Positions 1 through 64,000 of a DNA stretch of 64,000 bases are shown here, in pieces. Each line of letters opens with the position of its first letter. Within the stretch, counting starts at the first letter, position 1. This DNA comes from Bacillaceae bacterium IKA-2. GTDB taxonomy: Bacteria > Bacillota > Bacilli > Bacillales > Anaerobacillaceae. The position numbers and the translations under genes were made by a program. The notes under the pieces are model-generated. The model saw only the letters and a program-made list of their open reading frames with translations, was not told where the DNA came from and searched no databases. The DNA lies in the NCBI GenBank assembly GCA_031761875.1, contig CP134492.1:4278001-4342000 (forward strand). The letters are read 5' to 3'.

Positions 1-1
1 C

Positions 2-123
2 TATTTTCTAACTATTCATTTTTACCAGCTACGATCTATCAAGAAACAGCTAGAGACCCTAGATCAGAAACCAACTGAGGTTATTATTTGGTTTAACGGA
101 AAAGAACTTGAGGGAAAATACTA
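2..123 (+). CDS. C-terminal end of an unidentified gene (cut by the window edge)
   Basis: One frame is open from base 2 to a TAA at 121-123, giving about 40 residues. It begins with a hydrophobic stretch, then a coiled-coil-like basic/acidic segment (RSIKKQLETLDQ) and a short beta-like tail (EVIIWFNGKELEGKY). This would fit the end of a small membrane-anchored protein. A rho-independent terminator follows about 80 bases later on the same strand. I do not recognise the family. Confidence 0.4.
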
Positions 124-204
124 ATGTATAATCTAATTCATATATATCCTCATATAGTTCTGGTATAATAATAGCATTATCATTATATTGAAGTTATTTA
201 AATG

Positions 205-231
205 ACTATCCCTAAAAAGGATAGTTTTTTT
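205..231 (+). terminator. Rho-independent terminator
   Basis: A 7-bp stem (ACTATCC at 205-211, GGATAGT at 219-225) with a 7-base loop is followed by an uninterrupted T run. It ends transcription of the partial gene at the window start. Confidence 0.8.
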
Positions 232-296
232 GCTTAATTAGATTATTACTTTGATGTTTGTTCTGCTAGTGAGGAATGAGAAAGGTTAGGTTACTC

Positions 297-332
297 ATGA
301 AAACTTTGTATAAGAAAAAAATAACGGTATGA
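297..332 (+). CDS. Possible 11-codon leader peptide coupled to the TVP38 gene
   Basis: A short frame (MKTLYKKKITV) begins at ATG 297. Its TGA stop overlaps the ATG of the downstream membrane protein as ATGA. An AAAGG-like site lies about 12 bases upstream of the leader ATG, whereas the membrane gene itself has no obvious Shine-Dalgarno sequence. That makes translational coupling plausible. It may also be a chance frame. Confidence 0.3.
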   Translation: MKTLYKKKITV

Positions 333-964
333 AATTACTTCTGATTATTTTAGGACTCTTACTATTTATATATTTGCAAAGGCAATACGTGAACATTAAT
401 CCGGAAATGGTCCGAGACTTTGTCCTTTCTTTTGGGATATATGGTCCTGCAATCTTCCTAGTAACTTCTTTCTTTCGCCCACTAATTTTTTTTCCAATAA
501 CAATCTTTTACCTATCCAGTGGTTTGGCTTTTGGTCCCTTATGGGGAGGGCTAATTGCTTTAATTGGTGCGATAATCAGTGCCTTTGTCATCCATGTAGT
601 TGCTAACAAAATAGGGATTGAATTTCTACCGGTGCGTTGGAAGGAAAAAATCCTGATGACAAAGAAAAAAATTGAAAATGCCAACTTGATAACCATCGTT
701 CTCATCCGTTTTATACCTTTAGTTAGCTTTGATTTGGTAAGCTATGCCGGTGGTTTAGCTAGGATAAAACAGTTCCCCTATCTTTTGGGAACAGCCATTG
801 GAGTTGCTCCAAGAATTTTCGCTTATACTTATTTAGGTGCCAATATACTTGACGTCAATGATCCCCAATTTTGGATTGCTATCGGTGTTTTGCTTGTTAT
901 TTTTTTGGTGCCAGCAATTTTATATAAATTCATTAATCGCTACAATAAGCCAATGAAGGAGTAG
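329..964 (+). CDS. TVP38/TMEM64 (DedA-like) family membrane protein
   Basis: This 211-aa integral membrane protein has an N-terminal hydrophobic segment and about five further membrane segments. It carries features of the TVP38/TMEM64 (SNARE-associated, DedA-related) superfamily: RPLIFFPITIF, a glycine-rich FGPLWGGLIALIGA stretch, and a downstream RFIPLVSFDLVSYAGG re-entrant motif. Family members are thought to move lipids or act in membrane homeostasis; the substrate here is unknown. The start at 329 is the only one in frame before an upstream stop at 311. Its terminator overlaps the last codons. It is the only confident plus-strand gene in the window. Confidence 0.85.
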   Translation: MKLLLIILGLLLFIYLQRQYVNINPEMVRDFVLSFGIYGPAIFLVTSFFRPLIFFPITIFYLSSGLAFGPLWGGLIALIGAIISAFVIHVVANKIGIEFLPVRWKEKILMTKKKIENANLITIVLIRFIPLVSFDLVSYAGGLARIKQFPYLLGTAIGVAPRIFAYTYLGANILDVNDPQFWIAIGVLLVIFLVPAILYKFINRYNKPMKE

Positions 965-993
965 TTATTACTCTTCATTGGCCAATTTTTATT
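949..993 (+). terminator. Terminator overlapping the 3' end of the TVP38 gene
   Basis: GCCAATGAAGGAGTA and TTACTCTTCATTGGC form a long, nearly perfect stem around a short loop that spans the stop codon. A T-rich tract follows (CAATTTTTATTT). Confidence 0.75.
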
Positions 994-1178
994 TAGTTGA
1001 ATGAATTGTGCAGTGTCAAGCAAAGCAATACCGCGTCCTCGATCGTTTCAAATGTTTATGGTCGGAATTGTTGATATAGATATAGTCCGCACGATATCAT
1101 TGCGTCATCCTGAGGAAGCCTTCAATAAGGGGTTCATCCCCTACCTCTTCGTTAACTTGCTTACCTAAATATAGAAGT

Positions 1179-1203
1179 TCCCCCAAACAATAAGTCTGAG
1201 GGA
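1179..1203 (-). terminator. Hairpin downstream of rlmCD-like tail A
   Basis: On the minus strand TCCCTCAGAC and GTTTGGGGGA pair over 10 bases (two G-U pairs) around a 5-base loop, without a strong T run. A closely similar hairpin, with similar flanking bases (GTGTGTTTTTGTTCCC versus GTGTGTTTTATGTTCCC), follows tail B at 8331-8355. Confidence 0.5.
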
Positions 1204-1256
1204 ACAAAAACACACTCAATATTCAATTAAAATTCTTCCAACTCTTACATTTAAAA

Positions 1257-1295
1257 CTAATTCTTCTGTATCAACGCGAGTGTCTCCACGTATGC
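1257..1295 (-). pseudogene. Detached 3' tail of an rlmCD-like gene (tail A)
   Basis: Read on the minus strand this encodes AYVETLALIQKN and a stop. It matches the style of the C-terminus of RlmCD-family 23S rRNA methyltransferases (the intact gene at 59243 ends [14 protein letters not shown]). It lies just 3' of the katG stop with no upstream rlmCD body. I read it as a displaced 3' end left by insertion or rearrangement. The stretch is short, so the identification leans on similar tails at 8411-8449 and 3839-3957. Confidence 0.5.
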
Positions 1296-1320
1296 TTTGT
1301 TGCTTTCTAAACCATAGTGA

Positions 1321-3543
<2,223 letters not shown>

Positions 3544-3590
3544 TCAACCGTATGAAACTTTCAAACCGAATTGCAGTATTTACTCTTATA

Positions 3591-3605
3591 TTATAATTAT
3601 AATAA
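3591..3605 (-). promoter_or_regulatory. PerR-like box upstream of katG
   Basis: TTATAATTATAATAA differs at one position from the 15-bp Per box consensus TTATAATTATTATAA. It lies about 90 bases before the katG start, next to a TATAAT -10-like hexamer. PerR control of katG is standard in Bacillus relatives, so peroxide-inducible derepression is a reasonable inference. The AT-rich context reduces certainty. Confidence 0.6.
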
Positions 3606-3655
3606 ACTATTGCTTAAATTGATAGAAAAAAGCTTTTTCGCAAAAAAAATGATAG

Positions 3656-3828
3656 TTAAAAAGACAACACCCACAACGGGTTAGTTGCCTTCAGGACATA
3701 AGACCACGGCATAACATTTTCTGATTTGCCAACAGCGAATCGAACGTTTATTACTCGGATCTCTTCCATTTCCCCTTCTAGACTTTTACCTGTTTTATAT
3801 TCAAGTCTAATTGGTAAATATCTCTTTA
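3656..3828 (-). pseudogene. Chimeric remnant: dgkB-like fragment joined to rlmCD-like fragment
   Basis: One open minus-strand frame reads LPIRLEYKTGKSLEGEM (compare VKVRIEYDGKLFEGEI in the diacylglycerol kinase at 63049). It runs directly into VINVRFAVGKSENVMPW (compare [16 protein letters not shown] in the rlmCD product at 59243) and stops at 3656-3658. The second match is strong and the first moderate. Neither is a functional gene. An ACCC/GGGT hairpin plus a T run at its end (about 3656-3681) looks like a terminator. Confidence 0.6.
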
Positions 3829-3838
3829 ATAGCAGAAC

Positions 3839-3957
3839 TTATACACTCTCTAGCAACACACAGCACTCAACATGGGTCGTATGCGGAAACATATCGACCG
3901 GTTGCGCTTCTTTTGTTTTAAAGCCAACATCCTCTAAAATTCGTAAATCTCTTGACC
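3839..3957 (-). pseudogene. 3' fragment of an rlmCD-like gene (tail C)
   Basis: The minus strand encodes [17 protein letters not shown], then [20 protein letters not shown] and a stop. This aligns almost residue by residue with the end of the intact RlmCD-type protein ([35 protein letters not shown]). The catalytic-Cys region and everything upstream are missing. The fragment abuts a dus-like N-terminal fragment in another frame. Confidence 0.85.
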
Positions 3958-4059
3958 GGATGCAATCACTACGTGACGAAAAACAACATCTGTCACATCT
4001 TCCATGGGTGCAAGTACAAAAAATGGTTTAGGTAAATCACGCCAAAAATTTTCTTTCAT
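3958..4059 (-). pseudogene. 5' fragment of a tRNA-dihydrouridine synthase (dus) gene
   Basis: From an ATG at 4057-4059 the minus strand encodes [20 protein letters not shown] followed by [11 protein letters not shown]. This is the FMN-binding N-terminus of Dus enzymes, which modify uridines in tRNA. The similarity stops where the rlmCD-like fragment begins and the frame closes soon after. A preceding gene fragment ends in TGA overlapping this ATG region. Confidence 0.75.
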
Positions 4060-4170
4060 TCACAAGAAAGATATTATTTTACCTTCATTATCTCCATAAA
4101 TCTTCTTCCACCATTCACCCATTATTCCATTGTGAATATAAATTGGATAACCATATGGGTTAGAAAAGTT
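4060..4170 (-). pseudogene. C-terminal coding remnant, family not recognised
   Basis: An open minus-strand frame with protein-like composition (NPYGYPIYIHNGIMGEWW, then KKIYGDNEGKIISFL) ends in TGA at 4060-4062, one base from the dus-like ATG. The frame is closed upstream, so at most the end of a gene survives. It belongs to the same cluster of fragments as its left neighbours. Confidence 0.4.
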
Positions 4171-4249
4171 TTAAAACGAAATAAGACCCTAACCTCGTAA
4201 AGTTTTTTTTACGGAATCAGGATCCGACTAGCAATAGTTTGGATTACTT

Positions 4250-7200
4250 TTATTTCAATTTACTGCCGTCAATATACACTTTAATTTTATCAATCTTACC
4301 ATCACGATTAAAAATAGCTTGACTTGTTACACGATCTAAATTATCAACATCTTCAAAAATACTTTCTGTACCATCTTTGTAACATACGATGATTTTCTTT
4401 TTGCCCTCTAGATAATAGATTACCGGAACTGCACAGAATGTAAATCCTAAAGAATTCTCATCTAACTGGATTGTTTCTGCATACGCAGTATTACTATTCC
4501 TAGGTAGTGACCAGACTTTCTTCTCTTTTAAAAACTCAGATTTAGCTAACAGCACTGGTTTAAACTGAACAAGTCCATCCTCCACCTTCACTCCTAACTC
4601 AGCTAGTCGAGAGATAAAGTCTTCTTTAACCTGACCAGTCATACCTGGTTGTTGTACTCCTGCAAAGCTCGGGGTATGGGAATAAGCCTCTGTCGGAAAT
4701 GCACCGTATTCTTCTGGTGACTTGTCTACTCCTAAGCCTTCCTTAATCACTTCATAATCATTCATAAGCGTTCTAGCTTCTTCATTCATGCCTTTTTGGC
4801 GATAGACATCATCGAAGTTTTCTTGTGCCGCCAAGACTAGCTTTGATACCATGTGCCAATAGATACTTCCTAACCCTTCATACTTATAGAAGGTACCGGA
4901 GCGCCCTGTAAAGGAATGATGGTTAAATAGGTCTGAAAAGATTTCTTCAACGATTTTAATGTCTTCATCCTGATACTCTTCTGTGGCTTTTAGTGCTTCT
5001 CGAATCTCTTCGCCGTTTCTGAATTGACCATTAAAATGATATTTCCCATTAACATCTTTTTCAATGAAGCGTGTGCGGTTCTGCTTCAGTTCTTCTTTTA
5101 AAACAGTTGATGACATCACTTGTGCTTCGGGAATCACATTTTTCTCTAAGAACTTCGGCAGCTCACGATTCGGATAGAGCATGTAGCTGTTTTGGTCTTC
5201 ACGATAAATAGAACTGTTTTTAAGCGCCGCTAAGACAGCAATGCTTTCTTTTGCATCTAAAGCTTTTGAGCTTAAAACGGAAACCTGACCTTCTAACATC
5301 TCATAAAGATTTGAAATGCTACAGTTTTCCTTATCAAATCGGATAAGATTGTAAGAGTGGTATAGAGCGTCTTCACGTTTATTCTTTTTAATGGAATCTT
5401 TTAAATGAATCATTGAAACGTCAATAAATTCTTTAAGCGATTCTATAGAAAGTGCCGCTTTCTCACCTGTGAACCCATTGTTATGAATGGCATTTCTATA
5501 GTCTTCACCAATCTCGCCTAATTTTTTAACGATCTCAAAACGCTTGTCATCGGATAGTTCACTGCCAAGATACTGTTTGCTGTTCTTCAATACTGCCGCT
5601 GTATCATTAAACATCTGAAGCACTTCAACTGAAACCTCAATTGAGTCCTCTTTCATTTCCTTAACTAGTTCACTCATATAATCCTGGAAACGATGCATAT
5701 AATTCAGGGTAACCATGGACAAACCATTCCCAACAAGAGCGTTATTGGCATCGTTCCACTCTGGACGTTGTGTGTTCATCCAAATGCCGCCCTCAGGCAC
5801 ATAGTTAGAGAACTTAGCAAGAAGAGTAACTAACAGTTTTTCCATTAAGTTGACCTTGTAGATTTCGTCTTTACTGAATACTAACTTCCCGTCAGATCCA
5901 AGGCTTGCCGTTTTACTATCGATACGCTGTTCATTCTCATCATCATAAATGATACTGTCTCTTGGATTCTCGACCAATGCATCAAATCCTTTGATGCGAT
6001 AAGGTACATTCGCATAGACAAAGATATCTTTATGCAGAAGCTCCTGTAATTTTTCAGGATTATACTTCTTTGATACTTCCATTAATTTTAAAAGATAGAT
6101 AATTTGATGATCGCCCCAGTAACCAATGTTTGACCACGGATCTTCAGGGTCAAGCGTCTCCCAGTCAATGCCTTCTTTCGTGATTCGGTAAGGGTTGTAT
6201 CCGTCTGCTGTTGATGCATTCACGAATTTAGCGATAATACTCTCCGTATATGAAGGGTAGGATAGGGATAATGCTTCCCAATTTTGAAAGATGTCACGCC
6301 AGTTCCCTTCAAACTTAAGATCTTTGCTTCCATCTTCTTTGGAAACCTCTATACTAAATTTATTCCACGGACGACTTGGATCGCCATGGCGTCTGCTGAA
6401 GGTTAGCGGTAAGTACTCAAGTACTAACCGTTCAAAATCCTTGCAATCAAGCTCTGCTACTAAAGCAATTAGTTCATTAAAATTAATTGTTTCAGGCAAT
6501 TGGCTGATAAAATCGAGATGTTTCGTATATACTTCTTTATTCCAACTACCGACAAATGCTTTAAAATCGTCTCTATCAATCGCATAGCCATCTGCGTATA
6601 TACCACCGCGCATAATATTGTAAAGGGTATTTGAAAAATGTCTATAACTCGCCTTCTCATTAGCAGTACATTGAATTCCGTCTGCCTCAAATACAAGTTT
6701 GTTAAGATTGTAATCACCCTTTGAAACATCTGCTTCTAGCACTTCAAGTATCGATTGATTTTCGATAATCTCTTTAATAAGTTTCTCAACTCCGGAAGCG
6801 CTTTCGTTAAGCTCAGCAACTATATACCAGTCTTTTGATTCACTACCCTTAAGGTGGATAGAATCTACAACATAGTAGGAACCTCTTCTACCCTTAATAT
6901 CATCTTCCGTTTGAATCTCTTTATTTTGAGAGAAAGCTTTAATCTGTTGTTCTGACAAAAGGTAGCTAGGATTCTCAAGTCCCTTTGACCAAACCGTCGT
7001 TGCTTTCAATGATTCACTTGGCTCAGCTTTATCTGTTAAAATCGAACTAAGCGTGTAAATACCTAGTCCTGCTTTTTCCACTAATTCACATCGTTTATAT
7101 CCATCAACAAGTGTGCTTTTTGTGGTTTGCAAAAGCGTATTGACACCATAGGGTAGTACGTTACGTATACCGTCTAAGACTTTAATCTCTACTTCCTTTT

Positions 7201-7702
7201 CCGCTAGGTTAACCATTCTAGATTCTTTAATAAATCCTAACGCATCACTGTTCTTCCATGTATATGTATAACTAACCTCTAGGTCATGGTTGATCTCTTC
7301 AAACATAATCTTGTTACCTATAGTGTTTTTATATAAGTTTCTTGTAATCTTATATACATTACTGTTATAAAGTGAGAAGGGTTTCCACAGAAAATTCTTT
7401 TCATCTTTATTGACGATTAGTATTGTATGTGGTCCGGTTGTCTCAATACTGTCATGAATTTTATCATCTGTATAATATGGAAATAATGCTGACTCTGCAT
7501 TTTTACGTCCGCAAGTCAGTCCGCCAGTGCTTGATATAAACATCCAATGGTCAACATCACTTACTACTGTCATAAAGAATGGATCCATGTGACTGTAGTT
7601 TTCAATCTTGAAATAAGTTTCCTCATTTACAGTCACCATTTCTAGCGAAATCTTTTCCGTTTCATCATGCAAAGATGCATTTCCATAGTACAAGTTAGAC
7701 AT
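4250..7702 (-). CDS. GH94-like (cellobiose phosphorylase-related) large cytosolic protein
   Basis: This 1150-aa protein has no signal peptide. Its N-terminal part contains a beta-rich stretch with GGLTCGRKNAESALFPYYTD. The central part (about residues 470-560) has motifs of an (alpha/alpha)6 barrel of the cellobiose/glucan phosphorylase superfamily: FEGNWRDIFQNWEALSLSYP, NASTADGYNPYRIT and DPWSNIGYWGDHQIIYLLKL. By this likeness it should act on oligo- or polyglucosides, perhaps by phosphorolysis, but substrate and mechanism are inference. It is longer than a typical GH94 enzyme (about 800 aa), nearer the GH149/GH161 size class. GAAAGGAAC precedes the start. No sugar transporter or regulator lies beside it. 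Confidence 0.6.
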   Translation of the reverse strand: MSNLYYGNASLHDETEKISLEMVTVNEETYFKIENYSHMDPFFMTVVSDVDHWMFISSTGGLTCGRKNAESALFPYYTDDKIHDSIETTGPHTILIVNKDEKNFLWKPFSLYNSNVYKITRNLYKNTIGNKIMFEEINHDLEVSYTYTWKNSDALGFIKESRMVNLAEKEVEIKVLDGIRNVLPYGVNTLLQTTKSTLVDGYKRCELVEKAGLGIYTLSSILTDKAEPSESLKATTVWSKGLENPSYLLSEQQIKAFSQNKEIQTEDDIKGRRGSYYVVDSIHLKGSESKDWYIVAELNESASGVEKLIKEIIENQSILEVLEADVSKGDYNLNKLVFEADGIQCTANEKASYRHFSNTLYNIMRGGIYADGYAIDRDDFKAFVGSWNKEVYTKHLDFISQLPETINFNELIALVAELDCKDFERLVLEYLPLTFSRRHGDPSRPWNKFSIEVSKEDGSKDLKFEGNWRDIFQNWEALSLSYPSYTESIIAKFVNASTADGYNPYRITKEGIDWETLDPEDPWSNIGYWGDHQIIYLLKLMEVSKKYNPEKLQELLHKDIFVYANVPYRIKGFDALVENPRDSIIYDDENEQRIDSKTASLGSDGKLVFSKDEIYKVNLMEKLLVTLLAKFSNYVPEGGIWMNTQRPEWNDANNALVGNGLSMVTLNYMHRFQDYMSELVKEMKEDSIEVSVEVLQMFNDTAAVLKNSKQYLGSELSDDKRFEIVKKLGEIGEDYRNAIHNNGFTGEKAALSIESLKEFIDVSMIHLKDSIKKNKREDALYHSYNLIRFDKENCSISNLYEMLEGQVSVLSSKALDAKESIAVLAALKNSSIYREDQNSYMLYPNRELPKFLEKNVIPEAQVMSSTVLKEELKQNRTRFIEKDVNGKYHFNGQFRNGEEIREALKATEEYQDEDIKIVEEIFSDLFNHHSFTGRSGTFYKYEGLGSIYWHMVSKLVLAAQENFDDVYRQKGMNEEARTLMNDYEVIKEGLGVDKSPEEYGAFPTEAYSHTPSFAGVQQPGMTGQVKEDFISRLAELGVKVEDGLVQFKPVLLAKSEFLKEKKVWSLPRNSNTAYAETIQLDENSLGFTFCAVPVIYYLEGKKKIIVCYKDGTESIFEDVDNLDRVTSQAIFNRDGKIDKIKVYIDGSKLK

Positions 7703-7740
7703 AGTCGTATGTTCCTTTCTAAACTAAAATTTTTTTACCT

Positions 7741-8029
7741 AATTGAACCAATTTCATAATTCTGAGCCCAACGGGCTCAGCGGTTTGATAGGGATACTTA
7801 AAAGAGTCTTTTCAGTTAAATAATGTAAGATACCGAACAGAGGGAACGAGCAAAAGTTCATTTTGATATAGTTACCATGGTTTACAATGGCATGAAATTA
7901 GCAAGTATGCGTCTAGGATGTAAGCAATCTAAAGTAGATTTAGCAGCTTAATTTCAAAAAAATGTAAGAAATATTTATTCTGGGAGTCTCGGCTTTTTCA
8001 AAACATCGAATTATGAAATTGGTTCAATT
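7741..8029. repeat. 289-bp non-coding element with 22-bp perfect terminal inverted repeats
   Basis: The left end starts AATTGAACCAATTTCATAAT (7741-7762) and the exact reverse complement forms the right end (8008-8029). There is no transposase-sized frame inside. The arrangement suggests a MITE or the ends of a deleted insertion sequence. No convincing target-site duplication is seen. Confidence 0.65.
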
Positions 8030-8164
8030 GTTACTGATTAGTACTACAGTTAAAAGTACAATTAACTTCAAAAAAATTGTCACATTTCTAAAGATTGCGC
8101 TTTTATTCATTTTATCATATTAATTAGTTTTAGATAAAAAAGCAATCAGAATTTCTTTATTATC

Positions 8165-8368
8165 TTAATTTCCATCTGTAAATATATCCTTATCTTGTTT
8201 TAGCACCACCTTTGTTTTACTCAGCACACTAGGTGAATCGAACTTGTTCTCGTCAAAAAGATCAATATACAGTTGCACCAACACCATTCGCAAACTATAT
8301 ATTGATTCATGTGACTCGTTCTTGGTAAATCCCCCCAAACCATTAGTCCGAGGGAACATAAAACACAC
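8165..8368 (-). pseudogene. Degenerate Spo0E-like aspartyl-phosphate phosphatase
   Basis: The frame contains SIYSLRMVLVQLYIDLF and SPSVLSKTKVVLKQDKDIF. This matches the Spo0E-like pattern of two short helices (I-x2-LR-x2-L-x2-L, then L-S). The SxxLD motif needed for phosphatase activity is not intact. The nominal start falls in the hairpin after rlmCD tail B and has no ribosome site. It is probably a decayed small gene; such proteins normally remove phosphate from Spo0A. Confidence 0.35.
8331..8355 (-). terminator. Hairpin downstream of rlmCD-like tail B
   Basis: On the minus strand TCCCTCGGAC and GTTTGGGGGG pair around a short loop. It is near-identical to the hairpin after tail A, and the bases between tail and hairpin are also partly conserved. 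I read it as the native terminator of the rlmCD-type gene. Confidence 0.5.
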
Positions 8369-8410
8369 TTCATTATTTAACTAAAAACCGCTAAACCTAT
8401 TGATACCAAG

Positions 8411-8449
8411 CTATTTCAACTCTATCAACGCTACTACCTCCACATGCAT
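8411..8449 (-). pseudogene. Detached 3' tail of an rlmCD-like gene (tail B), candidate left attachment site
   Basis: The minus strand encodes MHVEVVALIELK and a stop, a typical RlmCD-family C-terminus. Upstream coding sequence is absent. The motif GTGGAG (CTCCAC at 8438-8443) is shared with the intact gene at 59276-59281. If the prophage-bearing element integrated in the 3' end of rlmCD, this is the displaced original tail. The shared core is only six bases, as expected for large serine recombinases but not proof. Confidence 0.55.
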
Positions 8450-8623
8450 TGAGCCAGCCTGTTAGCCGAAAAGACAACACATTAAGTGGTTAAAAAGAGA
8501 AAAGAAAACACGTTGTGTTTGATGCTCTATTTTAAGAAAACAACTGGTATTAAAAACAGATTGTAAGAAGAATGCGCATGAAACTATCAATGGATTATTG
8601 AGGGGAATACTATCGAACAGAAG
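8450..8623. other. Spacer at the presumed left end of the integrated element
   Basis: No gene was seen. On the minus strand CCACTTAATGTG plus GTTGTCTTTT resembles a weak terminator (about 8468-8490) and is similar to the one closing the chimeric remnant at 3656. AACACGTTGTGTT at 8505-8519 is a short palindrome. Confidence 0.4.
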
Positions 8624-9238
8624 TTACTTGAAATATGTTTCAAACCCATTATTCATGATATGTGAACCATTTGGAACTTGAATTGCTATTAAACACATAT
8701 TTAAGCAATCAACACATGAACCCATAGCATTCATTAAACAGAGTACAATAATGAACCTATTTAATAAACCAAAAATATTAAGAATAAAGGGTAATATAAC
8801 TGATAATAAAATAAATGGCATAATAGAAATGATTAAAAATCTACCCTTTTTGATTTTTTCATTGGTAAAAACAAATCCAAAGAGTCCATTAATACCCCAA
8901 TATGTTTTGTCTGATCTTAGTCCATTAGGTATAAAACAGGCATGAAGAAATTCATGTGCTGTCATAAATGCGAAAATGATAGCAACATATATTAGCGAAA
9001 ATATGTTTATTGTAATAGAAAGGCTAGGGGCTTGTCCACCGTTCAAAAGTTCCTTCAACGGTGGATATAAATAGGATGCAATAACTATAAACACAACAGC
9101 ATTTATAAACATAAACGGTACTGAAAGTAAAATTGATATGATTAAATTAGATGGTTCTTTTAGTTTATTCCAGCCCTCTGATATTAGTTCGTTACTCAAC
9201 GCTTTATCCGCAAGGGGTATCTTTTTTATATATTTCAT
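8624..9238 (-). CDS. DUF3267 membrane metallopeptidase-like protein
   Basis: This 204-aa protein has about four membrane segments and an HEFLHA (HExxH) zinc-binding motif near residue 115. A later NAMGSCVDCLN segment resembles the G-S-x-x-D element supplying the third ligand in intramembrane zincins. DUF3267 proteins are putative membrane peptidases of unknown substrate. It sits at the downstream end of a run of small membrane and regulator genes on the same strand. Confidence 0.75.
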   Translation of the reverse strand: MKYIKKIPLADKALSNELISEGWNKLKEPSNLIISILLSVPFMFINAVVFIVIASYLYPPLKELLNGGQAPSLSITINIFSLIYVAIIFAFMTAHEFLHACFIPNGLRSDKTYWGINGLFGFVFTNEKIKKGRFLIISIMPFILLSVILPFILNIFGLLNRFIIVLCLMNAMGSCVDCLNMCLIAIQVPNGSHIMNNGFETYFK

Positions 9239-9319
9239 TAATCAGACTCCTTTCCCAAAATGATACTGTTTAATTTTACATACAGTTAAGTCGTGCCTTA
9301 AGAAGAATGCGTCTTAACA

Positions 9320-9778
9320 TTATTTATTAATCATCTTGTTTATACTTGATTTTTTTAATTTTGTATTTAATAGTATTTTAATATTCCATCCTGATTTTCC
9401 GTAGCTTAATCTATACCAATAGTAGTTTATATACTCAATTATTCCGAATAAAAATAATCCAATAGCAATTATTAAATCCTTATTGCTATTTTTAATAATA
9501 GGTATTATCATACTTATCGCCACTAATAAAATTAAATTTAACTGTTTTAAAGACCTAAGGAGTTTTATGGCCTTAAGACCAAAGCTTTCCTTTTTGATAA
9601 TCAAAATATATCTATAAAGCCAATACATGCTTCCTTGTAATAATATAAGTATAAGATACGAAAATGCTATTAAACTACCCATTCCCAAGTCTAATAATCT
9701 ATATACAAAAGCAAAAGTACACATGGCTGCAAATTCACCTATCGCCAGGTTTAATAACTGTTTCTTTAACCTATTCAA
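9320..9778 (-). CDS. Small integral membrane protein, family not recognised
   Basis: This 152-aa protein has four predicted membrane segments (around residues 14-30, 36-58, 75-95 and 100-118) and a basic C-terminal tail. The spacing to its neighbours suggests the same transcription unit as the XRE regulator upstream and the DUF3267 peptidase downstream. No catalytic motif is visible. A role in membrane or cell-envelope physiology is only a guess from context. Confidence 0.6.
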   Translation of the reverse strand: MNRLKKQLLNLAIGEFAAMCTFAFVYRLLDLGMGSLIAFSYLILILLQGSMYWLYRYILIIKKESFGLKAIKLLRSLKQLNLILLVAISMIIPIIKNSNKDLIIAIGLFLFGIIEYINYYWYRLSYGKSGWNIKILLNTKLKKSSINKMINK

Positions 9779-9895
9779 TTTATCACCTCTACAAACTTTA
9801 CTTCGTTTATTCTACGACTGCGACACAGTTTATATAAAGTGTATTACTTTATTGAGAATCGTATTTCACACACTACTCTGATATATACTTTCGGT

Positions 9896-10291
9896 TTAGT
9901 GCACCTCCATTATATTTGAAATGCAATAGCTCATTCCCACCATGCCAGCAATACCAACTATAACAAATAATGAGTTTGATTCTACGAAAGTCATACTAAC
10001 TGCAAATGCTAAAAATCCAATAATTGCACCCAGAATATATAGATTCTTTTTATTGATTTTATCACTCATTTCGTCAGTGACCTCATTATCAACATAGACC
10101 CTTCCTATAATTTCATCTATTGACAGATTAAATATTTTCCCCAATTTTATCAAATTTTCAGTATCAGGATTAGATAAACCAGTCTCCCATTTTGATACAG
10201 CCTGCCTACTAACGCCTACTAATTCAGCTAATTTTTCTTGTGATAGCATATTTTCTTTTCGCAGATTTTGCAATCTTTCACCTAATGTCAT
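9896..10291 (-). CDS. XRE-family regulator with a C-terminal two-helix membrane anchor
   Basis: This 131-aa protein has an N-terminal Cro/CI-type helix-turn-helix (residues 5-60, LSQEKLAELVGVSRQAVSKW) and a linker. Two hydrophobic segments follow (YILGAIIGFLAFAVSMTF and LFVIVGIAGMVGMSYCI). Membrane-tethered XRE regulators of this design are common in Bacillota beside small membrane proteins whose genes they control. It precedes the two membrane-protein genes on the same strand. No clear operator was seen, apart from AT-rich DNA at 10300-10460. Confidence 0.75.
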   Translation of the reverse strand: MTLGERLQNLRKENMLSQEKLAELVGVSRQAVSKWETGLSNPDTENLIKLGKIFNLSIDEIIGRVYVDNEVTDEMSDKINKKNLYILGAIIGFLAFAVSMTFVESNSLFVIVGIAGMVGMSYCISNIMEVH

Positions 10292-10467
10292 GATATCGCC
10301 TCCATCTATATGCTAACAAAGTATACATTTTCATACCACCAACCGCATGTCAACTATTGGTTGCAACGACTATTCTTCAAGATAATATTTCCGAATTATT
10401 TCTCAAATTCTATATTATGTGTCTTTTGTAAAACCAATGATCTTGCTTATTTTTTTTTGCATTTACC

Positions 10468-10665
10468 CTATTGCAATTCTAACTGAAATAAATCTTCTAC
10501 TGTTGTATTCAATATTCTTGCTAGCTTCATTGCTAATTCCAGTGTAGGGTCATATTTATTGTTTTCAATTGCATTAATGGTCTGTCGTGTAACATTTACC
10601 TTGATAGCTAAATCTTCTTGCCGTAAACTCTGCATTTTTCGTAATTCTTTAATATTATTTTTCAT
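10468..10665 (-). CDS. Small XRE-family (Cro/CI, YozG-like) transcriptional regulator
   Basis: This 65-aa protein is almost entirely one helix-turn-helix (LRQEDLAIKVNVTRQTINAIE). Proteins of this size usually autoregulate the operon that encodes them with a small membrane partner. The partner here is the 97-aa gene 10 bases upstream. Two near-identical 25-bp operator-like repeats lie before that partner. Confidence 0.85.
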   Translation of the reverse strand: MKNNIKELRKMQSLRQEDLAIKVNVTRQTINAIENNKYDPTLELAMKLARILNTTVEDLFQLELQ

Positions 10666-10675
10666 ATGATAGATC

Positions 10676-10969
10676 CTAGTTCAAAAAGTATAATAATAGC
10701 CCACCAATGACAAATAAAACTATCGTGAATAGTATCATTGCAATAAGATACCTTTTGCTTTCATTGTCACCTGTTTTCATGGCTAAAATACGTTGTGAAA
10801 TTAATGCTACAACAATTTGCATAGTAAATAAAACCATAGGCAATGTTTGACCTTGACCATTAATGTAATTGAGAATTCCCCAAACTAATAAAAATCCACC
10901 TGTAAATATCCAAGAAACTCTTATTGATTTTAACGTTAACGATTTCTCCATCTCATCCATTTTTTTCAT
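10676..10969 (-). CDS. Small membrane protein paired with an XRE regulator
   Basis: This 97-aa protein has a charged N-terminus (MKKMDEMEKSLTLKSIR) and three membrane segments (residues 16-32, 42-58 and 75-95). It is first in a two-gene unit with the XRE regulator just downstream, a common pairing in Bacillota. Function unknown. Its start is preceded by AGGAGGAATTAT, a strong ribosome site. Confidence 0.75.
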   Translation of the reverse strand: MKKMDEMEKSLTLKSIRVSWIFTGGFLLVWGILNYINGQGQTLPMVLFTMQIVVALISQRILAMKTGDNESKRYLIAMILFTIVLFVIGGLLLYFLN

Positions 10970-10982
10970 TATAATTCCTCCT

Positions 10983-11053
10983 AAAATGTCAAATAGTTTT
11001 TACATTTATAGTGTAATCAATATTTGGTAAAATGTCAAGATGTTTTTACATTT
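10983..11053 (-). promoter_or_regulatory. Two direct 25-bp operator-like repeats
   Basis: AAAATGTCAAATAGTTTTTA plus CATTT (10983-11007) recurs at 11029-11053 with 22 of 25 bases identical, 46 bases apart. Each copy contains the inverted arms AAATGT and ACATTT. Their placement immediately upstream of the membrane-protein/XRE pair suggests binding sites for that regulator. Confidence 0.65.
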
Positions 11054-11096
11054 TTTGCTTCTCGATTTATTTAATTGCTTAACTTAGGCTAATACA

Positions 11097-12311
11097 TCAA
11101 TCTGAAATTAAAGTGATTTTCTCAGCCGTAGCACCAATAATTGAATCTATTTTGGCATAACCGTGATATCTAACGTGCATTACTGCTTTTCCTTTAGCAG
11201 CAAATACTTCTTTAAATTCATCCACCTCATGAACAATCAAAATATCAAAGTAAGTATGCTCTATCTCAATAAAATCTCCACCTCTATATGCCAAACCATA
11301 TCTTTTTATCAAATCAGAAATCAGGCTTTCTGCAATAGATGGTAAACTTAACTGATAAACCCTTGTTTCAATACTTGGTGAGTATACTCCACTGCCATCC
11401 TTCCACATTTCATTGGAAACGATTCCGTTCTCATTTGATTCATAGTGAACTGGCGCTAATAGACTCCAATTATATGTATAACGATTGCCCCAATCAACAT
11501 TATCTCGAATATAAGAAGATGCCTCTCCTCTATTCAATTTAGGATTTTGCTCAATATCTGCTAGTCTAACAATAGGTAAATCTGTACCGGCAACCGGTAA
11601 TGTTTTAGTTTCATTCATAGCCAGTTGCATTATAGGAAGTATAGCACCAAAAATTGCAAGAATAATATAAAGACTCGCAATAATTAACTTTACCTTACGT
11701 ATTCTTTTCCATGGCGCAGAGTGATTGATTGGCTTTCCCTCTGAAAGAGTCTTTCGTAAAGCACGAATAGATATGGCTGCTTGTAACGAAGTATATGCTA
11801 CATATAATTCAACAATTATTAAGATTGACTGTTGAATGAAGCTTCCATCAACTAAGGCTATATAATTCGCTGAATTAAAAAACCAAATAGAAACCAGCAT
11901 TCCTATCATTAACAATACTGCAACAGCAACTACAAACGCAGTTTTTGAAAGCTTTTTATCAAGATAATTCAAAGTATACGCTTGCTCTGCGGGATCCGTA
12001 TGCAGTTCAGGTGAATTTGCTTCAACCGATGATGAAAACACATTAAATTCACCATAGCTTGTTACATAGTTCCAACCGCTTTCCGAATACATTTCTTTTT
12101 GCTCAGGTGTTATTTTCTTACCCTGAGATACGTCTATTCTATATTTCATCATTTTAGGCTTACCTTTTGTAAATTTGACGAATTGCAATCCAACTTTTTT
12201 TAAATGCAAACCTTCCTGTGCCATATCAGAAAACCAGCTTTCATGCTCACCAATACGCCAGAAATCAGTAGGTCTTAACATATTTGTAGTCTTATTCACC
12301 TTCTTCACCAT
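11097..12311 (-). CDS. DUF2812 membrane protein
   Basis: This 404-aa protein begins with a DUF2812 domain (about residues 15-115, containing WRIGEHESWFSDMAQEGLHL). Three membrane segments follow (about 130-150, 158-180 and 207-230), then a C-terminal domain of about 170 residues. DUF2812 proteins are regularly encoded next to PadR-family repressors, as here, where the coding regions overlap by 20 bases. They are thought to work as a regulated membrane sensor or stress pair, but the molecular role is not established. Confidence 0.8.
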   Translation of the reverse strand: MVKKVNKTTNMLRPTDFWRIGEHESWFSDMAQEGLHLKKVGLQFVKFTKGKPKMMKYRIDVSQGKKITPEQKEMYSESGWNYVTSYGEFNVFSSSVEANSPELHTDPAEQAYTLNYLDKKLSKTAFVVAVAVLLMIGMLVSIWFFNSANYIALVDGSFIQQSILIIVELYVAYTSLQAAISIRALRKTLSEGKPINHSAPWKRIRKVKLIIASLYIILAIFGAILPIMQLAMNETKTLPVAGTDLPIVRLADIEQNPKLNRGEASSYIRDNVDWGNRYTYNWSLLAPVHYESNENGIVSNEMWKDGSGVYSPSIETRVYQLSLPSIAESLISDLIKRYGLAYRGGDFIEIEHTYFDILIVHEVDEFKEVFAAKGKAVMHVRYHGYAKIDSIIGATAEKITLISD

Positions 12312-12612
12312 CCTTTAAAATTATCCCATCTCTTACTAAGTCTATCAATCGGCTATATTCATTTTGAAGGGCTTCTTGACCTTCAGCTGTAATTGTGTAA
12401 ACCTTTCTTCTACCGTCATCCTCCGACAGATCAATGAGGCCTTCCTTTTGAATACGCGCAAGTACTCCATAAAGTGTTCCCGGTCCCATGTTCACTCTCC
12501 CGTGAGAAACTTCTGTAATTGCACTCATAAGACTATACCCATGATTTGGATTCATAAGTGCCAACAATACATAGTACATTGCTTCAGTCATAGGACCACC
12601 AGTATATGCCAT
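12292..12612 (-). CDS. PadR-family transcriptional repressor
   Basis: This 106-aa protein is a winged helix of the PadR family (PMTEAMYYVLLALM, MGPGTLYGVLARIQKEGLI, DDGRRKVYTITAEG). It overlaps and is co-transcribed with the DUF2812 gene. AGAAGGAGG precedes the ATG. A 28-bp palindrome between its sigma-A-type promoter and the gene is the likely autoregulatory operator. Confidence 0.9.
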   Translation of the reverse strand: MAYTGGPMTEAMYYVLLALMNPNHGYSLMSAITEVSHGRVNMGPGTLYGVLARIQKEGLIDLSEDDGRRKVYTITAEGQEALQNEYSRLIDLVRDGIILKDGEEGE

Positions 12613-12646
12613 ATCAAATACCTCCTTCTATTATGTAATGCGTTAT

Positions 12647-12703
12647 TATGTATCGCGATATATCGCATGACATAATAATACTCTTTTTTATTTTGTATGT
12701 CAA
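12647..12703 (-). promoter_or_regulatory. SigA-type promoter and palindromic operator of the padR-DUF2812 operon
   Basis: On the minus strand TTGACA (12698-12703) is separated by 17 bases from TATTAT (12675-12680). The 28-bp palindrome TATG-n4-GCGATATATCGC-n4-CATA (12647-12674) follows at once, so it overlaps the expected transcription start. The position fits repression by the PadR protein. Confidence 0.75.
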
Positions 12704-12737
12704 TGAAACTATTAAACACTACATTCAGTTTGCATCA

Positions 12738-12780
12738 CAAAAAGTTGCTCAGACAAATATGCATACTAATCAACTTTTTG
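12738..12780 (-). terminator. Inverted repeat downstream of the serine recombinase genes
   Basis: CAAAAAGTTG (12738-12747) and CAACTTTTTG (12771-12780) form a perfect 10-bp inverted repeat with a 23-base spacer. It could end the recombinase transcript. Because it is next to the recombinase gene it could also be part of an attachment site. Confidence 0.45.
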
Positions 12781-12805
12781 ATTTATCTCTTAATCTTAAT
12801 AACTC

Positions 12806-14413
12806 CTAACATAATATTTCCTTCACCTCAACCCCAGTCTTAAACACAATAGTTACCTCAACCAGTGACCTGACTATCACCTTTTCAATTAGCCTGCCAA
12901 ATAACTCACCGTCAAACTTTTCAATCGCTGTATCTTTACCCTGTAGATATTCCTTTAGTTCTTTAATTCTATCAATCTGGAGAACACGCCCTGATTCCTG
13001 CTCTTTTAGCTTTTGTCTTCTTTCTCTATAGGTATCAAGCTCTGCAGAAAGTTTTAAATATTCTTTGCTATAGACCTGTGTGTCTAATCCATTCCTTGCA
13101 TTAACACGAACCAAGATCATTAATTCTTTTTGAAGTTCTGATAACCTTACGTCTATCTGCTCCATGGTCAACACATAGGTTGAAGTTGCTAATCCCTTCT
13201 CAATATTAGCAAGCAGCTTGTTAATAAAATTATCCTTACCTGCTACCACCTTATTCATTGCCCTAACAAACGCCTTCTCAACTGCCCTCTCATGAATTGC
13301 TTGCATGGTGCAGGCTTTATTCCCGTTGTTATAATGGTTAATGCACATCCAATTCATTATTTTATACTTACCTGTTCCTGATGTTCGCCTTGTATATTTT
13401 GAACCGCAGCTATGGCAGAATAGCTTACCCGAGAAGGGGTAGTTGCTTGTGTAAGCACTCCTACCTGTTTTGGAGTAGCCTCTCAAGTTGCTACGCCTTG
13501 CAATCTCGGCTTGCACTGCTGCGAATATTTCCTTTGATACAATGCCTGGGTGGCTATCCTCTACATAATATTGCTGTGCATGACCTTTATTTATGACTCG
13601 TTTTTTGGTAAGAAAGTCAACCGTATAGGTTTTTTGAAGTAATGCATCCCCCATGTATTTCTCATTCTTTAGCATTTTAGTTAAGCTACTCTCATGCCAA
13701 TTCTTATTTCCTGCACCAGTTAATATTCCATCTGCTTCAAGGCCTCTGGCTATTTTATTACAGCCATATCCCTCCAGGTATTCTAGATAAATCCTAGTTA
13801 TAACCTCGGCTTCTTCGGGAACAATGACAAGCTCGCCAGCATCATCTTTGGTGTAACCTAGGAACCTTTTATGATTTACTCTGATTTTGCCCTCCTGAAA
13901 TCGGTAAACAATTCCTTGCGTAGTCGATTGGCTGATCGAATTACTTTCTTCTTGCGCTAGGCTTCCTAAAAGGCTTAGCATGAAATCTCCCTTGCTATCT
14001 AGTGTATTGACATTTTCTTTCTCGAAGAATACCGCTATGTTCTTCTCTTTAAGCTGGCGCGCAAAGTTTAAGCAGTCCACCGTATTCCTTGCAAATCGGC
14101 TAATTGACTTAGTGATTACCATATCAATTTTGCCCTCCATACAATGCTCGATCATGCGATTGAACTCTATACGCTTTTTCGTACTTGTTCCTGACAATCC
14201 CTCATCTGCATATATGCCAACAAAATCCCAGGCAGGGTTACTAGAGATATGTGACTGATAATGCTGAATTTGCGCCTCATAACTGTTTAATTGCTCGGCT
14301 TCATCCGTTGAAACTCTGCAATAGGCACACACTCTAGTTTTTGCTGTTGCTTCAAACCCACGCATCTGTTGAATAGGCTTTGCTGGTATTATTTCAATGT
14401 TTTTGTTTGCCAT
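12806..14413 (-). CDS. Large serine recombinase (integrase), second of a tandem pair
   Basis: This 535-aa protein has an N-terminal resolvase domain with the nucleophile motif CAYCRVSTDE (Ser in VST), then GIYADEGLSGTSTKKR and TKSISRFARNTVD. A recombinase domain and a zinc-ribbon region (CHSCGSKYTRR, then Cys residues at the MNWMCINH and KACTM segments) follow. A coiled-coil stretch leads to a C-terminal domain. Large serine recombinases integrate and excise phages and conjugative elements by concerted double-strand exchange. It lies 17 bases downstream of a paralogous recombinase. AGAAGGGAG precedes the start. Confidence 0.93.
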   Translation of the reverse strand: MANKNIEIIPAKPIQQMRGFEATAKTRVCAYCRVSTDEAEQLNSYEAQIQHYQSHISSNPAWDFVGIYADEGLSGTSTKKRIEFNRMIEHCMEGKIDMVITKSISRFARNTVDCLNFARQLKEKNIAVFFEKENVNTLDSKGDFMLSLLGSLAQEESNSISQSTTQGIVYRFQEGKIRVNHKRFLGYTKDDAGELVIVPEEAEVITRIYLEYLEGYGCNKIARGLEADGILTGAGNKNWHESSLTKMLKNEKYMGDALLQKTYTVDFLTKKRVINKGHAQQYYVEDSHPGIVSKEIFAAVQAEIARRSNLRGYSKTGRSAYTSNYPFSGKLFCHSCGSKYTRRTSGTGKYKIMNWMCINHYNNGNKACTMQAIHERAVEKAFVRAMNKVVAGKDNFINKLLANIEKGLATSTYVLTMEQIDVRLSELQKELMILVRVNARNGLDTQVYSKEYLKLSAELDTYRERRQKLKEQESGRVLQIDRIKELKEYLQGKDTAIEKFDGELFGRLIEKVIVRSLVEVTIVFKTGVEVKEILC

Positions 14414-14430
14414 ATAATAAAACTCCCTTC

Positions 14431-16050
14431 TTATACAATATCTATTCCATATTTTAACGTGTACCTCTCCTCAAGGTGCAGACCTCCCTGCAGCTGAAAA
14501 ATTAGGCACTCTCGTTCCTTCACCACGATCTTATCTACAAATGTTTCAAACAGCTCGTCACTAAATTCCTCAACCCTTTTAAGGTTATTAAGTATGGTTA
14601 TTAATCTTACTGTGTTTTGGTAACTGTCATCTTGTCTTTGCAGAATATTTTTAATTGCCATTGTTTCTTCCTGTAGTTCCTCTATTCTTTCAACTAATTC
14701 CATGTGCTCCTGCTTAAATATTTCTTTATCAACATAGCCTCTAACCTGGAGCAGAAACATCTCTCCCTCCTGCTTTAGCAACTTCGATATTTCGTCTTCG
14801 TAATCTTTTAATTTTCCACCCAACGAGGTATCATTATGGATTTCTTCAAGGCTCTGCAAATATCGATTCAGCGGTGCTTTATCTGCTATCAACCTATTTA
14901 TAATTTTTAGAAATACCCTCTTAATGGTGTCTTCCTTAAGCGTTCCAATACTGCAGGCTTTAACGCCTTTATCAATGTATGTGCCACAGGTCCAGCGATA
15001 ATTTCCTTTTCCGTTATTTGAGTTATGGATTGTTCGTTTAAAGTTTCTGCCACACCTACCGCATTCAAGCTTGCTGGTTAAGGTGTATCTTTGATTATAC
15101 TTCCAGGCTGTATCAGATGTATTTCCTTTTTCCCTCCCACGTTTTACCATAAGTTCTTGAGCTTTTTCAAACTGTTCTTTTGATATAATTGCAGGGTGGC
15201 TATCCTTAACATAATATTGAGGTGCTTCACCTTCATTCTTTTTACGCTTCAGGCTAATGGAGTTTACTGTTATAGTTTTTTGTAAGAGTGCATCCCCTGC
15301 GTATTTCTCATTTTTGAGCATTCCAAGTATTACTGAAGCACTCCAGTTTACTCCACCTGTTGTCTTTTCCACCCCATCCGATTCGAGTGCTTTTGCTATT
15401 TTAGAAGCACCAAGTCCTCCAATGTAATCCTCAAATATTCTGCGGACGATTTTAGCCTGCTCTTCATTTATAACAAGGTTACCGTTATCATCTTTGTCAT
15501 AACCCATAAAACGCCCAGTGCAAACCTGCACCTTTCCTTGGCTAAACTGCCTGGTAATACTCCACTTCATATTTTGAGATGCGGATAACAACTCTGCCTC
15601 TGCCACTGAACTTAGTATTGAAAGCATTAACTCACTCTCAGCGTTTAATGTGTTTATCTTCTCTTTCTCAAAATACACTCCTACATTTAGTCCTTTTAGA
15701 TGTCTTATCGTTCCTATGCATTCAGAGGTATTTCTTGCAAAGCGACTGATTGATTTGGTGAGTATAAGGTCAAATTTATCGTTTTCAGCATCCTTTATCA
15801 TCCGTAAAAATTCAGTCCGCTGCTTTTTCCCCTTGCCCGATATACCTTCATCAGCATAAATGCCTGCAAACTCCCATTCAAGATTGTTTTTAATATAAGA
15901 AGTGTAATGATCCATCTGTGCATCAAGGGATTCTTTTTGTAAAAGATGATGCGTTGATACTCTGCAATAAGCACAAATCCTTTGCTTTTGAATCCGTTTG
16001 CCAAATTCATTAAAACCCTTGTTGGCTTTAATGGTAGATATTTTCTTCAT
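14431..16050 (-). CDS. Large serine recombinase (integrase), first of a tandem pair
   Basis: This 539-aa protein has the same order of domains as its neighbour: resolvase domain (CAYCRVSTHH, YADEGISGKGKKQRTEF, SISRFARNTSE), recombinase domain, zinc ribbon (CGRCGRNFKR and later Cys) and a coiled-coil C-terminus. The start at 16050 follows AAAGGAG at good spacing; a longer frame begins at 16083. The two proteins are clearly homologous but divergent, so this is an old tandem pair and not a recent duplication. They may act together or have different att preferences. Confidence 0.93.
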   Translation of the reverse strand: MKKISTIKANKGFNEFGKRIQKQRICAYCRVSTHHLLQKESLDAQMDHYTSYIKNNLEWEFAGIYADEGISGKGKKQRTEFLRMIKDAENDKFDLILTKSISRFARNTSECIGTIRHLKGLNVGVYFEKEKINTLNAESELMLSILSSVAEAELLSASQNMKWSITRQFSQGKVQVCTGRFMGYDKDDNGNLVINEEQAKIVRRIFEDYIGGLGASKIAKALESDGVEKTTGGVNWSASVILGMLKNEKYAGDALLQKTITVNSISLKRKKNEGEAPQYYVKDSHPAIISKEQFEKAQELMVKRGREKGNTSDTAWKYNQRYTLTSKLECGRCGRNFKRTIHNSNNGKGNYRWTCGTYIDKGVKACSIGTLKEDTIKRVFLKIINRLIADKAPLNRYLQSLEEIHNDTSLGGKLKDYEDEISKLLKQEGEMFLLQVRGYVDKEIFKQEHMELVERIEELQEETMAIKNILQRQDDSYQNTVRLITILNNLKRVEEFSDELFETFVDKIVVKERECLIFQLQGGLHLEERYTLKYGIDIV

Positions 16051-16114
16051 GTGTTTCTCCTTTCCGTCCCAGCCTACGCTCATAATTCTGCGTGCTTGGG
16101 AACATATTTGATGT

Positions 16115-16155
16115 TAAAAAAATCACCTACCCTCTACTAATTTAGAAGGTAGGTA
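16115..16155 (-). terminator. Rho-independent terminator between the 49-aa gene and the recombinases
   Basis: On the minus strand ACCTACCTTCT and AGAGGGTAGGT pair around a short loop, followed by a run of seven T. It separates the lysis genes from the recombinase pair. Confidence 0.75.
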
Positions 16156-16185
16156 ATGATAACTCTGTTACGCACTAATAGCCAG

Positions 16186-16335
16186 TCAATTAGCAGCTTT
16201 AACCTCAACAAAAGTTCTCTTGTTTTCAGCGTCTATTTTGTCAAATTCGCTCTTTGTAATTAGTGCCTTTTGCAGCATTCCTTTTATGATATTTAGTGCT
16301 ATTTCATATTCATTAGATTCTACAGAATCAAACAT
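16186..16335 (-). CDS. 49-aa SHOCT-like small protein
   Basis: This small gene encodes MFDSVESNEYEIALNIIKGM and 29 further residues. AAGGGGG lies seven bases upstream of the chosen ATG. Two short helices with LNIIKGMLQKALITKSEF resemble the SHOCT module often found just before serine recombinase genes in Bacillota phages and ICEs. Function unknown; a recombination-directionality or regulatory role is only a guess. Confidence 0.6.
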   Translation of the reverse strand: MFDSVESNEYEIALNIIKGMLQKALITKSEFDKIDAENKRTFVEVKAAN

Positions 16336-16347
16336 TTCATGGCCCCC

Positions 16348-17070
16348 TTAATCGTATTTGATAAAGGCATCAAAGCCTGCTGCTTTTACCTTCTTAAGCA
16401 TTGCTTCCGCATTTGCTTTTTGTGAATATGCCCCAACCTGAACACGATAATATCGCGGTGAGGTAACTGGAGTAGGTGTTACTTCCGGTATTTTCTTTTT
16501 AGAAATCCCAAAGGTTTTAGTTAATGCGTTTACATAGGCTCTTGCAATTGAATCTTTACTATTAATAATCCACTGCGCCACCTGTGCATTATCATGAAAA
16601 TCTGTTTCTGCTAAAACTGTAATGAGTCCATACTGGTTAGGCGTTCTTATCTCGCCGTAACCTTGTCCGTTAAAAGGGAGCATTCCATTTGCCACAGGCG
16701 TGGATCTGTTGGATCTTATCGGGCAGATGGCATTGAGCTCCTTTACGATATTTGATGCAAGATTCTTAGATTCGGCACTGCTTGGGTGATAAAAGGCTAC
16801 TGCTCCGCTCGCCTTGCCGCCGCCACCTGCGTTGGAGTGAATGGCAAGATAGATACTGCATCCTTTGTCCTTGGCCTCTTTAGGCCTCCCATCCGACCCT
16901 ATACCAAGGGATATAGTTGCCATCACTGTTTCGCAATCATACTCCGCATCAAGCATCACCTTAATACGCTTTGCAACATCTTCCATTTGTACTTTTTCAT
17001 TGGTGTTGCCCACAACATAGCTATTGGCTGGCTGATTGCTTGGGGATAAATATATCTTCTTATTTGCCAT
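16348..17070 (-). CDS. Phage endolysin: N-acetylmuramoyl-L-alanine amidase with SPOR domain
   Basis: This 240-aa protein has an Amidase_3 zinc-amidase domain (residues 1-170). A zinc-ligand histidine lies in YLAIHSNAGGGG and a catalytic glutamate in VLAETDFHDN; the usual N-terminal H-E pair is replaced by SPSNQPANSY, typical of a phage subgroup. A C-terminal SPOR repeat (YYRVQVGAYSQKANAEAML) should bind denuded glycan. The start at 17070 has GGTGGTGAG upstream. The gene overlaps the holin gene by 11 bases, a classical lysis cassette. Confidence 0.9.
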   Translation of the reverse strand: MANKKIYLSPSNQPANSYVVGNTNEKVQMEDVAKRIKVMLDAEYDCETVMATISLGIGSDGRPKEAKDKGCSIYLAIHSNAGGGGKASGAVAFYHPSSAESKNLASNIVKELNAICPIRSNRSTPVANGMLPFNGQGYGEIRTPNQYGLITVLAETDFHDNAQVAQWIINSKDSIARAYVNALTKTFGISKKKIPEVTPTPVTSPRYYRVQVGAYSQKANAEAMLKKVKAAGFDAFIKYD

Positions 17071-17473
17071 TTTTCTCACCACCTTCATTAAGCTGAGCAA
17101 GAATATCTTTTAACTTCTCAGGTATTGGAAGACCAATTCGTGAAGCATTCTCTAAAATACTGATTCCCTCATTTGATAAATAGAAGAAAATAACTGCTGT
17201 GCGAATTACGCCACCATTCTTTATAATTTGGCTGTCAATGATATGTCCAATGGCTACCAGTGTGAAGATAAGCACCTTTTTAAATATGCCCTTTGCTCCC
17301 ACCTCACTGGAGAGCCTTTTTTCAATGATTGCAAGCATAACCCCTGTAATATAATCAATAACTACAAAAGCAACCAGCGCATAAAGAAACCCATCTAAGC
17401 CTCCTAGAAACCATCCAAGCCATCCGCCTATTGCAGCAATCGCATACTGAATATTAGTCCATAACATTTTCAT
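17060..17473 (-). CDS. Phage holin (TcdE/BlyA, phage_holin_4 family)
   Basis: This 137-aa protein has four hydrophobic segments including FLYALVAFVVIDYITGVMLA, followed by the family-typical RLSSEVGAKGIFKKVLIFT. Holins of this family form the membrane lesions that release endolysin. It lies immediately upstream of and overlaps the amidase gene. A terminator separates it from the tail genes. Confidence 0.92.
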   Translation of the reverse strand: MKMLWTNIQYAIAAIGGWLGWFLGGLDGFLYALVAFVVIDYITGVMLAIIEKRLSSEVGAKGIFKKVLIFTLVAIGHIIDSQIIKNGGVIRTAVIFFYLSNEGISILENASRIGLPIPEKLKDILAQLNEGGEKNGK

Positions 17474-17508
17474 TTTTGTGATCCTCTCTTTCTAGAATTT
17501 TTCTATAT

Positions 17509-17546
17509 AAAAAGAACGCCTGCTGATTTTAAGCAAAGCGTCCTTG
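17509..17546 (-). terminator. Terminator between the tail and lysis genes
   Basis: On the minus strand AAGGACGC and GCGTTCTT form the stem, with inner TGCT/AGCA pairing, followed by TTTTTAT. It marks the end of the structural transcript. Confidence 0.75.
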
Positions 17547-17560
17547 AACTATTATTGTAT

Positions 17561-20029
17561 TTATATTTGTTTAGGCATTGCATCCCAAAGCCTTAAATCT
17601 TCTTGCCCTAGTGACCAGATAGCTATCCCTCGCAATTTCCACCGGTAGGCGGCTTCATTTGCCCAATAAACCAAGCTGTCTACATCCTGATAATAAAGGA
17701 TAGAGAAGCCTTGAGCATCTCCTAAAAACAACCTTGAAAGCCACACATTAATATCTCTTGGCACAATCTTAAGCGGATAGTCATTGCCACAAACTAGCGG
17801 AAGCGTTACGGTATGGTAAAAATCATAGTCAAGGCTAATTGTATCCGCTCTTGTTTCACTTTCCTCTATATCACTGGTTACTGTGAGTACATTAAACTCA
17901 CTATCCCAAGTAATATTGGAGCGTGGAAGCCTTCCGAAATTTACAGTTTGACCACTTGGAAGTTCTACATCAAAGGATTCATAAGGTTCATAGACCCAAG
18001 CATCACCGAGTCTTAATAGTTCACACTTAATCGGATTATCAGAACGTATCCCTACCCTTCCAGTGCCTGCTGATACTGTTGCAGTAAATCTAAGCAGATT
18101 GCTGGCACCCGAATAAATTCTGATTTTATTACCTCGCTTTCGCATCTCTATGGTGTACATATTAGGATTTTTTCTAATATCACTGTTCGGTGTCTTTGAA
18201 AAACTAGTGCTATAGCTTCCTAGTAGATTTGCACCCTGATAAAGTTCCACCCGTTGTGTGCTGAAATTTAAACAGCAGAATATATCCCCAAAGAACAATC
18301 CTGCTCTGCCACCGCCATTTTCGGGGAAAGCAATCTTAGCTCTTACATGTATATCCGTAAACCCATCATACTTAACTGACAGTCTCCCTTGCCCCTCTAG
18401 CTGGGAATAGGGTCTGCTTGAGCCACTATCTGCATCCCTCCATACTGTCCATGTTCCTTCCAAAGTTTCATAGTAGCTGCTAGGCAACTGCGCATAATCT
18501 CTAAAGTCCTCATATAAAACCAAAGCACTGTCTGCTTTTCTTCTAAGAACCTCCAGCGTTAATTTAAAGCCGCTGACCGGCTCCGTCATATTGCCATTTA
18601 CATCTTTAAACCTTCTTGGCGATAAAGAATACAAAGCTTCCCCTGTAAAGGGTCTCTCTGAAAAAGAACTACAAACCCTAAACCCATAAAACTGCACTCC
18701 AGGAACGCCACCACTGATTGTTATAGTATGTTGGCCTGCAGATAAGAACACGTTCTTGGAAAGAATCCTCCAGTAGATTTTTCGCCAATAGGGCCACCAT
18801 AACCTATTTTCATTTATGTTGAAGGCCTGCTCATCAAGGGATATATTAATACTGTTTTTATCCCAAAAAGGGAAACTTAGACGCACAGCTACGTCATAAT
18901 AACCTGCTTGTGAAACCTCAAACTCATAACTTGCCGTTGCGGTTTCCTCGGCTAAATATGCCATATTGGTTGTCACTATCACATCACCTTCAAAGCTGTC
19001 TGGGACACCATTTCGATCTATATAAGTAGAGCCAAATTCTACTTTTTGATCTTTACTATAAGAAGTTAAATACCGTCTTCCCTTGTAGGTTTCACGCACC
19101 AAGGGATACGCTTGTGGTTGTGAAACATCCCATCCTTCCATATAATCGTAAACATGTGGCAATGCCCATGGCACTTTATTTACATCATCCCAATAAGCTA
19201 CAAATGGGATGAATGGTTGAGGTGGTGCATCCCCTGTGAAATTATACACGCCAGTCATCCAGTACTTAGCTGCATAGTAAGTATTAGAGGTGCCTCGATA
19301 AGTCTTTCCTAGATTCTGTGGTGTGTCATGAATCTGCCAATTCCAACCGTAGGCCGGAAGCCCAAAGAATATTTTATCTGGATTCATCGCTGTTATTGCA
19401 TAATCATAGGTGCCTTCTAGCCAATCCCTAGGAGATATAGATCCAGGAGCTGAACCAGCCCATGCCATCCCGTAGCTCATGATTGCGGCAGTATCACAGT
19501 AATTATTGAGATCAGCATATACGCACCAGTTTTCTCCACCCACCGATCCACCTACACTGGTCATGCCAGGCAGGCAAATATTAACCAAGAGACTGCTTTG
19601 TTTCACTTTAACTGCAGAATAAATTCTTGAAAAAAGAGCGTTCGCTGCATCTTTGTTTTCATATCCACCACCACGTTCTAAATCAATGTCCACACCAGCG
19701 CACCATGGATACTTATTTATAATGCGTATAATTTCCGAGATGAACATATCCTGTGCTCCATTTGTGTTGTTACGCAAAGAAGTAAATATACCTGCTGTTC
19801 CATGGTTCATAATCGTTAAAAGCCATTTGATATGTTTCCACTTCCCTATGTAAGGGAGCATATTACTGATGCTGGTACCCGTTTCTGTTATTTTTCCTGC
19901 GCCATCCACCTCAAAGGTGAATATGCCTACGGTCTCTAACCGGTCACCATATTTATTCAAAGCTTCATACATTCTTGCATTGCCCATGAAGCTCCAGATC
20001 ATCACTTTTCTACCTTTAAGTAAGTCCAT
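17561..20029 (-). CDS. Tail-associated protein with a GH18 catalytic domain split by a large insertion
   Basis: This 822-aa protein begins with a GH18 barrel. The catalytic motif GVDIDLE is intact (D114, D116, E118), as are the MSYG segment (about 184-187) and GLPAYGWNW (about 223-231). The final barrel strand appears only at the C-terminus (RGIAIWSLGQEDLRLW, about residue 800). Between them lie about 440 residues of beta-rich sequence looking like two carbohydrate-binding or jelly-roll modules (about 310-450 and 500-690). Position after the tail-tip genes and before the holin suggests a virion depolymerase or adhesin acting on GlcNAc-containing cell-wall polymers. The substrate is inferred. 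Confidence 0.8.
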   Translation of the reverse strand: MDLLKGRKVMIWSFMGNARMYEALNKYGDRLETVGIFTFEVDGAGKITETGTSISNMLPYIGKWKHIKWLLTIMNHGTAGIFTSLRNNTNGAQDMFISEIIRIINKYPWCAGVDIDLERGGGYENKDAANALFSRIYSAVKVKQSSLLVNICLPGMTSVGGSVGGENWCVYADLNNYCDTAAIMSYGMAWAGSAPGSISPRDWLEGTYDYAITAMNPDKIFFGLPAYGWNWQIHDTPQNLGKTYRGTSNTYYAAKYWMTGVYNFTGDAPPQPFIPFVAYWDDVNKVPWALPHVYDYMEGWDVSQPQAYPLVRETYKGRRYLTSYSKDQKVEFGSTYIDRNGVPDSFEGDVIVTTNMAYLAEETATASYEFEVSQAGYYDVAVRLSFPFWDKNSINISLDEQAFNINENRLWWPYWRKIYWRILSKNVFLSAGQHTITISGGVPGVQFYGFRVCSSFSERPFTGEALYSLSPRRFKDVNGNMTEPVSGFKLTLEVLRRKADSALVLYEDFRDYAQLPSSYYETLEGTWTVWRDADSGSSRPYSQLEGQGRLSVKYDGFTDIHVRAKIAFPENGGGRAGLFFGDIFCCLNFSTQRVELYQGANLLGSYSTSFSKTPNSDIRKNPNMYTIEMRKRGNKIRIYSGASNLLRFTATVSAGTGRVGIRSDNPIKCELLRLGDAWVYEPYESFDVELPSGQTVNFGRLPRSNITWDSEFNVLTVTSDIEESETRADTISLDYDFYHTVTLPLVCGNDYPLKIVPRDINVWLSRLFLGDAQGFSILYYQDVDSLVYWANEAAYRWKLRGIAIWSLGQEDLRLWDAMPKQI

Positions 20030-20604
20030 TAGATATATTCACCCCCCTCCATAGTCTCCTGAAATTCAAAGAGTACCCTAGCTGACTTTCTTTCCTGTAA
20101 TTGTATATTATGTTTGCTATCTCCTGAAGCTGTGTATTGATAGAAACCATCTTTTAGAGTAGGAATTCCATTTTTCTTGCAGCTTCTATTACTCGCCATT
20201 AGTGCAAGTTCATTCTCTGCGGATGCAGCATCCAAAAATGTAACCATATGAGATCCAGCACCTTGAGAGAGCGCAATCGAACCTGCCTCCATACTTTGTA
20301 TTGGATATAGCCTACAATCAAGTCCTGCTGAAAGCTTTCCTGTATTTAATAAAATAATAGTAGCTCCTGTTCTAACAATCCCGTTATAGTGTCTTGGGTT
20401 TGACACCATACCTTCTTCCCTAAAGTTTAAAAGCATCTCCTTGGTGTTTTTTGTATATCCTGTAAGTCGATCACCCTCCTGAGCCTGGATATCAGTAAAA
20501 TAAATCTTTCCTGTAGCATCTGTAATGTTAAGCGTTACGGTAACACTTATGACCTTTTTATCACTCTTAGTTTCTATCGTTTCTGCAAACCTTATAAAGT
20601 TCAT
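20029..20604 (-). CDS. Phage tail-region protein of unknown function, paralogous N-terminal domain
   Basis: This 191-aa protein (ATG at 20604; an upstream GTG at 20613 is also in frame) lies between the tail protein and the GH18 protein. Its N-terminal 60 residues (SVTVTLNITDATGKIYFTDI) closely resemble the 64-aa protein encoded just upstream (SIMLRLFISDCTGTIYFTDV). The remaining residues have no recognised motif. The start overlaps the GH18 gene's upstream context tightly, suggesting co-expression. Probably a minor tail or baseplate component. Confidence 0.65.
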   Translation of the reverse strand: MNFIRFAETIETKSDKKVISVTVTLNITDATGKIYFTDIQAQEGDRLTGYTKNTKEMLLNFREEGMVSNPRHYNGIVRTGATIILLNTGKLSAGLDCRLYPIQSMEAGSIALSQGAGSHMVTFLDAASAENELALMASNRSCKKNGIPTLKDGFYQYTASGDSKHNIQLQERKSARVLFEFQETMEGGEYI

Positions 20605-20613
20605 ATGCTGCAC

Positions 20614-20808
20614 CTACCCATCCATCGTCCATTTAATTTCTGATACATGCCCCACCCATCCTGTAGCCACTTTGCCAGCTTGAACGAATACATCTGTAAA
20701 ATATATAGTTCCAGTGCAATCAGAAATAAATAGGCGAAGCATGATGCTTTTTACCCTTTTAGAACTCTTTGGTGAAATATCATGAGCCACTTGATTAAAA
20801 TAAGCCAT
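20614..20808 (-). CDS. 64-aa tail-region protein, single copy of a small repeated domain
   Basis: The whole protein corresponds to the N-terminal domain of the next gene (FTDVFVQAGKVATGWVGH versus FTDIQAQEGDRLTGYTKN). A strong ribosome site GGGGGTAATGC precedes it. It is best read as a tandem duplication of a small tail-decorating or connecting module. Function unknown. Confidence 0.6.
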   Translation of the reverse strand: MAYFNQVAHDISPKSSKRVKSIMLRLFISDCTGTIYFTDVFVQAGKVATGWVGHVSEIKWTMDG

Positions 20809-20821
20809 ACAGCATTACCCC

Positions 20822-23341
20822 CTAAAATAAATCAATAAAGCGCGTTTCAGTTGTACCATCCTCATACTCAATGACCACCTCAATGCCAATTTGTCCGTTC
20901 GTACCCTTTTGTAAATTCTCTGAAGCAATCTGTGTTGAAAAGGTATAGTTTTTTCTGGTTGCAGGGTGGATGGTCTGTGATAAACTTTTTGTTATACCAA
21001 GTATACCTGTTGCTTTAAATGATGCATCGCCCGACATACCATTTGCTGTGTCTAATTCAAAACCTGAGTTCACCCAATATAAAAATCCATCATCGCCACG
21101 GGAATTAAGAAGATGATTAAATGGCACTAAATCTTTTATTTCCTGTCGATCAAGCAAATCCGCTGATGACAAGGAATCTGCTGCTTTATCCCACTGCGCC
21201 GAGGCATCGCCCAGTTCACGTATCTTTGTAGATAATTCTAGTACTGTTCTCCAGGGCTCCTGAAGATTATATTGCCTGCGGATAATTCTAGTTTTTATAG
21301 TTAAGTTAAGCTCACTGTCATGGACAGTTACTATATCACCAAGCTTCCACGCTTCATGCTCCCATCCAGTTAAAACGGATAAATCCATCGCTGAGAGGAC
21401 ATAGGAAATTCTAGGCTTTGCATATTCTGCAAGCCGCATCTGTGTAAACTCTAGCATCTGGTACGGGTTACTAAAGCTACTGCAATCTAGAGTTGAAACC
21501 CTTGTTTCGCTGCTATAGCTATAATCTTCTATATACGCATTACCCCCATTGATACCGGCAAAAGTCATGCCATCTTTCCCATAAGCATAAAGCTTTGTTA
21601 TAAGCCCTCTTGTATCAACTACACGCTTTATGCTTTTCATGTTCTTCTTATAAGCAAACAAGGCTCCACTATCTAATCCACTAAAGGCTAAAAGATGAAC
21701 TAGCTTATTGGTGCTATCAAATACAAGGTCACCACCATAAATATTTTGTATTGCTCGTAAAATAGAAAGGGTATTTTTCTCGGTAGACTGCCATGTCCTT
21801 TTGGTTGTGACCGTAATCTGCCCTACTGACCATCCTGTATTTTGCAGTGCATATATCATAGGGTAACTAGCTGCTTGTGCATTAAAGTCCTGAGGTAGCT
21901 TATCTTCACTAAAAGCCAAATCATAAAAAGACGCTTCCGCATATACCTGTGTTATCACTTTACCGTCTACACTTTTTTCATCTGAGATGGTTCGAATGCG
22001 GTAGATATCTTTCACAATCTGTACCAATTTTTCATTTGTAAGACTGATTCTTTTCTCATCATGAAATGGGATCTTAAACTCTAGAATATCCGAACCATTG
22101 ATTTCACTGGTGACCATAATATCAAAGGCATTTTCAAGGACGGACTCCCATGCACCACTGCTTGCGAGCACAACCGGTCTTGCAAAACCTAACTTTTCAT
22201 AAGGCGATTTTGGAATATCATGAAGTTGAATATCAACTAGCTTAGGCGTTTTTGTTATATCCGTTGTCGTTAGCGTCACCTTAAATTTTATATACTGCTT
22301 ATTGGGGGAGTTTAGTTCACCACTGTCTCCAATTACCTGCCATACAGACCAGTTCAGTAGATCATCACTGGTAGAAGTTTCAATATTTGAAATAGCAGTT
22401 ACTCCTGCTGTGTATTCGCTCGTAACGGACACTCTACCATTTCCTGCTAAATTGCAATCCACTGCCTTGGTATAAAGTGTGCCACTGAAAGGATAATTCC
22501 CACTTAGTTCTTTGAGCCTCACTGCTCCAGGATCTGTAAGAGCATCAACCCCTGCTGCTATATCTGCTCCATTGGCAAACTGTGTGGTTAAAAAATATTC
22601 TCTCAAATCTTCTATACTAAGATCAGTTGCTGTTTCAAAAAAAAGATCATCAATACCTCCAGCGAAGTAATATTGATTGGCATGCATACACATAACAATA
22701 TCCGCAGTGCAACTTTGATTAATTATCCCCGTAAAATTTCTAATTGGACTTATCCATGTGGCACCATCACTTCTATCACAGACAATATTTTGAACGGTAT
22801 TGCTTTGCACATTAATAACTGAGCCAATAAAGTACCATCCTCCATTTTTCAATATAATTGTCGGTGTTTCTGTTTGATCATAAATGAGCGTGCCTGATGC
22901 ATTGTAGAGCATAAGTCTATATCTTCCTTGATAAAGAGAGATATAAAAAATAGGATTCCCCGGGCCTTGTCTTGTATTAAATAAGGGGATAAAGTTTTGC
23001 CCTATGGAATAGGTAGTAGGATTCACCCATCCCCCTACTACAATCTTCTCCCCCAAGGAACTAAAAAAGCTACCGTCATTGGTAGCCACAAGATAGTTCT
23101 TTTCTGTTGTAGGATTTACTACATTAACCCTTAAATATCTACCAAGTTTTCCACTTTGCATACTAGCGGAGGTGCCTGAAGCATTCATAATTTGAACGTG
23201 TCTGTTCTTTCCGGACAAATCCGCCAAATAACCTGCTTCAAGATTTGCTTCATTCAGCTTCCAAAGGGCAGATATATTACTTCGTTTAGGAAATTCCCCT
23301 GTGAAATCCTCCTGCGTTGTTACGATTGATTTTACTGCCAC
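20822..23341 (-). CDS. Tail-associated structural protein (prophage tail/tail-tip) with a LamG-like N-terminal domain
   Basis: This 839-aa protein has an N-terminal concanavalin-like (LamG) region (about residues 25-250). A central phage minor-structural/tail endopeptidase-type region follows (about 380-700), recognised from MVTSEINGSDILEFKIPF, LVQIVKDIYRIRTIS and GDIVTVHDSELNLTIKTRI. It follows Dit, the usual place of the tail-associated lysin/hub. The LamG part could bind surface glycans. No obvious peptidoglycan-hydrolase motif is seen. Confidence 0.85.
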   Translation of the reverse strand: MAVKSIVTTQEDFTGEFPKRSNISALWKLNEANLEAGYLADLSGKNRHVQIMNASGTSASMQSGKLGRYLRVNVVNPTTEKNYLVATNDGSFFSSLGEKIVVGGWVNPTTYSIGQNFIPLFNTRQGPGNPIFYISLYQGRYRLMLYNASGTLIYDQTETPTIILKNGGWYFIGSVINVQSNTVQNIVCDRSDGATWISPIRNFTGIINQSCTADIVMCMHANQYYFAGGIDDLFFETATDLSIEDLREYFLTTQFANGADIAAGVDALTDPGAVRLKELSGNYPFSGTLYTKAVDCNLAGNGRVSVTSEYTAGVTAISNIETSTSDDLLNWSVWQVIGDSGELNSPNKQYIKFKVTLTTTDITKTPKLVDIQLHDIPKSPYEKLGFARPVVLASSGAWESVLENAFDIMVTSEINGSDILEFKIPFHDEKRISLTNEKLVQIVKDIYRIRTISDEKSVDGKVITQVYAEASFYDLAFSEDKLPQDFNAQAASYPMIYALQNTGWSVGQITVTTKRTWQSTEKNTLSILRAIQNIYGGDLVFDSTNKLVHLLAFSGLDSGALFAYKKNMKSIKRVVDTRGLITKLYAYGKDGMTFAGINGGNAYIEDYSYSSETRVSTLDCSSFSNPYQMLEFTQMRLAEYAKPRISYVLSAMDLSVLTGWEHEAWKLGDIVTVHDSELNLTIKTRIIRRQYNLQEPWRTVLELSTKIRELGDASAQWDKAADSLSSADLLDRQEIKDLVPFNHLLNSRGDDGFLYWVNSGFELDTANGMSGDASFKATGILGITKSLSQTIHPATRKNYTFSTQIASENLQKGTNGQIGIEVVIEYEDGTTETRFIDLF

Positions 23342-23347
23342 CTTTCA

Positions 23348-24127
23348 TCACCTCCATCTGCTTTTGCTACTAATTTTCAGTTCTGTAAATGTTGCATTTT
23401 GAGATGAAATTATCACCTCATTTATACCGGCTTTCAGCATGGGAAAATTCAACTCTTGTAAATGAGGGAGTCCATTTCTCAAGGTGTTTCCTAAACTATC
23501 CACCACCTTAGCGGTTACTTTGCCGGTATCAATAATAAGACTTTCTCCTACTCCTAAACTGCCGATGATTTTAAGTTCTTGACCATTTGTGGTTATACTG
23601 ACATATTTCTCTGTTCCTACTGTTATGACACCTTTTAAGGTATAGAGAGGTTCCGAATCAGCATTTCCTTTTAATCGTTCTATACTGTGTGTTCCAGCTA
23701 GTGAAATAATAAAGCTTTCATCGATTAGTGCATAAGCAAAGGGATCTGGACAGATAAAATTTAATGTAAAGGCACCTGACGTTCTTAGGATTCTATCACA
23801 ATCGATGGCTTCTGATATTCTTGCAAGAAAGTATCTATCCGGTACATCATCAAGTAATAGTTGCTTTAATCCATTCCCTGGGCTTAACCAACTGCTGACT
23901 CTGTCTAAAACATTTACCAAATCAGCAAAGTTCTTCTGAGGAAAGATGTTACAGCTCACAGCAATTTTGCGTTCCATACTATCTGACCCAAAATCAGCAA
24001 TTCCAGCTTTGCCAGGCACTATCTCATAGAAGTTCCTAAGAGGTGGTGACGCTTGCCAATTTGTAATTCTTGCTTTTATGTTGATACTCTGTGAGGTTAT
24101 GCCATTAAACGAAAATCCCATTTTCAC
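23348..24127 (-). CDS. Distal tail protein (Dit)
   Basis: This 259-aa protein has the siphovirus tail component signature: MGFSFNGITSQSINIKARIT at the N-terminus and RDxxFxA-like FALIDESFIIS around position 130. Dit forms the hub linking the tail tube to the tip complex. It lies between the tape-measure gene and the tail-tip protein, the conserved order in Gram-positive siphoviruses. Confidence 0.88.
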   Translation of the reverse strand: MKMGFSFNGITSQSINIKARITNWQASPPLRNFYEIVPGKAGIADFGSDSMERKIAVSCNIFPQKNFADLVNVLDRVSSWLSPGNGLKQLLLDDVPDRYFLARISEAIDCDRILRTSGAFTLNFICPDPFAYALIDESFIISLAGTHSIERLKGNADSEPLYTLKGVITVGTEKYVSITTNGQELKIIGSLGVGESLIIDTGKVTAKVVDSLGNTLRNGLPHLQELNFPMLKAGINEVIISSQNATFTELKISSKSRWR

Positions 24128-24135
24128 CGCCCCCT

Positions 24136-26430
24136 TTACGCTGGATTAAATCTTCCCTGAGCTCTTGATCCTGCTTGCATCAAATTGTATAGTTCCTGTG
24201 AAACCTTACGAATATCATCTTCAGAACGAACAATCATTTGCTGTACCATAACAAGCGGACTATTTCCGAAGCCAGCCGTCATATTGCCATGATTCCCATT
24301 TACATTTACATTGGAAGAAACATCAAAGTCTGTTGGAATTGCTCCTTCTATATCGTCTGAAACTTTATCCATTGCTTTATCAAAGCCAACACCTATTCCC
24401 TGTGCCATGTTATCACCAATTCCTGCAAATACAGTTGATGGTGATTTGATGCCAAGAACGCCTTTTACGCCGTTTACAATACCACCAACAAAACCAGATA
24501 TTTTATCCTTAATCCAGGTGATCATGGAAGCAATCCCATCCCAAAGACCTCTCACAATATTTTTACCTATATCAACGATGGAAAGAGCAGCTTTCCCGAT
24601 ACCTAAAATGATAGCAGAAATTATTTGAGGTAATTGTGCTACCAACTGGGGAATAGCTTTAATAAGTCCCACTGCAAGTTGTAACGTAAGCTTAATCCCC
24701 ATATCAATGATCATTGGCAGGTTATTTGTTATGAAGTTTATAATAGAAGTAATTATCTTGGGTAATGCTTCAATCAGCTTAGGAAGCGCATCGAGTAATC
24801 CTTTTGCTAACCCTTCTATTATCTTAAAAGCAGCTTCTAAAATTTTATCCATGTTATTAAGTAACACTTCAACGATAAGCAATATTGCTTCAATGATTGC
24901 TGGAATAAGCTCTGGCAGGGCATCACCAATTCCTGTGGCAAGGGCCACAATCATTAAAATTGCTCCTTCAACCAAAGCCGGAAGGTTTTCTATAATACCA
25001 TTTAATAGCGCCATCACAAGTTGAATTGCACCTTGTGTTATGGCTGGTAGTGCATCAATGAGTCCTTGCAAAAGTGTCATTACAATAGATACCGCTGCAT
25101 CAATGATGATTGGGAGATTTTCTACGATTGCACCACCAATAGACATGACAATATCAAGTCCCAGCTGAATAATTTTTGGTATGTTTTCCATAATCATGGT
25201 CACGATACCACCAACCGTCTCACCAATCACATCCGATATTTTACCCCAGTCACCACCAGCTTCATTTAATCCTCTTGTGAAATTACCAAGCAGATCAACA
25301 CCATCATCCGCTAAGAGTTGAAGCTGAGGAAGTAACACCATGCCCAGTGCATTTTTAGCGCCCTCTGCGCCACCTTTTAACCTTTGTATACTATCATCAA
25401 AGTTTCCAAGCGCAGATAGCGAATCCTCGCTCATAACGACACCCATTCGCTTAGCTTCCTCTGTTAGCTCTGCAATTCCAGCTGAGCCTTGTGCAATCAG
25501 TGGATTTAACTCCTGTGCTGATTTGCCAAAGATCTGCATGGCAAGAGCATCACGCTCAGTTTCATTTGCAATATTTCCCAAAGCATCGATGGTTTCCCAG
25601 TAAACAGTCTCACTGTCCCTTAGTTGTCCACTGCTATCTGCAACAGAAACGCCAAGTTTATCATACGCATCTGCGAATTTTGCTGAACCATCTCTGGCAC
25701 CCGACATGGCCTTAACCTGTTTTGCCATAGAACCCGTTAGTGTTTCCATAGACACGTCCACTAGCTCAGCTGCATATTTATAGGCTTGAAGGCTATCGGT
25801 TGACATCCCTGTAATAGTTGACATAGTGAGGATTTCGTCCGCATATTCAGATGCCCCAACGGACATATCGACCAGTGCCTTGCCAGCACCCACAGCAGCC
25901 GCGCCTATGGCCACCAGTGCCGCACCCATTGCCACACCGATACCTTTTAATACACCACCTAGTTTCTCAAACCGATTGCCTGCATCATCCGCTTTGCCTG
26001 CTGCGTCTATCACTCCATCACCAAACTGGTCGGCTTCTTTTTCAGCTTCATTAAACTCTTTACCTGCAGTATCAAGAGCCTTGTTATTCTCTCCCAGCTC
26101 TTTTTCCATCTTATTTAAATCTGCATTGGCATTATTAAGCTGTATCTGCCAAGCTTGTGTCCGTTTATCATTCTCCCCAAAGGAGGCGGCGGCATTTTGG
26201 AGTGCCTTTTCAAGAGTAGATACCTTGTCCTTTTGCGTGTCTATTTCTTTATTAAGCACTTGATTTCTTGCGGTTAATGCACCAATGGATTTATCCTGCT
26301 TATCAAACTGCGAGGATATTAAGTTCATCTCAGAGCCTAATACCTTAAAACTCTGATTGATGTCTCTCAGCGCGTTCTTAAATTCTTTTTCACCTTCAAC
26401 ACCGATTTTGAGTCCAAAATTATCTGCCAT
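24136..26430 (-). CDS. Phage tail tape measure protein
   Basis: This 764-aa protein starts with a long coiled coil (residues 20-140). A TMP core follows with hydrophobic helices (GVAMGAALVAIGAAAVGAG) and then an extended repetitive hydrophobic region of ALPxLI / ENLPxII units (about 400-640). By the usual ratio of about 0.15 nm per residue the tail would be around 115 nm (inference). It follows the tail chaperone genes directly. Confidence 0.95.
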   Translation of the reverse strand: MADNFGLKIGVEGEKEFKNALRDINQSFKVLGSEMNLISSQFDKQDKSIGALTARNQVLNKEIDTQKDKVSTLEKALQNAAASFGENDKRTQAWQIQLNNANADLNKMEKELGENNKALDTAGKEFNEAEKEADQFGDGVIDAAGKADDAGNRFEKLGGVLKGIGVAMGAALVAIGAAAVGAGKALVDMSVGASEYADEILTMSTITGMSTDSLQAYKYAAELVDVSMETLTGSMAKQVKAMSGARDGSAKFADAYDKLGVSVADSSGQLRDSETVYWETIDALGNIANETERDALAMQIFGKSAQELNPLIAQGSAGIAELTEEAKRMGVVMSEDSLSALGNFDDSIQRLKGGAEGAKNALGMVLLPQLQLLADDGVDLLGNFTRGLNEAGGDWGKISDVIGETVGGIVTMIMENIPKIIQLGLDIVMSIGGAIVENLPIIIDAAVSIVMTLLQGLIDALPAITQGAIQLVMALLNGIIENLPALVEGAILMIVALATGIGDALPELIPAIIEAILLIVEVLLNNMDKILEAAFKIIEGLAKGLLDALPKLIEALPKIITSIINFITNNLPMIIDMGIKLTLQLAVGLIKAIPQLVAQLPQIISAIILGIGKAALSIVDIGKNIVRGLWDGIASMITWIKDKISGFVGGIVNGVKGVLGIKSPSTVFAGIGDNMAQGIGVGFDKAMDKVSDDIEGAIPTDFDVSSNVNVNGNHGNMTAGFGNSPLVMVQQMIVRSEDDIRKVSQELYNLMQAGSRAQGRFNPA

Positions 26431-26445
26431 TATGCCACCTCCTTC

Positions 26446-26655
26446 CTATATCCCTGCTGGAATAATGTCATCAATAAATAATTCACGCTTTGGTTTTTCT
26501 AGGCCATTAAACTGTTTGTGTATTTCCCACTGATCCAGCAATTCACCTATTGGCATAAACCATACGTCAATCTCTGGCCTTCGTAGCTGTGTGACTCCAT
26601 AATATAAAAGTCGAGCAAACAATTCTTCATCGCTTACTCGACTTGCACGTTTTTT
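26446..26655 (-). CDS. Tail assembly chaperone extension (gpT-like), made by -1 frameshift
   Basis: This frame has no start of its own but is open from the slippery heptamer A-AAA-AAC (minus strand, 26655-26649) to TAG at 26446. It adds 67 residues (RASRVSDEELFARLLYYGV and onward, ending IIPAGI) to the first 123 residues of the upstream chaperone. The arrangement is the gpG/gpGT frameshift conserved in siphovirus tails. The fusion would be about 190 aa and would link the tape measure to the tail tube protein during assembly. Confidence 0.85.
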   Translation of the reverse strand, partial: KKRASRVSDEELFARLLYYGVTQLRRPEIDVWFMPIGELLDQWEIHKQFNGLEKPKRELFIDDIIPAGI

Positions 26656-27017
26656 GTATCGGTTTCCTCTGACTCAATGTATCTTTTCGTACCTTTAAAC
26701 ATCGCTTCCATAATAGCTTCTTTGTAAGTTGCAAGCTCTAGAGGTGAGGTCAAAAGCTCAACATCATCTTCAGTTAATAGTTCCTTTTTATCTCCGTTTA
26801 GCCTGTTATTAATTAACACACTTTGATTCGCTAAAAGGGTGATCAGCCATACCACTTCATCCAGTGCCATTTCGAAGTTTTCTGACTTCATGAGCTTGTC
26901 ACCTAAGTTTTCAAGACCACCATACCTTTTCGCAATTTCCTTTGTTGCCTTAGTGGTAAGAATAAGCTTATATTCAAGTCCACCAATTACTATCACTGCG
27001 CTTCTATCTTTGTCCAT
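26634..27017 (-). CDS. Tail assembly chaperone (gpG-like)
   Basis: This 127-aa protein (MDKDRSAVIVIGGLEYKLIL) is encoded between the major tail protein and the tape measure. The start at 27017 has AAGGAGGA upstream; a longer frame to 27077 overlaps the tail protein and lacks a site. Near its end lies the heptamer A-AAA-AAC in the correct phase, allowing -1 frameshifting into the gpT frame. Both forms are needed in tailed phages for tape-measure packing. Confidence 0.88.
   Translation of the reverse strand: MDKDRSAVIVIGGLEYKLILTTKATKEIAKRYGGLENLGDKLMKSENFEMALDEVVWLITLLANQSVLINNRLNGDKKELLTEDDVELLTSPLELATYKEAIMEAMFKGTKRYIESEETDTKNVQVE
26649..26655 (-). promoter_or_regulatory. Programmed -1 ribosomal frameshift site
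   Basis: On the minus strand the zero-frame codons are ACA AAA AAC, which contain the canonical X-XXY-YYZ slippery heptamer A-AAA-AAC. It lies five codons before the gpG stop. The -1 frame is open before and for 67 codons after it. Confidence 0.85.
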
Positions 27018-27031
27018 AATCCACATCCTCC

Positions 27032-27622
27032 TTATGGTGTTACTGTAAATACAGGCTCGTATACTTCCGTAAACCACGTGCTGATGGTATCTGCAACAAC
27101 ACCAGTATCATCTTCGCTAACTTCGGCTTTCCATGGATGGTTGCCAAGTCCGTCCAGCTTGTTTCTTCGCATCACTGTTCCTTCAATGGTCGGTGTTTGA
27201 AAAGAAATGCTATCACCTTTTGTTAATAAATTGGTTGCTGGTATACCAAACTTGACTCGAAAGAGCCAAAAGTATCGATATTTGCCGTTAGCCTTCTTTG
27301 CTCTAAACCCAATGGCTACCGGTGTGCCACCATCCTCACTTGCAGAGATTAACACCTTATTGTCGTCAATCTTTGCTCCTGTTAGATCCTCTGCTGCTGT
27401 TGTACCAATGTCATCAATACCAAGGGATAACTTTCCACTCTTAAATTCTTTTACCACCTCAGCCGCACCATCATCCGCATAAAGCACAGCTTCCGCAAGT
27501 TCAACGGACAAATCTGCCTTCATTGCTTTTGCAAGAGATATTGGGGTTTCGTAGGTTTCTGTACCATTTGCTCCTTCTGTTATTTTTGAATAATAAAGTC
27601 TATCTAGTCCAATGGTTGCCAT
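27032..27622 (-). CDS. Major tail tube protein
   Basis: This 196-aa protein is of the phi13/TP901-type phage major tail family (MATIGLDRLYYSKITEGANG at the start, then KAMKADLSVELAEAVLYADD). The position between tail completion and chaperone genes supports the assignment. It polymerises into the non-contractile tail tube around the tape measure. Confidence 0.92.
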   Translation of the reverse strand: MATIGLDRLYYSKITEGANGTETYETPISLAKAMKADLSVELAEAVLYADDGAAEVVKEFKSGKLSLGIDDIGTTAAEDLTGAKIDDNKVLISASEDGGTPVAIGFRAKKANGKYRYFWLFRVKFGIPATNLLTKGDSISFQTPTIEGTVMRRNKLDGLGNHPWKAEVSEDDTGVVADTISTWFTEVYEPVFTVTP

Positions 27623-27625
27623 AAC

Positions 27626-27988
27626 TTATTCCTCCTTCAGTTCATATTCGGAAGCTACAAAGTAGCTTTTGCCACAATCGATGGCTAGGTGATGATATTT
27701 TGTATCATTCTCAAAGCCAATGTATCTTCTGTCTGTAATCATAAAACCAGCTTCAAGTAGTATCTTAGAGAGCTGGTTTTTGCGTGATATATAGTTGTTT
27801 TTACAAAAAAGCGAAAGCCGAACTTCCTGGGTTTCTGCTTGTGGGAGGTTATCTGCAAAGACCTCAAAGGTATCCACCATGGGAGTGATGACCATATACT
27901 CATCGGGAGGTTTTCCTGAAAAGTAGCCCGTTTCAATTGGAATATCTACCTGACTAAGTAGTGTATTTAGTTCTTTTAAAATACTCAT
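27626..27988 (-). CDS. Tail terminator/completion-like protein
   Basis: This 120-aa protein lies between the HK97 gp10-like gene (overlap of four bases) and the major tail protein. This is the slot of tail terminators in HK97-type phages. The small alpha/beta composition (LLSQVDIPIETGYFSGKPPD) fits this role. Assignment rests on position more than on motif. Confidence 0.7.
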   Translation of the reverse strand: MSILKELNTLLSQVDIPIETGYFSGKPPDEYMVITPMVDTFEVFADNLPQAETQEVRLSLFCKNNYISRKNQLSKILLEAGFMITDRRYIGFENDTKYHHLAIDCGKSYFVASEYELKEE

Positions 27989-28422
27989 ATTTGACCTAGC
28001 TCCTTTTCAAGCTCTGCTTTCATAGCCTCAACACAAGCGGATCTTGTTGCTGATTTTGCAGGCTTTAAAAATGGCTTTGCAGGCTGTCCGCTTTTGCCAT
28101 ACTCGATAATATTAGCAAGTTTCGCATTGCTCTCACCATCTCTTCTTGGTTCACTAAACCCTATCTTGACATTGTAATTTCCATCTCTATCTTGTTTGGC
28201 TGGGGAGACCCCAAGTGCCGCTGATAACTCACCAGTTGATTTTGTATCATACTTTGTTCCTTTTCCGATAATCGATAACAGATTTGATTTTACCTTTGAA
28301 ACCACAACTTCAGCACCTGCATCCAGTATCTTTGGTACAATCACATCCGTTTTTTCCTCTAGCCTTGATAGTTTTAAAAGAAAGTCATCTGGCATTTTGA
28401 TATCTACTTTAGCCACTTGCAA
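27985..28422 (-). CDS. HK97 gp10-like head-tail joining protein
   Basis: This 145-aa protein has the gp10-family pattern (LEEKTDVIVPKILDAGAEVV, GVSPAKQDRDGNYNVKIGF, IEYGKSGQPAKPFLKPA). It takes part in the neck between head and tail. Its coding region overlaps both neighbours by a few bases, indicating a tightly packed morphogenesis operon. Confidence 0.88.
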   Translation of the reverse strand: MQVAKVDIKMPDDFLLKLSRLEEKTDVIVPKILDAGAEVVVSKVKSNLLSIIGKGTKYDTKSTGELSAALGVSPAKQDRDGNYNVKIGFSEPRRDGESNAKLANIIEYGKSGQPAKPFLKPAKSATRSACVEAMKAELEKELGQI

Positions 28423-28741
28423 TCACCCTCTCTGCCAGCACCTCAATATACATCCCTCTCCCCTTTACATCTTCAACACTGAGAATGTTATAGCGCCCAT
28501 CCGAACATGTGATGATAAGCGTAGTTGTAATTTCAATACTTGGTATCTTTCTGAAACGAAATAGAGCGGATGCTGTGGAAAATGTGGCCCGATTTGCCCA
28601 TTTCTCAGTACCATGGCGATCCTCTTTGTAGGCTCTTACGGAAGCTAAAATGTTATCGCCTGTTGTTACAAACCCCTCCGCATCTTTTACTGGCTCAGTG
28701 GATATGACATCTATAAATTCGTTCATCTTGCCATAACTCAT
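28409..28741 (-). CDS. Head-tail adaptor (SPP1 gp16/HK97 head closure type)
   Basis: This 110-aa protein has typical head-closure features (MNEFIDVISTEPVKDAEGF near the start, then WANRATFSTASALFRFR and YNILSVEDVKGRGMYIEVLA). It closes the DNA-filled capsid after packaging. It is flanked by the gp6-like connector and the gp10-like protein. Confidence 0.88.
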   Translation of the reverse strand: MSYGKMNEFIDVISTEPVKDAEGFVTTGDNILASVRAYKEDRHGTEKWANRATFSTASALFRFRKIPSIEITTTLIITCSDGRYNILSVEDVKGRGMYIEVLAERVIASG

Positions 28742-29052
28742 ATAATCACATCCTTATTTAGTCTCAGCAGCATGTTAACTACATTCCAAACCTGCTGCGA
28801 AGCTTGCACATTATCACTAAAAAAGCCACCAGTGCTACCGTCACGACTCTCATAAAAGTGTGATGATAGCATGATGACTGCTTGCTTCGTAGTCGGGTGC
28901 ATCGGAGCATCTGTGTAAAATCCTTCTGGCTTTTTCTGATAGCTTTCTGCATAGGAAACAGCAGCAGTGATGAAGCCTTGAAGTAGATTATCATCTTCGC
29001 TATGCGTTAATATTAAATTCTCTTTAACTGTTAAGAGTAAAGTATCCATCAC
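28738..29052 (-). CDS. Head-tail connector (HK97 gp6-like)
   Basis: This 104-aa helical protein matches gp6-type connectors (NLILTHSEDDNLLQGFITAA, SYAESYQKKPEGFY, KQAVIMLSSHFYESRDG). It binds the portal as the first neck ring. It overlaps the next gene by four bases (ATGA). Confidence 0.88.
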   Translation of the reverse strand: MMDTLLLTVKENLILTHSEDDNLLQGFITAAVSYAESYQKKPEGFYTDAPMHPTTKQAVIMLSSHFYESRDGSTGGFFSDNVQASQQVWNVVNMLLRLNKDVII

Positions 29053-29066
29053 TGCACCTCCCTTTT

Positions 29067-29288
29067 TTATTCACTCGCCATAAGACCTGCAGCTTTTAGT
29101 TTGGCAAGTAGTGCATTAAAATCCGTCTTTAAATCTGCAATTGTGGTGGCTATACTTTCAGCTTGGTTATCTGCTGGCTTTAAATCCATCCCTTCAAAAC
29201 TCAACTTGCCCTCGGAGGTAACCTCTAGAGTTCCTCCGATGACCGTTTTCTCTCCACCTTGTTCTGTATAATTTTTAACGTTACTCAT
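29067..29288 (-). CDS. Head fiber-like small protein
   Basis: This 73-aa protein starts MSNVKNYTEQGGEKTVIGGT and ends in a coiled segment (DLKTDFNALLAKLKAAGLM). This form is common immediately after the capsid gene in Bacillota phages and is annotated there as head fiber. Probably a capsid decoration; no experimental support is visible here. Confidence 0.7.
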   Translation of the reverse strand: MSNVKNYTEQGGEKTVIGGTLEVTSEGKLSFEGMDLKPADNQAESIATTIADLKTDFNALLAKLKAAGLMASE

Positions 29289-29297
29289 ACTTTACAC

Positions 29298-30494
29298 CTA
29301 CGCTTTCATTTGAAGCGTTTTAATGGCTTCAGCAAGGATTAACTTTCCATCCACTCTTTGTGTTGCTTTAAACCCAACTTGACCTGTTGCTGCATAAAGC
29401 TCGTTTAGTCTTTGAAAGGATCTGCCTTGCCTATCGGCTACCCAGTAGTAACCGAAGTCACCAAAAGCGATGGACTTGGCTGATGCCGCCAAGGTTGGCA
29501 CATAAGCTGAAGTCTTAACGGGTCTATTTAAAATAGTATCTGGTTGACCCGCTGTAATCGATGGCTGCCAGATATATTGTCCATTACCGTCCTTTAGCTT
29601 TCTGATTGCCTTAACCGTTGCATCATTCATTACAAACACTGCATTTTTTCTATAGGGTGATTTTAAGCTATAAAATAAATCCATAACCTCATCAATGGTA
29701 ATGGCTGTGGCAGAAGCTGCTGTTACTCCAAGCATCGCCCCACCTATCGCATTGAAGATACCGGTAGGTTTACCTGTTCCATCCCCAATAAAGAACGCTT
29801 CCTCTTCCTTTGCACCAATTCTTCTAGCAAACTCATTTGCAATATAGCTCTCTAAATTAAAAACACTATCATTAAGGAGTTCTTCTGAAACCTTAATCAT
29901 AGTGGCTAATTTATATGCGCCGATTGACACTTGACCAAATGCATCGTCTGAATCTGGAATGGCTCCTTCTTCATCTACCCAAGATGCAGTTCCCTTTGTA
30001 GCAACTACTGGAATCTTCTTATCTCCAGATGAAGTAGTGATTACCTTTGCGAGTTGCCTAAATACATTTTCTTCTTGCAGAGCTTCAACCAGTATGCGTT
30101 CAAATTCATCTGGCACAAGATATCCGCCTTCACTATCAGTTCCCACTTGCAGTGCATTTTGAATGTCAAAGCTGTTCTTGTTTCTCATGGAACGCCAAAA
30201 GGCTCTCTTATACTCATCAGTGGCTCTTCCTGTTTTTGCTTCAGCATTTGAGGCATTCGGCGAATTTCTGATTGCACCTTTTACTGGATTGTTAAGTTCC
30301 ATATCCAGGGCCTGCTGTCTTTCCAATCTGTCAATTTCTTTGCCTAGACTTACAACATCAGCCTCCATCTTTTCATAGGTTGCTGTATCCTCAGCACCTA
30401 TAAGTCCGTCATTTCCTCGCTTTGTGTCAAGAAATGCTTTTGCAGTTTCCCAAGCCTTCGCTCTTTTTTCACGTAATTCTAAAATTTTATTCAT
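29298..30494 (-). CDS. HK97-family major capsid protein
   Basis: This 398-aa protein has an N-terminal coiled-coil delta domain (residues 1-100, likely scaffold removed by the adjacent protease). The HK97 fold follows: DSEGGYLVPDEFERILVEAL, the E-loop/A-domain region, and WQPSITAGQPDTILNRPV. It forms the icosahedral head. Confidence 0.95.
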   Translation of the reverse strand: MNKILELREKRAKAWETAKAFLDTKRGNDGLIGAEDTATYEKMEADVVSLGKEIDRLERQQALDMELNNPVKGAIRNSPNASNAEAKTGRATDEYKRAFWRSMRNKNSFDIQNALQVGTDSEGGYLVPDEFERILVEALQEENVFRQLAKVITTSSGDKKIPVVATKGTASWVDEEGAIPDSDDAFGQVSIGAYKLATMIKVSEELLNDSVFNLESYIANEFARRIGAKEEEAFFIGDGTGKPTGIFNAIGGAMLGVTAASATAITIDEVMDLFYSLKSPYRKNAVFVMNDATVKAIRKLKDGNGQYIWQPSITAGQPDTILNRPVKTSAYVPTLAASAKSIAFGDFGYYWVADRQGRSFQRLNELYAATGQVGFKATQRVDGKLILAEAIKTLQMKA

Positions 30495-30507
30495 TCTGAA
30501 TTCCTCC

Positions 30508-31200
30508 TTATAATTTTAAGAGGTCTAGCCTCTTGTCTAATGTGTTGATGTCTAAGCCTTTTACCTTTTCTTGCTTTCTCGGTAGCTTACTTAGAAGTGA
30601 ATTGGTTACTGTCATCTTGCTAAAGATGATGCCTTCATTATCCGGTACATCCTCGCTCTTTTCGGAAAACATAATGCTATCTGCAAACCCAAGTTCCACC
30701 GCTTTCTTTGCATTAAACCAACTCTCAGCATCCATTAAATGTGCTAACTTCACCCTTGAAAGTCCTGTTTTCAGCTCATAAGCATTGATGATGCTCTCCT
30801 TCACCTCACTAAGCATTGCGATTGCTTTTGACATTTCTTCGCTGTCACCAAACGCTATGGTCATCGGATTATGAATCATAAGCATAGCAACCGGTGATAT
30901 TAAAACCTCACCACCTGCCATTGCAATCACCGAAGCTGCACTTGCTGCAAGTCCATCAATTTTTACTGTAACCTTGCCCTTATAGTCCATGAGCATGTTA
31001 TAGATCTGACTTGCTGCGAAAACATCACCACCCGGCGAGTTTATCCATACGGTAATATCGCCACTGCCGCTTAATAGTTCTGTCTTAAACTGCTTTGGTG
31101 TGACTTCATCGCCGTACCAAGTTTCCTCAGCGATGGCCCCGTCAAGATAAAGTGTTCTTCCTTCTTCATTTTTGACCCAGTTCCAAAATTTCTTATTCAA
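30508..31200 (-). CDS. ClpP-type head maturation protease
   Basis: This 230-aa protein has Clp-protease-fold prohead protease features: INSPGGDVFAASQIYNML, catalytic serine in GLAASAASVIAMAGG, and histidine in LMIHNPM. The start is set at a TTG at 31200 because AAAAGGAGGT lies at good spacing and the frame then overlaps the portal stop by only eight bases; upstream ATG codons (to 31257) lie inside the portal gene. It would cleave the capsid delta domain during maturation. Confidence 0.92.
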   Translation of the reverse strand: MNKKFWNWVKNEEGRTLYLDGAIAEETWYGDEVTPKQFKTELLSGSGDITVWINSPGGDVFAASQIYNMLMDYKGKVTVKIDGLAASAASVIAMAGGEVLISPVAMLMIHNPMTIAFGDSEEMSKAIAMLSEVKESIINAYELKTGLSRVKLAHLMDAESWFNAKKAVELGFADSIMFSEKSEDVPDNEGIIFSKMTVTNSLLSKLPRKQEKVKGLDINTLDKRLDLLKL

Positions 31201-32440
31201 GGTTTGATACCTCCTTTTCCTTGCTGTTCTTATTTGCAAATGCTCCAGCATCAGCAAGCTTTGTCATGTTACCGTTGATCAGATATAGATCACCTCCAAG
31301 CTCCTCTGGGATACGATTGAGGTTTTCAAGTTCCCTTATATCGTTACTTGACAGCCATCCATTTTGCCTGCCGGTTGAGTAACCATTCATGCGGCTTTGA
31401 TAATCGCCTCGAAGCAAACCATCCACGTTAAACTTCACAAAATATTTACGCTTTTCTTCCTGAGATAACAATGCCCTTTGTATGGATTGCTCCCACCGGA
31501 TTACCCATGGGTCAAGTGTGTACTTTACAAATTCCAATGACTGTTGTTCTATATTTGAAAAGCTTGACTTCTCAAGGTCAGCCAGCATATGTGGCGGTAC
31601 CCTAAATATCCTCGCTATTTCATTAATCTGAAACTTACGAGTTTCTAAAAACTGGGCCTGCTCTGGCGGTATGCCGATTGCCTGAAATTTCATACCTTCT
31701 TCAAGCACCGCAACTCGATGAGCATTGGTACTTCCTTGATAGACGGTGTTCCAACTTTCTCTTACTCGCTTGGGATCTTTAACAACACCTGGATGTTCTA
31801 AAACGCCACCAGGGTTTGCTCCATTTGCAAAGAACTTTGCTCCATATTCCTCGGTTGCAATTGACATACCGATTGCATTCTTTGCCATAGCGATAGGTGA
31901 ATATCCTACCAGCCCATCAAACCCAAGTCCCGGAATATGCAAGACCTCATCCGCCCTTAAAATAACAGTCCCAGTATCCTTAAGGTACTGATAGAAAATC
32001 TCTCCCTTTGAGGTTCTATCCACTGTTATCTTGTCAGGGAGTAGTGGATAAAGGGCTATGACTCTGCCACGACCATCCCTAATAATCTGTGCATAGGCAT
32101 TTCCCCATAATAAAAGATGACTCATCAGTGTTTCTCTAAACACAAATGAAGTCATCTCTGGGTTTGGTTCATCATGAAGCAGATAATATAGGGAATGATC
32201 TAATGCCTTGTCTTTTCCTTTATCCGAATGTTGAAAGGTTTGAAGCGGCAAGCTAGCAATGGTTTCTGCCAGTATTCTAACGCAAGCATATACTGCTGTG
32301 GTCTGCATGGCTGTTCGCTCATTGACCGTTTTTCCGCTTGTAGTACTTCCAAAGAAAAAACTGTATGCACTACCTGACAAGTAGTTTGATATTGGCTTAT
32401 CTCTGGGTCTAAAAAGTCGGCTTAGTATAGGTATCTGCAT
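31193..32440 (-). CDS. Portal protein (HK97 family)
   Basis: This 415-aa protein has HK97 portal motifs: TAVYACVRILAETIASLPLQ, LLLWGNAYAQIIRDGRGRV, VLHIPGLGFDGLVGYSPI and QINEIARIFRVPPHMLADLE. It forms the dodecameric DNA gate at one capsid vertex. The gene is separated from terL by a cargo gene in place of the usual direct contact. Confidence 0.96.
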   Translation of the reverse strand: MQIPILSRLFRPRDKPISNYLSGSAYSFFFGSTTSGKTVNERTAMQTTAVYACVRILAETIASLPLQTFQHSDKGKDKALDHSLYYLLHDEPNPEMTSFVFRETLMSHLLLWGNAYAQIIRDGRGRVIALYPLLPDKITVDRTSKGEIFYQYLKDTGTVILRADEVLHIPGLGFDGLVGYSPIAMAKNAIGMSIATEEYGAKFFANGANPGGVLEHPGVVKDPKRVRESWNTVYQGSTNAHRVAVLEEGMKFQAIGIPPEQAQFLETRKFQINEIARIFRVPPHMLADLEKSSFSNIEQQSLEFVKYTLDPWVIRWEQSIQRALLSQEEKRKYFVKFNVDGLLRGDYQSRMNGYSTGRQNGWLSSNDIRELENLNRIPEELGGDLYLINGNMTKLADAGAFANKNSKEKEVSNLE

Positions 32441-32468
32441 GTTTTATCACCTCCTAAAAATGGGCATG

Positions 32469-32497
32469 AAAAAAGCACCTAGCTTGCGATAGATGCT
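32469..32497 (-). terminator. Terminator after the EEP-family cargo gene
   Basis: On the minus strand AGCA...CTA / TAG...TGCT form an imperfect stem ending in a run of six T. It lies between the cargo gene and the portal gene, inside what is otherwise one head operon. Confidence 0.7.
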
Positions 32498-32517
32498 CAT
32501 ATTACTAATTTTTGCTC

Positions 32518-33366
32518 TTAATCATTAAATGCAATTGTTGCCGATAATATAGCATGGTCTGGATAACCAACCAGATGGGATTTGTAATCTCCTTCTCTTA
32601 AACTTCCATAACCATTGTTTTCGTTCACAAAATCCCAGATATATTTGGAATCAGCTACGGTTAAGCCTTTTACTATAATGTGATCTATACTTGCTTTCCC
32701 TTTATCCGCCCCTTTTCCATCTTCATGAACGTAACTCCAACTACAATATTCTTTATTGATTCGTTTATAAGTATCATTATCTGTATTGTATGAAGGGCAA
32801 TCAAGTTTAAAATCTCCGCAATTTAATTTTTCTTCCCATATAAATCTAGGTGTTGCATTGAAATCTCCCATACAAATAACTCTACATTCATTGTTCAAGC
32901 TCTCTAGATGATCATATATAACTTGGCGTTGTTTCTTTCTTCCAGCTAAATCCTCATCACTTCTATCGCCAACACATATACGAGTACCAATAATCGTTAA
33001 TGGCTTTTTATTATACTTCACTGTAACTTGAAGAAAATTAGGTTTTTCAGTTTGAATGGCATTCAGTTCAGATGATATAATTGCAGAATTAATGTCAAAA
33101 TCTTCATTATCATTTTTGAGAGCAATTAACACTCCATTTTGTTCACTTATATATGGGGAAGAAAATAGTTTGTACTTCTTTTCAAGAACTCCTCTGAAAT
33201 AATCCCAATTACACTTTATTACAAATTCCGTCAGAATAACTATATCAGCATCTTGCGACACTATTTCATCAGCAACAAATTCTGGTATAGAATAATTCCC
33301 ATATCCAGCCCTACCATTAATATTCCACTCCATTATTTTCAACGAATTATAAAATTCATTTAACAC
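32518..33366 (-). CDS. Endonuclease/exonuclease/phosphatase-family protein (cargo gene in the head module)
   Basis: This 282-aa protein contains the whole EEP (DNase I-like) catalytic set: MEWNINGRAG, the metal-binding glutamate in DADIVILTEF, GTRICVGDRS, GDFNATPRF, SIDHIIVKG and YPDHAILSATI. Such enzymes cleave phosphodiester or phosphomonoester bonds in DNA, RNA, lipids or small molecules; the substrate here is unknown. The start is GTG with GGAGG upstream. It interrupts terL-portal and has its own promoter and terminator, the layout of a moron gene expressed from the prophage. Defence or exclusion is possible but unproven. Confidence 0.85.
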   Translation of the reverse strand: MLNEFYNSLKIMEWNINGRAGYGNYSIPEFVADEIVSQDADIVILTEFVIKCNWDYFRGVLEKKYKLFSSPYISEQNGVLIALKNDNEDFDINSAIISSELNAIQTEKPNFLQVTVKYNKKPLTIIGTRICVGDRSDEDLAGRKKQRQVIYDHLESLNNECRVICMGDFNATPRFIWEEKLNCGDFKLDCPSYNTDNDTYKRINKEYCSWSYVHEDGKGADKGKASIDHIIVKGLTVADSKYIWDFVNENNGYGSLREGDYKSHLVGYPDHAILSATIAFND

Positions 33367-33401
33367 GAATAATTGTCCTCCAATTAAATCTTTTTTATTC
33401 T

Positions 33402-33430
33402 ATTGTACCACAGCAATCTATCGATCACAA
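33402..33430 (-). promoter_or_regulatory. SigA-type promoter for the EEP cargo gene
   Basis: On the minus strand TTGTGA (33425-33430) lies 17 bases before TACAAT (33402-33407), with an extended -10 TGG. The -35 hexamer overlaps the terL stop codon. It reads only into the cargo gene. Confidence 0.65.
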
Positions 33431-35044
33431 AATCAAAAGTCCTCTTTCATCATAAATAGATGTTGTATTTTCTGGCTGGCATACTGCTCTTGATAACGCC
33501 ATAATTGTTGCAACTGCTCCATCAATTCTCTCTGTACTTATCTTCTTATCAGGACGGATGTTTTCATTGTTATCACTAAAAACATGGACGTTATCCATAC
33601 ACCACCTAAGTACCGGATGGCCTGCATGAGCAAGTTCCTCGCTAAGTGTAAGTCTCATCAATTCCTTTGTTGGTGGTGAAAGCGAACGCATACCTTGTCT
33701 AAATTGAACCATTGTTAATCCCTCATCCCCGAGCCTCTGCGATATCTGAGTGGCATTCCAAGGATCAAAGGCAATTTCCTTTATTCTATATTTGTCTGCT
33801 AAACCTAAAATAAAGCTTTCAACAAATCCATAATGCACAACATTTCCGTCTGTGGTTTGTAAGAAGCCTTGTCTCTCCCATAAGTCATACGGAACATGGT
33901 CTCGTCTAACTCTAATTTCCAAGCTATCCTCGGGTAGCCAAAAGAATGGTAGAATTATATATTTGTCACCTTCATCTATCGGTGGAAATATAAGCACAAA
34001 GGCTGTCAAATCTGTTGTTGTTGACATATCAAGCCCACCAAAGCATTCTCTGCCGATAAGCTCCTCGGGATTAAATGTAAAATTGCATTTATCCCATTTT
34101 TCCATCGGCATCCAACGTATTGATTGTTTTACCCACTGACAAAGCCTTAACTGTCTGAATGAATTTTCCTCCGTAGGGGTTTGCCTTGCACTCTCAAAGG
34201 CTATACGCATTCTATCTTCCTGGACCGTTACACCAAGGCTTGGATTTGCCTTCCTCCATGTTGCAGGTAGTGACCAGTCATCTTTTTCGTCTGCTGCAAA
34301 TATCGTTGGGTAAAAGGTGCTGTCCGTTTTTCTACCTTCAAGAATATCAAGTGCTTTCTGATGAATTTCAAAACCAATGCTGTGCATATCGTTACCTGCA
34401 GTGGTTATTAGAAAATTGAGTGGCTGTCTTCTTGCATCCGATGCTCCCTGTAGCATAACTCTTGCCATTTCTCTATTTGCTACATGAAGCTCATCATATA
34501 AAACAGCATGGGGATTTATTCCATGCTTAGAGTATGCTTCCGAGGATAGCACTTGATAAAAAGAGTTTCTTTCTGCAAATATAACTCTTTTTTGTGACTC
34601 AAGTACTTTCAACCTCTTCTGAAGCGCAGGGCTTCTTGCTATCATATCAACTGCTACCTTGTACACTAATCCCGCCTGTGCTCTATCTGCGGCGCAGCTA
34701 TAAATTTCTGCTCCCGACTCTTCATCCGCTACAAGCATGTATAGTGCAATGGCTGCACCAAGTTCCGTCTTGCCTTGTTTTTTTGCAATCTCAACATAGG
34801 CAGTAGTAAACTGACGATTTCCATCCTGCTTTATTACACCAAATATATTTCTTACAATATCCTTTTGCCATTCTAATAATTTGAATGGTTTATTATCCCA
34901 CTCGCCCTTCGTGTGTCTAAGACTTTCAATAAAAACAATGGCGTGCTCTGCTCTGTTTTCATCATAATGGGAGGTTGGAAGCATGAATTTAGTTGGCTTA
35001 AACTTAGTAGATTTCTTTTGTCCCCCAATGGCGACCACCTCCAT
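33425..35044 (-). CDS. terL: Terminase large subunit
   Basis: This 539-aa protein has an N-terminal packaging ATPase (Walker A-like AKKQGKTELG, Walker B AVLYDELH) and a C-terminal nuclease (CFGGLDMSTTTDLTAFVLIF, with later acidic residues in EIAFDPWNA and STERIDGAVA). It cuts and translocates phage DNA into the prohead. GGAGGTGG overlaps the first codons of the ATG frame, so the true start may be a few codons downstream. It is of the YmfN/P27-associated type, in line with the P27-family small subunit. Confidence 0.95.
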   Translation of the reverse strand: MEVVAIGGQKKSTKFKPTKFMLPTSHYDENRAEHAIVFIESLRHTKGEWDNKPFKLLEWQKDIVRNIFGVIKQDGNRQFTTAYVEIAKKQGKTELGAAIALYMLVADEESGAEIYSCAADRAQAGLVYKVAVDMIARSPALQKRLKVLESQKRVIFAERNSFYQVLSSEAYSKHGINPHAVLYDELHVANREMARVMLQGASDARRQPLNFLITTAGNDMHSIGFEIHQKALDILEGRKTDSTFYPTIFAADEKDDWSLPATWRKANPSLGVTVQEDRMRIAFESARQTPTEENSFRQLRLCQWVKQSIRWMPMEKWDKCNFTFNPEELIGRECFGGLDMSTTTDLTAFVLIFPPIDEGDKYIILPFFWLPEDSLEIRVRRDHVPYDLWERQGFLQTTDGNVVHYGFVESFILGLADKYRIKEIAFDPWNATQISQRLGDEGLTMVQFRQGMRSLSPPTKELMRLTLSEELAHAGHPVLRWCMDNVHVFSDNNENIRPDKKISTERIDGAVATIMALSRAVCQPENTTSIYDERGLLIL

Positions 35045-35108
35045 TCATATATTTCGAGCAACGAAAAAGGAAGCCTTGTGAGCTTCCCATAGTTACTGTT
35101 GTTTTCTT

Positions 35109-35321
35109 TTATTTGACCTCTCTGATTCCTTTGAAATTATAATTGCCTTTTCTTATTTGCTCGTGATCAGCTTTTAATGCTTCATCATAGTCCTTGTCCT
35201 TCTTTTCCTTTTTGGAGCATATCATGCAAATACAATCAGTGTTTAGCATACTCATTATTCTGCCACCTTCTAAACTGCCGCTGCATCTGTCACAGCTCTT
35301 TTGCGTAAAAAACTTATCCAT
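35109..35321 (-). CDS. Small zinc-ribbon-like phage protein
   Basis: This 70-aa protein has two Cys pairs (SCDRC and CICMIC) and a charged C-terminal helix. It probably binds zinc. It lies just upstream of terL with a strong ribosome site (AAGGAGGC). Function unknown. Confidence 0.65.
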   Translation of the reverse strand: MDKFFTQKSCDRCSGSLEGGRIMSMLNTDCICMICSKKEKKDKDYDEALKADHEQIRKGNYNFKGIREVK

Positions 35322-35337
35322 AAGTGCCTCCTTAAAA

Positions 35338-36105
35338 TTAGTGTATGCTTTCCTCTGTTTTTCTCTTGGCGATTGCAGTTTGCAAAGATTCCTCTGTTTT
35401 GAATGAACAGTTTCCTGTCAATCTTTCAAGAAGGATTTTTCTTTCAACCTTGTATTCTGCTCCTATCATTCCTAAGCGAAGCAGCCAGCATCTCATTGCA
35501 TATTTATCGTTCTCTACTTTCTTTTGTATAAAGCTTGTATATTTTTGTTTTATTGCCTGTGCTTCAAGCAAGGTGCTAAAGGTTAGGTATGTTTTTACCT
35601 CGTCAATTTCCATAGTGGCATTGTAGAAGTTGAAGCTGATTGTCATATTCTCAAAATCGAACTTTAGTCCGCCTGTACCGGCTTCCTTAATGCACTCTTT
35701 AAAATCCTCAGTTTCTTCAAGCCTAACAGCATTAATAATTTCAAGGAGCTTGGCAGGAAGGAGTGGTTCATTTTTATCTAGTGCTTTTTGTAAAAGGATA
35801 TCCTTACTATAAATGCTATTGACTAGATTTCTAAGACTTACCCCCGTATGCTCTCCCATGGAAATGGTAATTGTTGCATGACCCTCTGGTGTCACTTTGC
35901 TTTCTTTGAGAGATCTTAGAATATTTTCTAGTGCATTATCAATTGGAGCAGTTATCATTCCACCTCGGTCGATAACTATAGTTCCAATCTCATAAGCAAA
36001 GCTTGGTGGCCCTGCATAGGTAGCCGCTTGGTTTGTAGCTGTAGCAACTATTTGTGCTATTACTTTCCTCTCAGCTCCTATTACCTTAAAAGAATATGTT
36101 TTCAT
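35338..36105 (-). CDS. Phage protein of unknown function (virulence-related-protein type)
   Basis: This 255-aa protein begins MKTYSFKVIGAERKVIAQIV. An N-terminal half contains GPPSFAYEIGTIVIDRGGMI and a C-terminal half is helical. Similar proteins sit beside DNA methylase genes in Bacillota phages and are sometimes labelled virulence-related. I see no catalytic motif. AGGAGTACAG precedes the start. Context between terL and the ParB-methylase fusion hints at DNA metabolism or nucleotide-pool work, nothing firmer. Confidence 0.55.
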   Translation of the reverse strand: MKTYSFKVIGAERKVIAQIVATATNQAATYAGPPSFAYEIGTIVIDRGGMITAPIDNALENILRSLKESKVTPEGHATITISMGEHTGVSLRNLVNSIYSKDILLQKALDKNEPLLPAKLLEIINAVRLEETEDFKECIKEAGTGGLKFDFENMTISFNFYNATMEIDEVKTYLTFSTLLEAQAIKQKYTSFIQKKVENDKYAMRCWLLRLGMIGAEYKVERKILLERLTGNCSFKTEESLQTAIAKRKTEESIH

Positions 36106-36227
36106 GTGCTCTGTACTCCTTTCAGTGTGTTTTATTTTGGTAGTACATTAATCACTCTAAAGGAGGTTAAAGTCCAGTCATTTATCATATAGTTGCACAT
36201 TATTTTTAAGTACGTTATTTGTGAGTT

Positions 36228-37478
36228 TTAATCCAACAATTCTGCATCTTCAATAGTTTTGGCATATGGAATGCTTATTCCATTACGCACTACAAATATA
36301 TCTGTGGCACTATCCACCTGATTTAAATATCGCTTTACAATTACATCACAGTATTTAGTATCAAGTTCTGAGGTGTAGCAGGTTCTTCCTGTCTGCTCGC
36401 ACGCTATTAATGTTGAACCGCTTCCTCCAAATGGATCAAGTACTACATCACCCTCTTTACTAGAGTTGGCAATAAAGTATCCGCAAAGTCCTACCGGCTT
36501 CATAGTTGGATGCTCACCATTTCTATGTGGCTTATCAAACTTCACTATAGTTGTTTGTTTTCTATCAGCGTACCATTTATGGCTTGAGCCATCCTTCCAA
36601 CCATAAAGGATTGGTTCATGCTGCCATTGGTAATCCTGCCTACCCATAACCATTGAACTTTTCACCCACACCAGGCATTGCCTTAGTTGATAACCTGCAA
36701 GTTTGAAAGCATTTCTAAAGTTGTAACCCTCGCTATCAGCGTGGAAAACATAAATTGCAGCGCCCTTTTTAGAATGCTCATACATTCTTGTAAAGGCATC
36801 TGTTAGAAACTGTAGAAACTGGGTATCCTTCATTTTGTCATTTTGGATTTTTAGTTTTTCCTTTGTCGCTCCCTCGTAGTCCACGTTATATGGAGGATCG
36901 GTGAGAACTAGATCTGCTTCAAGTCCATTCATAAGTGTATCAATATCCTCGGTTGCTGTGCTATCTCCACAAATAAGACGGTGCTTTCCAAGAAGCCAAA
37001 CATCACCCAGCTTGGTAATTGGGGTTTCAATTTCTGCCAGAGCTTCGTCCGGGTCAAAATCATCCTCTTTGGTATCAGGTTCACCAAACAATTCATTGAG
37101 TTCTGCAATATCAAAGCCTGTGAGAGAAACATCAAATCCGCTTGTATCAAGATCCTTAAGTAAATCTGTAAGAAGTGGCACATCCCAGTCACCGCTTACT
37201 TTATTAAGCGCAATATTTAAAGCCTTTTCCTTATCCTCATTCATCTCAACCACCACGCAGTCAATTTCCTTTGCCCCAAGCTGAACAAGAACCTTTGCTC
37301 TTTGATGACCGCCTACAATGTTTCCGGTCTGCTTATTCCAGATGACAGGCTCCACATAACCAAATTCCTCAATGGAGCGTTTCAACTTTTCGTATTCCGC
37401 ATCTCCCGGCTTAAGGTTCTTTCTCGGGTTATACTTTGCATGGTTTATTTTATCTATAGCTATTTTTTGAATATCCAT
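36228..37478 (-). CDS. ParB-like/DNA methyltransferase fusion (adenine- or cytosine-N4-specific)
   Basis: This 416-aa protein has an N-terminal ParB/Srx-like domain (INHAKYNPRKNLKPGD, VGGHQRAKVLVQLGAKEID; residues 1-100). A DNA amino-methyltransferase follows with catalytic DPPYNVDYEG (about 193) and SAM-binding DPFGGSGSTLIACEQTG (about 345). The motif IV-before-motif I order marks the beta class. No partner endonuclease is adjacent, so it is an orphan, probably modifying phage DNA against host restriction or controlling packaging. The ATG at 37478 follows AGGGGTGG and the terS stop. Confidence 0.9.
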   Translation of the reverse strand: MDIQKIAIDKINHAKYNPRKNLKPGDAEYEKLKRSIEEFGYVEPVIWNKQTGNIVGGHQRAKVLVQLGAKEIDCVVVEMNEDKEKALNIALNKVSGDWDVPLLTDLLKDLDTSGFDVSLTGFDIAELNELFGEPDTKEDDFDPDEALAEIETPITKLGDVWLLGKHRLICGDSTATEDIDTLMNGLEADLVLTDPPYNVDYEGATKEKLKIQNDKMKDTQFLQFLTDAFTRMYEHSKKGAAIYVFHADSEGYNFRNAFKLAGYQLRQCLVWVKSSMVMGRQDYQWQHEPILYGWKDGSSHKWYADRKQTTIVKFDKPHRNGEHPTMKPVGLCGYFIANSSKEGDVVLDPFGGSGSTLIACEQTGRTCYTSELDTKYCDVIVKRYLNQVDSATDIFVVRNGISIPYAKTIEDAELLD

Positions 37479-37479
37479 C

Positions 37480-38016
37480 TTATCCACCCCTTCTGCTACT
37501 TAACAGCTTTTCCATAATGTCATCGTGCGGTGTTCCATTTTGCCTAAACTCTGTGGAGCAGTTAATTTTTACAACTTCATAAATTTTACTCCATGCTACA
37601 TCGGACTGCCTTAAATAGGTCATTGCCATTTGAACATAAGGTGACTGCATAGGCTGCCCAGTTGTTGGGTGTTTCGCTAAAAGTCCTAGTCTTGCATTAA
37701 CCTGCTCGCACTCAAACCATCTCGCTTTGCAAAGGGAATATTCCTCTATATAGTCAGTTGGAATTAAATTTAAGCACCCCGTCTTACTAAGCCAATCAAC
37801 TGTTTTTGAAAATATATCTATTCCAGTTGGCCACTTTTCAGTTGCCTTTGTAGCTTCAATTAAAAATTCTGGTGGCTGTGGTAACTCTGCTATTTCAGTA
37901 TTTTTGAATTCAACCACCTTAAGTGTTCGTTTCCCCGGGTTACCTTCCATAATTTTATCTACCAGTGGCTTTGTAGGTCTGCCACCACTTCCTGGTTTTG
38001 GGCCACGTTTTCCCAT
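37480..38016 (-). CDS. terS: Terminase small subunit (P27 family)
   Basis: This 178-aa protein begins MGKRGPKPGSGGRPTKPL, typical of P27-family small terminases, followed by a helical DNA-binding region and CSTEFRQNGTPHDD near the end. It recognises the packaging site. The start has AAAGGAGGTG upstream. It is separated from terL by the methylase and two further genes. Confidence 0.92.
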   Translation of the reverse strand: MGKRGPKPGSGGRPTKPLVDKIMEGNPGKRTLKVVEFKNTEIAELPQPPEFLIEATKATEKWPTGIDIFSKTVDWLSKTGCLNLIPTDYIEEYSLCKARWFECEQVNARLGLLAKHPTTGQPMQSPYVQMAMTYLRQSDVAWSKIYEVVKINCSTEFRQNGTPHDDIMEKLLSSRRGG

Positions 38017-38029
38017 ACAGTACACCTCC

Positions 38030-38150
38030 TTTCGGTAACATTTTTAGAGACAAATAAAAATAGAGGGTATATCCCCCTAAAACTTCTGCGACTTTTCACG
38101 CGAAGCTCCTACCCCGTTGCCGGGAACATATCTTGTGGAGATTTGACTCC
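38030..38150. other. Non-coding gap between HNH and terS, candidate cos region
   Basis: This is a locally GC-richer, gene-free stretch with ACGCG, CCCCGTTGCCGGGAAC and GGAGATTTGACTCC symmetries. In HK97-type phages with an HNH protein next to terS, the cohesive-end site commonly lies here. This is position-based inference. Confidence 0.35.
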
Positions 38151-38152
38151 CC

Positions 38153-38506
38153 CTACCCCCAACGTCCACCCTCATTTACTGTGATAATAGAGTGACAACT
38201 AGTGCATAAGGACATAAGGTTACTCTCATCATGTGTACCACCTTTAGATAGAGGCTTTATATGATGAACCTCTTGTGCTGGAGTTAGCTTGCCATCTTTC
38301 TTGCACTGTTCACAAAGAGGATGAGCATTAATATAACTGTCACGAATCCGTCTCCATTGTTTGCCGTAGCGTTTCCTTGTTGCTGGATCTCTTTGATACC
38401 GGTTATACTGTTTATCAATTAGCTTTTGATGCTCCTCGCAATACCTACCATCCACAAGTTCGGGACAGCTTGGATAGCTGCATGGTTTCTTGGGTTTCCT
38501 TGGCAT
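38153..38506 (-). CDS. HNH endonuclease
   Basis: This 117-aa protein has the HNH motif (QEVHHIKPLSKGGTHDESNL, then CTSCH) and paired zinc cysteines (CEQC and CTSC). N-terminal CSYPSCPELVDGRYCEEHQ supplies another zinc site. In phages with this gene order the HNH protein aids terminase in cos cleavage. Confidence 0.93.
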   Translation of the reverse strand: MPRKPKKPCSYPSCPELVDGRYCEEHQKLIDKQYNRYQRDPATRKRYGKQWRRIRDSYINAHPLCEQCKKDGKLTPAQEVHHIKPLSKGGTHDESNLMSLCTSCHSIITVNEGGRWG

Positions 38507-38533
38507 CCTAACTCACCTCTTATTTGGGTATAC

Positions 38534-38565
38534 AAAAAGCCCTCAAGCGTTTCGCCTAAGAGCCT
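38534..38565 (-). terminator. Terminator downstream of the RinA-like gene
   Basis: On the minus strand a G/C-rich stem (AGGCTCTTAGGCG with CGCTTGAGGGCT) is followed by TTTTTG. It separates the early/replication transcript from the HNH-terS late genes. Confidence 0.65.
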
Positions 38566-38589
38566 TCGAATTTTGTGTAAACTTCTATA

Positions 38590-38628
38590 ATATAATCTTA
38601 ACACATACCTTCCGAACATACCGAACAG
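38590..38628 (-). promoter_or_regulatory. Candidate late-gene promoter with GTTCGG repeats
   Basis: On the minus strand GTTCGGTAT and GTTCGGAAG (tandem, nine bases apart) precede a TTATATTATAG -10-like tract. It lies just after the RinA/ArpU-like regulator gene and before the HNH-terS genes, where an activated late promoter is expected. No protein-DNA evidence is available. Confidence 0.35.
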
Positions 38629-38630
38629 GT

Positions 38631-39026
38631 TTAATTATTTTTCAAGAATCTATTGTGGTGCATCCTAATACTATCCTCTGTGGCATAGGGACTAATGCTT
38701 GCAGCCACTTGATTCCAACTTAATCCGTTTACATATCTAAGACTTAATATCATACGTAGCTCAACATTCTCAACGCTTTCAATATACCGATTCAATCGGT
38801 TAAGCTCATAAAAGCAACGTTTAAGACTCAAGTCCAACAATCCTTTTAGATCTGCTATCTCAGCCGCATATTTACCAACCTTATCTGATATCCCTTGAAC
38901 CTTTGGCATTCCTGTTATATGTGAAGTGCAGGAGGTGGCTAATCCTTCGAGTTCATCAAGCCTTCGTTGTAGCTGCACAATTTCTCTATTCAAATAATAT
39001 AACTGTGAAAGCTCATGCTTAGTCAT
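38631..39026 (-). CDS. RinA/ArpU-like late transcription regulator (sigma-70 region 4-like)
   Basis: This 131-aa protein has a long coiled coil (residues 5-90) and a C-terminal helix-turn-helix (ILSLRYVNGLSWNQVAASI, then DSIRMHHNRFL). This matches small phage regulators that activate late genes. The ATG at 39026 has GGAGGGGGC upstream and overlaps the helicase stop. Its position at the end of the replication block, just before the packaging genes, supports a late-switch role. Confidence 0.75.
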   Translation of the reverse strand: MTKHELSQLYYLNREIVQLQRRLDELEGLATSCTSHITGMPKVQGISDKVGKYAAEIADLKGLLDLSLKRCFYELNRLNRYIESVENVELRMILSLRYVNGLSWNQVAASISPYATEDSIRMHHNRFLKNN

Positions 39027-40371
39027 CCTTGCCCCCTCCAATCCTTGCTCTAACTGCATCTATAAGTGCCCTTTGTCCTACTTCCTTTTTTGCAAGTGCT
39101 ATCATAACCTGTTCATCCATAGTTCCCTTACAAATAATATGATGAATAACTACGGTATCCTTTTGCCCCTGTCGCCATAGCCTTGCATTGGCTTGCTGAT
39201 ACAACTCCAAACTCCATGTCATACCAAACCATATGACCGTTGAACCTCCTGCTTGAAGATTCAGTCCATGGCCTGTTGATGCAGGATGTGCAATTGCAAT
39301 TTGAATTTCACCATTGTTCCATCTTGTAATATCATCGCTTGTTTTTAACTCAGTGGTCTCAAAGCGTTTCGATATTCTGTCCTTATCATGAATGTAGGAA
39401 TAAAATACTAACACAGGTTTACTGTTCGCCGCTTCAATTAGGTCCTCTAAGGCATCCAGCTTTTTAGTATGAATCTGCTTAACTTCCCTGAACTCATCAT
39501 ATACGGCACCGTTTGCCATTTGCAGTAGTTTATTTGAAAGAGCAGCAGCATTCACTGCATCGATATCTCCATCCTCAAAGGGTAGTAGCATTTCTCGTTC
39601 TAGCTGTTTGTAAAGTGCCATCTCTTTTTGATCCATAGATACTTCAACTATGTTTTCAATTCGATCTGGCATATGCAAGTAATCACAAGCCTTCATGCTG
39701 ACACAAATATCAGAGATCCTATCATAAATAGCCTGCTCAGAACCTTCTCTAAGCTTATAACTGAATATTACATCTCTGCTTCTTTTATCAGGTTCAAAGT
39801 AACTATTCCTGTAATTGCCGATGAACCTTCCAAGTCTTACTCCCATATCCAATAGATTAATCTGACTCCACAAATCAATAAGGCTGTTAGGAGCTGGTGT
39901 TCCTGTAAGTCCAACCACTCTCTTTGCCAAAGGTCTCACTTTACGAAGAGCTTTAAAGCGTTTAGCTGAATTTGACTTAAAGCTTGAAAGTTCATCAATA
40001 ATAATCATATCAAAATCCCATTTATAACTTTTAGTCAGCCACTCAACATTTTCACGATTGATTATGTAAATGTCAGCCTTACTAAAGAGTGCCTGCTTTC
40101 GTTCCTTTTCAGAGCCTAATACTTTAGAAATTCTAAGTCCTTTTAGATGATCCCACTTTTCGCACTCCTTGCTCCAGGTGTCCTGCGCCACTCTAAGAGG
40201 AGCAATTACTAAAACCTTTGCAACATCAAAATAATCAAACATAAGCTCATCTATTGCTGTAAGTGAAATTGCTGTTTTCCCAAGTCCCATATCGAGCATC
40301 AATCCACAGGCAGGGTGCTCAATGATAAACTCCTCAGCATATTTTTGGTATTCATGTGGCACATATTTCAT
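39019..40371 (-). CDS. SNF2-family phage helicase
   Basis: This 450-aa protein is of the DEAD/SNF2 type: Walker A GLMLDMGLGKTAIS, motif II IIDELSSFK, motif III VGLTGTPAPN, and C-terminal motif VI QANARLWRQGQKDTVV. It is a standard component of the Bacillota phage replication block with VRR-NUC and VirE-type primase. The start at 40371 has GGAGGTGTG upstream. It acts in phage DNA replication or recombination. Confidence 0.92.
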   Translation of the reverse strand: MKYVPHEYQKYAEEFIIEHPACGLMLDMGLGKTAISLTAIDELMFDYFDVAKVLVIAPLRVAQDTWSKECEKWDHLKGLRISKVLGSEKERKQALFSKADIYIINRENVEWLTKSYKWDFDMIIIDELSSFKSNSAKRFKALRKVRPLAKRVVGLTGTPAPNSLIDLWSQINLLDMGVRLGRFIGNYRNSYFEPDKRSRDVIFSYKLREGSEQAIYDRISDICVSMKACDYLHMPDRIENIVEVSMDQKEMALYKQLEREMLLPFEDGDIDAVNAAALSNKLLQMANGAVYDEFREVKQIHTKKLDALEDLIEAANSKPVLVFYSYIHDKDRISKRFETTELKTSDDITRWNNGEIQIAIAHPASTGHGLNLQAGGSTVIWFGMTWSLELYQQANARLWRQGQKDTVVIHHIICKGTMDEQVMIALAKKEVGQRALIDAVRARIGGGKDD

Positions 40372-40633
40372 CAAGCACACCTCCAATCATCTGAATGTCA
40401 TCTAGCTGATATACTAAAAACCCTAATTTCTCTAATTGCTTTTTTCTCTTTATTTGCAGTGGTCGCATTTTCTTTCCTGGAGCCTTTATCTCAACAAAAG
40501 CTATCACTCCACCTGGTATTAGAACCAATCGATCTGGAACGCCCGACATTCCAGGCGATACAAACTTTAATGCCATACCACCACGAGCCTTTACTTCACC
40601 GATTAGTACATTTTCAATATAGCTTTCTCTCAT
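40352..40633 (-). CDS. VRR-NUC domain nuclease
   Basis: This 93-aa protein is a bare VRR-NUC (PD-(D/E)XK) nuclease: PGMSGVPDRLVLIPGG, then VIAFVEIKAPGK with the catalytic D...ExK. It overlaps the SNF2 helicase gene, and the pair probably works on branched DNA during replication. Confidence 0.92.
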   Translation of the reverse strand: MRESYIENVLIGEVKARGGMALKFVSPGMSGVPDRLVLIPGGVIAFVEIKAPGKKMRPLQIKRKKQLEKLGFLVYQLDDIQMIGGVLDEICAT

Positions 40634-40639
40634 CGTCTG

Positions 40640-40893
40640 ACGCCCCCTTTAAACCAGTAATCAAGATAACAACATTTCCTTACGTGTGCGTATAACGTGT
40701 TACGTGTACATATGCACAGCCTTTTCTTTAATATTTAATACTCAATAGTAAATCTTGTTATCTTGTTTATTAAAACCTTGAAACCTTGATATATTGGTGT
40801 TTTTCGAGGTAATCCTGTTAATTGAACAAGCTGTTTCTTGACTACCGTTGTTTATTAAAATTTAGTAAACAAGCCACCTGCCAATCATCTTGT
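40640..40893. other. Repeat-rich intergenic region in the replication module
   Basis: This 250-bp AT-rich gap has no gene. It holds three ACGTGT copies (40682, 40695, 40702), tandem CTTG-containing units (CTTGTTATCTTGTTTATT and CCTTGAAACCTTGAT, 40755-40795), and AACAAGCTGTTTCTTG. Iterons beside the primase-helicase gene could mark a replication origin. Untested. Confidence 0.35.
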
Positions 40894-43260
40894 TTAGTTT
40901 ACCTCCCGAACATAGCCTCTTTGGTTTCCGTAAATAGGAAATTTGAAATTACCTTGCTTATTTCCAGCATACCTTTTCCAACCCTCGAGCTTTGCCATGA
41001 TTCCATTAAGCTCATAGGCATCAATCTTTTTTAGATTCACACCGTCCTTGCCAAAACACTCAGCCCATATTTCCATGGTGCAAACTCTTTCACGTCTTAT
41101 GGTTCCAGTAGGTACACTGCCACCAAATTCACTACCGTTTAAGAAGCTTCTTCTCTCATAAATGTCCATGCTCGCCCAGTTCTCAGGTAGTAATTTCTCT
41201 AGATAATCCCTCACTAAGCCTTCTCGATCATCGGATTCCATAGCATCCGCCTGCTGTGAAAAAGCCATCTGGGCATCTGCACCTTTTAGAAACAGCTCCT
41301 CACCAGCATGATATTTTACGATTGCCTCTGCCCATACCTGGTCAACCTCGGTCAGGTGCCATGCTTTTTTGCTGCTATCGCCACCAACCCTAATGGGCCA
41401 AAAGCGGCGATTACCTGTAATATCCCGAAGGAATCCACTCTCACAGTTGGTGCTCCCAACTATAATGCACTGCCTTGGATGGCTCTCCACTGTCATGCCA
41501 TAGCTTGGACGGTACTTGTCATCGGTACGAGAAATAAAAGATTTTACCGTTTCTACATCTACCTTTTTCAGTCCAGCAAGTTCACCCATCTCGAGGATTA
41601 TATTTCCCTGTAGCTTCTCGGGAGCAGTCTTATCTTTCATATCCGATAAAGTTAAACTATCTGAGAACCACTTACCTCCAAGCCTTGAAAAGAAGGTACT
41701 CTTTCCAATTCCCTGTGGTCCATTTAGCACTAAAATATGGTCAAACTTTATACCCGGCTCATATATCCTGGCAACAGCTGCACAAAGTGTTTTCCTCATA
41801 ATTGCTCTTGCATAAGTGTTATCCTCTGCACCTAAATAATCTATCAATAAGGTATCTAGGCGTTCTACCTGATCCCACCCTGATAATTCTGCAAAGTATT
41901 CCTTGATTGGATGATACGCACGTTCTGCAGCAACTGCTAGAAGTCCATCCTTAAACTTGCCTGGCGACCAAATATGGTAGATACCATCAATATAAGCCTT
42001 TGCCCCTGCTACATCAGAATCATTCCAACCGCTCTTTACTTGTTTCCAAGGTAGTTTGTTTTTTACATCAATGCAGTTACTGTGCTGATTGTAGGCAATT
42101 CCCTGTAGGTTTGGATCATGCTTTAGAATTAAAATTATATTTGATAACGAATCCTTGATTTCACCACTCTTTAATAACTCAAGTCCAGTCTGCCAATCAT
42201 CTCCCATAGCTCCAAAATCGTCATTTGCTTGGGCTTGTCTCTCTGTAGCAAGCTGTAGTTTTACATTATCATCTGTTATTACAAACTCCTGCATCGCCTT
42301 GAAGGATGGTAGTTTCGTTGGGGTTATATCATCTTCAGTCTTGCCGTCAAGCTCACCAAACTTATGCAAGCGTACTAGGTCAAAGGCGTTGCATAGTTTG
42401 CCACACGCCGGATCTGTTGCATGATGAGAAAAGCTAAATTTATCATCGTATATGAGTACACCTGCAGTTGAATCCGCTGGAATGTAGTCATATCTTTCAG
42501 GCATTAGACTTGGCTTGTATTTGTCAGATATAAATTTATCGATAGCATCCTGTATCGAATAGGCTCTGCAAAATGCACCTATTACTCCACGCTTATCTAA
42601 GGGATCAGATTGCTTTGTTATTGCCTTTTTTACAATAGTTGTTTGCCTTGAAGATACTGGCCAGGAGGATGTATCCTTCCAATCCTTGTAGCTTGACAGA
42701 ATATTATCCGGCTCTAGAAACGCACCTTCTTGACTCTCAAATATAAACACACCATCACTTGAGGTAGATGCCCAATACATAAGCCTTGAGGGTTCATATG
42801 TTGTATCATCAAACTGCTCAATTCCTATGCTCTCGGCTACTTTTCTACCTATAGCGGTATATTCATCCGCAGTAACTATTCTTGCAAGAGGGATGATAAG
42901 CCTCAGCCTTGGCTTTTCCTCAGTGTATTTGTGAGTGGAGTAAATACAGCAGGTGAAGTCATAAAAGAGTGTGATTTGTTCCCATATATCAGCTGATGCA
43001 TAATCCATATCAAGGGTAAGCATTGAGCGGTGGTCCACATATCCCGTTTTACGCTTACCTTCTTTTAGTCTACCTCCAACGAATCCTCCTACATCCTTAA
43101 CCTCATCTTGCTTTGCCTTTGGTAGCTTTTTATACTCCTCCATGCTTTCAGAGGTGCGAATCGTCGTTTTAACTCTTCCTAAAAACTCCGCCCAGGTAAC
43201 TTCTTTGTTTTTCCATATCTTATCTCTACGGCTGTTCGCCGTTGCAATTGTAAACTTCAA
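40894..43260 (-). CDS. VirE-type phage primase-helicase
   Basis: This 788-aa protein has an N-terminal primase-like region (YVDHRSMLTLDMDYASADIW, RLRLIIPLARIVTADEYTAI). A C-terminal virulence-associated E ATPase domain has Walker A LNGPQGIGKSTFF and IGSTNCESGFLRDITGNRRF. The start is taken as TTG at 43260, because GAGGAGGTGG precedes it and the encoded KFTIATANSRRDKIW is the typical N-terminus; the longer frame begins inside the previous gene. It primes and unwinds phage DNA. Confidence 0.92.
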   Translation of the reverse strand: MKFTIATANSRRDKIWKNKEVTWAEFLGRVKTTIRTSESMEEYKKLPKAKQDEVKDVGGFVGGRLKEGKRKTGYVDHRSMLTLDMDYASADIWEQITLFYDFTCCIYSTHKYTEEKPRLRLIIPLARIVTADEYTAIGRKVAESIGIEQFDDTTYEPSRLMYWASTSSDGVFIFESQEGAFLEPDNILSSYKDWKDTSSWPVSSRQTTIVKKAITKQSDPLDKRGVIGAFCRAYSIQDAIDKFISDKYKPSLMPERYDYIPADSTAGVLIYDDKFSFSHHATDPACGKLCNAFDLVRLHKFGELDGKTEDDITPTKLPSFKAMQEFVITDDNVKLQLATERQAQANDDFGAMGDDWQTGLELLKSGEIKDSLSNIILILKHDPNLQGIAYNQHSNCIDVKNKLPWKQVKSGWNDSDVAGAKAYIDGIYHIWSPGKFKDGLLAVAAERAYHPIKEYFAELSGWDQVERLDTLLIDYLGAEDNTYARAIMRKTLCAAVARIYEPGIKFDHILVLNGPQGIGKSTFFSRLGGKWFSDSLTLSDMKDKTAPEKLQGNIILEMGELAGLKKVDVETVKSFISRTDDKYRPSYGMTVESHPRQCIIVGSTNCESGFLRDITGNRRFWPIRVGGDSSKKAWHLTEVDQVWAEAIVKYHAGEELFLKGADAQMAFSQQADAMESDDREGLVRDYLEKLLPENWASMDIYERRSFLNGSEFGGSVPTGTIRRERVCTMEIWAECFGKDGVNLKKIDAYELNGIMAKLEGWKRYAGNKQGNFKFPIYGNQRGYVREVN

Positions 43261-43426
43261 AGTCCTCCACCTCCTCAGGTTCATATATTTCAACAATTGT
43301 CTTTTTATTGCACACATTACAGTAGCCGCACTTTATATTAGAGGTAGTAAACATCGGCTGTTTGAATTTCATTTCTATTTTTAGGTTGTTATAGCAACGC
43401 CCACAAAGGGTCATGCGTTTTTTCAT
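43226..43426 (-). CDS. Small zinc-ribbon protein of the replication module
   Basis: This 66-aa protein has two CxxC pairs (CGRCYNNL and CGYCNVC) and an acidic tail (EIYEPEEVEDFEV). AAAGGAG lies upstream of the ATG at 43426. Its end overlaps the start of the primase-helicase gene. Probably a zinc-binding accessory factor; function unknown. Confidence 0.7.
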   Translation of the reverse strand: MKKRMTLCGRCYNNLKIEMKFKQPMFTTSNIKCGYCNVCNKKTIVEIYEPEEVEDFEVYNCNGEQP

Positions 43427-43433
43427 AATGGGT

Positions 43434-45371
43434 TTACTCCTTTTTATAGTAATCACATATAAAGCCCTCTGCTCTAAGTGGTAACCCTTCTGCCCAAGAC
43501 GGTACTATTTCCATCAATTCACATACTGTTTCCAGTGAACCATAACCAATCGGTGCTTCCACAATTATTTCATCATGCACATGCATCACTATTTCATATC
43601 CCGTCTTAGCCACGTTTACCATAGCTTCAGCAAGCAGATCCCGAGCAGCAGCCTGTACTATATTTTCCACTAGCTTTGGACCATAGGTATCGATTCTGCT
43701 CCAGCGTTTGTTCTCACCAATACCTTCATAGGTGATTCCCTCTCGACCAAATTTATTAATTTCAATCCTTGGCTTGATATATGAAAGCTTGCGCCCAGAA
43801 GGAAGGGTAATAAAGAGGATGCCGCTTTTCATTTCAATATAGATTTTGCCAATGGTCTGCGGTATTTTATCCTTAACCGCCTTGATTGCCGCTCTATCAA
43901 TATCCCACCATAACTTTGTGATATTTGGATTAGCATTTCTCCAGGCAGTAACAAGTGGTTGCAGTTCACCTTCTTCAACACCCATCTCTAAGGCTCCCAT
44001 TGCTGTGAGTGCTCCAACTGATCCCCCATAACCTAGAGCTAGTTCTGAAATCTTACCCTTTTGTCTGAGCGGTGAGCCTTTGGTTATCTCATCTATTGGT
44101 ACTTTGAACATCTGACTTGCTGACGCTTCATAGATTTTTCCATGAGTTGCAAACACGTCCATTCTCCACTTTTCACCGGCTAACCATGCAATAACCCTGG
44201 CTTCAATGGCGCTAAAATCGGCTACCATAAATCTATGTTTCGGTTTAGGAATAAAGGCTGTACGGATAAGTTCAGATTGCAGATTTGGTACACTATCAAA
44301 AAATAGTTCCAGCTCATCAAAGCGGCCTTGCTTTAATAGATTCCTAGCAAGAGTTAAATCTATCTCATGGTTTTGTGGTAAATTTTGAACCTGTACGAGC
44401 CTTCCTGCCCACCTGCCAGTACGATTTGCCCCATAAAACTGGAGTAGCCCTCTCACCCGACCATCTGGGCAGACCGCTCGCTCCATTGCCTCATATTTCT
44501 TAATAGATGTTTTAGCAAGCTGTAATCTAAAATTTAGCAATCGTTCAACCTCACCATCAGATTCTTTAGCTAGGTCAGCGACCACTTTTTTAGAAAGACT
44601 TTCGACTTCAACACCATTCTCAAGTAGCCACTCCTTTAGCTGTGCCACCGAGTTTGGGTTATCAAGACCAGTGAGTTTCTGTGCCTGTTCAAAGGTTTTA
44701 TCCTTATTTAACTTGTCACAGGCAATGGCTTGTTCTACTAGGATTTTGTCAATTAATACACCCCTGTCATTTATTTTCTGATCAAGGATATAGAGCTCCT
44801 GCTCCTTTTTACTGATTGGATATTTTTCAATTTTTGCTCTTATGGCACGTTCTACCTCTACATCCCTAATACAGTAATCCTTAAAAGTCTGCCATTTCTC
44901 TGGTGCATGAACGGGTAGATTTCTTGCCCTATTACCATTTGTTTTTGTCTCTTTACACGGCATACTAAAATATTTGATTAAATCCTTACCTTCACGCATC
45001 TTTTGCTGTTCTAATCCCAAAACCTGCGCAACGCCATCAAGTGATAATGGAAGTCCAAGTATTGCTGCTTGAACCGCTGTGCATTGCCAGCCTACAGGAG
45101 ATATTTGTATCTTTAAGTACGATGACAGGCAAGTTCTCTCAAACTGTGCATTGAAAGCGGTCTTACTAACTAATTCATCTGATAAATCATCAAGTACACT
45201 ATTTGGAATCTTCTCTCCACTTGCAAGGTCAACTATTTGCACCTCATCCTCATCATAGGCATATGCAAAAAGAAGGATTTCAAAGTCAGGTGCGGAGGTA
45301 TACGAATATACCCCCGACTTAACTAAATCAACTCTACTATAAGTCTCAATATCTATTCCAAGCGTTCTCAT
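43434..45371 (-). CDS. Phage DNA polymerase (family A, with 3'-5' exonuclease)
   Basis: This 645-aa protein has the exonuclease motif LGIDIETYS (DxE) at the N-terminus. The polymerase motif A is ADFSAIEARVIAWLAGE (about 375) and motif C is MHVHDEIIVEAP (about 605). The O-helix region contains KGSPLRQKGKISELALGYGG. It shares a base with the upstream DUF2815 stop. It replicates the phage genome with the primase-helicase and ssDNA-binding protein encoded nearby. Confidence 0.95.
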   Translation of the reverse strand: MRTLGIDIETYSRVDLVKSGVYSYTSAPDFEILLFAYAYDEDEVQIVDLASGEKIPNSVLDDLSDELVSKTAFNAQFERTCLSSYLKIQISPVGWQCTAVQAAILGLPLSLDGVAQVLGLEQQKMREGKDLIKYFSMPCKETKTNGNRARNLPVHAPEKWQTFKDYCIRDVEVERAIRAKIEKYPISKKEQELYILDQKINDRGVLIDKILVEQAIACDKLNKDKTFEQAQKLTGLDNPNSVAQLKEWLLENGVEVESLSKKVVADLAKESDGEVERLLNFRLQLAKTSIKKYEAMERAVCPDGRVRGLLQFYGANRTGRWAGRLVQVQNLPQNHEIDLTLARNLLKQGRFDELELFFDSVPNLQSELIRTAFIPKPKHRFMVADFSAIEARVIAWLAGEKWRMDVFATHGKIYEASASQMFKVPIDEITKGSPLRQKGKISELALGYGGSVGALTAMGALEMGVEEGELQPLVTAWRNANPNITKLWWDIDRAAIKAVKDKIPQTIGKIYIEMKSGILFITLPSGRKLSYIKPRIEINKFGREGITYEGIGENKRWSRIDTYGPKLVENIVQAAARDLLAEAMVNVAKTGYEIVMHVHDEIIVEAPIGYGSLETVCELMEIVPSWAEGLPLRAEGFICDYYKKE

Positions 45372-45913
45372 TATGATAAGAAGTCATCGTCATCAGTAGT
45401 TGTAAAATCATCCTCTGCTCTACTGCGACCACTTAATGGCTCACCTTCTGATAGTTTCTGTAGGTTTTGAAGTCCACAAGCTATACCCTTATTGCCATTT
45501 TGATTGAAGGCATAGAAGGTAATACTTGCTCTACCGTAGCAACCACTATAGAGCTCGTTTTGATCTAGGATTGGCTTGACCTTGTTATCAACCACCTGTG
45601 GTCTATCCTTGGAGTTCGCATTAACAAAGTAGCAATTTTTGTAGGCCTCATCGTCTGCTCTATCAACATCACCATCACGAAGTGGAAGCTTTAAACTTGC
45701 CGGAATTTTACCACCAAACTTACCCTTACCATCCTGTTTTGCTTGCTCGATTGCAGCTTTGATTTCGGCAATTGTTTTAGTGTCTGACTTTGGAATGATA
45801 AGAGATACGCTGTACTTTTCATCTCCACCATTAATTGATTTAGGTTCCCATATGTTCGCATAACTGAAACGCACCTTGCCTGTAATCACCTTACCGTTTG
45901 TCTTATTTTCCAT
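45371..45913 (-). CDS. DUF2815 ssDNA-binding-like protein
   Basis: This 180-aa protein (VITGKVRFSYANIWEPKSI, FYAFNQNGNKGIACGLQNLQ) is of the DUF2815 family, whose OB-like fold suggests single-stranded DNA binding. The acidic, disordered C-terminus (RAEDDFTTTDDDDFLS) is SSB-like and may dock partner proteins. The ATG at 45913 follows AGGAGGATAT. It is conserved upstream of this type of phage polymerase. Confidence 0.88.
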   Translation of the reverse strand: MENKTNGKVITGKVRFSYANIWEPKSINGGDEKYSVSLIIPKSDTKTIAEIKAAIEQAKQDGKGKFGGKIPASLKLPLRDGDVDRADDEAYKNCYFVNANSKDRPQVVDNKVKPILDQNELYSGCYGRASITFYAFNQNGNKGIACGLQNLQKLSEGEPLSGRSRAEDDFTTTDDDDFLS

Positions 45914-45914
45914 G

Positions 45915-47081
45915 TTAAATATCCTCCTTAAAATCGGCCTCAACCGTATTATTTAATGTGATTGCTTGTCTTTTATCTGAATCTGCCACCATCGTGTATT
46001 TACCTGGGGGTTTAATAATCAGCCCATCAAGCACTCCTGAAAACACCTTTTTTCCTAGTACCTTTTCAAGTGCCGTTATCCCTTTCAGGCTCCTAGCATA
46101 AATCTCATCATCTGAGTACCCCGCTTCAGTGAGTTTTTCAATGACTGCTTTTTCATCACCATAGGTTCTATTGCTTCTGCCCTCAACAATTTTAAAACCT
46201 TCAAATTCCTCACCGTCAATTGCTCTAGCCTCTGCCCATGCCCATACATCTTTACACCAAGCTGAAATTGTATCAGCTTGCGATAATACTTCTGCAATTT
46301 CATCCTTTGTAAGGAGAGATGCTTGTCTAAATTCAAACCTTGCCATTTCCAGGTTTTTCTCTGCCCTAGCTCTACAAGTCGCCTTAGCTCTGCAGAATTT
46401 ACAGGTATACTCGCTAGGGTCAAACTCACCCTCTCCATTCCAAGCAAGCTGTGCTGCAGGCTTTAACACATCTTTTGCCCATGACAAAAGTTCATCTGCT
46501 GATATCTCGTAGGTAGATATGCTATCCATTCGCGGTTGGCAAATCGTCATGCGTACAGTTTGGATATCATACAAACAATCAAATTGGATTAAAGCTCCCA
46601 ACGCATAAAGCTGCATTTGTGGGTTGCATTCTGCAGAAACAGCTACACCTTTGCCTCCCTTTAAATCTACAATTTCAAGTGTGCCATCTGCTACAACAAC
46701 AAGGTCACCAGTGCCAAACCCACCCTCAACATATTTTGAGAAATCTAGTCTTTGCTCAAGTAGTATGATAGGATCTTTACACATCTGTTTGGTTGCCTCA
46801 ATTAACTCAGTTGCAAAAGTCACATAAACTTCTACAGCCTCCTCAATTTCAGAATTATAAAATTGACTGGAGTGTAACTCCTTTAGCTTTTTCTTATAAA
46901 GACCTTCCTTTATTGCTCCAATGTATTTGCTAAGTTTTAGCTCCCCAAGTTCATGCATAAAGGTTCCCTCAGCTGCAAATATGCTTGTAGTGTTTTCAAA
47001 CGATTCCTCAAGTCTTGCACTGGGACTACAATGAATCCACCTATGTGCAGAGCTTGCTGAAAGTAAAGCATGTGCTCCCAT
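45915..47081 (-). CDS. DUF2800 PD-(D/E)XK nuclease (Cas4/AddB-like)
   Basis: This 388-aa protein has a Cas4-like nuclease core: DLVVVADGTLEIVDLKGGKG supplies D...DxK. Cysteines for an iron-sulfur cluster are visible near the N-terminus (WIHCSPSAR) and in YTCKFCRAKATCRARAE. The C-terminal part is helical. It is a standard member of Bacillota phage replication/recombination modules and would process DNA ends. Confidence 0.9.
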   Translation of the reverse strand: MGAHALLSASSAHRWIHCSPSARLEESFENTTSIFAAEGTFMHELGELKLSKYIGAIKEGLYKKKLKELHSSQFYNSEIEEAVEVYVTFATELIEATKQMCKDPIILLEQRLDFSKYVEGGFGTGDLVVVADGTLEIVDLKGGKGVAVSAECNPQMQLYALGALIQFDCLYDIQTVRMTICQPRMDSISTYEISADELLSWAKDVLKPAAQLAWNGEGEFDPSEYTCKFCRAKATCRARAEKNLEMARFEFRQASLLTKDEIAEVLSQADTISAWCKDVWAWAEARAIDGEEFEGFKIVEGRSNRTYGDEKAVIEKLTEAGYSDDEIYARSLKGITALEKVLGKKVFSGVLDGLIIKPPGKYTMVADSDKRQAITLNNTVEADFKEDI

Positions 47082-47380
47082 TAAAGCACCTGGGCTTCCG
47101 CAAGTAACTGCTCATAGCAAGTTGGGTCAATATCCGTAAGTTTCTTTGCTCCAAATTTAGTGATTAGTGCCTTGACTTCTGGTTGCTTGCCGCCCTGTGA
47201 CTTTTCAGCCAGGACAGCTCGCACCTTTTCAATTGTTATTGGTTCTACCTTTGGTATTTCTACTTGTTTCTCTACTGGAACAGGTTCGTTTGATTGCATA
47301 GCATTAGCTAGGCTTTCAACGCTTGCTGCCAGTGTTCTTAAATCCTCCACTACTTCGAGAGCTAGTTTAATTTTGCTCAT
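47081..47380 (-). CDS. Conserved small phage protein of the replication module
   Basis: This 99-aa protein has an N-terminal helix (KLALEVVEDLRTLAASVESL), a proline/valine-rich linker and a C-terminal rho/SAP-like helical domain (TIEKVRAVLAEKSQGGKQPE, then ALITKFGAKKLTDI). The latter looks suited to nucleic-acid or protein contact. It shares its last base with the DUF2800 start. Function unknown. Confidence 0.65.
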   Translation of the reverse strand: MSKIKLALEVVEDLRTLAASVESLANAMQSNEPVPVEKQVEIPKVEPITIEKVRAVLAEKSQGGKQPEVKALITKFGAKKLTDIDPTCYEQLLAEAQVL

Positions 47381-47398
47381 GGTGTTTCCTCCTCTTTA

Positions 47399-48172
47399 TT
47401 AAGCTGCAATTAGTTTATTGATGAAATATACTTGACCTTTGCCAGTAACCTTTGGGGTTTTACTAATAGTTGTGTGACCATCTGAATGAGTGATGACGGT
47501 TTCTTTGATTTCAAACAAATTAAGTTCCATAGACTTTTGTGTTGGCATATTATAATCGCTACCTTTGCGTTTAATTAAGTAACCATTCTCTCTAAGCCAT
47601 CTAAAAAATCTTGTACCACCTATGTCAACGCCATTTTGCTTTATGATTTTCGCACAATCTCCAACAAGAATTGTTGTAGTGGATACCGATACAGCATCCG
47701 CAAAGATCACCTTTGGTTTATCCTCAGCTACTTTGCCTTTTAGTACAGCAACCTTTTCACGCTCCGTTTTTAGTGCCTGCAAGGTTCTGATCATCGTGTC
47801 GGGGTCATTTAGCATCTCTTCCAACTTTTGTGGGGTAGCATAAATTTCAAATCTCCGGATATCTTTCAAAATCTGCTTGACCTGCTTTTTGAACTCCTTT
47901 GCAATAGGTTTACGACTCTGCATCAGAATTTCATATAAGCCATCTTCCGTTAAGAACCACATTTTTCTTCCTTGACCTGACCACGAAATTGTCTCGGTCA
48001 GCTTTTCATTGTCTTCAACCATTGCTACCATCTCATTGACTTTGCTTGGATCATATTCAATCCACTCTGCTACGTCTTTAGCAAGAAACAATGGATTTTC
48101 TACATCCCCATAAATTTTAAAATCTCTACCTAAAACTTCTCTTTGCAGGGTCACCTGTAGTTCATTACTCAT
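47399..48172 (-). CDS. Phage antirepressor (BRO-N plus KilAC)
   Basis: This 257-aa protein has an N-terminal BRO domain (MSNELQVTLQREVLGRDFKI, VENPLFLAKDVAEWIEYDPS). A central coiled coil and a C-terminal KilAC DNA-binding domain (LVGDCAKIIKQNGVDIGGTR, FFRWLRENGYLIKRKGSDYN) follow. Antirepressors of this kind counter CI-type repressors and promote lytic growth. The ATG at 48172 has AGGAGGTTTT upstream. It overlaps the disrupted DUF4406-like gene. Confidence 0.92.
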   Translation of the reverse strand: MSNELQVTLQREVLGRDFKIYGDVENPLFLAKDVAEWIEYDPSKVNEMVAMVEDNEKLTETISWSGQGRKMWFLTEDGLYEILMQSRKPIAKEFKKQVKQILKDIRRFEIYATPQKLEEMLNDPDTMIRTLQALKTEREKVAVLKGKVAEDKPKVIFADAVSVSTTTILVGDCAKIIKQNGVDIGGTRFFRWLRENGYLIKRKGSDYNMPTQKSMELNLFEIKETVITHSDGHTTISKTPKVTGKGQVYFINKLIAA

Positions 48173-48497
48173 CTTTGAAAACCTCCTGACATTTGTCATT
48201 AAAATATTTGATTGGGATTTTTAATTGCTGTGCTGCATTAATTTCTTTTACCATTCCTTCGCTGACCCTATCTCCAAAGCACCATAGTTCATCTACTCTT
48301 TTCATAAGTTCCAAGCCAAGTGCTATTCCGGCTTCTCGTTCCTCTGGAATATCCTCCTGTAGAAACTGAGTGTTATGTAGATGTGGAGCATACGGGACAG
48401 CACCTTTTGTATAAGCAAATCTGCAATACCTCTTAGTCCTGATTGTGTTAAGTTCTATGTCTCCTCAATAAGGGGAACAGATAAAAACTAATCTCAT
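48165..48497 (-). pseudogene. DUF4406-like gene interrupted by an in-frame TGA
   Basis: From ATG 48497 (ATGA overlap with the upstream HTH gene) the frame reads MRLVFICSPY, then TGA (48467-48465), then GDIELNTIRTKRYCRFAYTK and a full domain to TAA at 48165. The SPYxGD motif of DUF4406/nucleoside deoxyribosyltransferase-like proteins requires a residue exactly at the stop (usually R or K; CGA or AGA to TGA is one change). The rest is well conserved (AVPYAPHLHNTQFL, ELMKRVDELWCFGD). No alternative start follows the stop. It is a recent nonsense mutation, a recoded stop or a sequencing error. Confidence 0.75.
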
Positions 48498-48709
48498 AAT
48501 GCCACCTGCCTTTCCACTGTTAGGCTTGCAACTGTTTCATCTGGAAATAGACGGAGTAGTCCAACAAGTGTTTTTCTTCCCACACCCCTTCTACCACTAA
48601 GAGCATTGGAGAGTGAACCTCTACTAACTCCAATTTGATAAGCCATCTGGTTCTGCGAGAGGTTGCATTCATCGATTAACTTTTTCACTACTTCTGTCTT
48701 TAATCGCAT
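48494..48709 (-). CDS. XRE-type helix-turn-helix protein (Cro-like early regulator)
   Basis: This 71-aa protein is a single helix-turn-helix (CNLSQNQMAYQIGVSRGSLS, NALSGRRGVGRKTLVGLL). It sits early in the leftward operon and probably acts as a Cro-like switch protein. It overlaps the start of the DUF4406-like frame by ATGA. Confidence 0.8.
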   Translation of the reverse strand: MRLKTEVVKKLIDECNLSQNQMAYQIGVSRGSLSNALSGRRGVGRKTLVGLLRLFPDETVASLTVERQVAL

Positions 48710-48711
48710 GA

Positions 48712-48894
48712 TTATTCCTCTCCCTTACTAGCTCCAACAAGAGCTGCTTCCACTGGAATCAAGCTAAGTAATTCTTCAAGTTTTTTATGAGGGGACTTTT
48801 TCTTTTTGGCCACCTTGTCCACCTCAGGCTCTTTCTCCGTAAGCACTACATTTGCAGGTTTCTCACTGGTGATTGTAATTCTGATGGTTTGCAT
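48712..48894 (-). CDS. 60-aa early phage protein, function unknown
   Basis: The protein starts with a beta strand (MQTIRITITSEKPANVVLT) followed by a lysine-rich linker (KVAKKKKSPHKK) and a helix (LEELLSLIPVEAAL). AAGGAGGCG precedes the ATG. It is two bases upstream of the helix-turn-helix gene, so co-translated. No family recognised. Confidence 0.55.
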   Translation of the reverse strand: MQTIRITITSEKPANVVLTEKEPEVDKVAKKKKSPHKKLEELLSLIPVEAALVGASKGEE

Positions 48895-48977
48895 TTTTTT
48901 CGCCTCCTTCTGGCTTAAATAATTGAGGCTGTAAAAGTGCCTCTATATATAAGCCAGGAGAAAAGACATTCACAACC

Positions 48978-49376
48978 CTAATCCAAAAAGTTTTTTAAAT
49001 TTTTATAAATAACTTTTAACTGCTTACTTATTGCCTGCTGCGAAACACCCATTTCACGTGCTACTTCTGTCTCTGATAGTCCTTGATAAAATATCTTTTT
49101 CACAAGTTCCTGTTGATGTGGCTTAAGCTTGGAAATAGCATTGTTAAGGTTTTTCTTGTCGGCATTCCATTCAGCCATCGTCTCGATATCAATGGACTTG
49201 TCCACTAATACTTCTTGCTTGTCATTGTCATCGCTATAGCTTTCATGTCTGCGAGTCTCTCTGCGGTTACCGTTGTATTCATTTTTTTCTAGTTCAATAA
49301 CAACCTCACCTAAAGCTTCCTCGATCTCAATCTCAATAATTTCTCCTGTTGCAAATTCGTATGTAATTTTCATCAT
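48978..49376 (-). CDS. Sigma-70 region 4-like phage regulator
   Basis: This 132-aa protein has an acidic N-terminal half and a C-terminal region-4 helix-turn-helix (SKLKPHQQELVKKIFYQGLS, ETEVAREMGVSQQAISKQL). It is the first gene of the early leftward operon, after the terminator at 49493 and a palindromic operator-like site at 49434. It may act as an anti-/co-sigma or activator of early transcription. Confidence 0.7.
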   Translation of the reverse strand: MMKITYEFATGEIIEIEIEEALGEVVIELEKNEYNGNRRETRRHESYSDDNDKQEVLVDKSIDIETMAEWNADKKNLNNAISKLKPHQQELVKKIFYQGLSETEVAREMGVSQQAISKQLKVIYKNLKNFLD

Positions 49377-49433
49377 TAATCACTCCTTTGATTTTTTTTA
49401 ATAACTGCTAATACTCAAATGTTTAAAAGCACG

Positions 49434-49452
49434 TGCATCAGTTTTTGATGCA
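49434..49452 (-). promoter_or_regulatory. Palindromic operator-like site before the early operon
   Basis: TGCATCA-GTTTT-TGATGCA is a perfect 7-bp inverted repeat with a five-base spacer. It lies between the terminator and the first early gene. A natural candidate for the phage repressor or Cro-like protein. A clear -35/-10 pair could not be assigned. Confidence 0.5.
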
Positions 49453-49492
49453 TGTATGTTGATAAGGGAAATTCTGGTAGGTAAAAAAGAAT

Positions 49493-49543
49493 AAAAAAAT
49501 AGCCTGATAATCACCAATTTCTTGGTAATCATCAGGCTATTTG
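49493..49543 (-). terminator. Strong terminator dividing the lysogeny and early modules
   Basis: TAGCCTGATRATTACC-type arms form a stem of about 18 bp around AAGAAATT-like loop bases. On the minus strand a run of seven T follows. It blocks read-through from the restriction, repressor and peptidase genes into the early lytic operon. Confidence 0.85.
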
Positions 49544-49578
49544 GTAGCTCATATTTCAGGCTCCGTTGCACAGAATGA

Positions 49579-49728
49579 CTAAACTATTTTTATATTCAAT
49601 TCTTTGTTTCGCTCAATTTTCACTACATTTCTACAATGCATGCATTTGATTTTAACTGCTGTCTTCCCTTGACACTCAAGGTCAAATATCCGTTTCCCAC
49701 ATATAGGACATTTAATAACTTCTTCCAT
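49579..49728 (-). CDS. 49-aa Com-like zinc-ribbon protein
   Basis: This small gene encodes MEEVIKCPICGKRIFDLECQ, then CMHCRNVVKI, with four zinc cysteines. AAAGGAGATG precedes the ATG. Similar single zinc ribbons (Com-like) occur in many Bacillota phages and may bind RNA or DNA. It is last in the lysogeny-side transcript, just before the terminator. Confidence 0.65.
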   Translation of the reverse strand: MEEVIKCPICGKRIFDLECQGKTAVKIKCMHCRNVVKIERNKELNIKIV

Positions 49729-49847
49729 AGGCATCTCCTTTCTTCTTGCGTAATCAGTTACGCTGTTTAGCGAACATAGGGGTAAAAGTAAAGGGAATAA
49801 AAGAATTTTCTCTGATTCCCTACTGAATATAGCTCATATAAAATTTG

Positions 49848-50549
49848 CTAATGAATTAGTCCAAGTTGCGTTAGCCTTATTTTCAGTGCTTCATTAGATA
49901 CATTAAACACTCCTGCCATTTCACAGATTAATTGCCCTGATATATAGACAGGAAAACCAATTTCTGTAGAATTCATATTTAACAGAGCTAATAATAATGT
50001 TTTAGTTGCAGCGGCAGGCATAATCAGAGCAGCTCCAAGCCTATTGGCCTGACTTTCATGTCGTTCCTTCGGAGTCATTGGTTTCTGATATACAATTGGC
50101 TCTATATCGCGTTTAGCACATTTTACTATAGAACTATTTCCTGTCGTTGATCCCTGATAAAACCTAGAGTGGAGTATTTGATGTGCACACTCATGTATCA
50201 CTGTAAATCGTTCCCTACCTGGAACTTGATTTTCAAGTACATCATTATCGATAATAATCGTCCCTTTAGATACCTCAATAAAATATGCATTTTCTCGATT
50301 ATCATCCCACACCTCTAAATACCCATCATTAAAGCAAGTCAATCCTAGGATCGATTTATCTGAAGATATGTTTTTATAATCAGTACTTAATTTCAAATGG
50401 TACTCAGCAAAGTGATATACATCCATTTCTTTTGCCTCATTTAAAAGGCTGGCATTATACTCCGTTAGTATTTTCATTGCTCTGGATTCTAATTGTTCTC
50501 CTGTATAATTGTGATATAGCATATACTGCATCAACTCCTTTGTAATCAC
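49848..50549 (-). CDS. ImmA/IrrE-type zinc metallopeptidase
   Basis: This 233-aa protein has the HExxH motif in FTVIHECAHQILHSRF and the downstream SQANRLGAALIMP helix. ImmA-type enzymes cleave the phage or ICE repressor encoded beside them, turning on the element after DNA damage. The XRE repressor gene lies 65 bases upstream, the classical pair. Confidence 0.9.
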   Translation of the reverse strand: MITKELMQYMLYHNYTGEQLESRAMKILTEYNASLLNEAKEMDVYHFAEYHLKLSTDYKNISSDKSILGLTCFNDGYLEVWDDNRENAYFIEVSKGTIIIDNDVLENQVPGRERFTVIHECAHQILHSRFYQGSTTGNSSIVKCAKRDIEPIVYQKPMTPKERHESQANRLGAALIMPAAATKTLLLALLNMNSTEIGFPVYISGQLICEMAGVFNVSNEALKIRLTQLGLIH

Positions 50550-50614
50550 ATTAGCGGTTTAGATAACACAAGGGTAAAATATCGCTCTATAGATGGGCAA
50601 TTCGAATATAAATA

Positions 50615-50995
50615 TTATTCTGTTTTTTCATTATCTAGCATTTCAATTACCTTTTCCCATGTCTTATCAGATATATTTGCATCCCTAGCTTTTCGAAGGG
50701 CAACACGAACAATATCCTTTTCCATTATATATTCTGGTAAATCTGAGGATACTGTATTTTCTTTAGCCATTGCAGCAAGATCAAACATTAAATTAAGTTG
50801 ATCTTCAGTGAATTTCAAAATTCTTGCAATCTCAACTAATTTATCTTTACTAGGAGGATAGCGTCTCCCTTTCTCAATATCGCTCATATATGCTGGAGCA
50901 ATGTCCAGTTCACCAGCCAAACCACGCAAGGTAATCCCTTGCTTTTTTCTTTGTTGCTCTACATATTGACCGAATTTTACTTCATCTTCATTCAT
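50615..50995 (-). CDS. XRE-family phage repressor (CI/ImmR-like)
   Basis: This 126-aa protein has an N-terminal helix-turn-helix (GITLRGLAGELDIAPAYMSD, IEKGRRYPP) and a helical C-terminal half. It is the size and layout of ImmR repressors paired with ImmA peptidases. The ATG at 50995 has AAGGTGG upstream; the longer frame crosses the promoter. A consensus SigA promoter lies 50-80 bases upstream. It would keep the early operon silent. Confidence 0.88.
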   Translation of the reverse strand: MNEDEVKFGQYVEQQRKKQGITLRGLAGELDIAPAYMSDIEKGRRYPPSKDKLVEIARILKFTEDQLNLMFDLAAMAKENTVSSDLPEYIMEKDIVRVALRKARDANISDKTWEKVIEMLDNEKTE

Positions 50996-51044
50996 GAATA
51001 ACACCACCTTTCGTATGTAAGCGTGTTCGCTGATTTCTAACATA

Positions 51045-51073
51045 AGTATACTGCGCTTTAAATCTGTTGTCAA
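51045..51073 (-). promoter_or_regulatory. SigA promoter of the repressor gene
   Basis: On the minus strand a perfect TTGACA (51068-51073) lies 17 bases from TATACT (51045-51050). An AGCG-AACA-CGCT palindrome (about 51020-51031) lies just downstream and may be an autoregulatory site. Confidence 0.8.
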
Positions 51074-51075
51074 GC

Positions 51076-51173
51076 ATTAAAATAAATAAATAAATAAATC
51101 ACCATTTGATTAAAATAAATAAATCACCATTTGCTTTCCCACGTTAAGCGAGAACGGCAAACGGTGATTTATT
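51076..51173 (-). repeat. Direct 25-bp repeats and hsdR terminator
   Basis: ATTAAAATAAATAAATCACC plus ATTTG occurs at 51109-51133, and again at 51076-51108 with an 8-bp (AAATAAAT) expansion. The right copy (51118-51134) also pairs with GCAAACGGTGATTTATT (51157-51173) to form a 17-bp hairpin followed by T-rich DNA on the minus strand. This probably ends the hsdR transcript. Repeat expansion suggests slippage. Confidence 0.65.
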
Positions 51174-51181
51174 GTATAACC

Positions 51182-54175
51182 TTACATTGATGCTAAACGC
51201 TCATGAACCATAGGGAGCAGCACGTTGTTTACGTCTTTTCTGAACTCCTCATCTTCAAGGAATTTTTCACAAAACTCTTGATTTTGGCTCATCCGGCTTA
51301 TAACGATATCCATGATGCTATTATTATAAACAATCTCAAACAAATCAAGTGGATTCTTTGCTCGTAGAACCAAGTCTTTATTGTTGGCCATATCTTGAAT
51401 AAACTGCTCAAGAACTTTATCCATTTCAGTAAAGTTTGTACCAAGCTTTTCATTTAATTTTGCGATGATTTTGGATAGTGTCTCATTATCATCCTCTACG
51501 GGAAGTCCTGCACCATGCTGCCCACCATATAATACGCCATCCTCTTTTACCAAATCAATTTTACCTTCATATACCTTTTGTAGTCGGTAATATTGGAGGA
51601 CCACATCGTTATCAAGCGAAGGTGTCTTTTCTCCCCCCTTAGGCAATTTTCTTGATAAACACTTAGCATAAGCATTAAATTTATGTAGGTTCTCATCACC
51701 TAGGCTAATAATATGAGTTAAAAAAGCATATAAGCGTACAAATTTTTGCAATGCACTTTTAAAATCTGATTTTTCTTGTTCTTCGGTGAGAGCATTAAAC
51801 CTATCCACTGCTGGGTCAATAAATGCGTTTAGTACACCCAAATCAATGTTATCCTGTTTTTTACTTTCTTTGAAGAAAACTTTAGCAAAATTCTCTATTT
51901 CTGTATTGTTATATACCATAAAGGTATCAAGTACATTTTTGATATCATATACAAGGTTTGGATCTGTAACATCATCTATCCCTGATTTTTCATAATATGG
52001 TTGGAAAGCTTTTAATATATCATCCTTATTATTGACAAAATCAAGAACAAAGGTACCATCCTTACCTTTACACATACGGTTTAATCTAGATAATGTTTGA
52101 ACAGCCTTGACACCTGATAGCTTCTTGTCTACATACATAGTATGCAATAATGGCTGGTCAAACCCTGTTTGATACTTCTCTGCAACAAGCAGCACCTGGT
52201 ACTCGCCGCTATCGAACTTTTCTGGTAACTCTGTTTCTGAAAACTTGTTTAATCCTGCTTCAGTATATTCCTGGTTGCCATCCTTAACAGTTCCAGAGAA
52301 TGCAACAAGCACTCCTAAATCCTTGTAGCCCTTCTTGTTAATGTACTTCTTAAATTCGAAGTAGTAACGAACAGCATGTAAACGAGAGCCTGTAACCAGC
52401 ATTGCCTTGGCTCTTCCACCAATCCTGTGGCGAGTTACACTTCTGAAATGCTCAACAATGATCTCTGTCTTTTGAGCTAGGTTATGATGATGCAAGCTTA
52501 AAAATTTCCCAAGTGCTTTATTGGCCTTGCTCACTGGATATTGGGGATCATCAATAATCTTCTTGCCTATTTGAAAATAGGTTTCATAGGTCGTGTAATT
52601 GGCAAGCACATCGAGAATAAACCCTTCTTCAATAGCTTGTCTCATGCTATATAAATGAAAAGCTTCTGGCAATCCCTTCGAATTCTTGACACCAAACATC
52701 TCCAGTGTCTTTGGCTTTGGTGTAGCAGTGAAGGCAAAGAATGATAAATTCTTTTGTATGCCATGTGATGCCATTTCGTTTGCGATTTCATCTTCTATAT
52801 CAGATGCTTTGCTTTCTGCCTTTTCCTCTTCCACCGCATATTGATGAAGCTTCTCCTCAATGGCATCTTCACCTTTGGACGTAATATCCGCAAGAGCCAT
52901 TTTAAGTTTTTCACTAGCTTCTCCAGACTGTGATGAATGAGCCTCATCAACTATAATGGCAAATCGCTTTCCTGAAGTATTAGCAGCTTTTCTAAGATCA
53001 ACAAATGGGAACTTTTGTAGTGTACATATAATAATCTTTATATTATTTTTTAACGCTTCAGTCAATTGAGAAGAGTTTTTATCAATCTTTTGAACAACAC
53101 CTGGTGTATGTTCAAATTGGTAGATTGTCTTTTGTAGTTGATCATCAAGCACACGTCTATCAGTGATAACAATAATACTGTTAAATATAACGGTATTATT
53201 CACGTCATGTAAACTTGCAAGGTGATGGGCAAGCCATGCAATAGAATTGCTCTTTCCTGATCCTGCAGAATGCTGTATTAGATAGTTTTTTCCACTACCA
53301 TTTTCCTCGGCATCGGTAATTAGCTTTCTAACCACATCTAGCTGATGATACCTAGGGAATAAGAGTGTTTCTTTTTTCTTACCTGTTTCTTTGTCGGGTT
53401 TTACTTCCAGATGTATAAATCGCTCTAATATATCCATCAAGCTATCTTTGGTTAAAACTTCTTCCCATAGATACGATGTGCGATAACCTCTTGAATTGGC
53501 TGGATTACCTGCACCCTTGTTATTACCTTTATTAAAAGGTAGAAATTGAGTATCCTGACCAGATAGCTTTGTCGCCATATACACTTGTTCACTGTCCACT
53601 GCAAAATGTACCAATGCACGTTTTTTAAAAGACAACAGCAAGTCCTTAGGGCTGCGATCATTCTTATATTGATAAATTGCATTTTGAAATGTTTGCCCTG
53701 TGAGTGGATTCTTAAGCTCAATAGTGATAATTGGCAGACCGTTTAAAAATATAACCGTATCAATAGAATTTTCACAGGCTAGGCTATATTTTACCTGTCT
53801 GGTTACCTTAAGTTCATTTTGCTCATAGCGTGCGACTGTTGTTTTGTTCATTGCACTTGCTGGTTTAAAGTAACAAAGGTCGATATTTATTCCTACGCCC
53901 TTAATACCATGACGTAATACATCAAGCATTCCACGATTTTTTAACTCATCGTTTAATCGAGAAAGCAATGCCTCCTCGGCTTTAACTGTATGTTTCTTGA
54001 CAATATTATCCCATTCTCTTGGTTGTGTTCTCTTAACAAAAGCTATTACTGCTTTTGTATCCATAGCTAGCGTGCGGTCAAAATCAGCAGGGTTACCACT
54101 GGCATAACTCCCATTTTGGATAAGATTATATTCCAGTTCATTTTCAAACGTTCTTTCATTAGTACTTATTGCCAT
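51182..54175 (-). CDS. hsdR: Type I restriction enzyme R subunit (HsdR)
   Basis: This 997-aa protein has an N-terminal nuclease core (LPIITIELKNPLTGQTF, the ExK of PD-ExK), helicase Walker A (LIQHSAGSGKSNSIAWLAHH), DEAH box (AIIVDEAHSSQSGEASEK) and later motifs (FAFTATPKP, LLVAEKYQTGFDQP). It cuts DNA after translocation when both strands of the target are unmethylated. The gene is intact and of normal length. It overlaps hsdS by one base, so the three subunits are co-expressed. Confidence 0.96.
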   Translation of the reverse strand: MAISTNERTFENELEYNLIQNGSYASGNPADFDRTLAMDTKAVIAFVKRTQPREWDNIVKKHTVKAEEALLSRLNDELKNRGMLDVLRHGIKGVGINIDLCYFKPASAMNKTTVARYEQNELKVTRQVKYSLACENSIDTVIFLNGLPIITIELKNPLTGQTFQNAIYQYKNDRSPKDLLLSFKKRALVHFAVDSEQVYMATKLSGQDTQFLPFNKGNNKGAGNPANSRGYRTSYLWEEVLTKDSLMDILERFIHLEVKPDKETGKKKETLLFPRYHQLDVVRKLITDAEENGSGKNYLIQHSAGSGKSNSIAWLAHHLASLHDVNNTVIFNSIIVITDRRVLDDQLQKTIYQFEHTPGVVQKIDKNSSQLTEALKNNIKIIICTLQKFPFVDLRKAANTSGKRFAIIVDEAHSSQSGEASEKLKMALADITSKGEDAIEEKLHQYAVEEEKAESKASDIEDEIANEMASHGIQKNLSFFAFTATPKPKTLEMFGVKNSKGLPEAFHLYSMRQAIEEGFILDVLANYTTYETYFQIGKKIIDDPQYPVSKANKALGKFLSLHHHNLAQKTEIIVEHFRSVTRHRIGGRAKAMLVTGSRLHAVRYYFEFKKYINKKGYKDLGVLVAFSGTVKDGNQEYTEAGLNKFSETELPEKFDSGEYQVLLVAEKYQTGFDQPLLHTMYVDKKLSGVKAVQTLSRLNRMCKGKDGTFVLDFVNNKDDILKAFQPYYEKSGIDDVTDPNLVYDIKNVLDTFMVYNNTEIENFAKVFFKESKKQDNIDLGVLNAFIDPAVDRFNALTEEQEKSDFKSALQKFVRLYAFLTHIISLGDENLHKFNAYAKCLSRKLPKGGEKTPSLDNDVVLQYYRLQKVYEGKIDLVKEDGVLYGGQHGAGLPVEDDNETLSKIIAKLNEKLGTNFTEMDKVLEQFIQDMANNKDLVLRAKNPLDLFEIVYNNSIMDIVISRMSQNQEFCEKFLEDEEFRKDVNNVLLPMVHERLASM

Positions 54176-55476
54176 TATGATAGCCCTCCCTCTGTATTAT
54201 CTTCTATTTTCACTTTTCCTGTTACAACTTCACTAACCAAAATTTTTCGGTACTCATTCAGTTTTTGTATTTGCTCAGCAACATCAGCTATTAAGTTATC
54301 AATTTTAGCAGTTTTGTGGTCAATCATTTCAACTATTTTCTGAACATTATCATTTATAGGAATATATATATTGGCAATTGTATTAGCGTTTAGATTCAGT
54401 TGAGTTCCAAGTTTTCCAAGTCCCTTATATGGAAGTTCACTTTCGAAAATGTAGTATAAATACTTAATCATACTTTGTGGTAATTTATCCATCAATACAA
54501 AGCCATCATGTATACACACATCTATTCCTGCAATACAAGGCTTTCCAACGCTTGCACAAATGCTAATAAAAAGTTGTCCAGTGTTGACTTTAACACTATT
54601 TTTTATGCCAAGATCAGATAATTTTTGTTCTGCACTTGTTAGATGCATTTTTGAATTTGTAACATCTGAAATCCTTACCCAGTATCTCTTTCCGTTATCA
54701 TCAAAGTATATTGGGTCATCTATAGGTCTTGGTGAAGCACCTCTCTTCACATGACATAAATACTTTATTTTTCTTACCTCCCACCCAACAGGTATTTCAC
54801 CAATCCACAGCACGCCACTATCTTTCATAGGCACATTTTTATTAAGACCCTTAGTAACAGCGTTACTAATAATGATTTGGCGCTTTTCTTTTAACCTTTC
54901 AATTAGCATCTTTTTATCGGCAATGATTGTGTCAATTTGTACGGTTATGAGATCAAGGTAATTTGCAATCGCTTGTTGCGTTGATAGTGGAGGAATTGGC
55001 AAAATCATATTTGCAAAATCAGTAAAAAGAATGTTTTTGCCTTCTCGTATTCCAACTGTTAGTGAATTGATTTTTTCTATAAAAGCCTCTTGTTTGAAAA
55101 GCTTTTTATAGAAGTTATGACATATTTGATATTTTCGTCTAAATACAGTATATGCAGGTGTAATTACGCCTTCATACTCAGACATTTCAAATCCACCTTG
55201 AAAGCTTCTCAAACTAATTACAAAGTCACCCGCATGAACACTTTTAAATATAGACAAGTCAGTATCTTCTTTAACCTGCACAACACCTTCCAAATTTTCC
55301 TTAGGAACAACACCATCGCTTTGAGTAGCAGACAACAACATTAGTGTATTGTTGCCTTTTTCAAAAGATTGAACAAAATGGTTTTTTGCCCTTGCCGTTT
55401 CCCATCCTTCTGGTATTTCACCTAACCAGTCAACTCCACTATCCTTATAACTTTCATATCGTTTCAAAATTCCCAC
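54175..55476 (-). CDS. hsdS: Type I specificity subunit (HsdS)
   Basis: This 433-aa protein has two target-recognition domains separated by a conserved helical region (STQQAIANYLDLITVQIDTI, with KKMLIERLKEKRQIIISNAV). The second domain starts at GEIPVGWEVRKIKYLCHVKR, echoing GEIPEGWETARAKNHFVQS in the first. It sets the bipartite DNA sequence for both methylation and restriction. It lies four bases after hsdM. Confidence 0.94.
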   Translation of the reverse strand: MGILKRYESYKDSGVDWLGEIPEGWETARAKNHFVQSFEKGNNTLMLLSATQSDGVVPKENLEGVVQVKEDTDLSIFKSVHAGDFVISLRSFQGGFEMSEYEGVITPAYTVFRRKYQICHNFYKKLFKQEAFIEKINSLTVGIREGKNILFTDFANMILPIPPLSTQQAIANYLDLITVQIDTIIADKKMLIERLKEKRQIIISNAVTKGLNKNVPMKDSGVLWIGEIPVGWEVRKIKYLCHVKRGASPRPIDDPIYFDDNGKRYWVRISDVTNSKMHLTSAEQKLSDLGIKNSVKVNTGQLFISICASVGKPCIAGIDVCIHDGFVLMDKLPQSMIKYLYYIFESELPYKGLGKLGTQLNLNANTIANIYIPINDNVQKIVEMIDHKTAKIDNLIADVAEQIQKLNEYRKILVSEVVTGKVKIEDNTEGGLS

Positions 55477-55479
55477 CCC

Positions 55480-57492
55480 CTAATCCTCAAAAAGTTCATT
55501 AATGGCAGATTGTATTTTTTGCTCCAAAGATTTTATTTCATTCAATACAACCTCACCTTCTCGAAGTGGTGTGTATTTATAAAAATGTCTAGTGAATGGT
55601 ATTTCATAACCAATTTTTGTTTTACTTTCATCTATCCAAGCATCTGGAGCATAAGGCTTGACTTCACGATTAAAGTATTCTTGAACGTCTTCCTTGAGTG
55701 GTACATTCTCTGTGTCGCGCAAGTCGGCATCTGGCTCTGGTTTTCCTTTAGCATCCATACATATCTCGGCAGTTTCGTCCTTTTGGCTAAGCGCTAAAAT
55801 AATTGTTTTAAGTAATGCCGCAGGAATAACAGTACTAGCGTTCTTCATTGCCTTTTTAATATCTTTTATAAAGGCTTCACGATTTTTATAAAGTTTATCA
55901 CTATCAATAGTAGCAAGAGCAGATATAATTGCCTGATATATCTTTTCGCCTTCAGCTATTTCTGCTTGTGCTTGAATTGGGTTTTTCTTTTTGCTTTTTA
56001 CCAAATTCATAAATGCTGTCTGTTCTTTTAAAACTTCCAATCGCTCATTATCACTTTTAAAGTTCAGTCTTAAGGGTCGCTCAACTACTATTTTGTTAAA
56101 ACCAAAATCTTCATTATCAAAAGTCTTGCTATATTCGTTATCTACATAGTTGCAATAAATATTTGTAATATCTTTTATATGGCTTTCGGATAGCATATTG
56201 CGCTTATTTCCTAGTGCCTTACGCATTTTCTCAAAAGAGCTAACACCATTGATAAGTTGAATTTTGCCACTACGTAGTTTTGACTTTCTATTAGTTACAA
56301 TCCATACATACGTTGAAATTCCAGTGTTATAGAATAATTGATCAGGGAGAGCAACAATAGCTTCGAGCCAGTCATTTTCTATAATCCAACGTCTAATCTC
56401 GCTTTCACCGCTACCAGCATCACCAGTGAACAGTGGCGAGCCATTAAATACAATACCAATACGGCTACCGCCATCTTTAGATGGCTTCATTTTACTGATC
56501 ATATGCTGTAAGAAAAGAAAGGAACCATCGGAAATTCTAGGCAATCCAGCTCCAAAACGTCCATCTTTACCTCTATTTTTCGCTTCAACACGCACAAAAT
56601 CCTCATACTTTTTCCACTCCACACCAAAAGGTGGGTTACAAAGCATATAATGGAATTTATTATTAACCAAACCATCCTCTGTAAAACTATTTCCAAGGTG
56701 AATATTTTGATAATTATTACCTTTTACTAGTGTGTCGGATTTACAAATAGCATAGGTTTTCTCATTAAGCTCTTGACCATAAACATCAATCCAGGCACTC
56801 GTATTTAATTCATTGGCATATTCAATTCCGGCCGATAGCATTCCACCTGTCCCAGCTGCAGGGTCATATAATGTTGTCATATAGCCATCTTCAGAAATCT
56901 CACTCATATCGGGTGCAAATAATAATGAAACCATCAAGCGGATAACCTCACGTGGGGTAAAATGTTCACCTGCGGTTTCATTGGAGTTTTCCGAAAACTT
57001 TCGGATAAGTTCCTCAAAAAGATAGCCCATCTCTAAATTTGATACCCTATCGGGGTGTAGATCTATTTCATCTGTAAACTTAGATACGACTAAAAATAAT
57101 AAGTTAGCTTTATCAAGTCTTGCTATCTGCGCATATATGTCATACGCTTCTAGTATTTGTTGCACATTTTCCGAGAATGAACCTATGTAATCCCTTAAGT
57201 TTTCTGCAAGGTTTGATGCATCATCCTTGAGCTTTGCAAATGTAAAATTACTAGTATTGTAAAATTTGAAACCCGTTGCTTGCTCAAGAAAAGGTGCTTT
57301 ATTTTTCAGCTTAATGCTTTTATCTAGTTCCAACACCTTTTCTTTGGTTGGTTCTAGAACACTATCAAGACGGCATAGAACCGTAAATGGCAATACTACA
57401 TCTCCATATTCATATTGCTTATAATCGCCTCGCAGGAGGTCAGCCACCTTCCATATAAAGTTTGATTGCTCGTTAACGTTCATTTTATTCAT
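55480..57492 (-). CDS. hsdM: Type I DNA methyltransferase subunit (HsdM)
   Basis: This 670-aa protein has the SAM motif LYDPAAGTGGMLSAG and catalytic MLCNPPFGVEW (NPPF), plus the EHFTPREVIRLMVSLLF region typical of HsdM. The C-terminal helical part (about 490-670) contacts HsdS. The start at 57492 follows GGAGGAAAAAG and overlaps the stop of the XRE controller gene by eight bases. It methylates adenine in the target. Confidence 0.95.
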   Translation of the reverse strand: MNKMNVNEQSNFIWKVADLLRGDYKQYEYGDVVLPFTVLCRLDSVLEPTKEKVLELDKSIKLKNKAPFLEQATGFKFYNTSNFTFAKLKDDASNLAENLRDYIGSFSENVQQILEAYDIYAQIARLDKANLLFLVVSKFTDEIDLHPDRVSNLEMGYLFEELIRKFSENSNETAGEHFTPREVIRLMVSLLFAPDMSEISEDGYMTTLYDPAAGTGGMLSAGIEYANELNTSAWIDVYGQELNEKTYAICKSDTLVKGNNYQNIHLGNSFTEDGLVNNKFHYMLCNPPFGVEWKKYEDFVRVEAKNRGKDGRFGAGLPRISDGSFLFLQHMISKMKPSKDGGSRIGIVFNGSPLFTGDAGSGESEIRRWIIENDWLEAIVALPDQLFYNTGISTYVWIVTNRKSKLRSGKIQLINGVSSFEKMRKALGNKRNMLSESHIKDITNIYCNYVDNEYSKTFDNEDFGFNKIVVERPLRLNFKSDNERLEVLKEQTAFMNLVKSKKKNPIQAQAEIAEGEKIYQAIISALATIDSDKLYKNREAFIKDIKKAMKNASTVIPAALLKTIILALSQKDETAEICMDAKGKPEPDADLRDTENVPLKEDVQEYFNREVKPYAPDAWIDESKTKIGYEIPFTRHFYKYTPLREGEVVLNEIKSLEQKIQSAINELFED

Positions 57493-57877
57493 CTTCTTTT
57501 TCCTCCATCTCACTTGTGGCTTGGCATACTTCCGTTATGTTCCGTTCCCCAGTGTTTTTTTGTATCAAATCTCTCACCTTTAAAATCAACTCAGTATTAT
57601 CCTTTAGACTTTCCGCAATATCAGGTGGTGCTGTTCCTTTAACCCTTGCATATAGATCGAATAGCTTATGTTGTTTATCAATTGGCACTTGTAGTGCCGT
57701 TACAATTTTTATTAACACGCACTCTGAAGGTAGAATAACGCCTTTTTCAAAGTCACTAAGTGATGAGTGTGATATTTCGCATTCAGATGCCACATCGCGC
57801 AATGAGCGTTTTTCTTTGGCTCTAAACTTTGCTAACTCTTTACCAATTTTCTTCTTATCCACAGCTGTAACGCTCAA
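57485..57877 (-). CDS. XRE-family controller of the type I RM operon
   Basis: This 130-aa protein has a helix-turn-helix (RSLRDVASECEISHSSLSDF, EKGVILPSECVL) and a helical C-terminus. The start is TTG with AAGGAGGTG six bases upstream. It is the first gene of the hsd operon and overlaps hsdM. It likely acts like a C protein, binding the 19-bp palindrome over its own promoter to time or limit RM expression on entry into a new host. Confidence 0.8.
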   Translation of the reverse strand: MSVTAVDKKKIGKELAKFRAKEKRSLRDVASECEISHSSLSDFEKGVILPSECVLIKIVTALQVPIDKQHKLFDLYARVKGTAPPDIAESLKDNTELILKVRDLIQKNTGERNITEVCQATSEMEEKEDE

Positions 57878-57896
57878 GAATCACACCTCCTTAATA

Positions 57897-57953
57897 TGTA
57901 TGTTGGTAACTTACAACTCACTAAAGTATACACACAATTTAAGCTTTTGTCAA
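57897..57953 (-). promoter_or_regulatory. SigA promoter and 19-bp operator of the hsd operon
   Basis: On the minus strand TTGACA (57948-57953) is 17 bases from TATACT (57925-57930). Just downstream, at the expected start of transcription, lies the palindrome TGTAAGTTACCAACATACA (57897-57915; TGTAnGTTnnnAACnTACA). Its location points to repression by the XRE controller. Confidence 0.75.
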
Positions 57954-57959
57954 GAAGGT

Positions 57960-57988
57960 AAAAACCACCTTACAATTCAATAAGGTGG
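57960..57988 (-). terminator. Terminator between the two unknown genes and the hsd operon
   Basis: CCACCTTA and TAAGGTGG form a perfect 8-bp stem with an eight-base loop. On the minus strand TTTTTA follows. It isolates the hsd operon from upstream transcription. Confidence 0.8.
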
Positions 57989-58063
57989 CCTCACTTGTAT
58001 TATGTTTTTTATCTTTTGTTTAGTCTCTGACTTAGATTTATCCACTACTTAATCACTTTTTTA

Positions 58064-58534
58064 TCAATCCCACAACATCATTATCGTTCCACCCTCATAT
58101 AAGCTGTGTTTACCACACTTAGGACATGGATACTGTTCTAGGGCCATTACTTTTCCCTCGCATTCATATCCATCTTCCTCTTTAGCTTCATAGTCGATCT
58201 GTTTTAATGAAGTCCTACACTTAGTACATTGATAATCCACTTCAAAACTTCCACAGTCATAATCCAAATGTATAAAAAATCGTCCATACAACTCACTGCA
58301 TTTTGGGCATTGATATATCTCATGTCCATATCCATCAGCGATAACCGCATTCTTATTATTCAGTAATTCTTTAATATAAGCAATGGATTTTTTTGACCTA
58401 ATGAGATAAGGGAGCAACGCAAATTCAGACTCGAAGTCCCTTAGATTATAAGGACTGTACATCATCCCAATTCCAATTTTAAAGTCTTTTGAATAATTGC
58501 ATTCCCTACAGCTAATTCCATTGGTACTACCCAC
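58064..58534 (-). CDS. Unknown protein with several zinc-ribbon cysteine pairs
   Basis: This 156-aa protein has CxxC pairs at the N-terminus (CREC), middle (CPKC, CTKC) and C-terminus (CPKCGKHSLYEGG), suggesting two or more zinc ribbons. The initiation codon is GTG with GGGGGTGG upstream. It lies 12 bases downstream of another unknown gene and forms a two-gene unit at the right edge of the element. I do not recognise a function. Confidence 0.6.
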   Translation of the reverse strand: MGSTNGISCRECNYSKDFKIGIGMMYSPYNLRDFESEFALLPYLIRSKKSIAYIKELLNNKNAVIADGYGHEIYQCPKCSELYGRFFIHLDYDCGSFEVDYQCTKCRTSLKQIDYEAKEEDGYECEGKVMALEQYPCPKCGKHSLYEGGTIMMLWD

Positions 58535-58546
58535 AAGTCCACCCCC

Positions 58547-58981
58547 CTAAAATATCATTGGGTCAACTTCATACTTTATCAACCCTCTAATCTTTTCAGC
58601 CAATTCTTCGCCAAAAGGTGCTGGTGCCTCATATCCTTTCAGCTTACTATTTACTCCATTTGTATATAAAGTAATCTGCCAACTGCCACCGTCATCTGCA
58701 GCCATGTCACCTTCCACTTGCTTTAATTCAAGCAAGTCAAACTCTTCAAATATTGCAGCGACCACATTGTTCTTAAGTTTATATTCATAGCTCACTTTAA
58801 CGGGTAGCATATATTCACTCTCATAATCAATAGCATCGCTATATTTCATATTTCTTTCAAATGTTGTTCTAATAACACCCTTCTCCGAAATAAAGGTCTT
58901 ACATATTCCAAACTCATCACTTCTCATTAAAGCTCCCGAGAAATATTTTATTTCAATTGCTATAGCTCTTACTGGTTGCAT
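58547..58981 (-). CDS. Unknown 144-aa protein at the right edge of the element
   Basis: The protein is alpha/beta with DEFGICKTFISEKGVIRTTF, YEYKLKNNVVAAIFEEFDLL and DGGSWQITLYTNGVNSKL. No motif is recognised. It is the first gene of a two-gene unit with the zinc-ribbon protein. It is the gene closest to rlmCD, 260 bases away, and so probably the last cargo gene before the right attachment site. Confidence 0.55.
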   Translation of the reverse strand: MQPVRAIAIEIKYFSGALMRSDEFGICKTFISEKGVIRTTFERNMKYSDAIDYESEYMLPVKVSYEYKLKNNVVAAIFEEFDLLELKQVEGDMAADDGGSWQITLYTNGVNSKLKGYEAPAPFGEELAEKIRGLIKYEVDPMIF

Positions 58982-59136
58982 TTAGACCACCACCCCTCGA
59001 ACAATTATTTCATAATCCCCGTCCCGCAATATAACCATTTTAATCTACAACTGTTTTCTCAATTGCAGATTAGAGAACTCAAAGCTATCCTATTCTAAGT
59101 GTTTTCTAATTAACCCTCACTCAAAGTTCTAATAGA

Positions 59137-59169
59137 AAGATAGCTTGTTTTCATTCAACATGCTATCTT
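59137..59169 (-). terminator. Hairpin downstream of rlmCD
   Basis: AAGATAGC (59137-59144) and GCTATCTT (59162-59169) pair, extended by TGTT/AACA, with T-rich flanks on both strands. It may end the rlmCD transcript or work in both directions. The rest of 58982-59242 shows no gene. Confidence 0.5.
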
Positions 59170-59242
59170 ATTCTTATTTTACAAGTCCATAGCTACTATC
59201 TCAGCAACCCCAACGGCTACAAAAGCCGTATAATCAAGGGTT

Positions 59243-60625
59243 TTAGCTGTGTTTTCTTTGTAGCAGAACCACCGTCTCCACGTGTGTCGTATGCGGAAAC
59301 ATATCAACCGGCTGCACTTCCACCGTTTTAAAGCCACCAACTTCTAAAATTCGTAGGTCTCTTGCTAATGTTCCTGGGTTACAGGATACATAGACGACTC
59401 GCTCTGGTTTCATTTTAATAATTGTTTCGAGTAATTCTTCGTCACAGCCTTTACGGGGTGGATCGACAACTATGACGTCAGCGCGAACTCCTTGGGCATA
59501 CCACCATGGCATAACTTTTTCTGCTTCGCCAACAGCAAATTCAACGTTAGTCATTCCGTTAAGTTTTGCATTTTGTTTAGCATCACCAATCGCTTCAGGA
59601 ACGATTTCAACTCCGTAGACATGCTTCGCTTTTTGGGCTAAAAATAACGAGATTGTTCCAATTCCACAATAAGCATCTATAACCGTTTCAGCCCCTTTTA
59701 ACTGAGCATAATCGAGCGCTTTATCGTAAAGAACCTTGGTTTGTTCTGGGTTAACTTGATAAAATGACTTGGCTGAGATCGCAAATTTAACGTCGCCGAT
59801 TGTGTCATAAATATACTCTTCTCCCCACAGCACCGTTGTTTTATCGCCAAAAATAACGTTTGTTCGTTTGGAATTTATATTTTGGACAATTGAGGTTACG
59901 TTTGGAATTTGTTCTCTAATTGCTTCAATAACCTTATTTTTATTAGGAAGCTCTGCTGATCTTGTAATTAATACAATCATTAACTGTCCTGTATTGACAC
60001 CGTAGCGGGCAACGACGTGACGTAATGTCCCTTTATGTTTATGCTCATCATATCCTTGAATACGATACTGACTGGCGATACTTTTAACTGCTTGGACAAC
60101 TTTATCATTTTCTGCATGTTGAATTAAGCAGCTCTCCATATCAATAATTTCATGGCTTCTTTCTTGATAAAAACCTGCTACAAGTGCGCCTTCGCGATCA
60201 GCGAATGGGACTTGAGCTTTGTTTCGGTAACGCCAAGGATCGCTCATTCCAAGCGTTGGATGGACAACGACATCGGTAAGTTTACCAATCCGCTCAAGGG
60301 CATCGCTAACCTGTTTTCTTTTTTGCTTTAATTGGCCCTCGTAGCTTAAATGTTGGAGCTGACAGCCACCGCATTGATCAAAAATCGGACATGGAGCTTC
60401 CTCAATACGATCTGGACTTTTTGCAACTACTTCAAGGAGTCGTCCGAAACCATAACCTTTATTGACTTTGATTACCTTCACTTTAGCTCGCTCACCTGGC
60501 AGGGCTTTAGGAATAAAAAGGGCATAACCTTCAATTTTCGCTACTCCTGCTCCTTCGTGAGTTAAATCGTCTATTGTTACTTCAATTATTTGATTTTTTT
60601 CAACTGGTGCATCTACTTTTGCCAT
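59243..60625 (-). CDS. rlmCD: 23S rRNA (uracil-5-)-methyltransferase RlmCD/RumA family
   Basis: This 460-aa TrmA-family enzyme has an N-terminal TRAM domain ([20 protein letters not shown]) and an iron-sulfur cysteine set ([15 protein letters not shown]). The SAM site is visible in [14 protein letters not shown], plus [15 protein letters not shown] and the catalytic cysteine in [14 protein letters not shown]. The start at 60625 has AAGGAAG eight bases upstream; the longer frame to 60655 does not. The C-terminus ([18 protein letters not shown]) lies at the presumed integration junction, so the last residues may come from the element. It follows dgkB-side genes as in Bacillus. Confidence 0.93.
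59276..59281 (-). other. Candidate right attachment core in the rlmCD 3' end
   Basis: GTGGAG in the codons for HVE of RlmCD is shared with the displaced tails at 8438-8443 and 1284-1289. The sequence downstream of the intact gene differs completely from that after the tails, as expected if it comes from an inserted element. Confidence 0.45.
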
Positions 60626-60932
60626 CGACATTACTTCCTTTTCACTCAATTTCATTATGGTTCAGTTTACCATAGCCTTAACAGCGTTGCGAATAAGAAA
60701 ATGACGGTTCATAATAGGATTAGCTTAATTAAACGTTTATTTAAATTATTGTCAGCTTTCTTTAACATTATGAATGAACGAGAAGCTCCCAGGGTGCTGG
60801 AGCTAGACAGACACGAAAATTTTATGGTTTCTTACCTTCTAAAAAAATACCTGCAGATAAAACACTCTTTTTCAAGTGTCTTAACTACAGGTACCGTATT
60901 AATCATTCCTCTACTCTTTTCGAACTTTTAAA
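60626..60932. other. Intergenic region between the anti-sigma gene and rlmCD
   Basis: No supported gene; a plus-strand frame here has no ribosome site. At about 60778-60820 the minus strand reads GTCTAGCTCCAGCACC, resembling a short intergenic repeat common in Bacillaceae genomes. The right part is the anti-sigma terminator. Confidence 0.4.
60841..60893 (-). terminator. Terminator of the sigma/anti-sigma operon
   Basis: On the minus strand ACCTG...CAGGT with inner ACACTT/GAGTGT pairing forms a long interrupted stem, followed by seven T. Confidence 0.75.
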
Positions 60933-61751
60933 TTATTCCTCTGCGTTTTCAACAATTTTAAATTCCTTTAACATGTGGTGAAATCTAGCTCCATGACCTT
61001 CTTCTGCTTCAAGGAAGTATTTTTTTTGGATAACAAAACTTCCTTCCTTTTCATTTGAAATGATATATACTCGCGTAACTCGGCTATCCCATTCCAGTCC
61101 ATCAATTGCAGAAATTAATAGTCCCTCAACTGGTTCAGTCACTGTTGTAATCTCTCTTACCGTCTCAAATGAATTTTCTAGTTCTTGTTGGATTGAAGTA
61201 GCTAATTGTTCTGGCGTTTTGTCTTCTACTTGTGAAATTTCCATTGCTACTTCTGGGTAAATTTCACCTAGCGGTTCTTTTGTGACAATTTTATCAATAC
61301 CGTCTTCTTCAATTAGCTTATATCTTTCCTCATCAATATAAATAATGTATCCAGACTTGCTTTCCTTCAAGACTACTTCCTTTTCTTCTGGCATTCCTTC
61401 AATTTCTTCAACTACTTGCTTTTCTGGAGCAAAATATTCTTTAATATTACTGACAACCGCTTGACCTGTGTCTGTTGAAGTTGTAAAAATCCCTAATAAA
61501 ACTGCCGCTGCTATCGTCCCAGTTATCCACCCCCTTGATTTACTTTTCTTTTTTACTTTTCCTGTACTTGTTCTTCGTTCGTTTTTCATGTTTATCTCCT
61601 CCCTTTCAGATAGATTATTTATAGAGTTTGCCTTATCTATCGCTAACTTAATTTCAATATTTCCCCAAATTTCTTCTTTCTTTTTTAAAGCATCACTTGT
61701 ATTTTTTAGTAAGTTTGCACGGATCTCTTTATCGACGTTTTTATCATCCAT
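60933..61751 (-). CDS. Membrane-bound anti-sigma factor
   Basis: This 272-aa protein has a cytoplasmic helical N-terminus (residues 1-70, then a Lys/Arg-rich stretch). One membrane segment follows (GWITGTIAAAVLLGIFTTST, about 73-92), then an extracytoplasmic domain rich in Glu (EKQVVEEIEGMPEEKEVVLK). It follows the ECF sigma gene by one base, the standard pairing: it would hold the sigma factor until an envelope signal arrives. The outer domain is not one I can name. Confidence 0.82.
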   Translation of the reverse strand: MDDKNVDKEIRANLLKNTSDALKKKEEIWGNIEIKLAIDKANSINNLSEREEINMKNERRTSTGKVKKKSKSRGWITGTIAAAVLLGIFTTSTDTGQAVVSNIKEYFAPEKQVVEEIEGMPEEKEVVLKESKSGYIIYIDEERYKLIEEDGIDKIVTKEPLGEIYPEVAMEISQVEDKTPEQLATSIQQELENSFETVREITTVTEPVEGLLISAIDGLEWDSRVTRVYIISNEKEGSFVIQKKYFLEAEEGHGARFHHMLKEFKIVENAEE

Positions 61752-61752
61752 A

Positions 61753-62298
61753 TTAGTTCGCCTCCTTTTCGGCTACTAAAAACTGTTTAAGCTTTTGCCT
61801 ACCTTTAAACAGTCTTGATTTTATCGTGTTTATATTTTCTTCTAATATATCGGCAATTTCTTGTTCTTTGAATCCATTTAAATATTTTAAGATGATCGGT
61901 ATTCGGTTATGTGGTTGTAGCTCACCAATCGCATGATATAAATCTTCGTATTCCACGAATTGTTTATTCGCTAATTCTGTTTGTGGCTGCTCTCGCTCAC
62001 TGAATTCCCCTACACTTATCACCTTTGAATTCTTTTTCAAAATTCGATTACACTCATTTAAAAGTATTTTATAAAACCACGGTTTAAATGGCCGATCCGC
62101 TTGATATAAATGGATGTTTTGATAGACACGGATAAATGTTTCTTGAACGGCATCCCCAGCATAAGTTGCATTATTGTTCATGACAACCGTTGCCACTCGG
62201 ATCGCATAATCAAAATATAGATCATATAATTCTCTGTAGGCACTTTTGTTGCCGTTTTGAACGCTTTTTATAATTTCTAAATCGCTCAATTTGCCCAT
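61753..62298 (-). CDS. ECF-type RNA polymerase sigma factor
   Basis: This 181-aa sigma has region 2 (AYRELYDLYFDYAIRVATVV, DAVQETFIRVYQNIHLYQ) and region 4 (IPIILKYLNGFKEQEIADIL, EENINTIKSRLFKGRQKL). It is of the SigW/SigX-like size and is paired with a membrane anti-sigma encoded directly downstream. Target promoters cannot be told from this window. Confidence 0.92.
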   Translation of the reverse strand: MGKLSDLEIIKSVQNGNKSAYRELYDLYFDYAIRVATVVMNNNATYAGDAVQETFIRVYQNIHLYQADRPFKPWFYKILLNECNRILKKNSKVISVGEFSEREQPQTELANKQFVEYEDLYHAIGELQPHNRIPIILKYLNGFKEQEIADILEENINTIKSRLFKGRQKLKQFLVAEKEAN

Positions 62299-62399
62299 TG
62301 CTTACCAGCTCCTTTCTCATTTCCTTTTATTTGTTATCCTTTCACTTTATATACCCGTATAAAGATGAAATAGTTTTCAAAACTAGGAAAAAAATTAAA

Positions 62400-62450
62400 T
62401 AAAACACAAAAAGAGAGTATCATCTATAGATACTCTCTTTTTGTGTTTTA
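62400..62450 (-). terminator. Perfect 21-bp inverted repeat, terminator of the DUF3221 gene
   Basis: ATACTCTCTTTTTGTGTTTT-type arms are perfectly complementary over 21 bp with a nine-base loop (CATCTATAG). The T-rich arm gives termination on either strand. Confidence 0.8.
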
Positions 62451-62466
62451 TTCATAGCTTCAATCT

Positions 62467-62970
62467 TTACTTGTCTTCTACTTCAATTTCAAATTCTTCA
62501 TCATCCATAATATTTTTAAGTTTAACCTGCCAGATATTAGCATTATTATCATATTCGATCGTTCTAACTGCTGTCGCCATGTTTGGTTCTAACGATTTCA
62601 AAGCTTCGTTTAAAGCTTCACTTTCCGTTAGCGCTGCTCCTTCAGGTTGAAGACTTTGAACTACTTCTACATATTTTGCTTCTGATTGTCCAGGGTAAGA
62701 TTCCATGACCAGGTCATACCAAACTTTAACTTCATCCCCAAGTTGAATGCTTTCTGGAATATTTGAAAACCAAATCGCGTTATAATGTTCAGCGACACCA
62801 CCATTCGAACTGTAATCGTTTATAACAGTAGCAACTACGAGTATTCTGCTTTCATTCCTATCCGTGACCTTTCCTATCATCCCAGGTTCAGAATTTGGAG
62901 CCCCTAAATTGCAGCCAAACATGAAGATACTAATGAATACAATAATACAAAACAGATAACCTCTTTTCAT
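62467..62970 (-). CDS. DUF3221 lipoprotein (YobA-like)
   Basis: This 167-aa protein has a lipoprotein signal peptide with lipobox FMFGC at about residue 20. An OB-like domain follows (MIGKVTDRNESRILVVATVI, IQLGDEVKVWYDLVMESYPG), as in DUF3221 proteins such as YobA. It would be anchored outside the membrane. A short C-terminal domain holds SEALNEALKSLEPN. Function unknown. Confidence 0.82.
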   Translation of the reverse strand: MKRGYLFCIIVFISIFMFGCNLGAPNSEPGMIGKVTDRNESRILVVATVINDYSSNGGVAEHYNAIWFSNIPESIQLGDEVKVWYDLVMESYPGQSEAKYVEVVQSLQPEGAALTESEALNEALKSLEPNMATAVRTIEYDNNANIWQVKLKNIMDDEEFEIEVEDK

Positions 62971-63048
62971 ATGAACACCACCTTTTGGATGAGCCTTTAA
63001 TACTGTGACGTCATTTCCCTTTAAAAGGTTACAGTTTCTTGGAACTAA

Positions 63049-63960
63049 TCATCTACCTAAATACTTATTCATTTGTTTTTCTGGAACAAGCATTTGAAAA
63101 TGGTGCCGTAAATTGACAAATTCTCCAGGCAGCATGCCTCCATATTCGCCATCTAAATTTAAATGGACTACTTCTTCCACGTTCACTTTAATTCGGTTTG
63201 CTTGAACGTATAAAACAGCAGGATCATGAAGATGCTCACCACGAAGTGCGTTACTGACGACGCGAACTAAGTCAGCTAAATTTGTTTTCTTTAAGATAAT
63301 TAAATCAAACATACCGTCATTTACTAGTGCATCTGGTGCTAGCTTTTCAAATCCCCCGACTGAATTTGTATTGGAAACGAGAAACAGCATAATCTCTCCT
63401 TCAAAAAGCTTACCGTCATATTCGATCCGTACTTTTACCGGATGAATTTTCGGGAGCCTTTCGATCCCTTTTGCATAATAAGCAAGCTGACCAATCATTG
63501 TTTTTAGTTTGCTAGGTACTTCATAGGTAAGTTCTGTGAATGTGCCCCCACCAGCTATATTAATAAAATATTGCTCACCAACTTTACCAATATCAATCGG
63601 CATTTCGAAACCGTCACAAAGGACGTCGCAAGCAGCCTCAATTGATTTTGGTACTTCAATCGCTCGAGAAAAATCATTTGTTGTACCTGCGGGAATAAGC
63701 CCTAGCTTAGGACGATATGTCTGTTCAGCTAAACCATTAATTACTTCGTTTAAGGTTCCGTCGCCACCAGCTGCAATAACCAAATCAAATTTAGCTTCAG
63801 CTGCTTTTCTTGCCGCTCTCGTTGCACAACCTTGTCCCTTTGTAGCGTGAGCTGAAGCTTCATAACCTGCCGCTTCAAGCCGTTCTAATATATATGGTAA
63901 TTGTCGTTTTACTTGCTCACGACCTGCTGACGGATTATAAATTAAACGTGCCCGTTTCAT
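63049..63960 (-). CDS. dgkB: Diacylglycerol kinase DgkB
   Basis: This 303-aa protein has the DAGK catalytic domain: ARLIYNPSAGREQVKRQLPY at the N-terminus, glycine-rich VIAAGGDGTLNEVINGL, IPAGTTNDFSRAI, and NTNSVGGFEKLAPDALVNDG. It recycles diacylglycerol from lipoteichoic acid synthesis to phosphatidic acid. AAAGGAGCG precedes the ATG. Its proximity to rlmCD matches the gene order in Bacillus. Confidence 0.94.
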   Translation of the reverse strand: MKRARLIYNPSAGREQVKRQLPYILERLEAAGYEASAHATKGQGCATRAARKAAEAKFDLVIAAGGDGTLNEVINGLAEQTYRPKLGLIPAGTTNDFSRAIEVPKSIEAACDVLCDGFEMPIDIGKVGEQYFINIAGGGTFTELTYEVPSKLKTMIGQLAYYAKGIERLPKIHPVKVRIEYDGKLFEGEIMLFLVSNTNSVGGFEKLAPDALVNDGMFDLIILKKTNLADLVRVVSNALRGEHLHDPAVLYVQANRIKVNVEEVVHLNLDGEYGGMLPGEFVNLRHHFQMLVPEKQMNKYLGR

Positions 63961-64000
63961 AAAGACGCTCCTTTTGATTTTACGAATATATATAGTCGCA

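Follow-up and report, generated by a model that had tools for sequence, protein, structure and literature searches.

Within a 64,000-nucleotide window of the genome of Bacillaceae bacterium IKA-2 (contig CP134492.1), a prophage tail gene encodes a protein that has the catalytic motif of GH18 enzymes near its N-terminus and what looks like the last segment of a GH18 barrel near its C-terminus. This raises the question of whether the two parts belong to one and the same barrel, interrupted by several hundred residues, and of what such a protein would do in a phage tail.

The gene and its surroundings

The gene lies on the minus strand at positions 17561–20029 of the window, where an 822-codon open reading frame is the single reading frame of the interval; the plus strand there has many stop codons. 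Translation confirms the two motifs noted in the original prediction, with DIDLE at residues 114–118 and AIWSLGQED, placed only roughly before, at residues 803–811. The protein matches phrog_3432, annotated as minor tail protein, over its full length (residues 4–822, E 0). Its GH18 assignment comes from Pfam and from a sequence search of the PDB. The Pfam model Glyco_hydro_18 covers residues 65–289 only (E 5e-13; PF00704 score 49.8 bits compared to a cut-off of 29.6), and a GH18 profile match is found in 45 of 46 family members. NCBIfam has no model for this protein. The layout of 822 residues is not a matter of chance, since 163 of the 180 distinct homologues fall into one length class of 820–839 residues.

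GH18 enzymes had been considered uncommon in tail modules, a view that the size of phrog_3432 overturns. Homologues are present in 189 phage records, 166 of which are Microbacterium phages. Within the phylum, 299 genomes were sampled, and 13 of them, IKA-2 included, have a homologue. A total of 175 genome loci pass the search; for the 80 of them that are listed, the record titles point to Bacillota or name an uncultured clade only. With the B. subtilis phage protein as query, no related loci were found among viral contigs. Across the Bacillota prophage homologues the identity is 62–74%, at near-equal length. The 822-residue protein is an ordinary member of this known and widespread phage tail family, which is common in Gram-positive prophages and mostly annotated as 'minor tail protein' or 'hypothetical protein'.

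The prophage has the order terminase, portal, protease, major head protein, tape measure, Dit and Tal. Upstream of the GH18 gene, and likewise on the minus strand, are the genes for the tape measure protein (24136–26430; phrog_58, E 4e-69), the distal tail protein Dit (23348–24127; phrog_33, E 4e-34), the Prophage_tail protein Tal (20822–23341; E 2e-72), a protein of 64 residues (20614–20808; phrog_3473) and a tail protein of 194 residues (20029–20613; phrog_12827, E 6e-76), whose end overlaps the start of the GH18 gene. Downstream, on the same strand, follow a holin (17060–17473; Phage_holin_4_1, E 1e-45) and an endolysin with Amidase_3 and SPOR domains (16348–17100; Pfam E 2e-12 and 1e-8). 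The predicted location in a tail module is borne out, as the order Dit-Tal-64aa-194aa-GH18-holin forms a conserved cassette that is kept in about 90 of 93 long GH18 loci (Tal in 92, the 64-residue protein in 92, the 194-residue protein in 91, the holin in 89 and Dit in 86). The core order, with small additions, recurs in phages of Acutalibacteraceae, B. subtilis (BSTP5), Microbacterium (Koji), Glutamicibacter (Montesquieu) and Geobacillus (TP-84).

Some other features of the window can be mentioned here. The 64-residue protein is related to the first 60 residues of the 194-residue protein (42% identity, BLASTP E 1e-12), and the two constitute a small repeated tail-tip module, whose counterpart in TP-84 has an IYFTD motif in common with them. 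Tal has about 390 residues ahead of its Prophage_tailD1/Prophage_tail domains, an unusual N-terminal extension that falls within phrog_3475. An amidoligase-like gene (35338–36105; phrog_2443, E 3e-44) is flanked by the terminase and a ParB/methyltransferase gene, two large serine recombinases stand in tandem at the prophage end (12806–16083), and the type I restriction-modification genes hsdR, hsdS-like and hsdM are found beyond the prophage replication genes (51182–57513).

The barrel and its insert

The C-terminal barrel strand is not reported by Pfam, and the split was therefore demonstrated by profile-profile alignment. For this, the family profile was compared by hhalign with one built from ordinary GH18 enzymes encoded in related host genomes. 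The default comparison ends at residue 286 and gives the N-terminal part alone. In local alignments, residues 17–269 align to host GH18 positions 189–437 (E 4e-23), and residues 771–818 align to positions 443–490 with an E-value of 0.014, which is weak when taken alone. The two segments have the same order and are adjacent in the host enzymes, so that where the phage protein has some 500 residues (270–770) the ordinary host GH18 enzymes have about five. The phrog_3432 profile gives the same picture in the host GH18 frames of several genomes, where its N-terminal and C-terminal (ca 750–805) positions are about 40 residues apart; in one of these genomes, positions 83–243 and 761–802 are separated by about 36 residues.

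Because the C-terminal segment is weak by itself, we also slid blocks of 58 residues along residues 270–822 and compared each of these 34 blocks with the host GH18 profile. Block 765–822 is the best of them, with P 5.7e-4, and the second, 750–807, overlaps it and matches the host enzymes at the same place. Among the blocks independent of these two, the best has P 0.018 and aligns over only 8 columns.

A full-length AlphaFold2 model was built from 46 sequences (pLDDT 80, pTM 0.62), in which the placement of the modules is uncertain. By residue 225, seven strands have appeared in barrel order; the last barrel-type strand comes only at residues 801–805, preceded by a helix at 783–795. Superposed on the chitinase 5jh8, a complete solved GH18 enzyme, the model gives Z 31.8 over 302 of the 317 residues of the chitinase at an rmsd of 2.6, with a model range of 4–819. 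It is important to point out that this range gives the first and last aligned residues only, and the structural alignment is for this reason read jointly with the sequence tests. The full model also returns Foldseek matches of 600–900 columns with an rmsd of about 30, which join unrelated beta domains one after another and were discarded.

In the predicted model the eight-stranded barrel is complete, divided between residues 4–269 and 771–819. The N-terminal part (residues 1–269, strands β1–β7) corresponds to 19223–20029, the C-terminal part (residues 771–822, with the last strand and the stop codon) to 17561–17719, and the insert, which would lie in the β7–β8 connection, to 17720–19222, all on the minus strand. 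The alignments and the model thus support a GH18 barrel split by about 500 residues. The original prediction had the last barrel segment near the C-terminal end, which agrees with the alignments, the block test and the strand at 801–805. Its insertion stands as well, while the size it gave, about 440 residues, has to be revised to nearer 500. Structure prediction had been proposed as a check, and a full barrel within the first 300 residues is not seen in the model. For annotation this means that the enzyme is complete only with its last 50 residues, and a 'catalytic domain' trimmed to end at residue 300 is expected to fail. The whole family has the inserted topology, which seems to be undescribed so far; no description of a split barrel was found in the open-access literature searched.

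The insert was also modelled alone, as residues 302–772 (pLDDT 84.5, pTM 0.74). Carbohydrate-binding or jelly-roll modules had been anticipated in this region, and two beta-sandwiches are indeed predicted. The first, residues 333–455 (18665–19033, minus strand), resembles the CBM35 structure 3zm8 (Z 12.6, 115 residues, rmsd 2.4). The Pfam model CBM_35 matches at 355–439 below threshold (E 0.029, 15.1 bits compared to a cut-off of 28), and it is found in 16 of 46 relatives, with E down to 3e-5 in the best of them. The second, residues 506–676 (18002–18514, minus strand), is CBM66/concanavalin-like and resembles the B. subtilis CBM66 structure 4b1m (Z 16.5, 140 of 161 residues, rmsd 1.8, 17% identity); Pfam gives no CBM66 match, either in this protein or in the 46 relatives. 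Residues 684–770 have no outstanding match. On the basis of these predicted folds, the two pieces can be regarded as putative carbohydrate-binding modules. They may lie beside the cleft, as the original prediction supposed, but the full-length model places them with uncertainty. The insert is modular, since the actinobacterial phage homologues are without the CBM35-like piece and keep the rest. Insert and whole protein appear to travel together, as 184 phage records match the former and 189 the latter.

Catalytic residues and the proposed role

The DIDLE motif (19676–19690, minus strand) is placed as a GH18 D-x-D-x-E motif should be, at the end of strand 4, and in the model it directly follows the strand formed by residues 112–116. 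In an alignment of the protein with its 180 distinct homologues, D114, D116, E118, M184, W190, W231 and W805 are invariant in all 181 sequences, and the sole variation at Y186 is one unreadable residue. The GH18 catalytic motif is thus intact, as originally noted, and this conservation is strong but indirect evidence for the predicted catalysis. Position 187 (19469–19471) is Asp in the usual GH18 MxYD motif. Here M184 and Y186 are kept and the position is Gly, as in 164 of the aligned sequences, Asp being present in 16; Gly187 marks the Bacillota branch and Asp187 the actinobacterial-phage members. This glycine could alter a substrate subsite and the specificity, and it could also weaken or change the activity.

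We consider it probable that the protein belongs to the tail tip of a siphovirus and depolymerizes glycan as the phage enters. The arguments for this are the split GH18 fold, the invariant D/D/E residues, the CBM-like folds, the tail cassette with its gene overlap, and the homology to TP84_26 of Geobacillus phage TP-84 together with the activity of that protein. In this reading the barrel would cut a host-surface polymer with β-linked N-acetylhexosamine, E118 serving as the acid/base in the substrate-assisted mechanism usual for GH18, and the modules in the β7–β8 connection would hold this polymer, anchor the enzyme to the tail tip, or do both. Presence in the virion, activity and substrate are what we infer for this protein from the above. 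A depolymerase had been raised as a possibility in the original prediction and now appears as the likely role, capsule depolymerase activity being experimental in the homologue (PMC10815759). Points that speak against this reading are the low identity to TP84_26, Glu instead of the Asp of the others at position 114 of TP84_26, Gly187 in the Bacillota branch, and the fact that TP84_26 is not among the proteomic detections of the 2018 TP-84 genome paper (PMC5889276).

Another option considered was that the substrate is peptidoglycan, the protein being a tail-associated N-acetylglucosaminidase, with an origin among the GH18 enzymes of the spore or vegetative cell wall, that opens the murein at DNA entry. 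We regard this as possible, if clearly not the expected case. SleL, a lytic enzyme of the spore cortex, and YdhD are among the closest relatives with a solved structure, and the 62–74% identity, over many Bacillota lineages, is higher than expected for a strain-specific receptor binder and suits a universal substrate. However, Tal, Dit and the holin reach about the same degree of conservation, which may therefore belong to the cassette. Moreover, the insert has CBM35- and CBM66-like folds and not LysM or SPOR wall binders, and G. stearothermophilus cells from which recombinant TP84_26 had stripped the capsules survived the treatment (PMC10815759).

It is unlikely that the protein is mainly a soluble enzyme of the release phase, clearing surface polymer around lysing cells rather than forming part of the virion. 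The holin and amidase genes do adjoin the GH18 gene, and TP84_26 occurs free in lysates, where it gives spreading halos, lysis being the role first proposed for it (PMC10131341, PMC5889276). However, in all the lineages examined the GH18 gene is coupled by gene order to genes of the tail tip, and TP84_26 is found not only free, as a tetramer in solution, but also in CsCl-purified virions (PMC10131341). The soluble and virion roles can be compatible with each other.

A lectin-like receptor binder, in which the GH18 fold would serve binding instead of catalysis, would fit the CBM-like modules and the Gly187 of most members, and catalytically dead GH18 lectins do exist, YKL-40-type proteins being among the fold matches; with three catalytic acids invariant in 181 sequences and a homologue that degrades capsules, this is highly improbable. 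Finally, hardly any weight can be given to a barrel without a split, with residues 1–320 as the whole of it and the C-terminus as a separate fold: forced global hhalign does thread the host GH18 end onto residues 270–320, but against this stand the free local alignments, which stop at 269 and restart at 771, the block test with its preference for 765–822, and the structural alignment, which reaches residue 819.

Returning to the tail-tip depolymerase, one can speculate, with a good deal of doubt, about what the topology is for. The phage tail enzymes of Bacillota and Actinobacteria could form a family with its binding platform built into the catalytic barrel and not attached at either end, in which a CBM66-like core is kept and a CBM35-like module gained or lost. 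Binding or docking of the insert could then open or close the cleft, and the target would be a conserved wall polymer and not strain-specific capsules.

Comparison with known systems

The closest biochemical reference is TP84_26, the one family member that has been tested, and for which the bond specificity was never found. It came to light only through a fold search of viral models, a literature search on GH18 in phage tails having given nothing relevant. It is homologous over the full length (3–822 to 1–982, BLASTP E 5e-40), with both barrel parts and the insert, and its predicted fold matches our model over the whole length with TMq 0.77. The gene order in TP-84 is likewise tape measure-Dit-Tal-small-tail-GH18-holin-endolysin. 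The two proteins differ in length (991 and 822 residues) and at position 187, which is Asp in TP84_26. Their identity is only about 23%, and the substrate of TP84_26 need therefore not carry over. Three nitrophenyl glucoside/glucuronide substrates were not cleaved by it (PMC10815759). The identity as a split-barrel GH18 points instead to N-acetylhexosamine polymers as candidate substrates and to E118 as the residue for mutation. The C-terminus of TP84_26 has been described as related to GH18, in a paper in which the words insertion, barrel, CBM and AlphaFold are absent (PMC10131341). A solved structure of a family member was not found, and a PDB sequence search with TP84_26 gives a weak GH18 match only.

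Compared to the PHROG 3432 'minor tail protein' of Bacillota prophages and of phages of Acutalibacteraceae, Erysipelothrix, Streptococcus and others, nothing substantial is different. The minor tail proteins of Microbacterium and Glutamicibacter phages (Koji gp23, Montesquieu MONT_28) share the split barrel, the CBM66-like region, the C-terminal part and the position in the tail cassette; they have about 33% identity to the 822-residue protein, are without the CBM35-like module and have Asp at 187. The SleL/YaaH/YdhD-type cell-wall enzymes of spore formers have the GH18 barrel fold and the catalytic motif in common with it, but they are without the 500-residue insert and lie outside tail cassettes, and the host enzymes of this type have N-terminal LysM repeats. 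A tail-tip GH18 depolymerase thus has a precedent in the capsule-stripping TP84_26.
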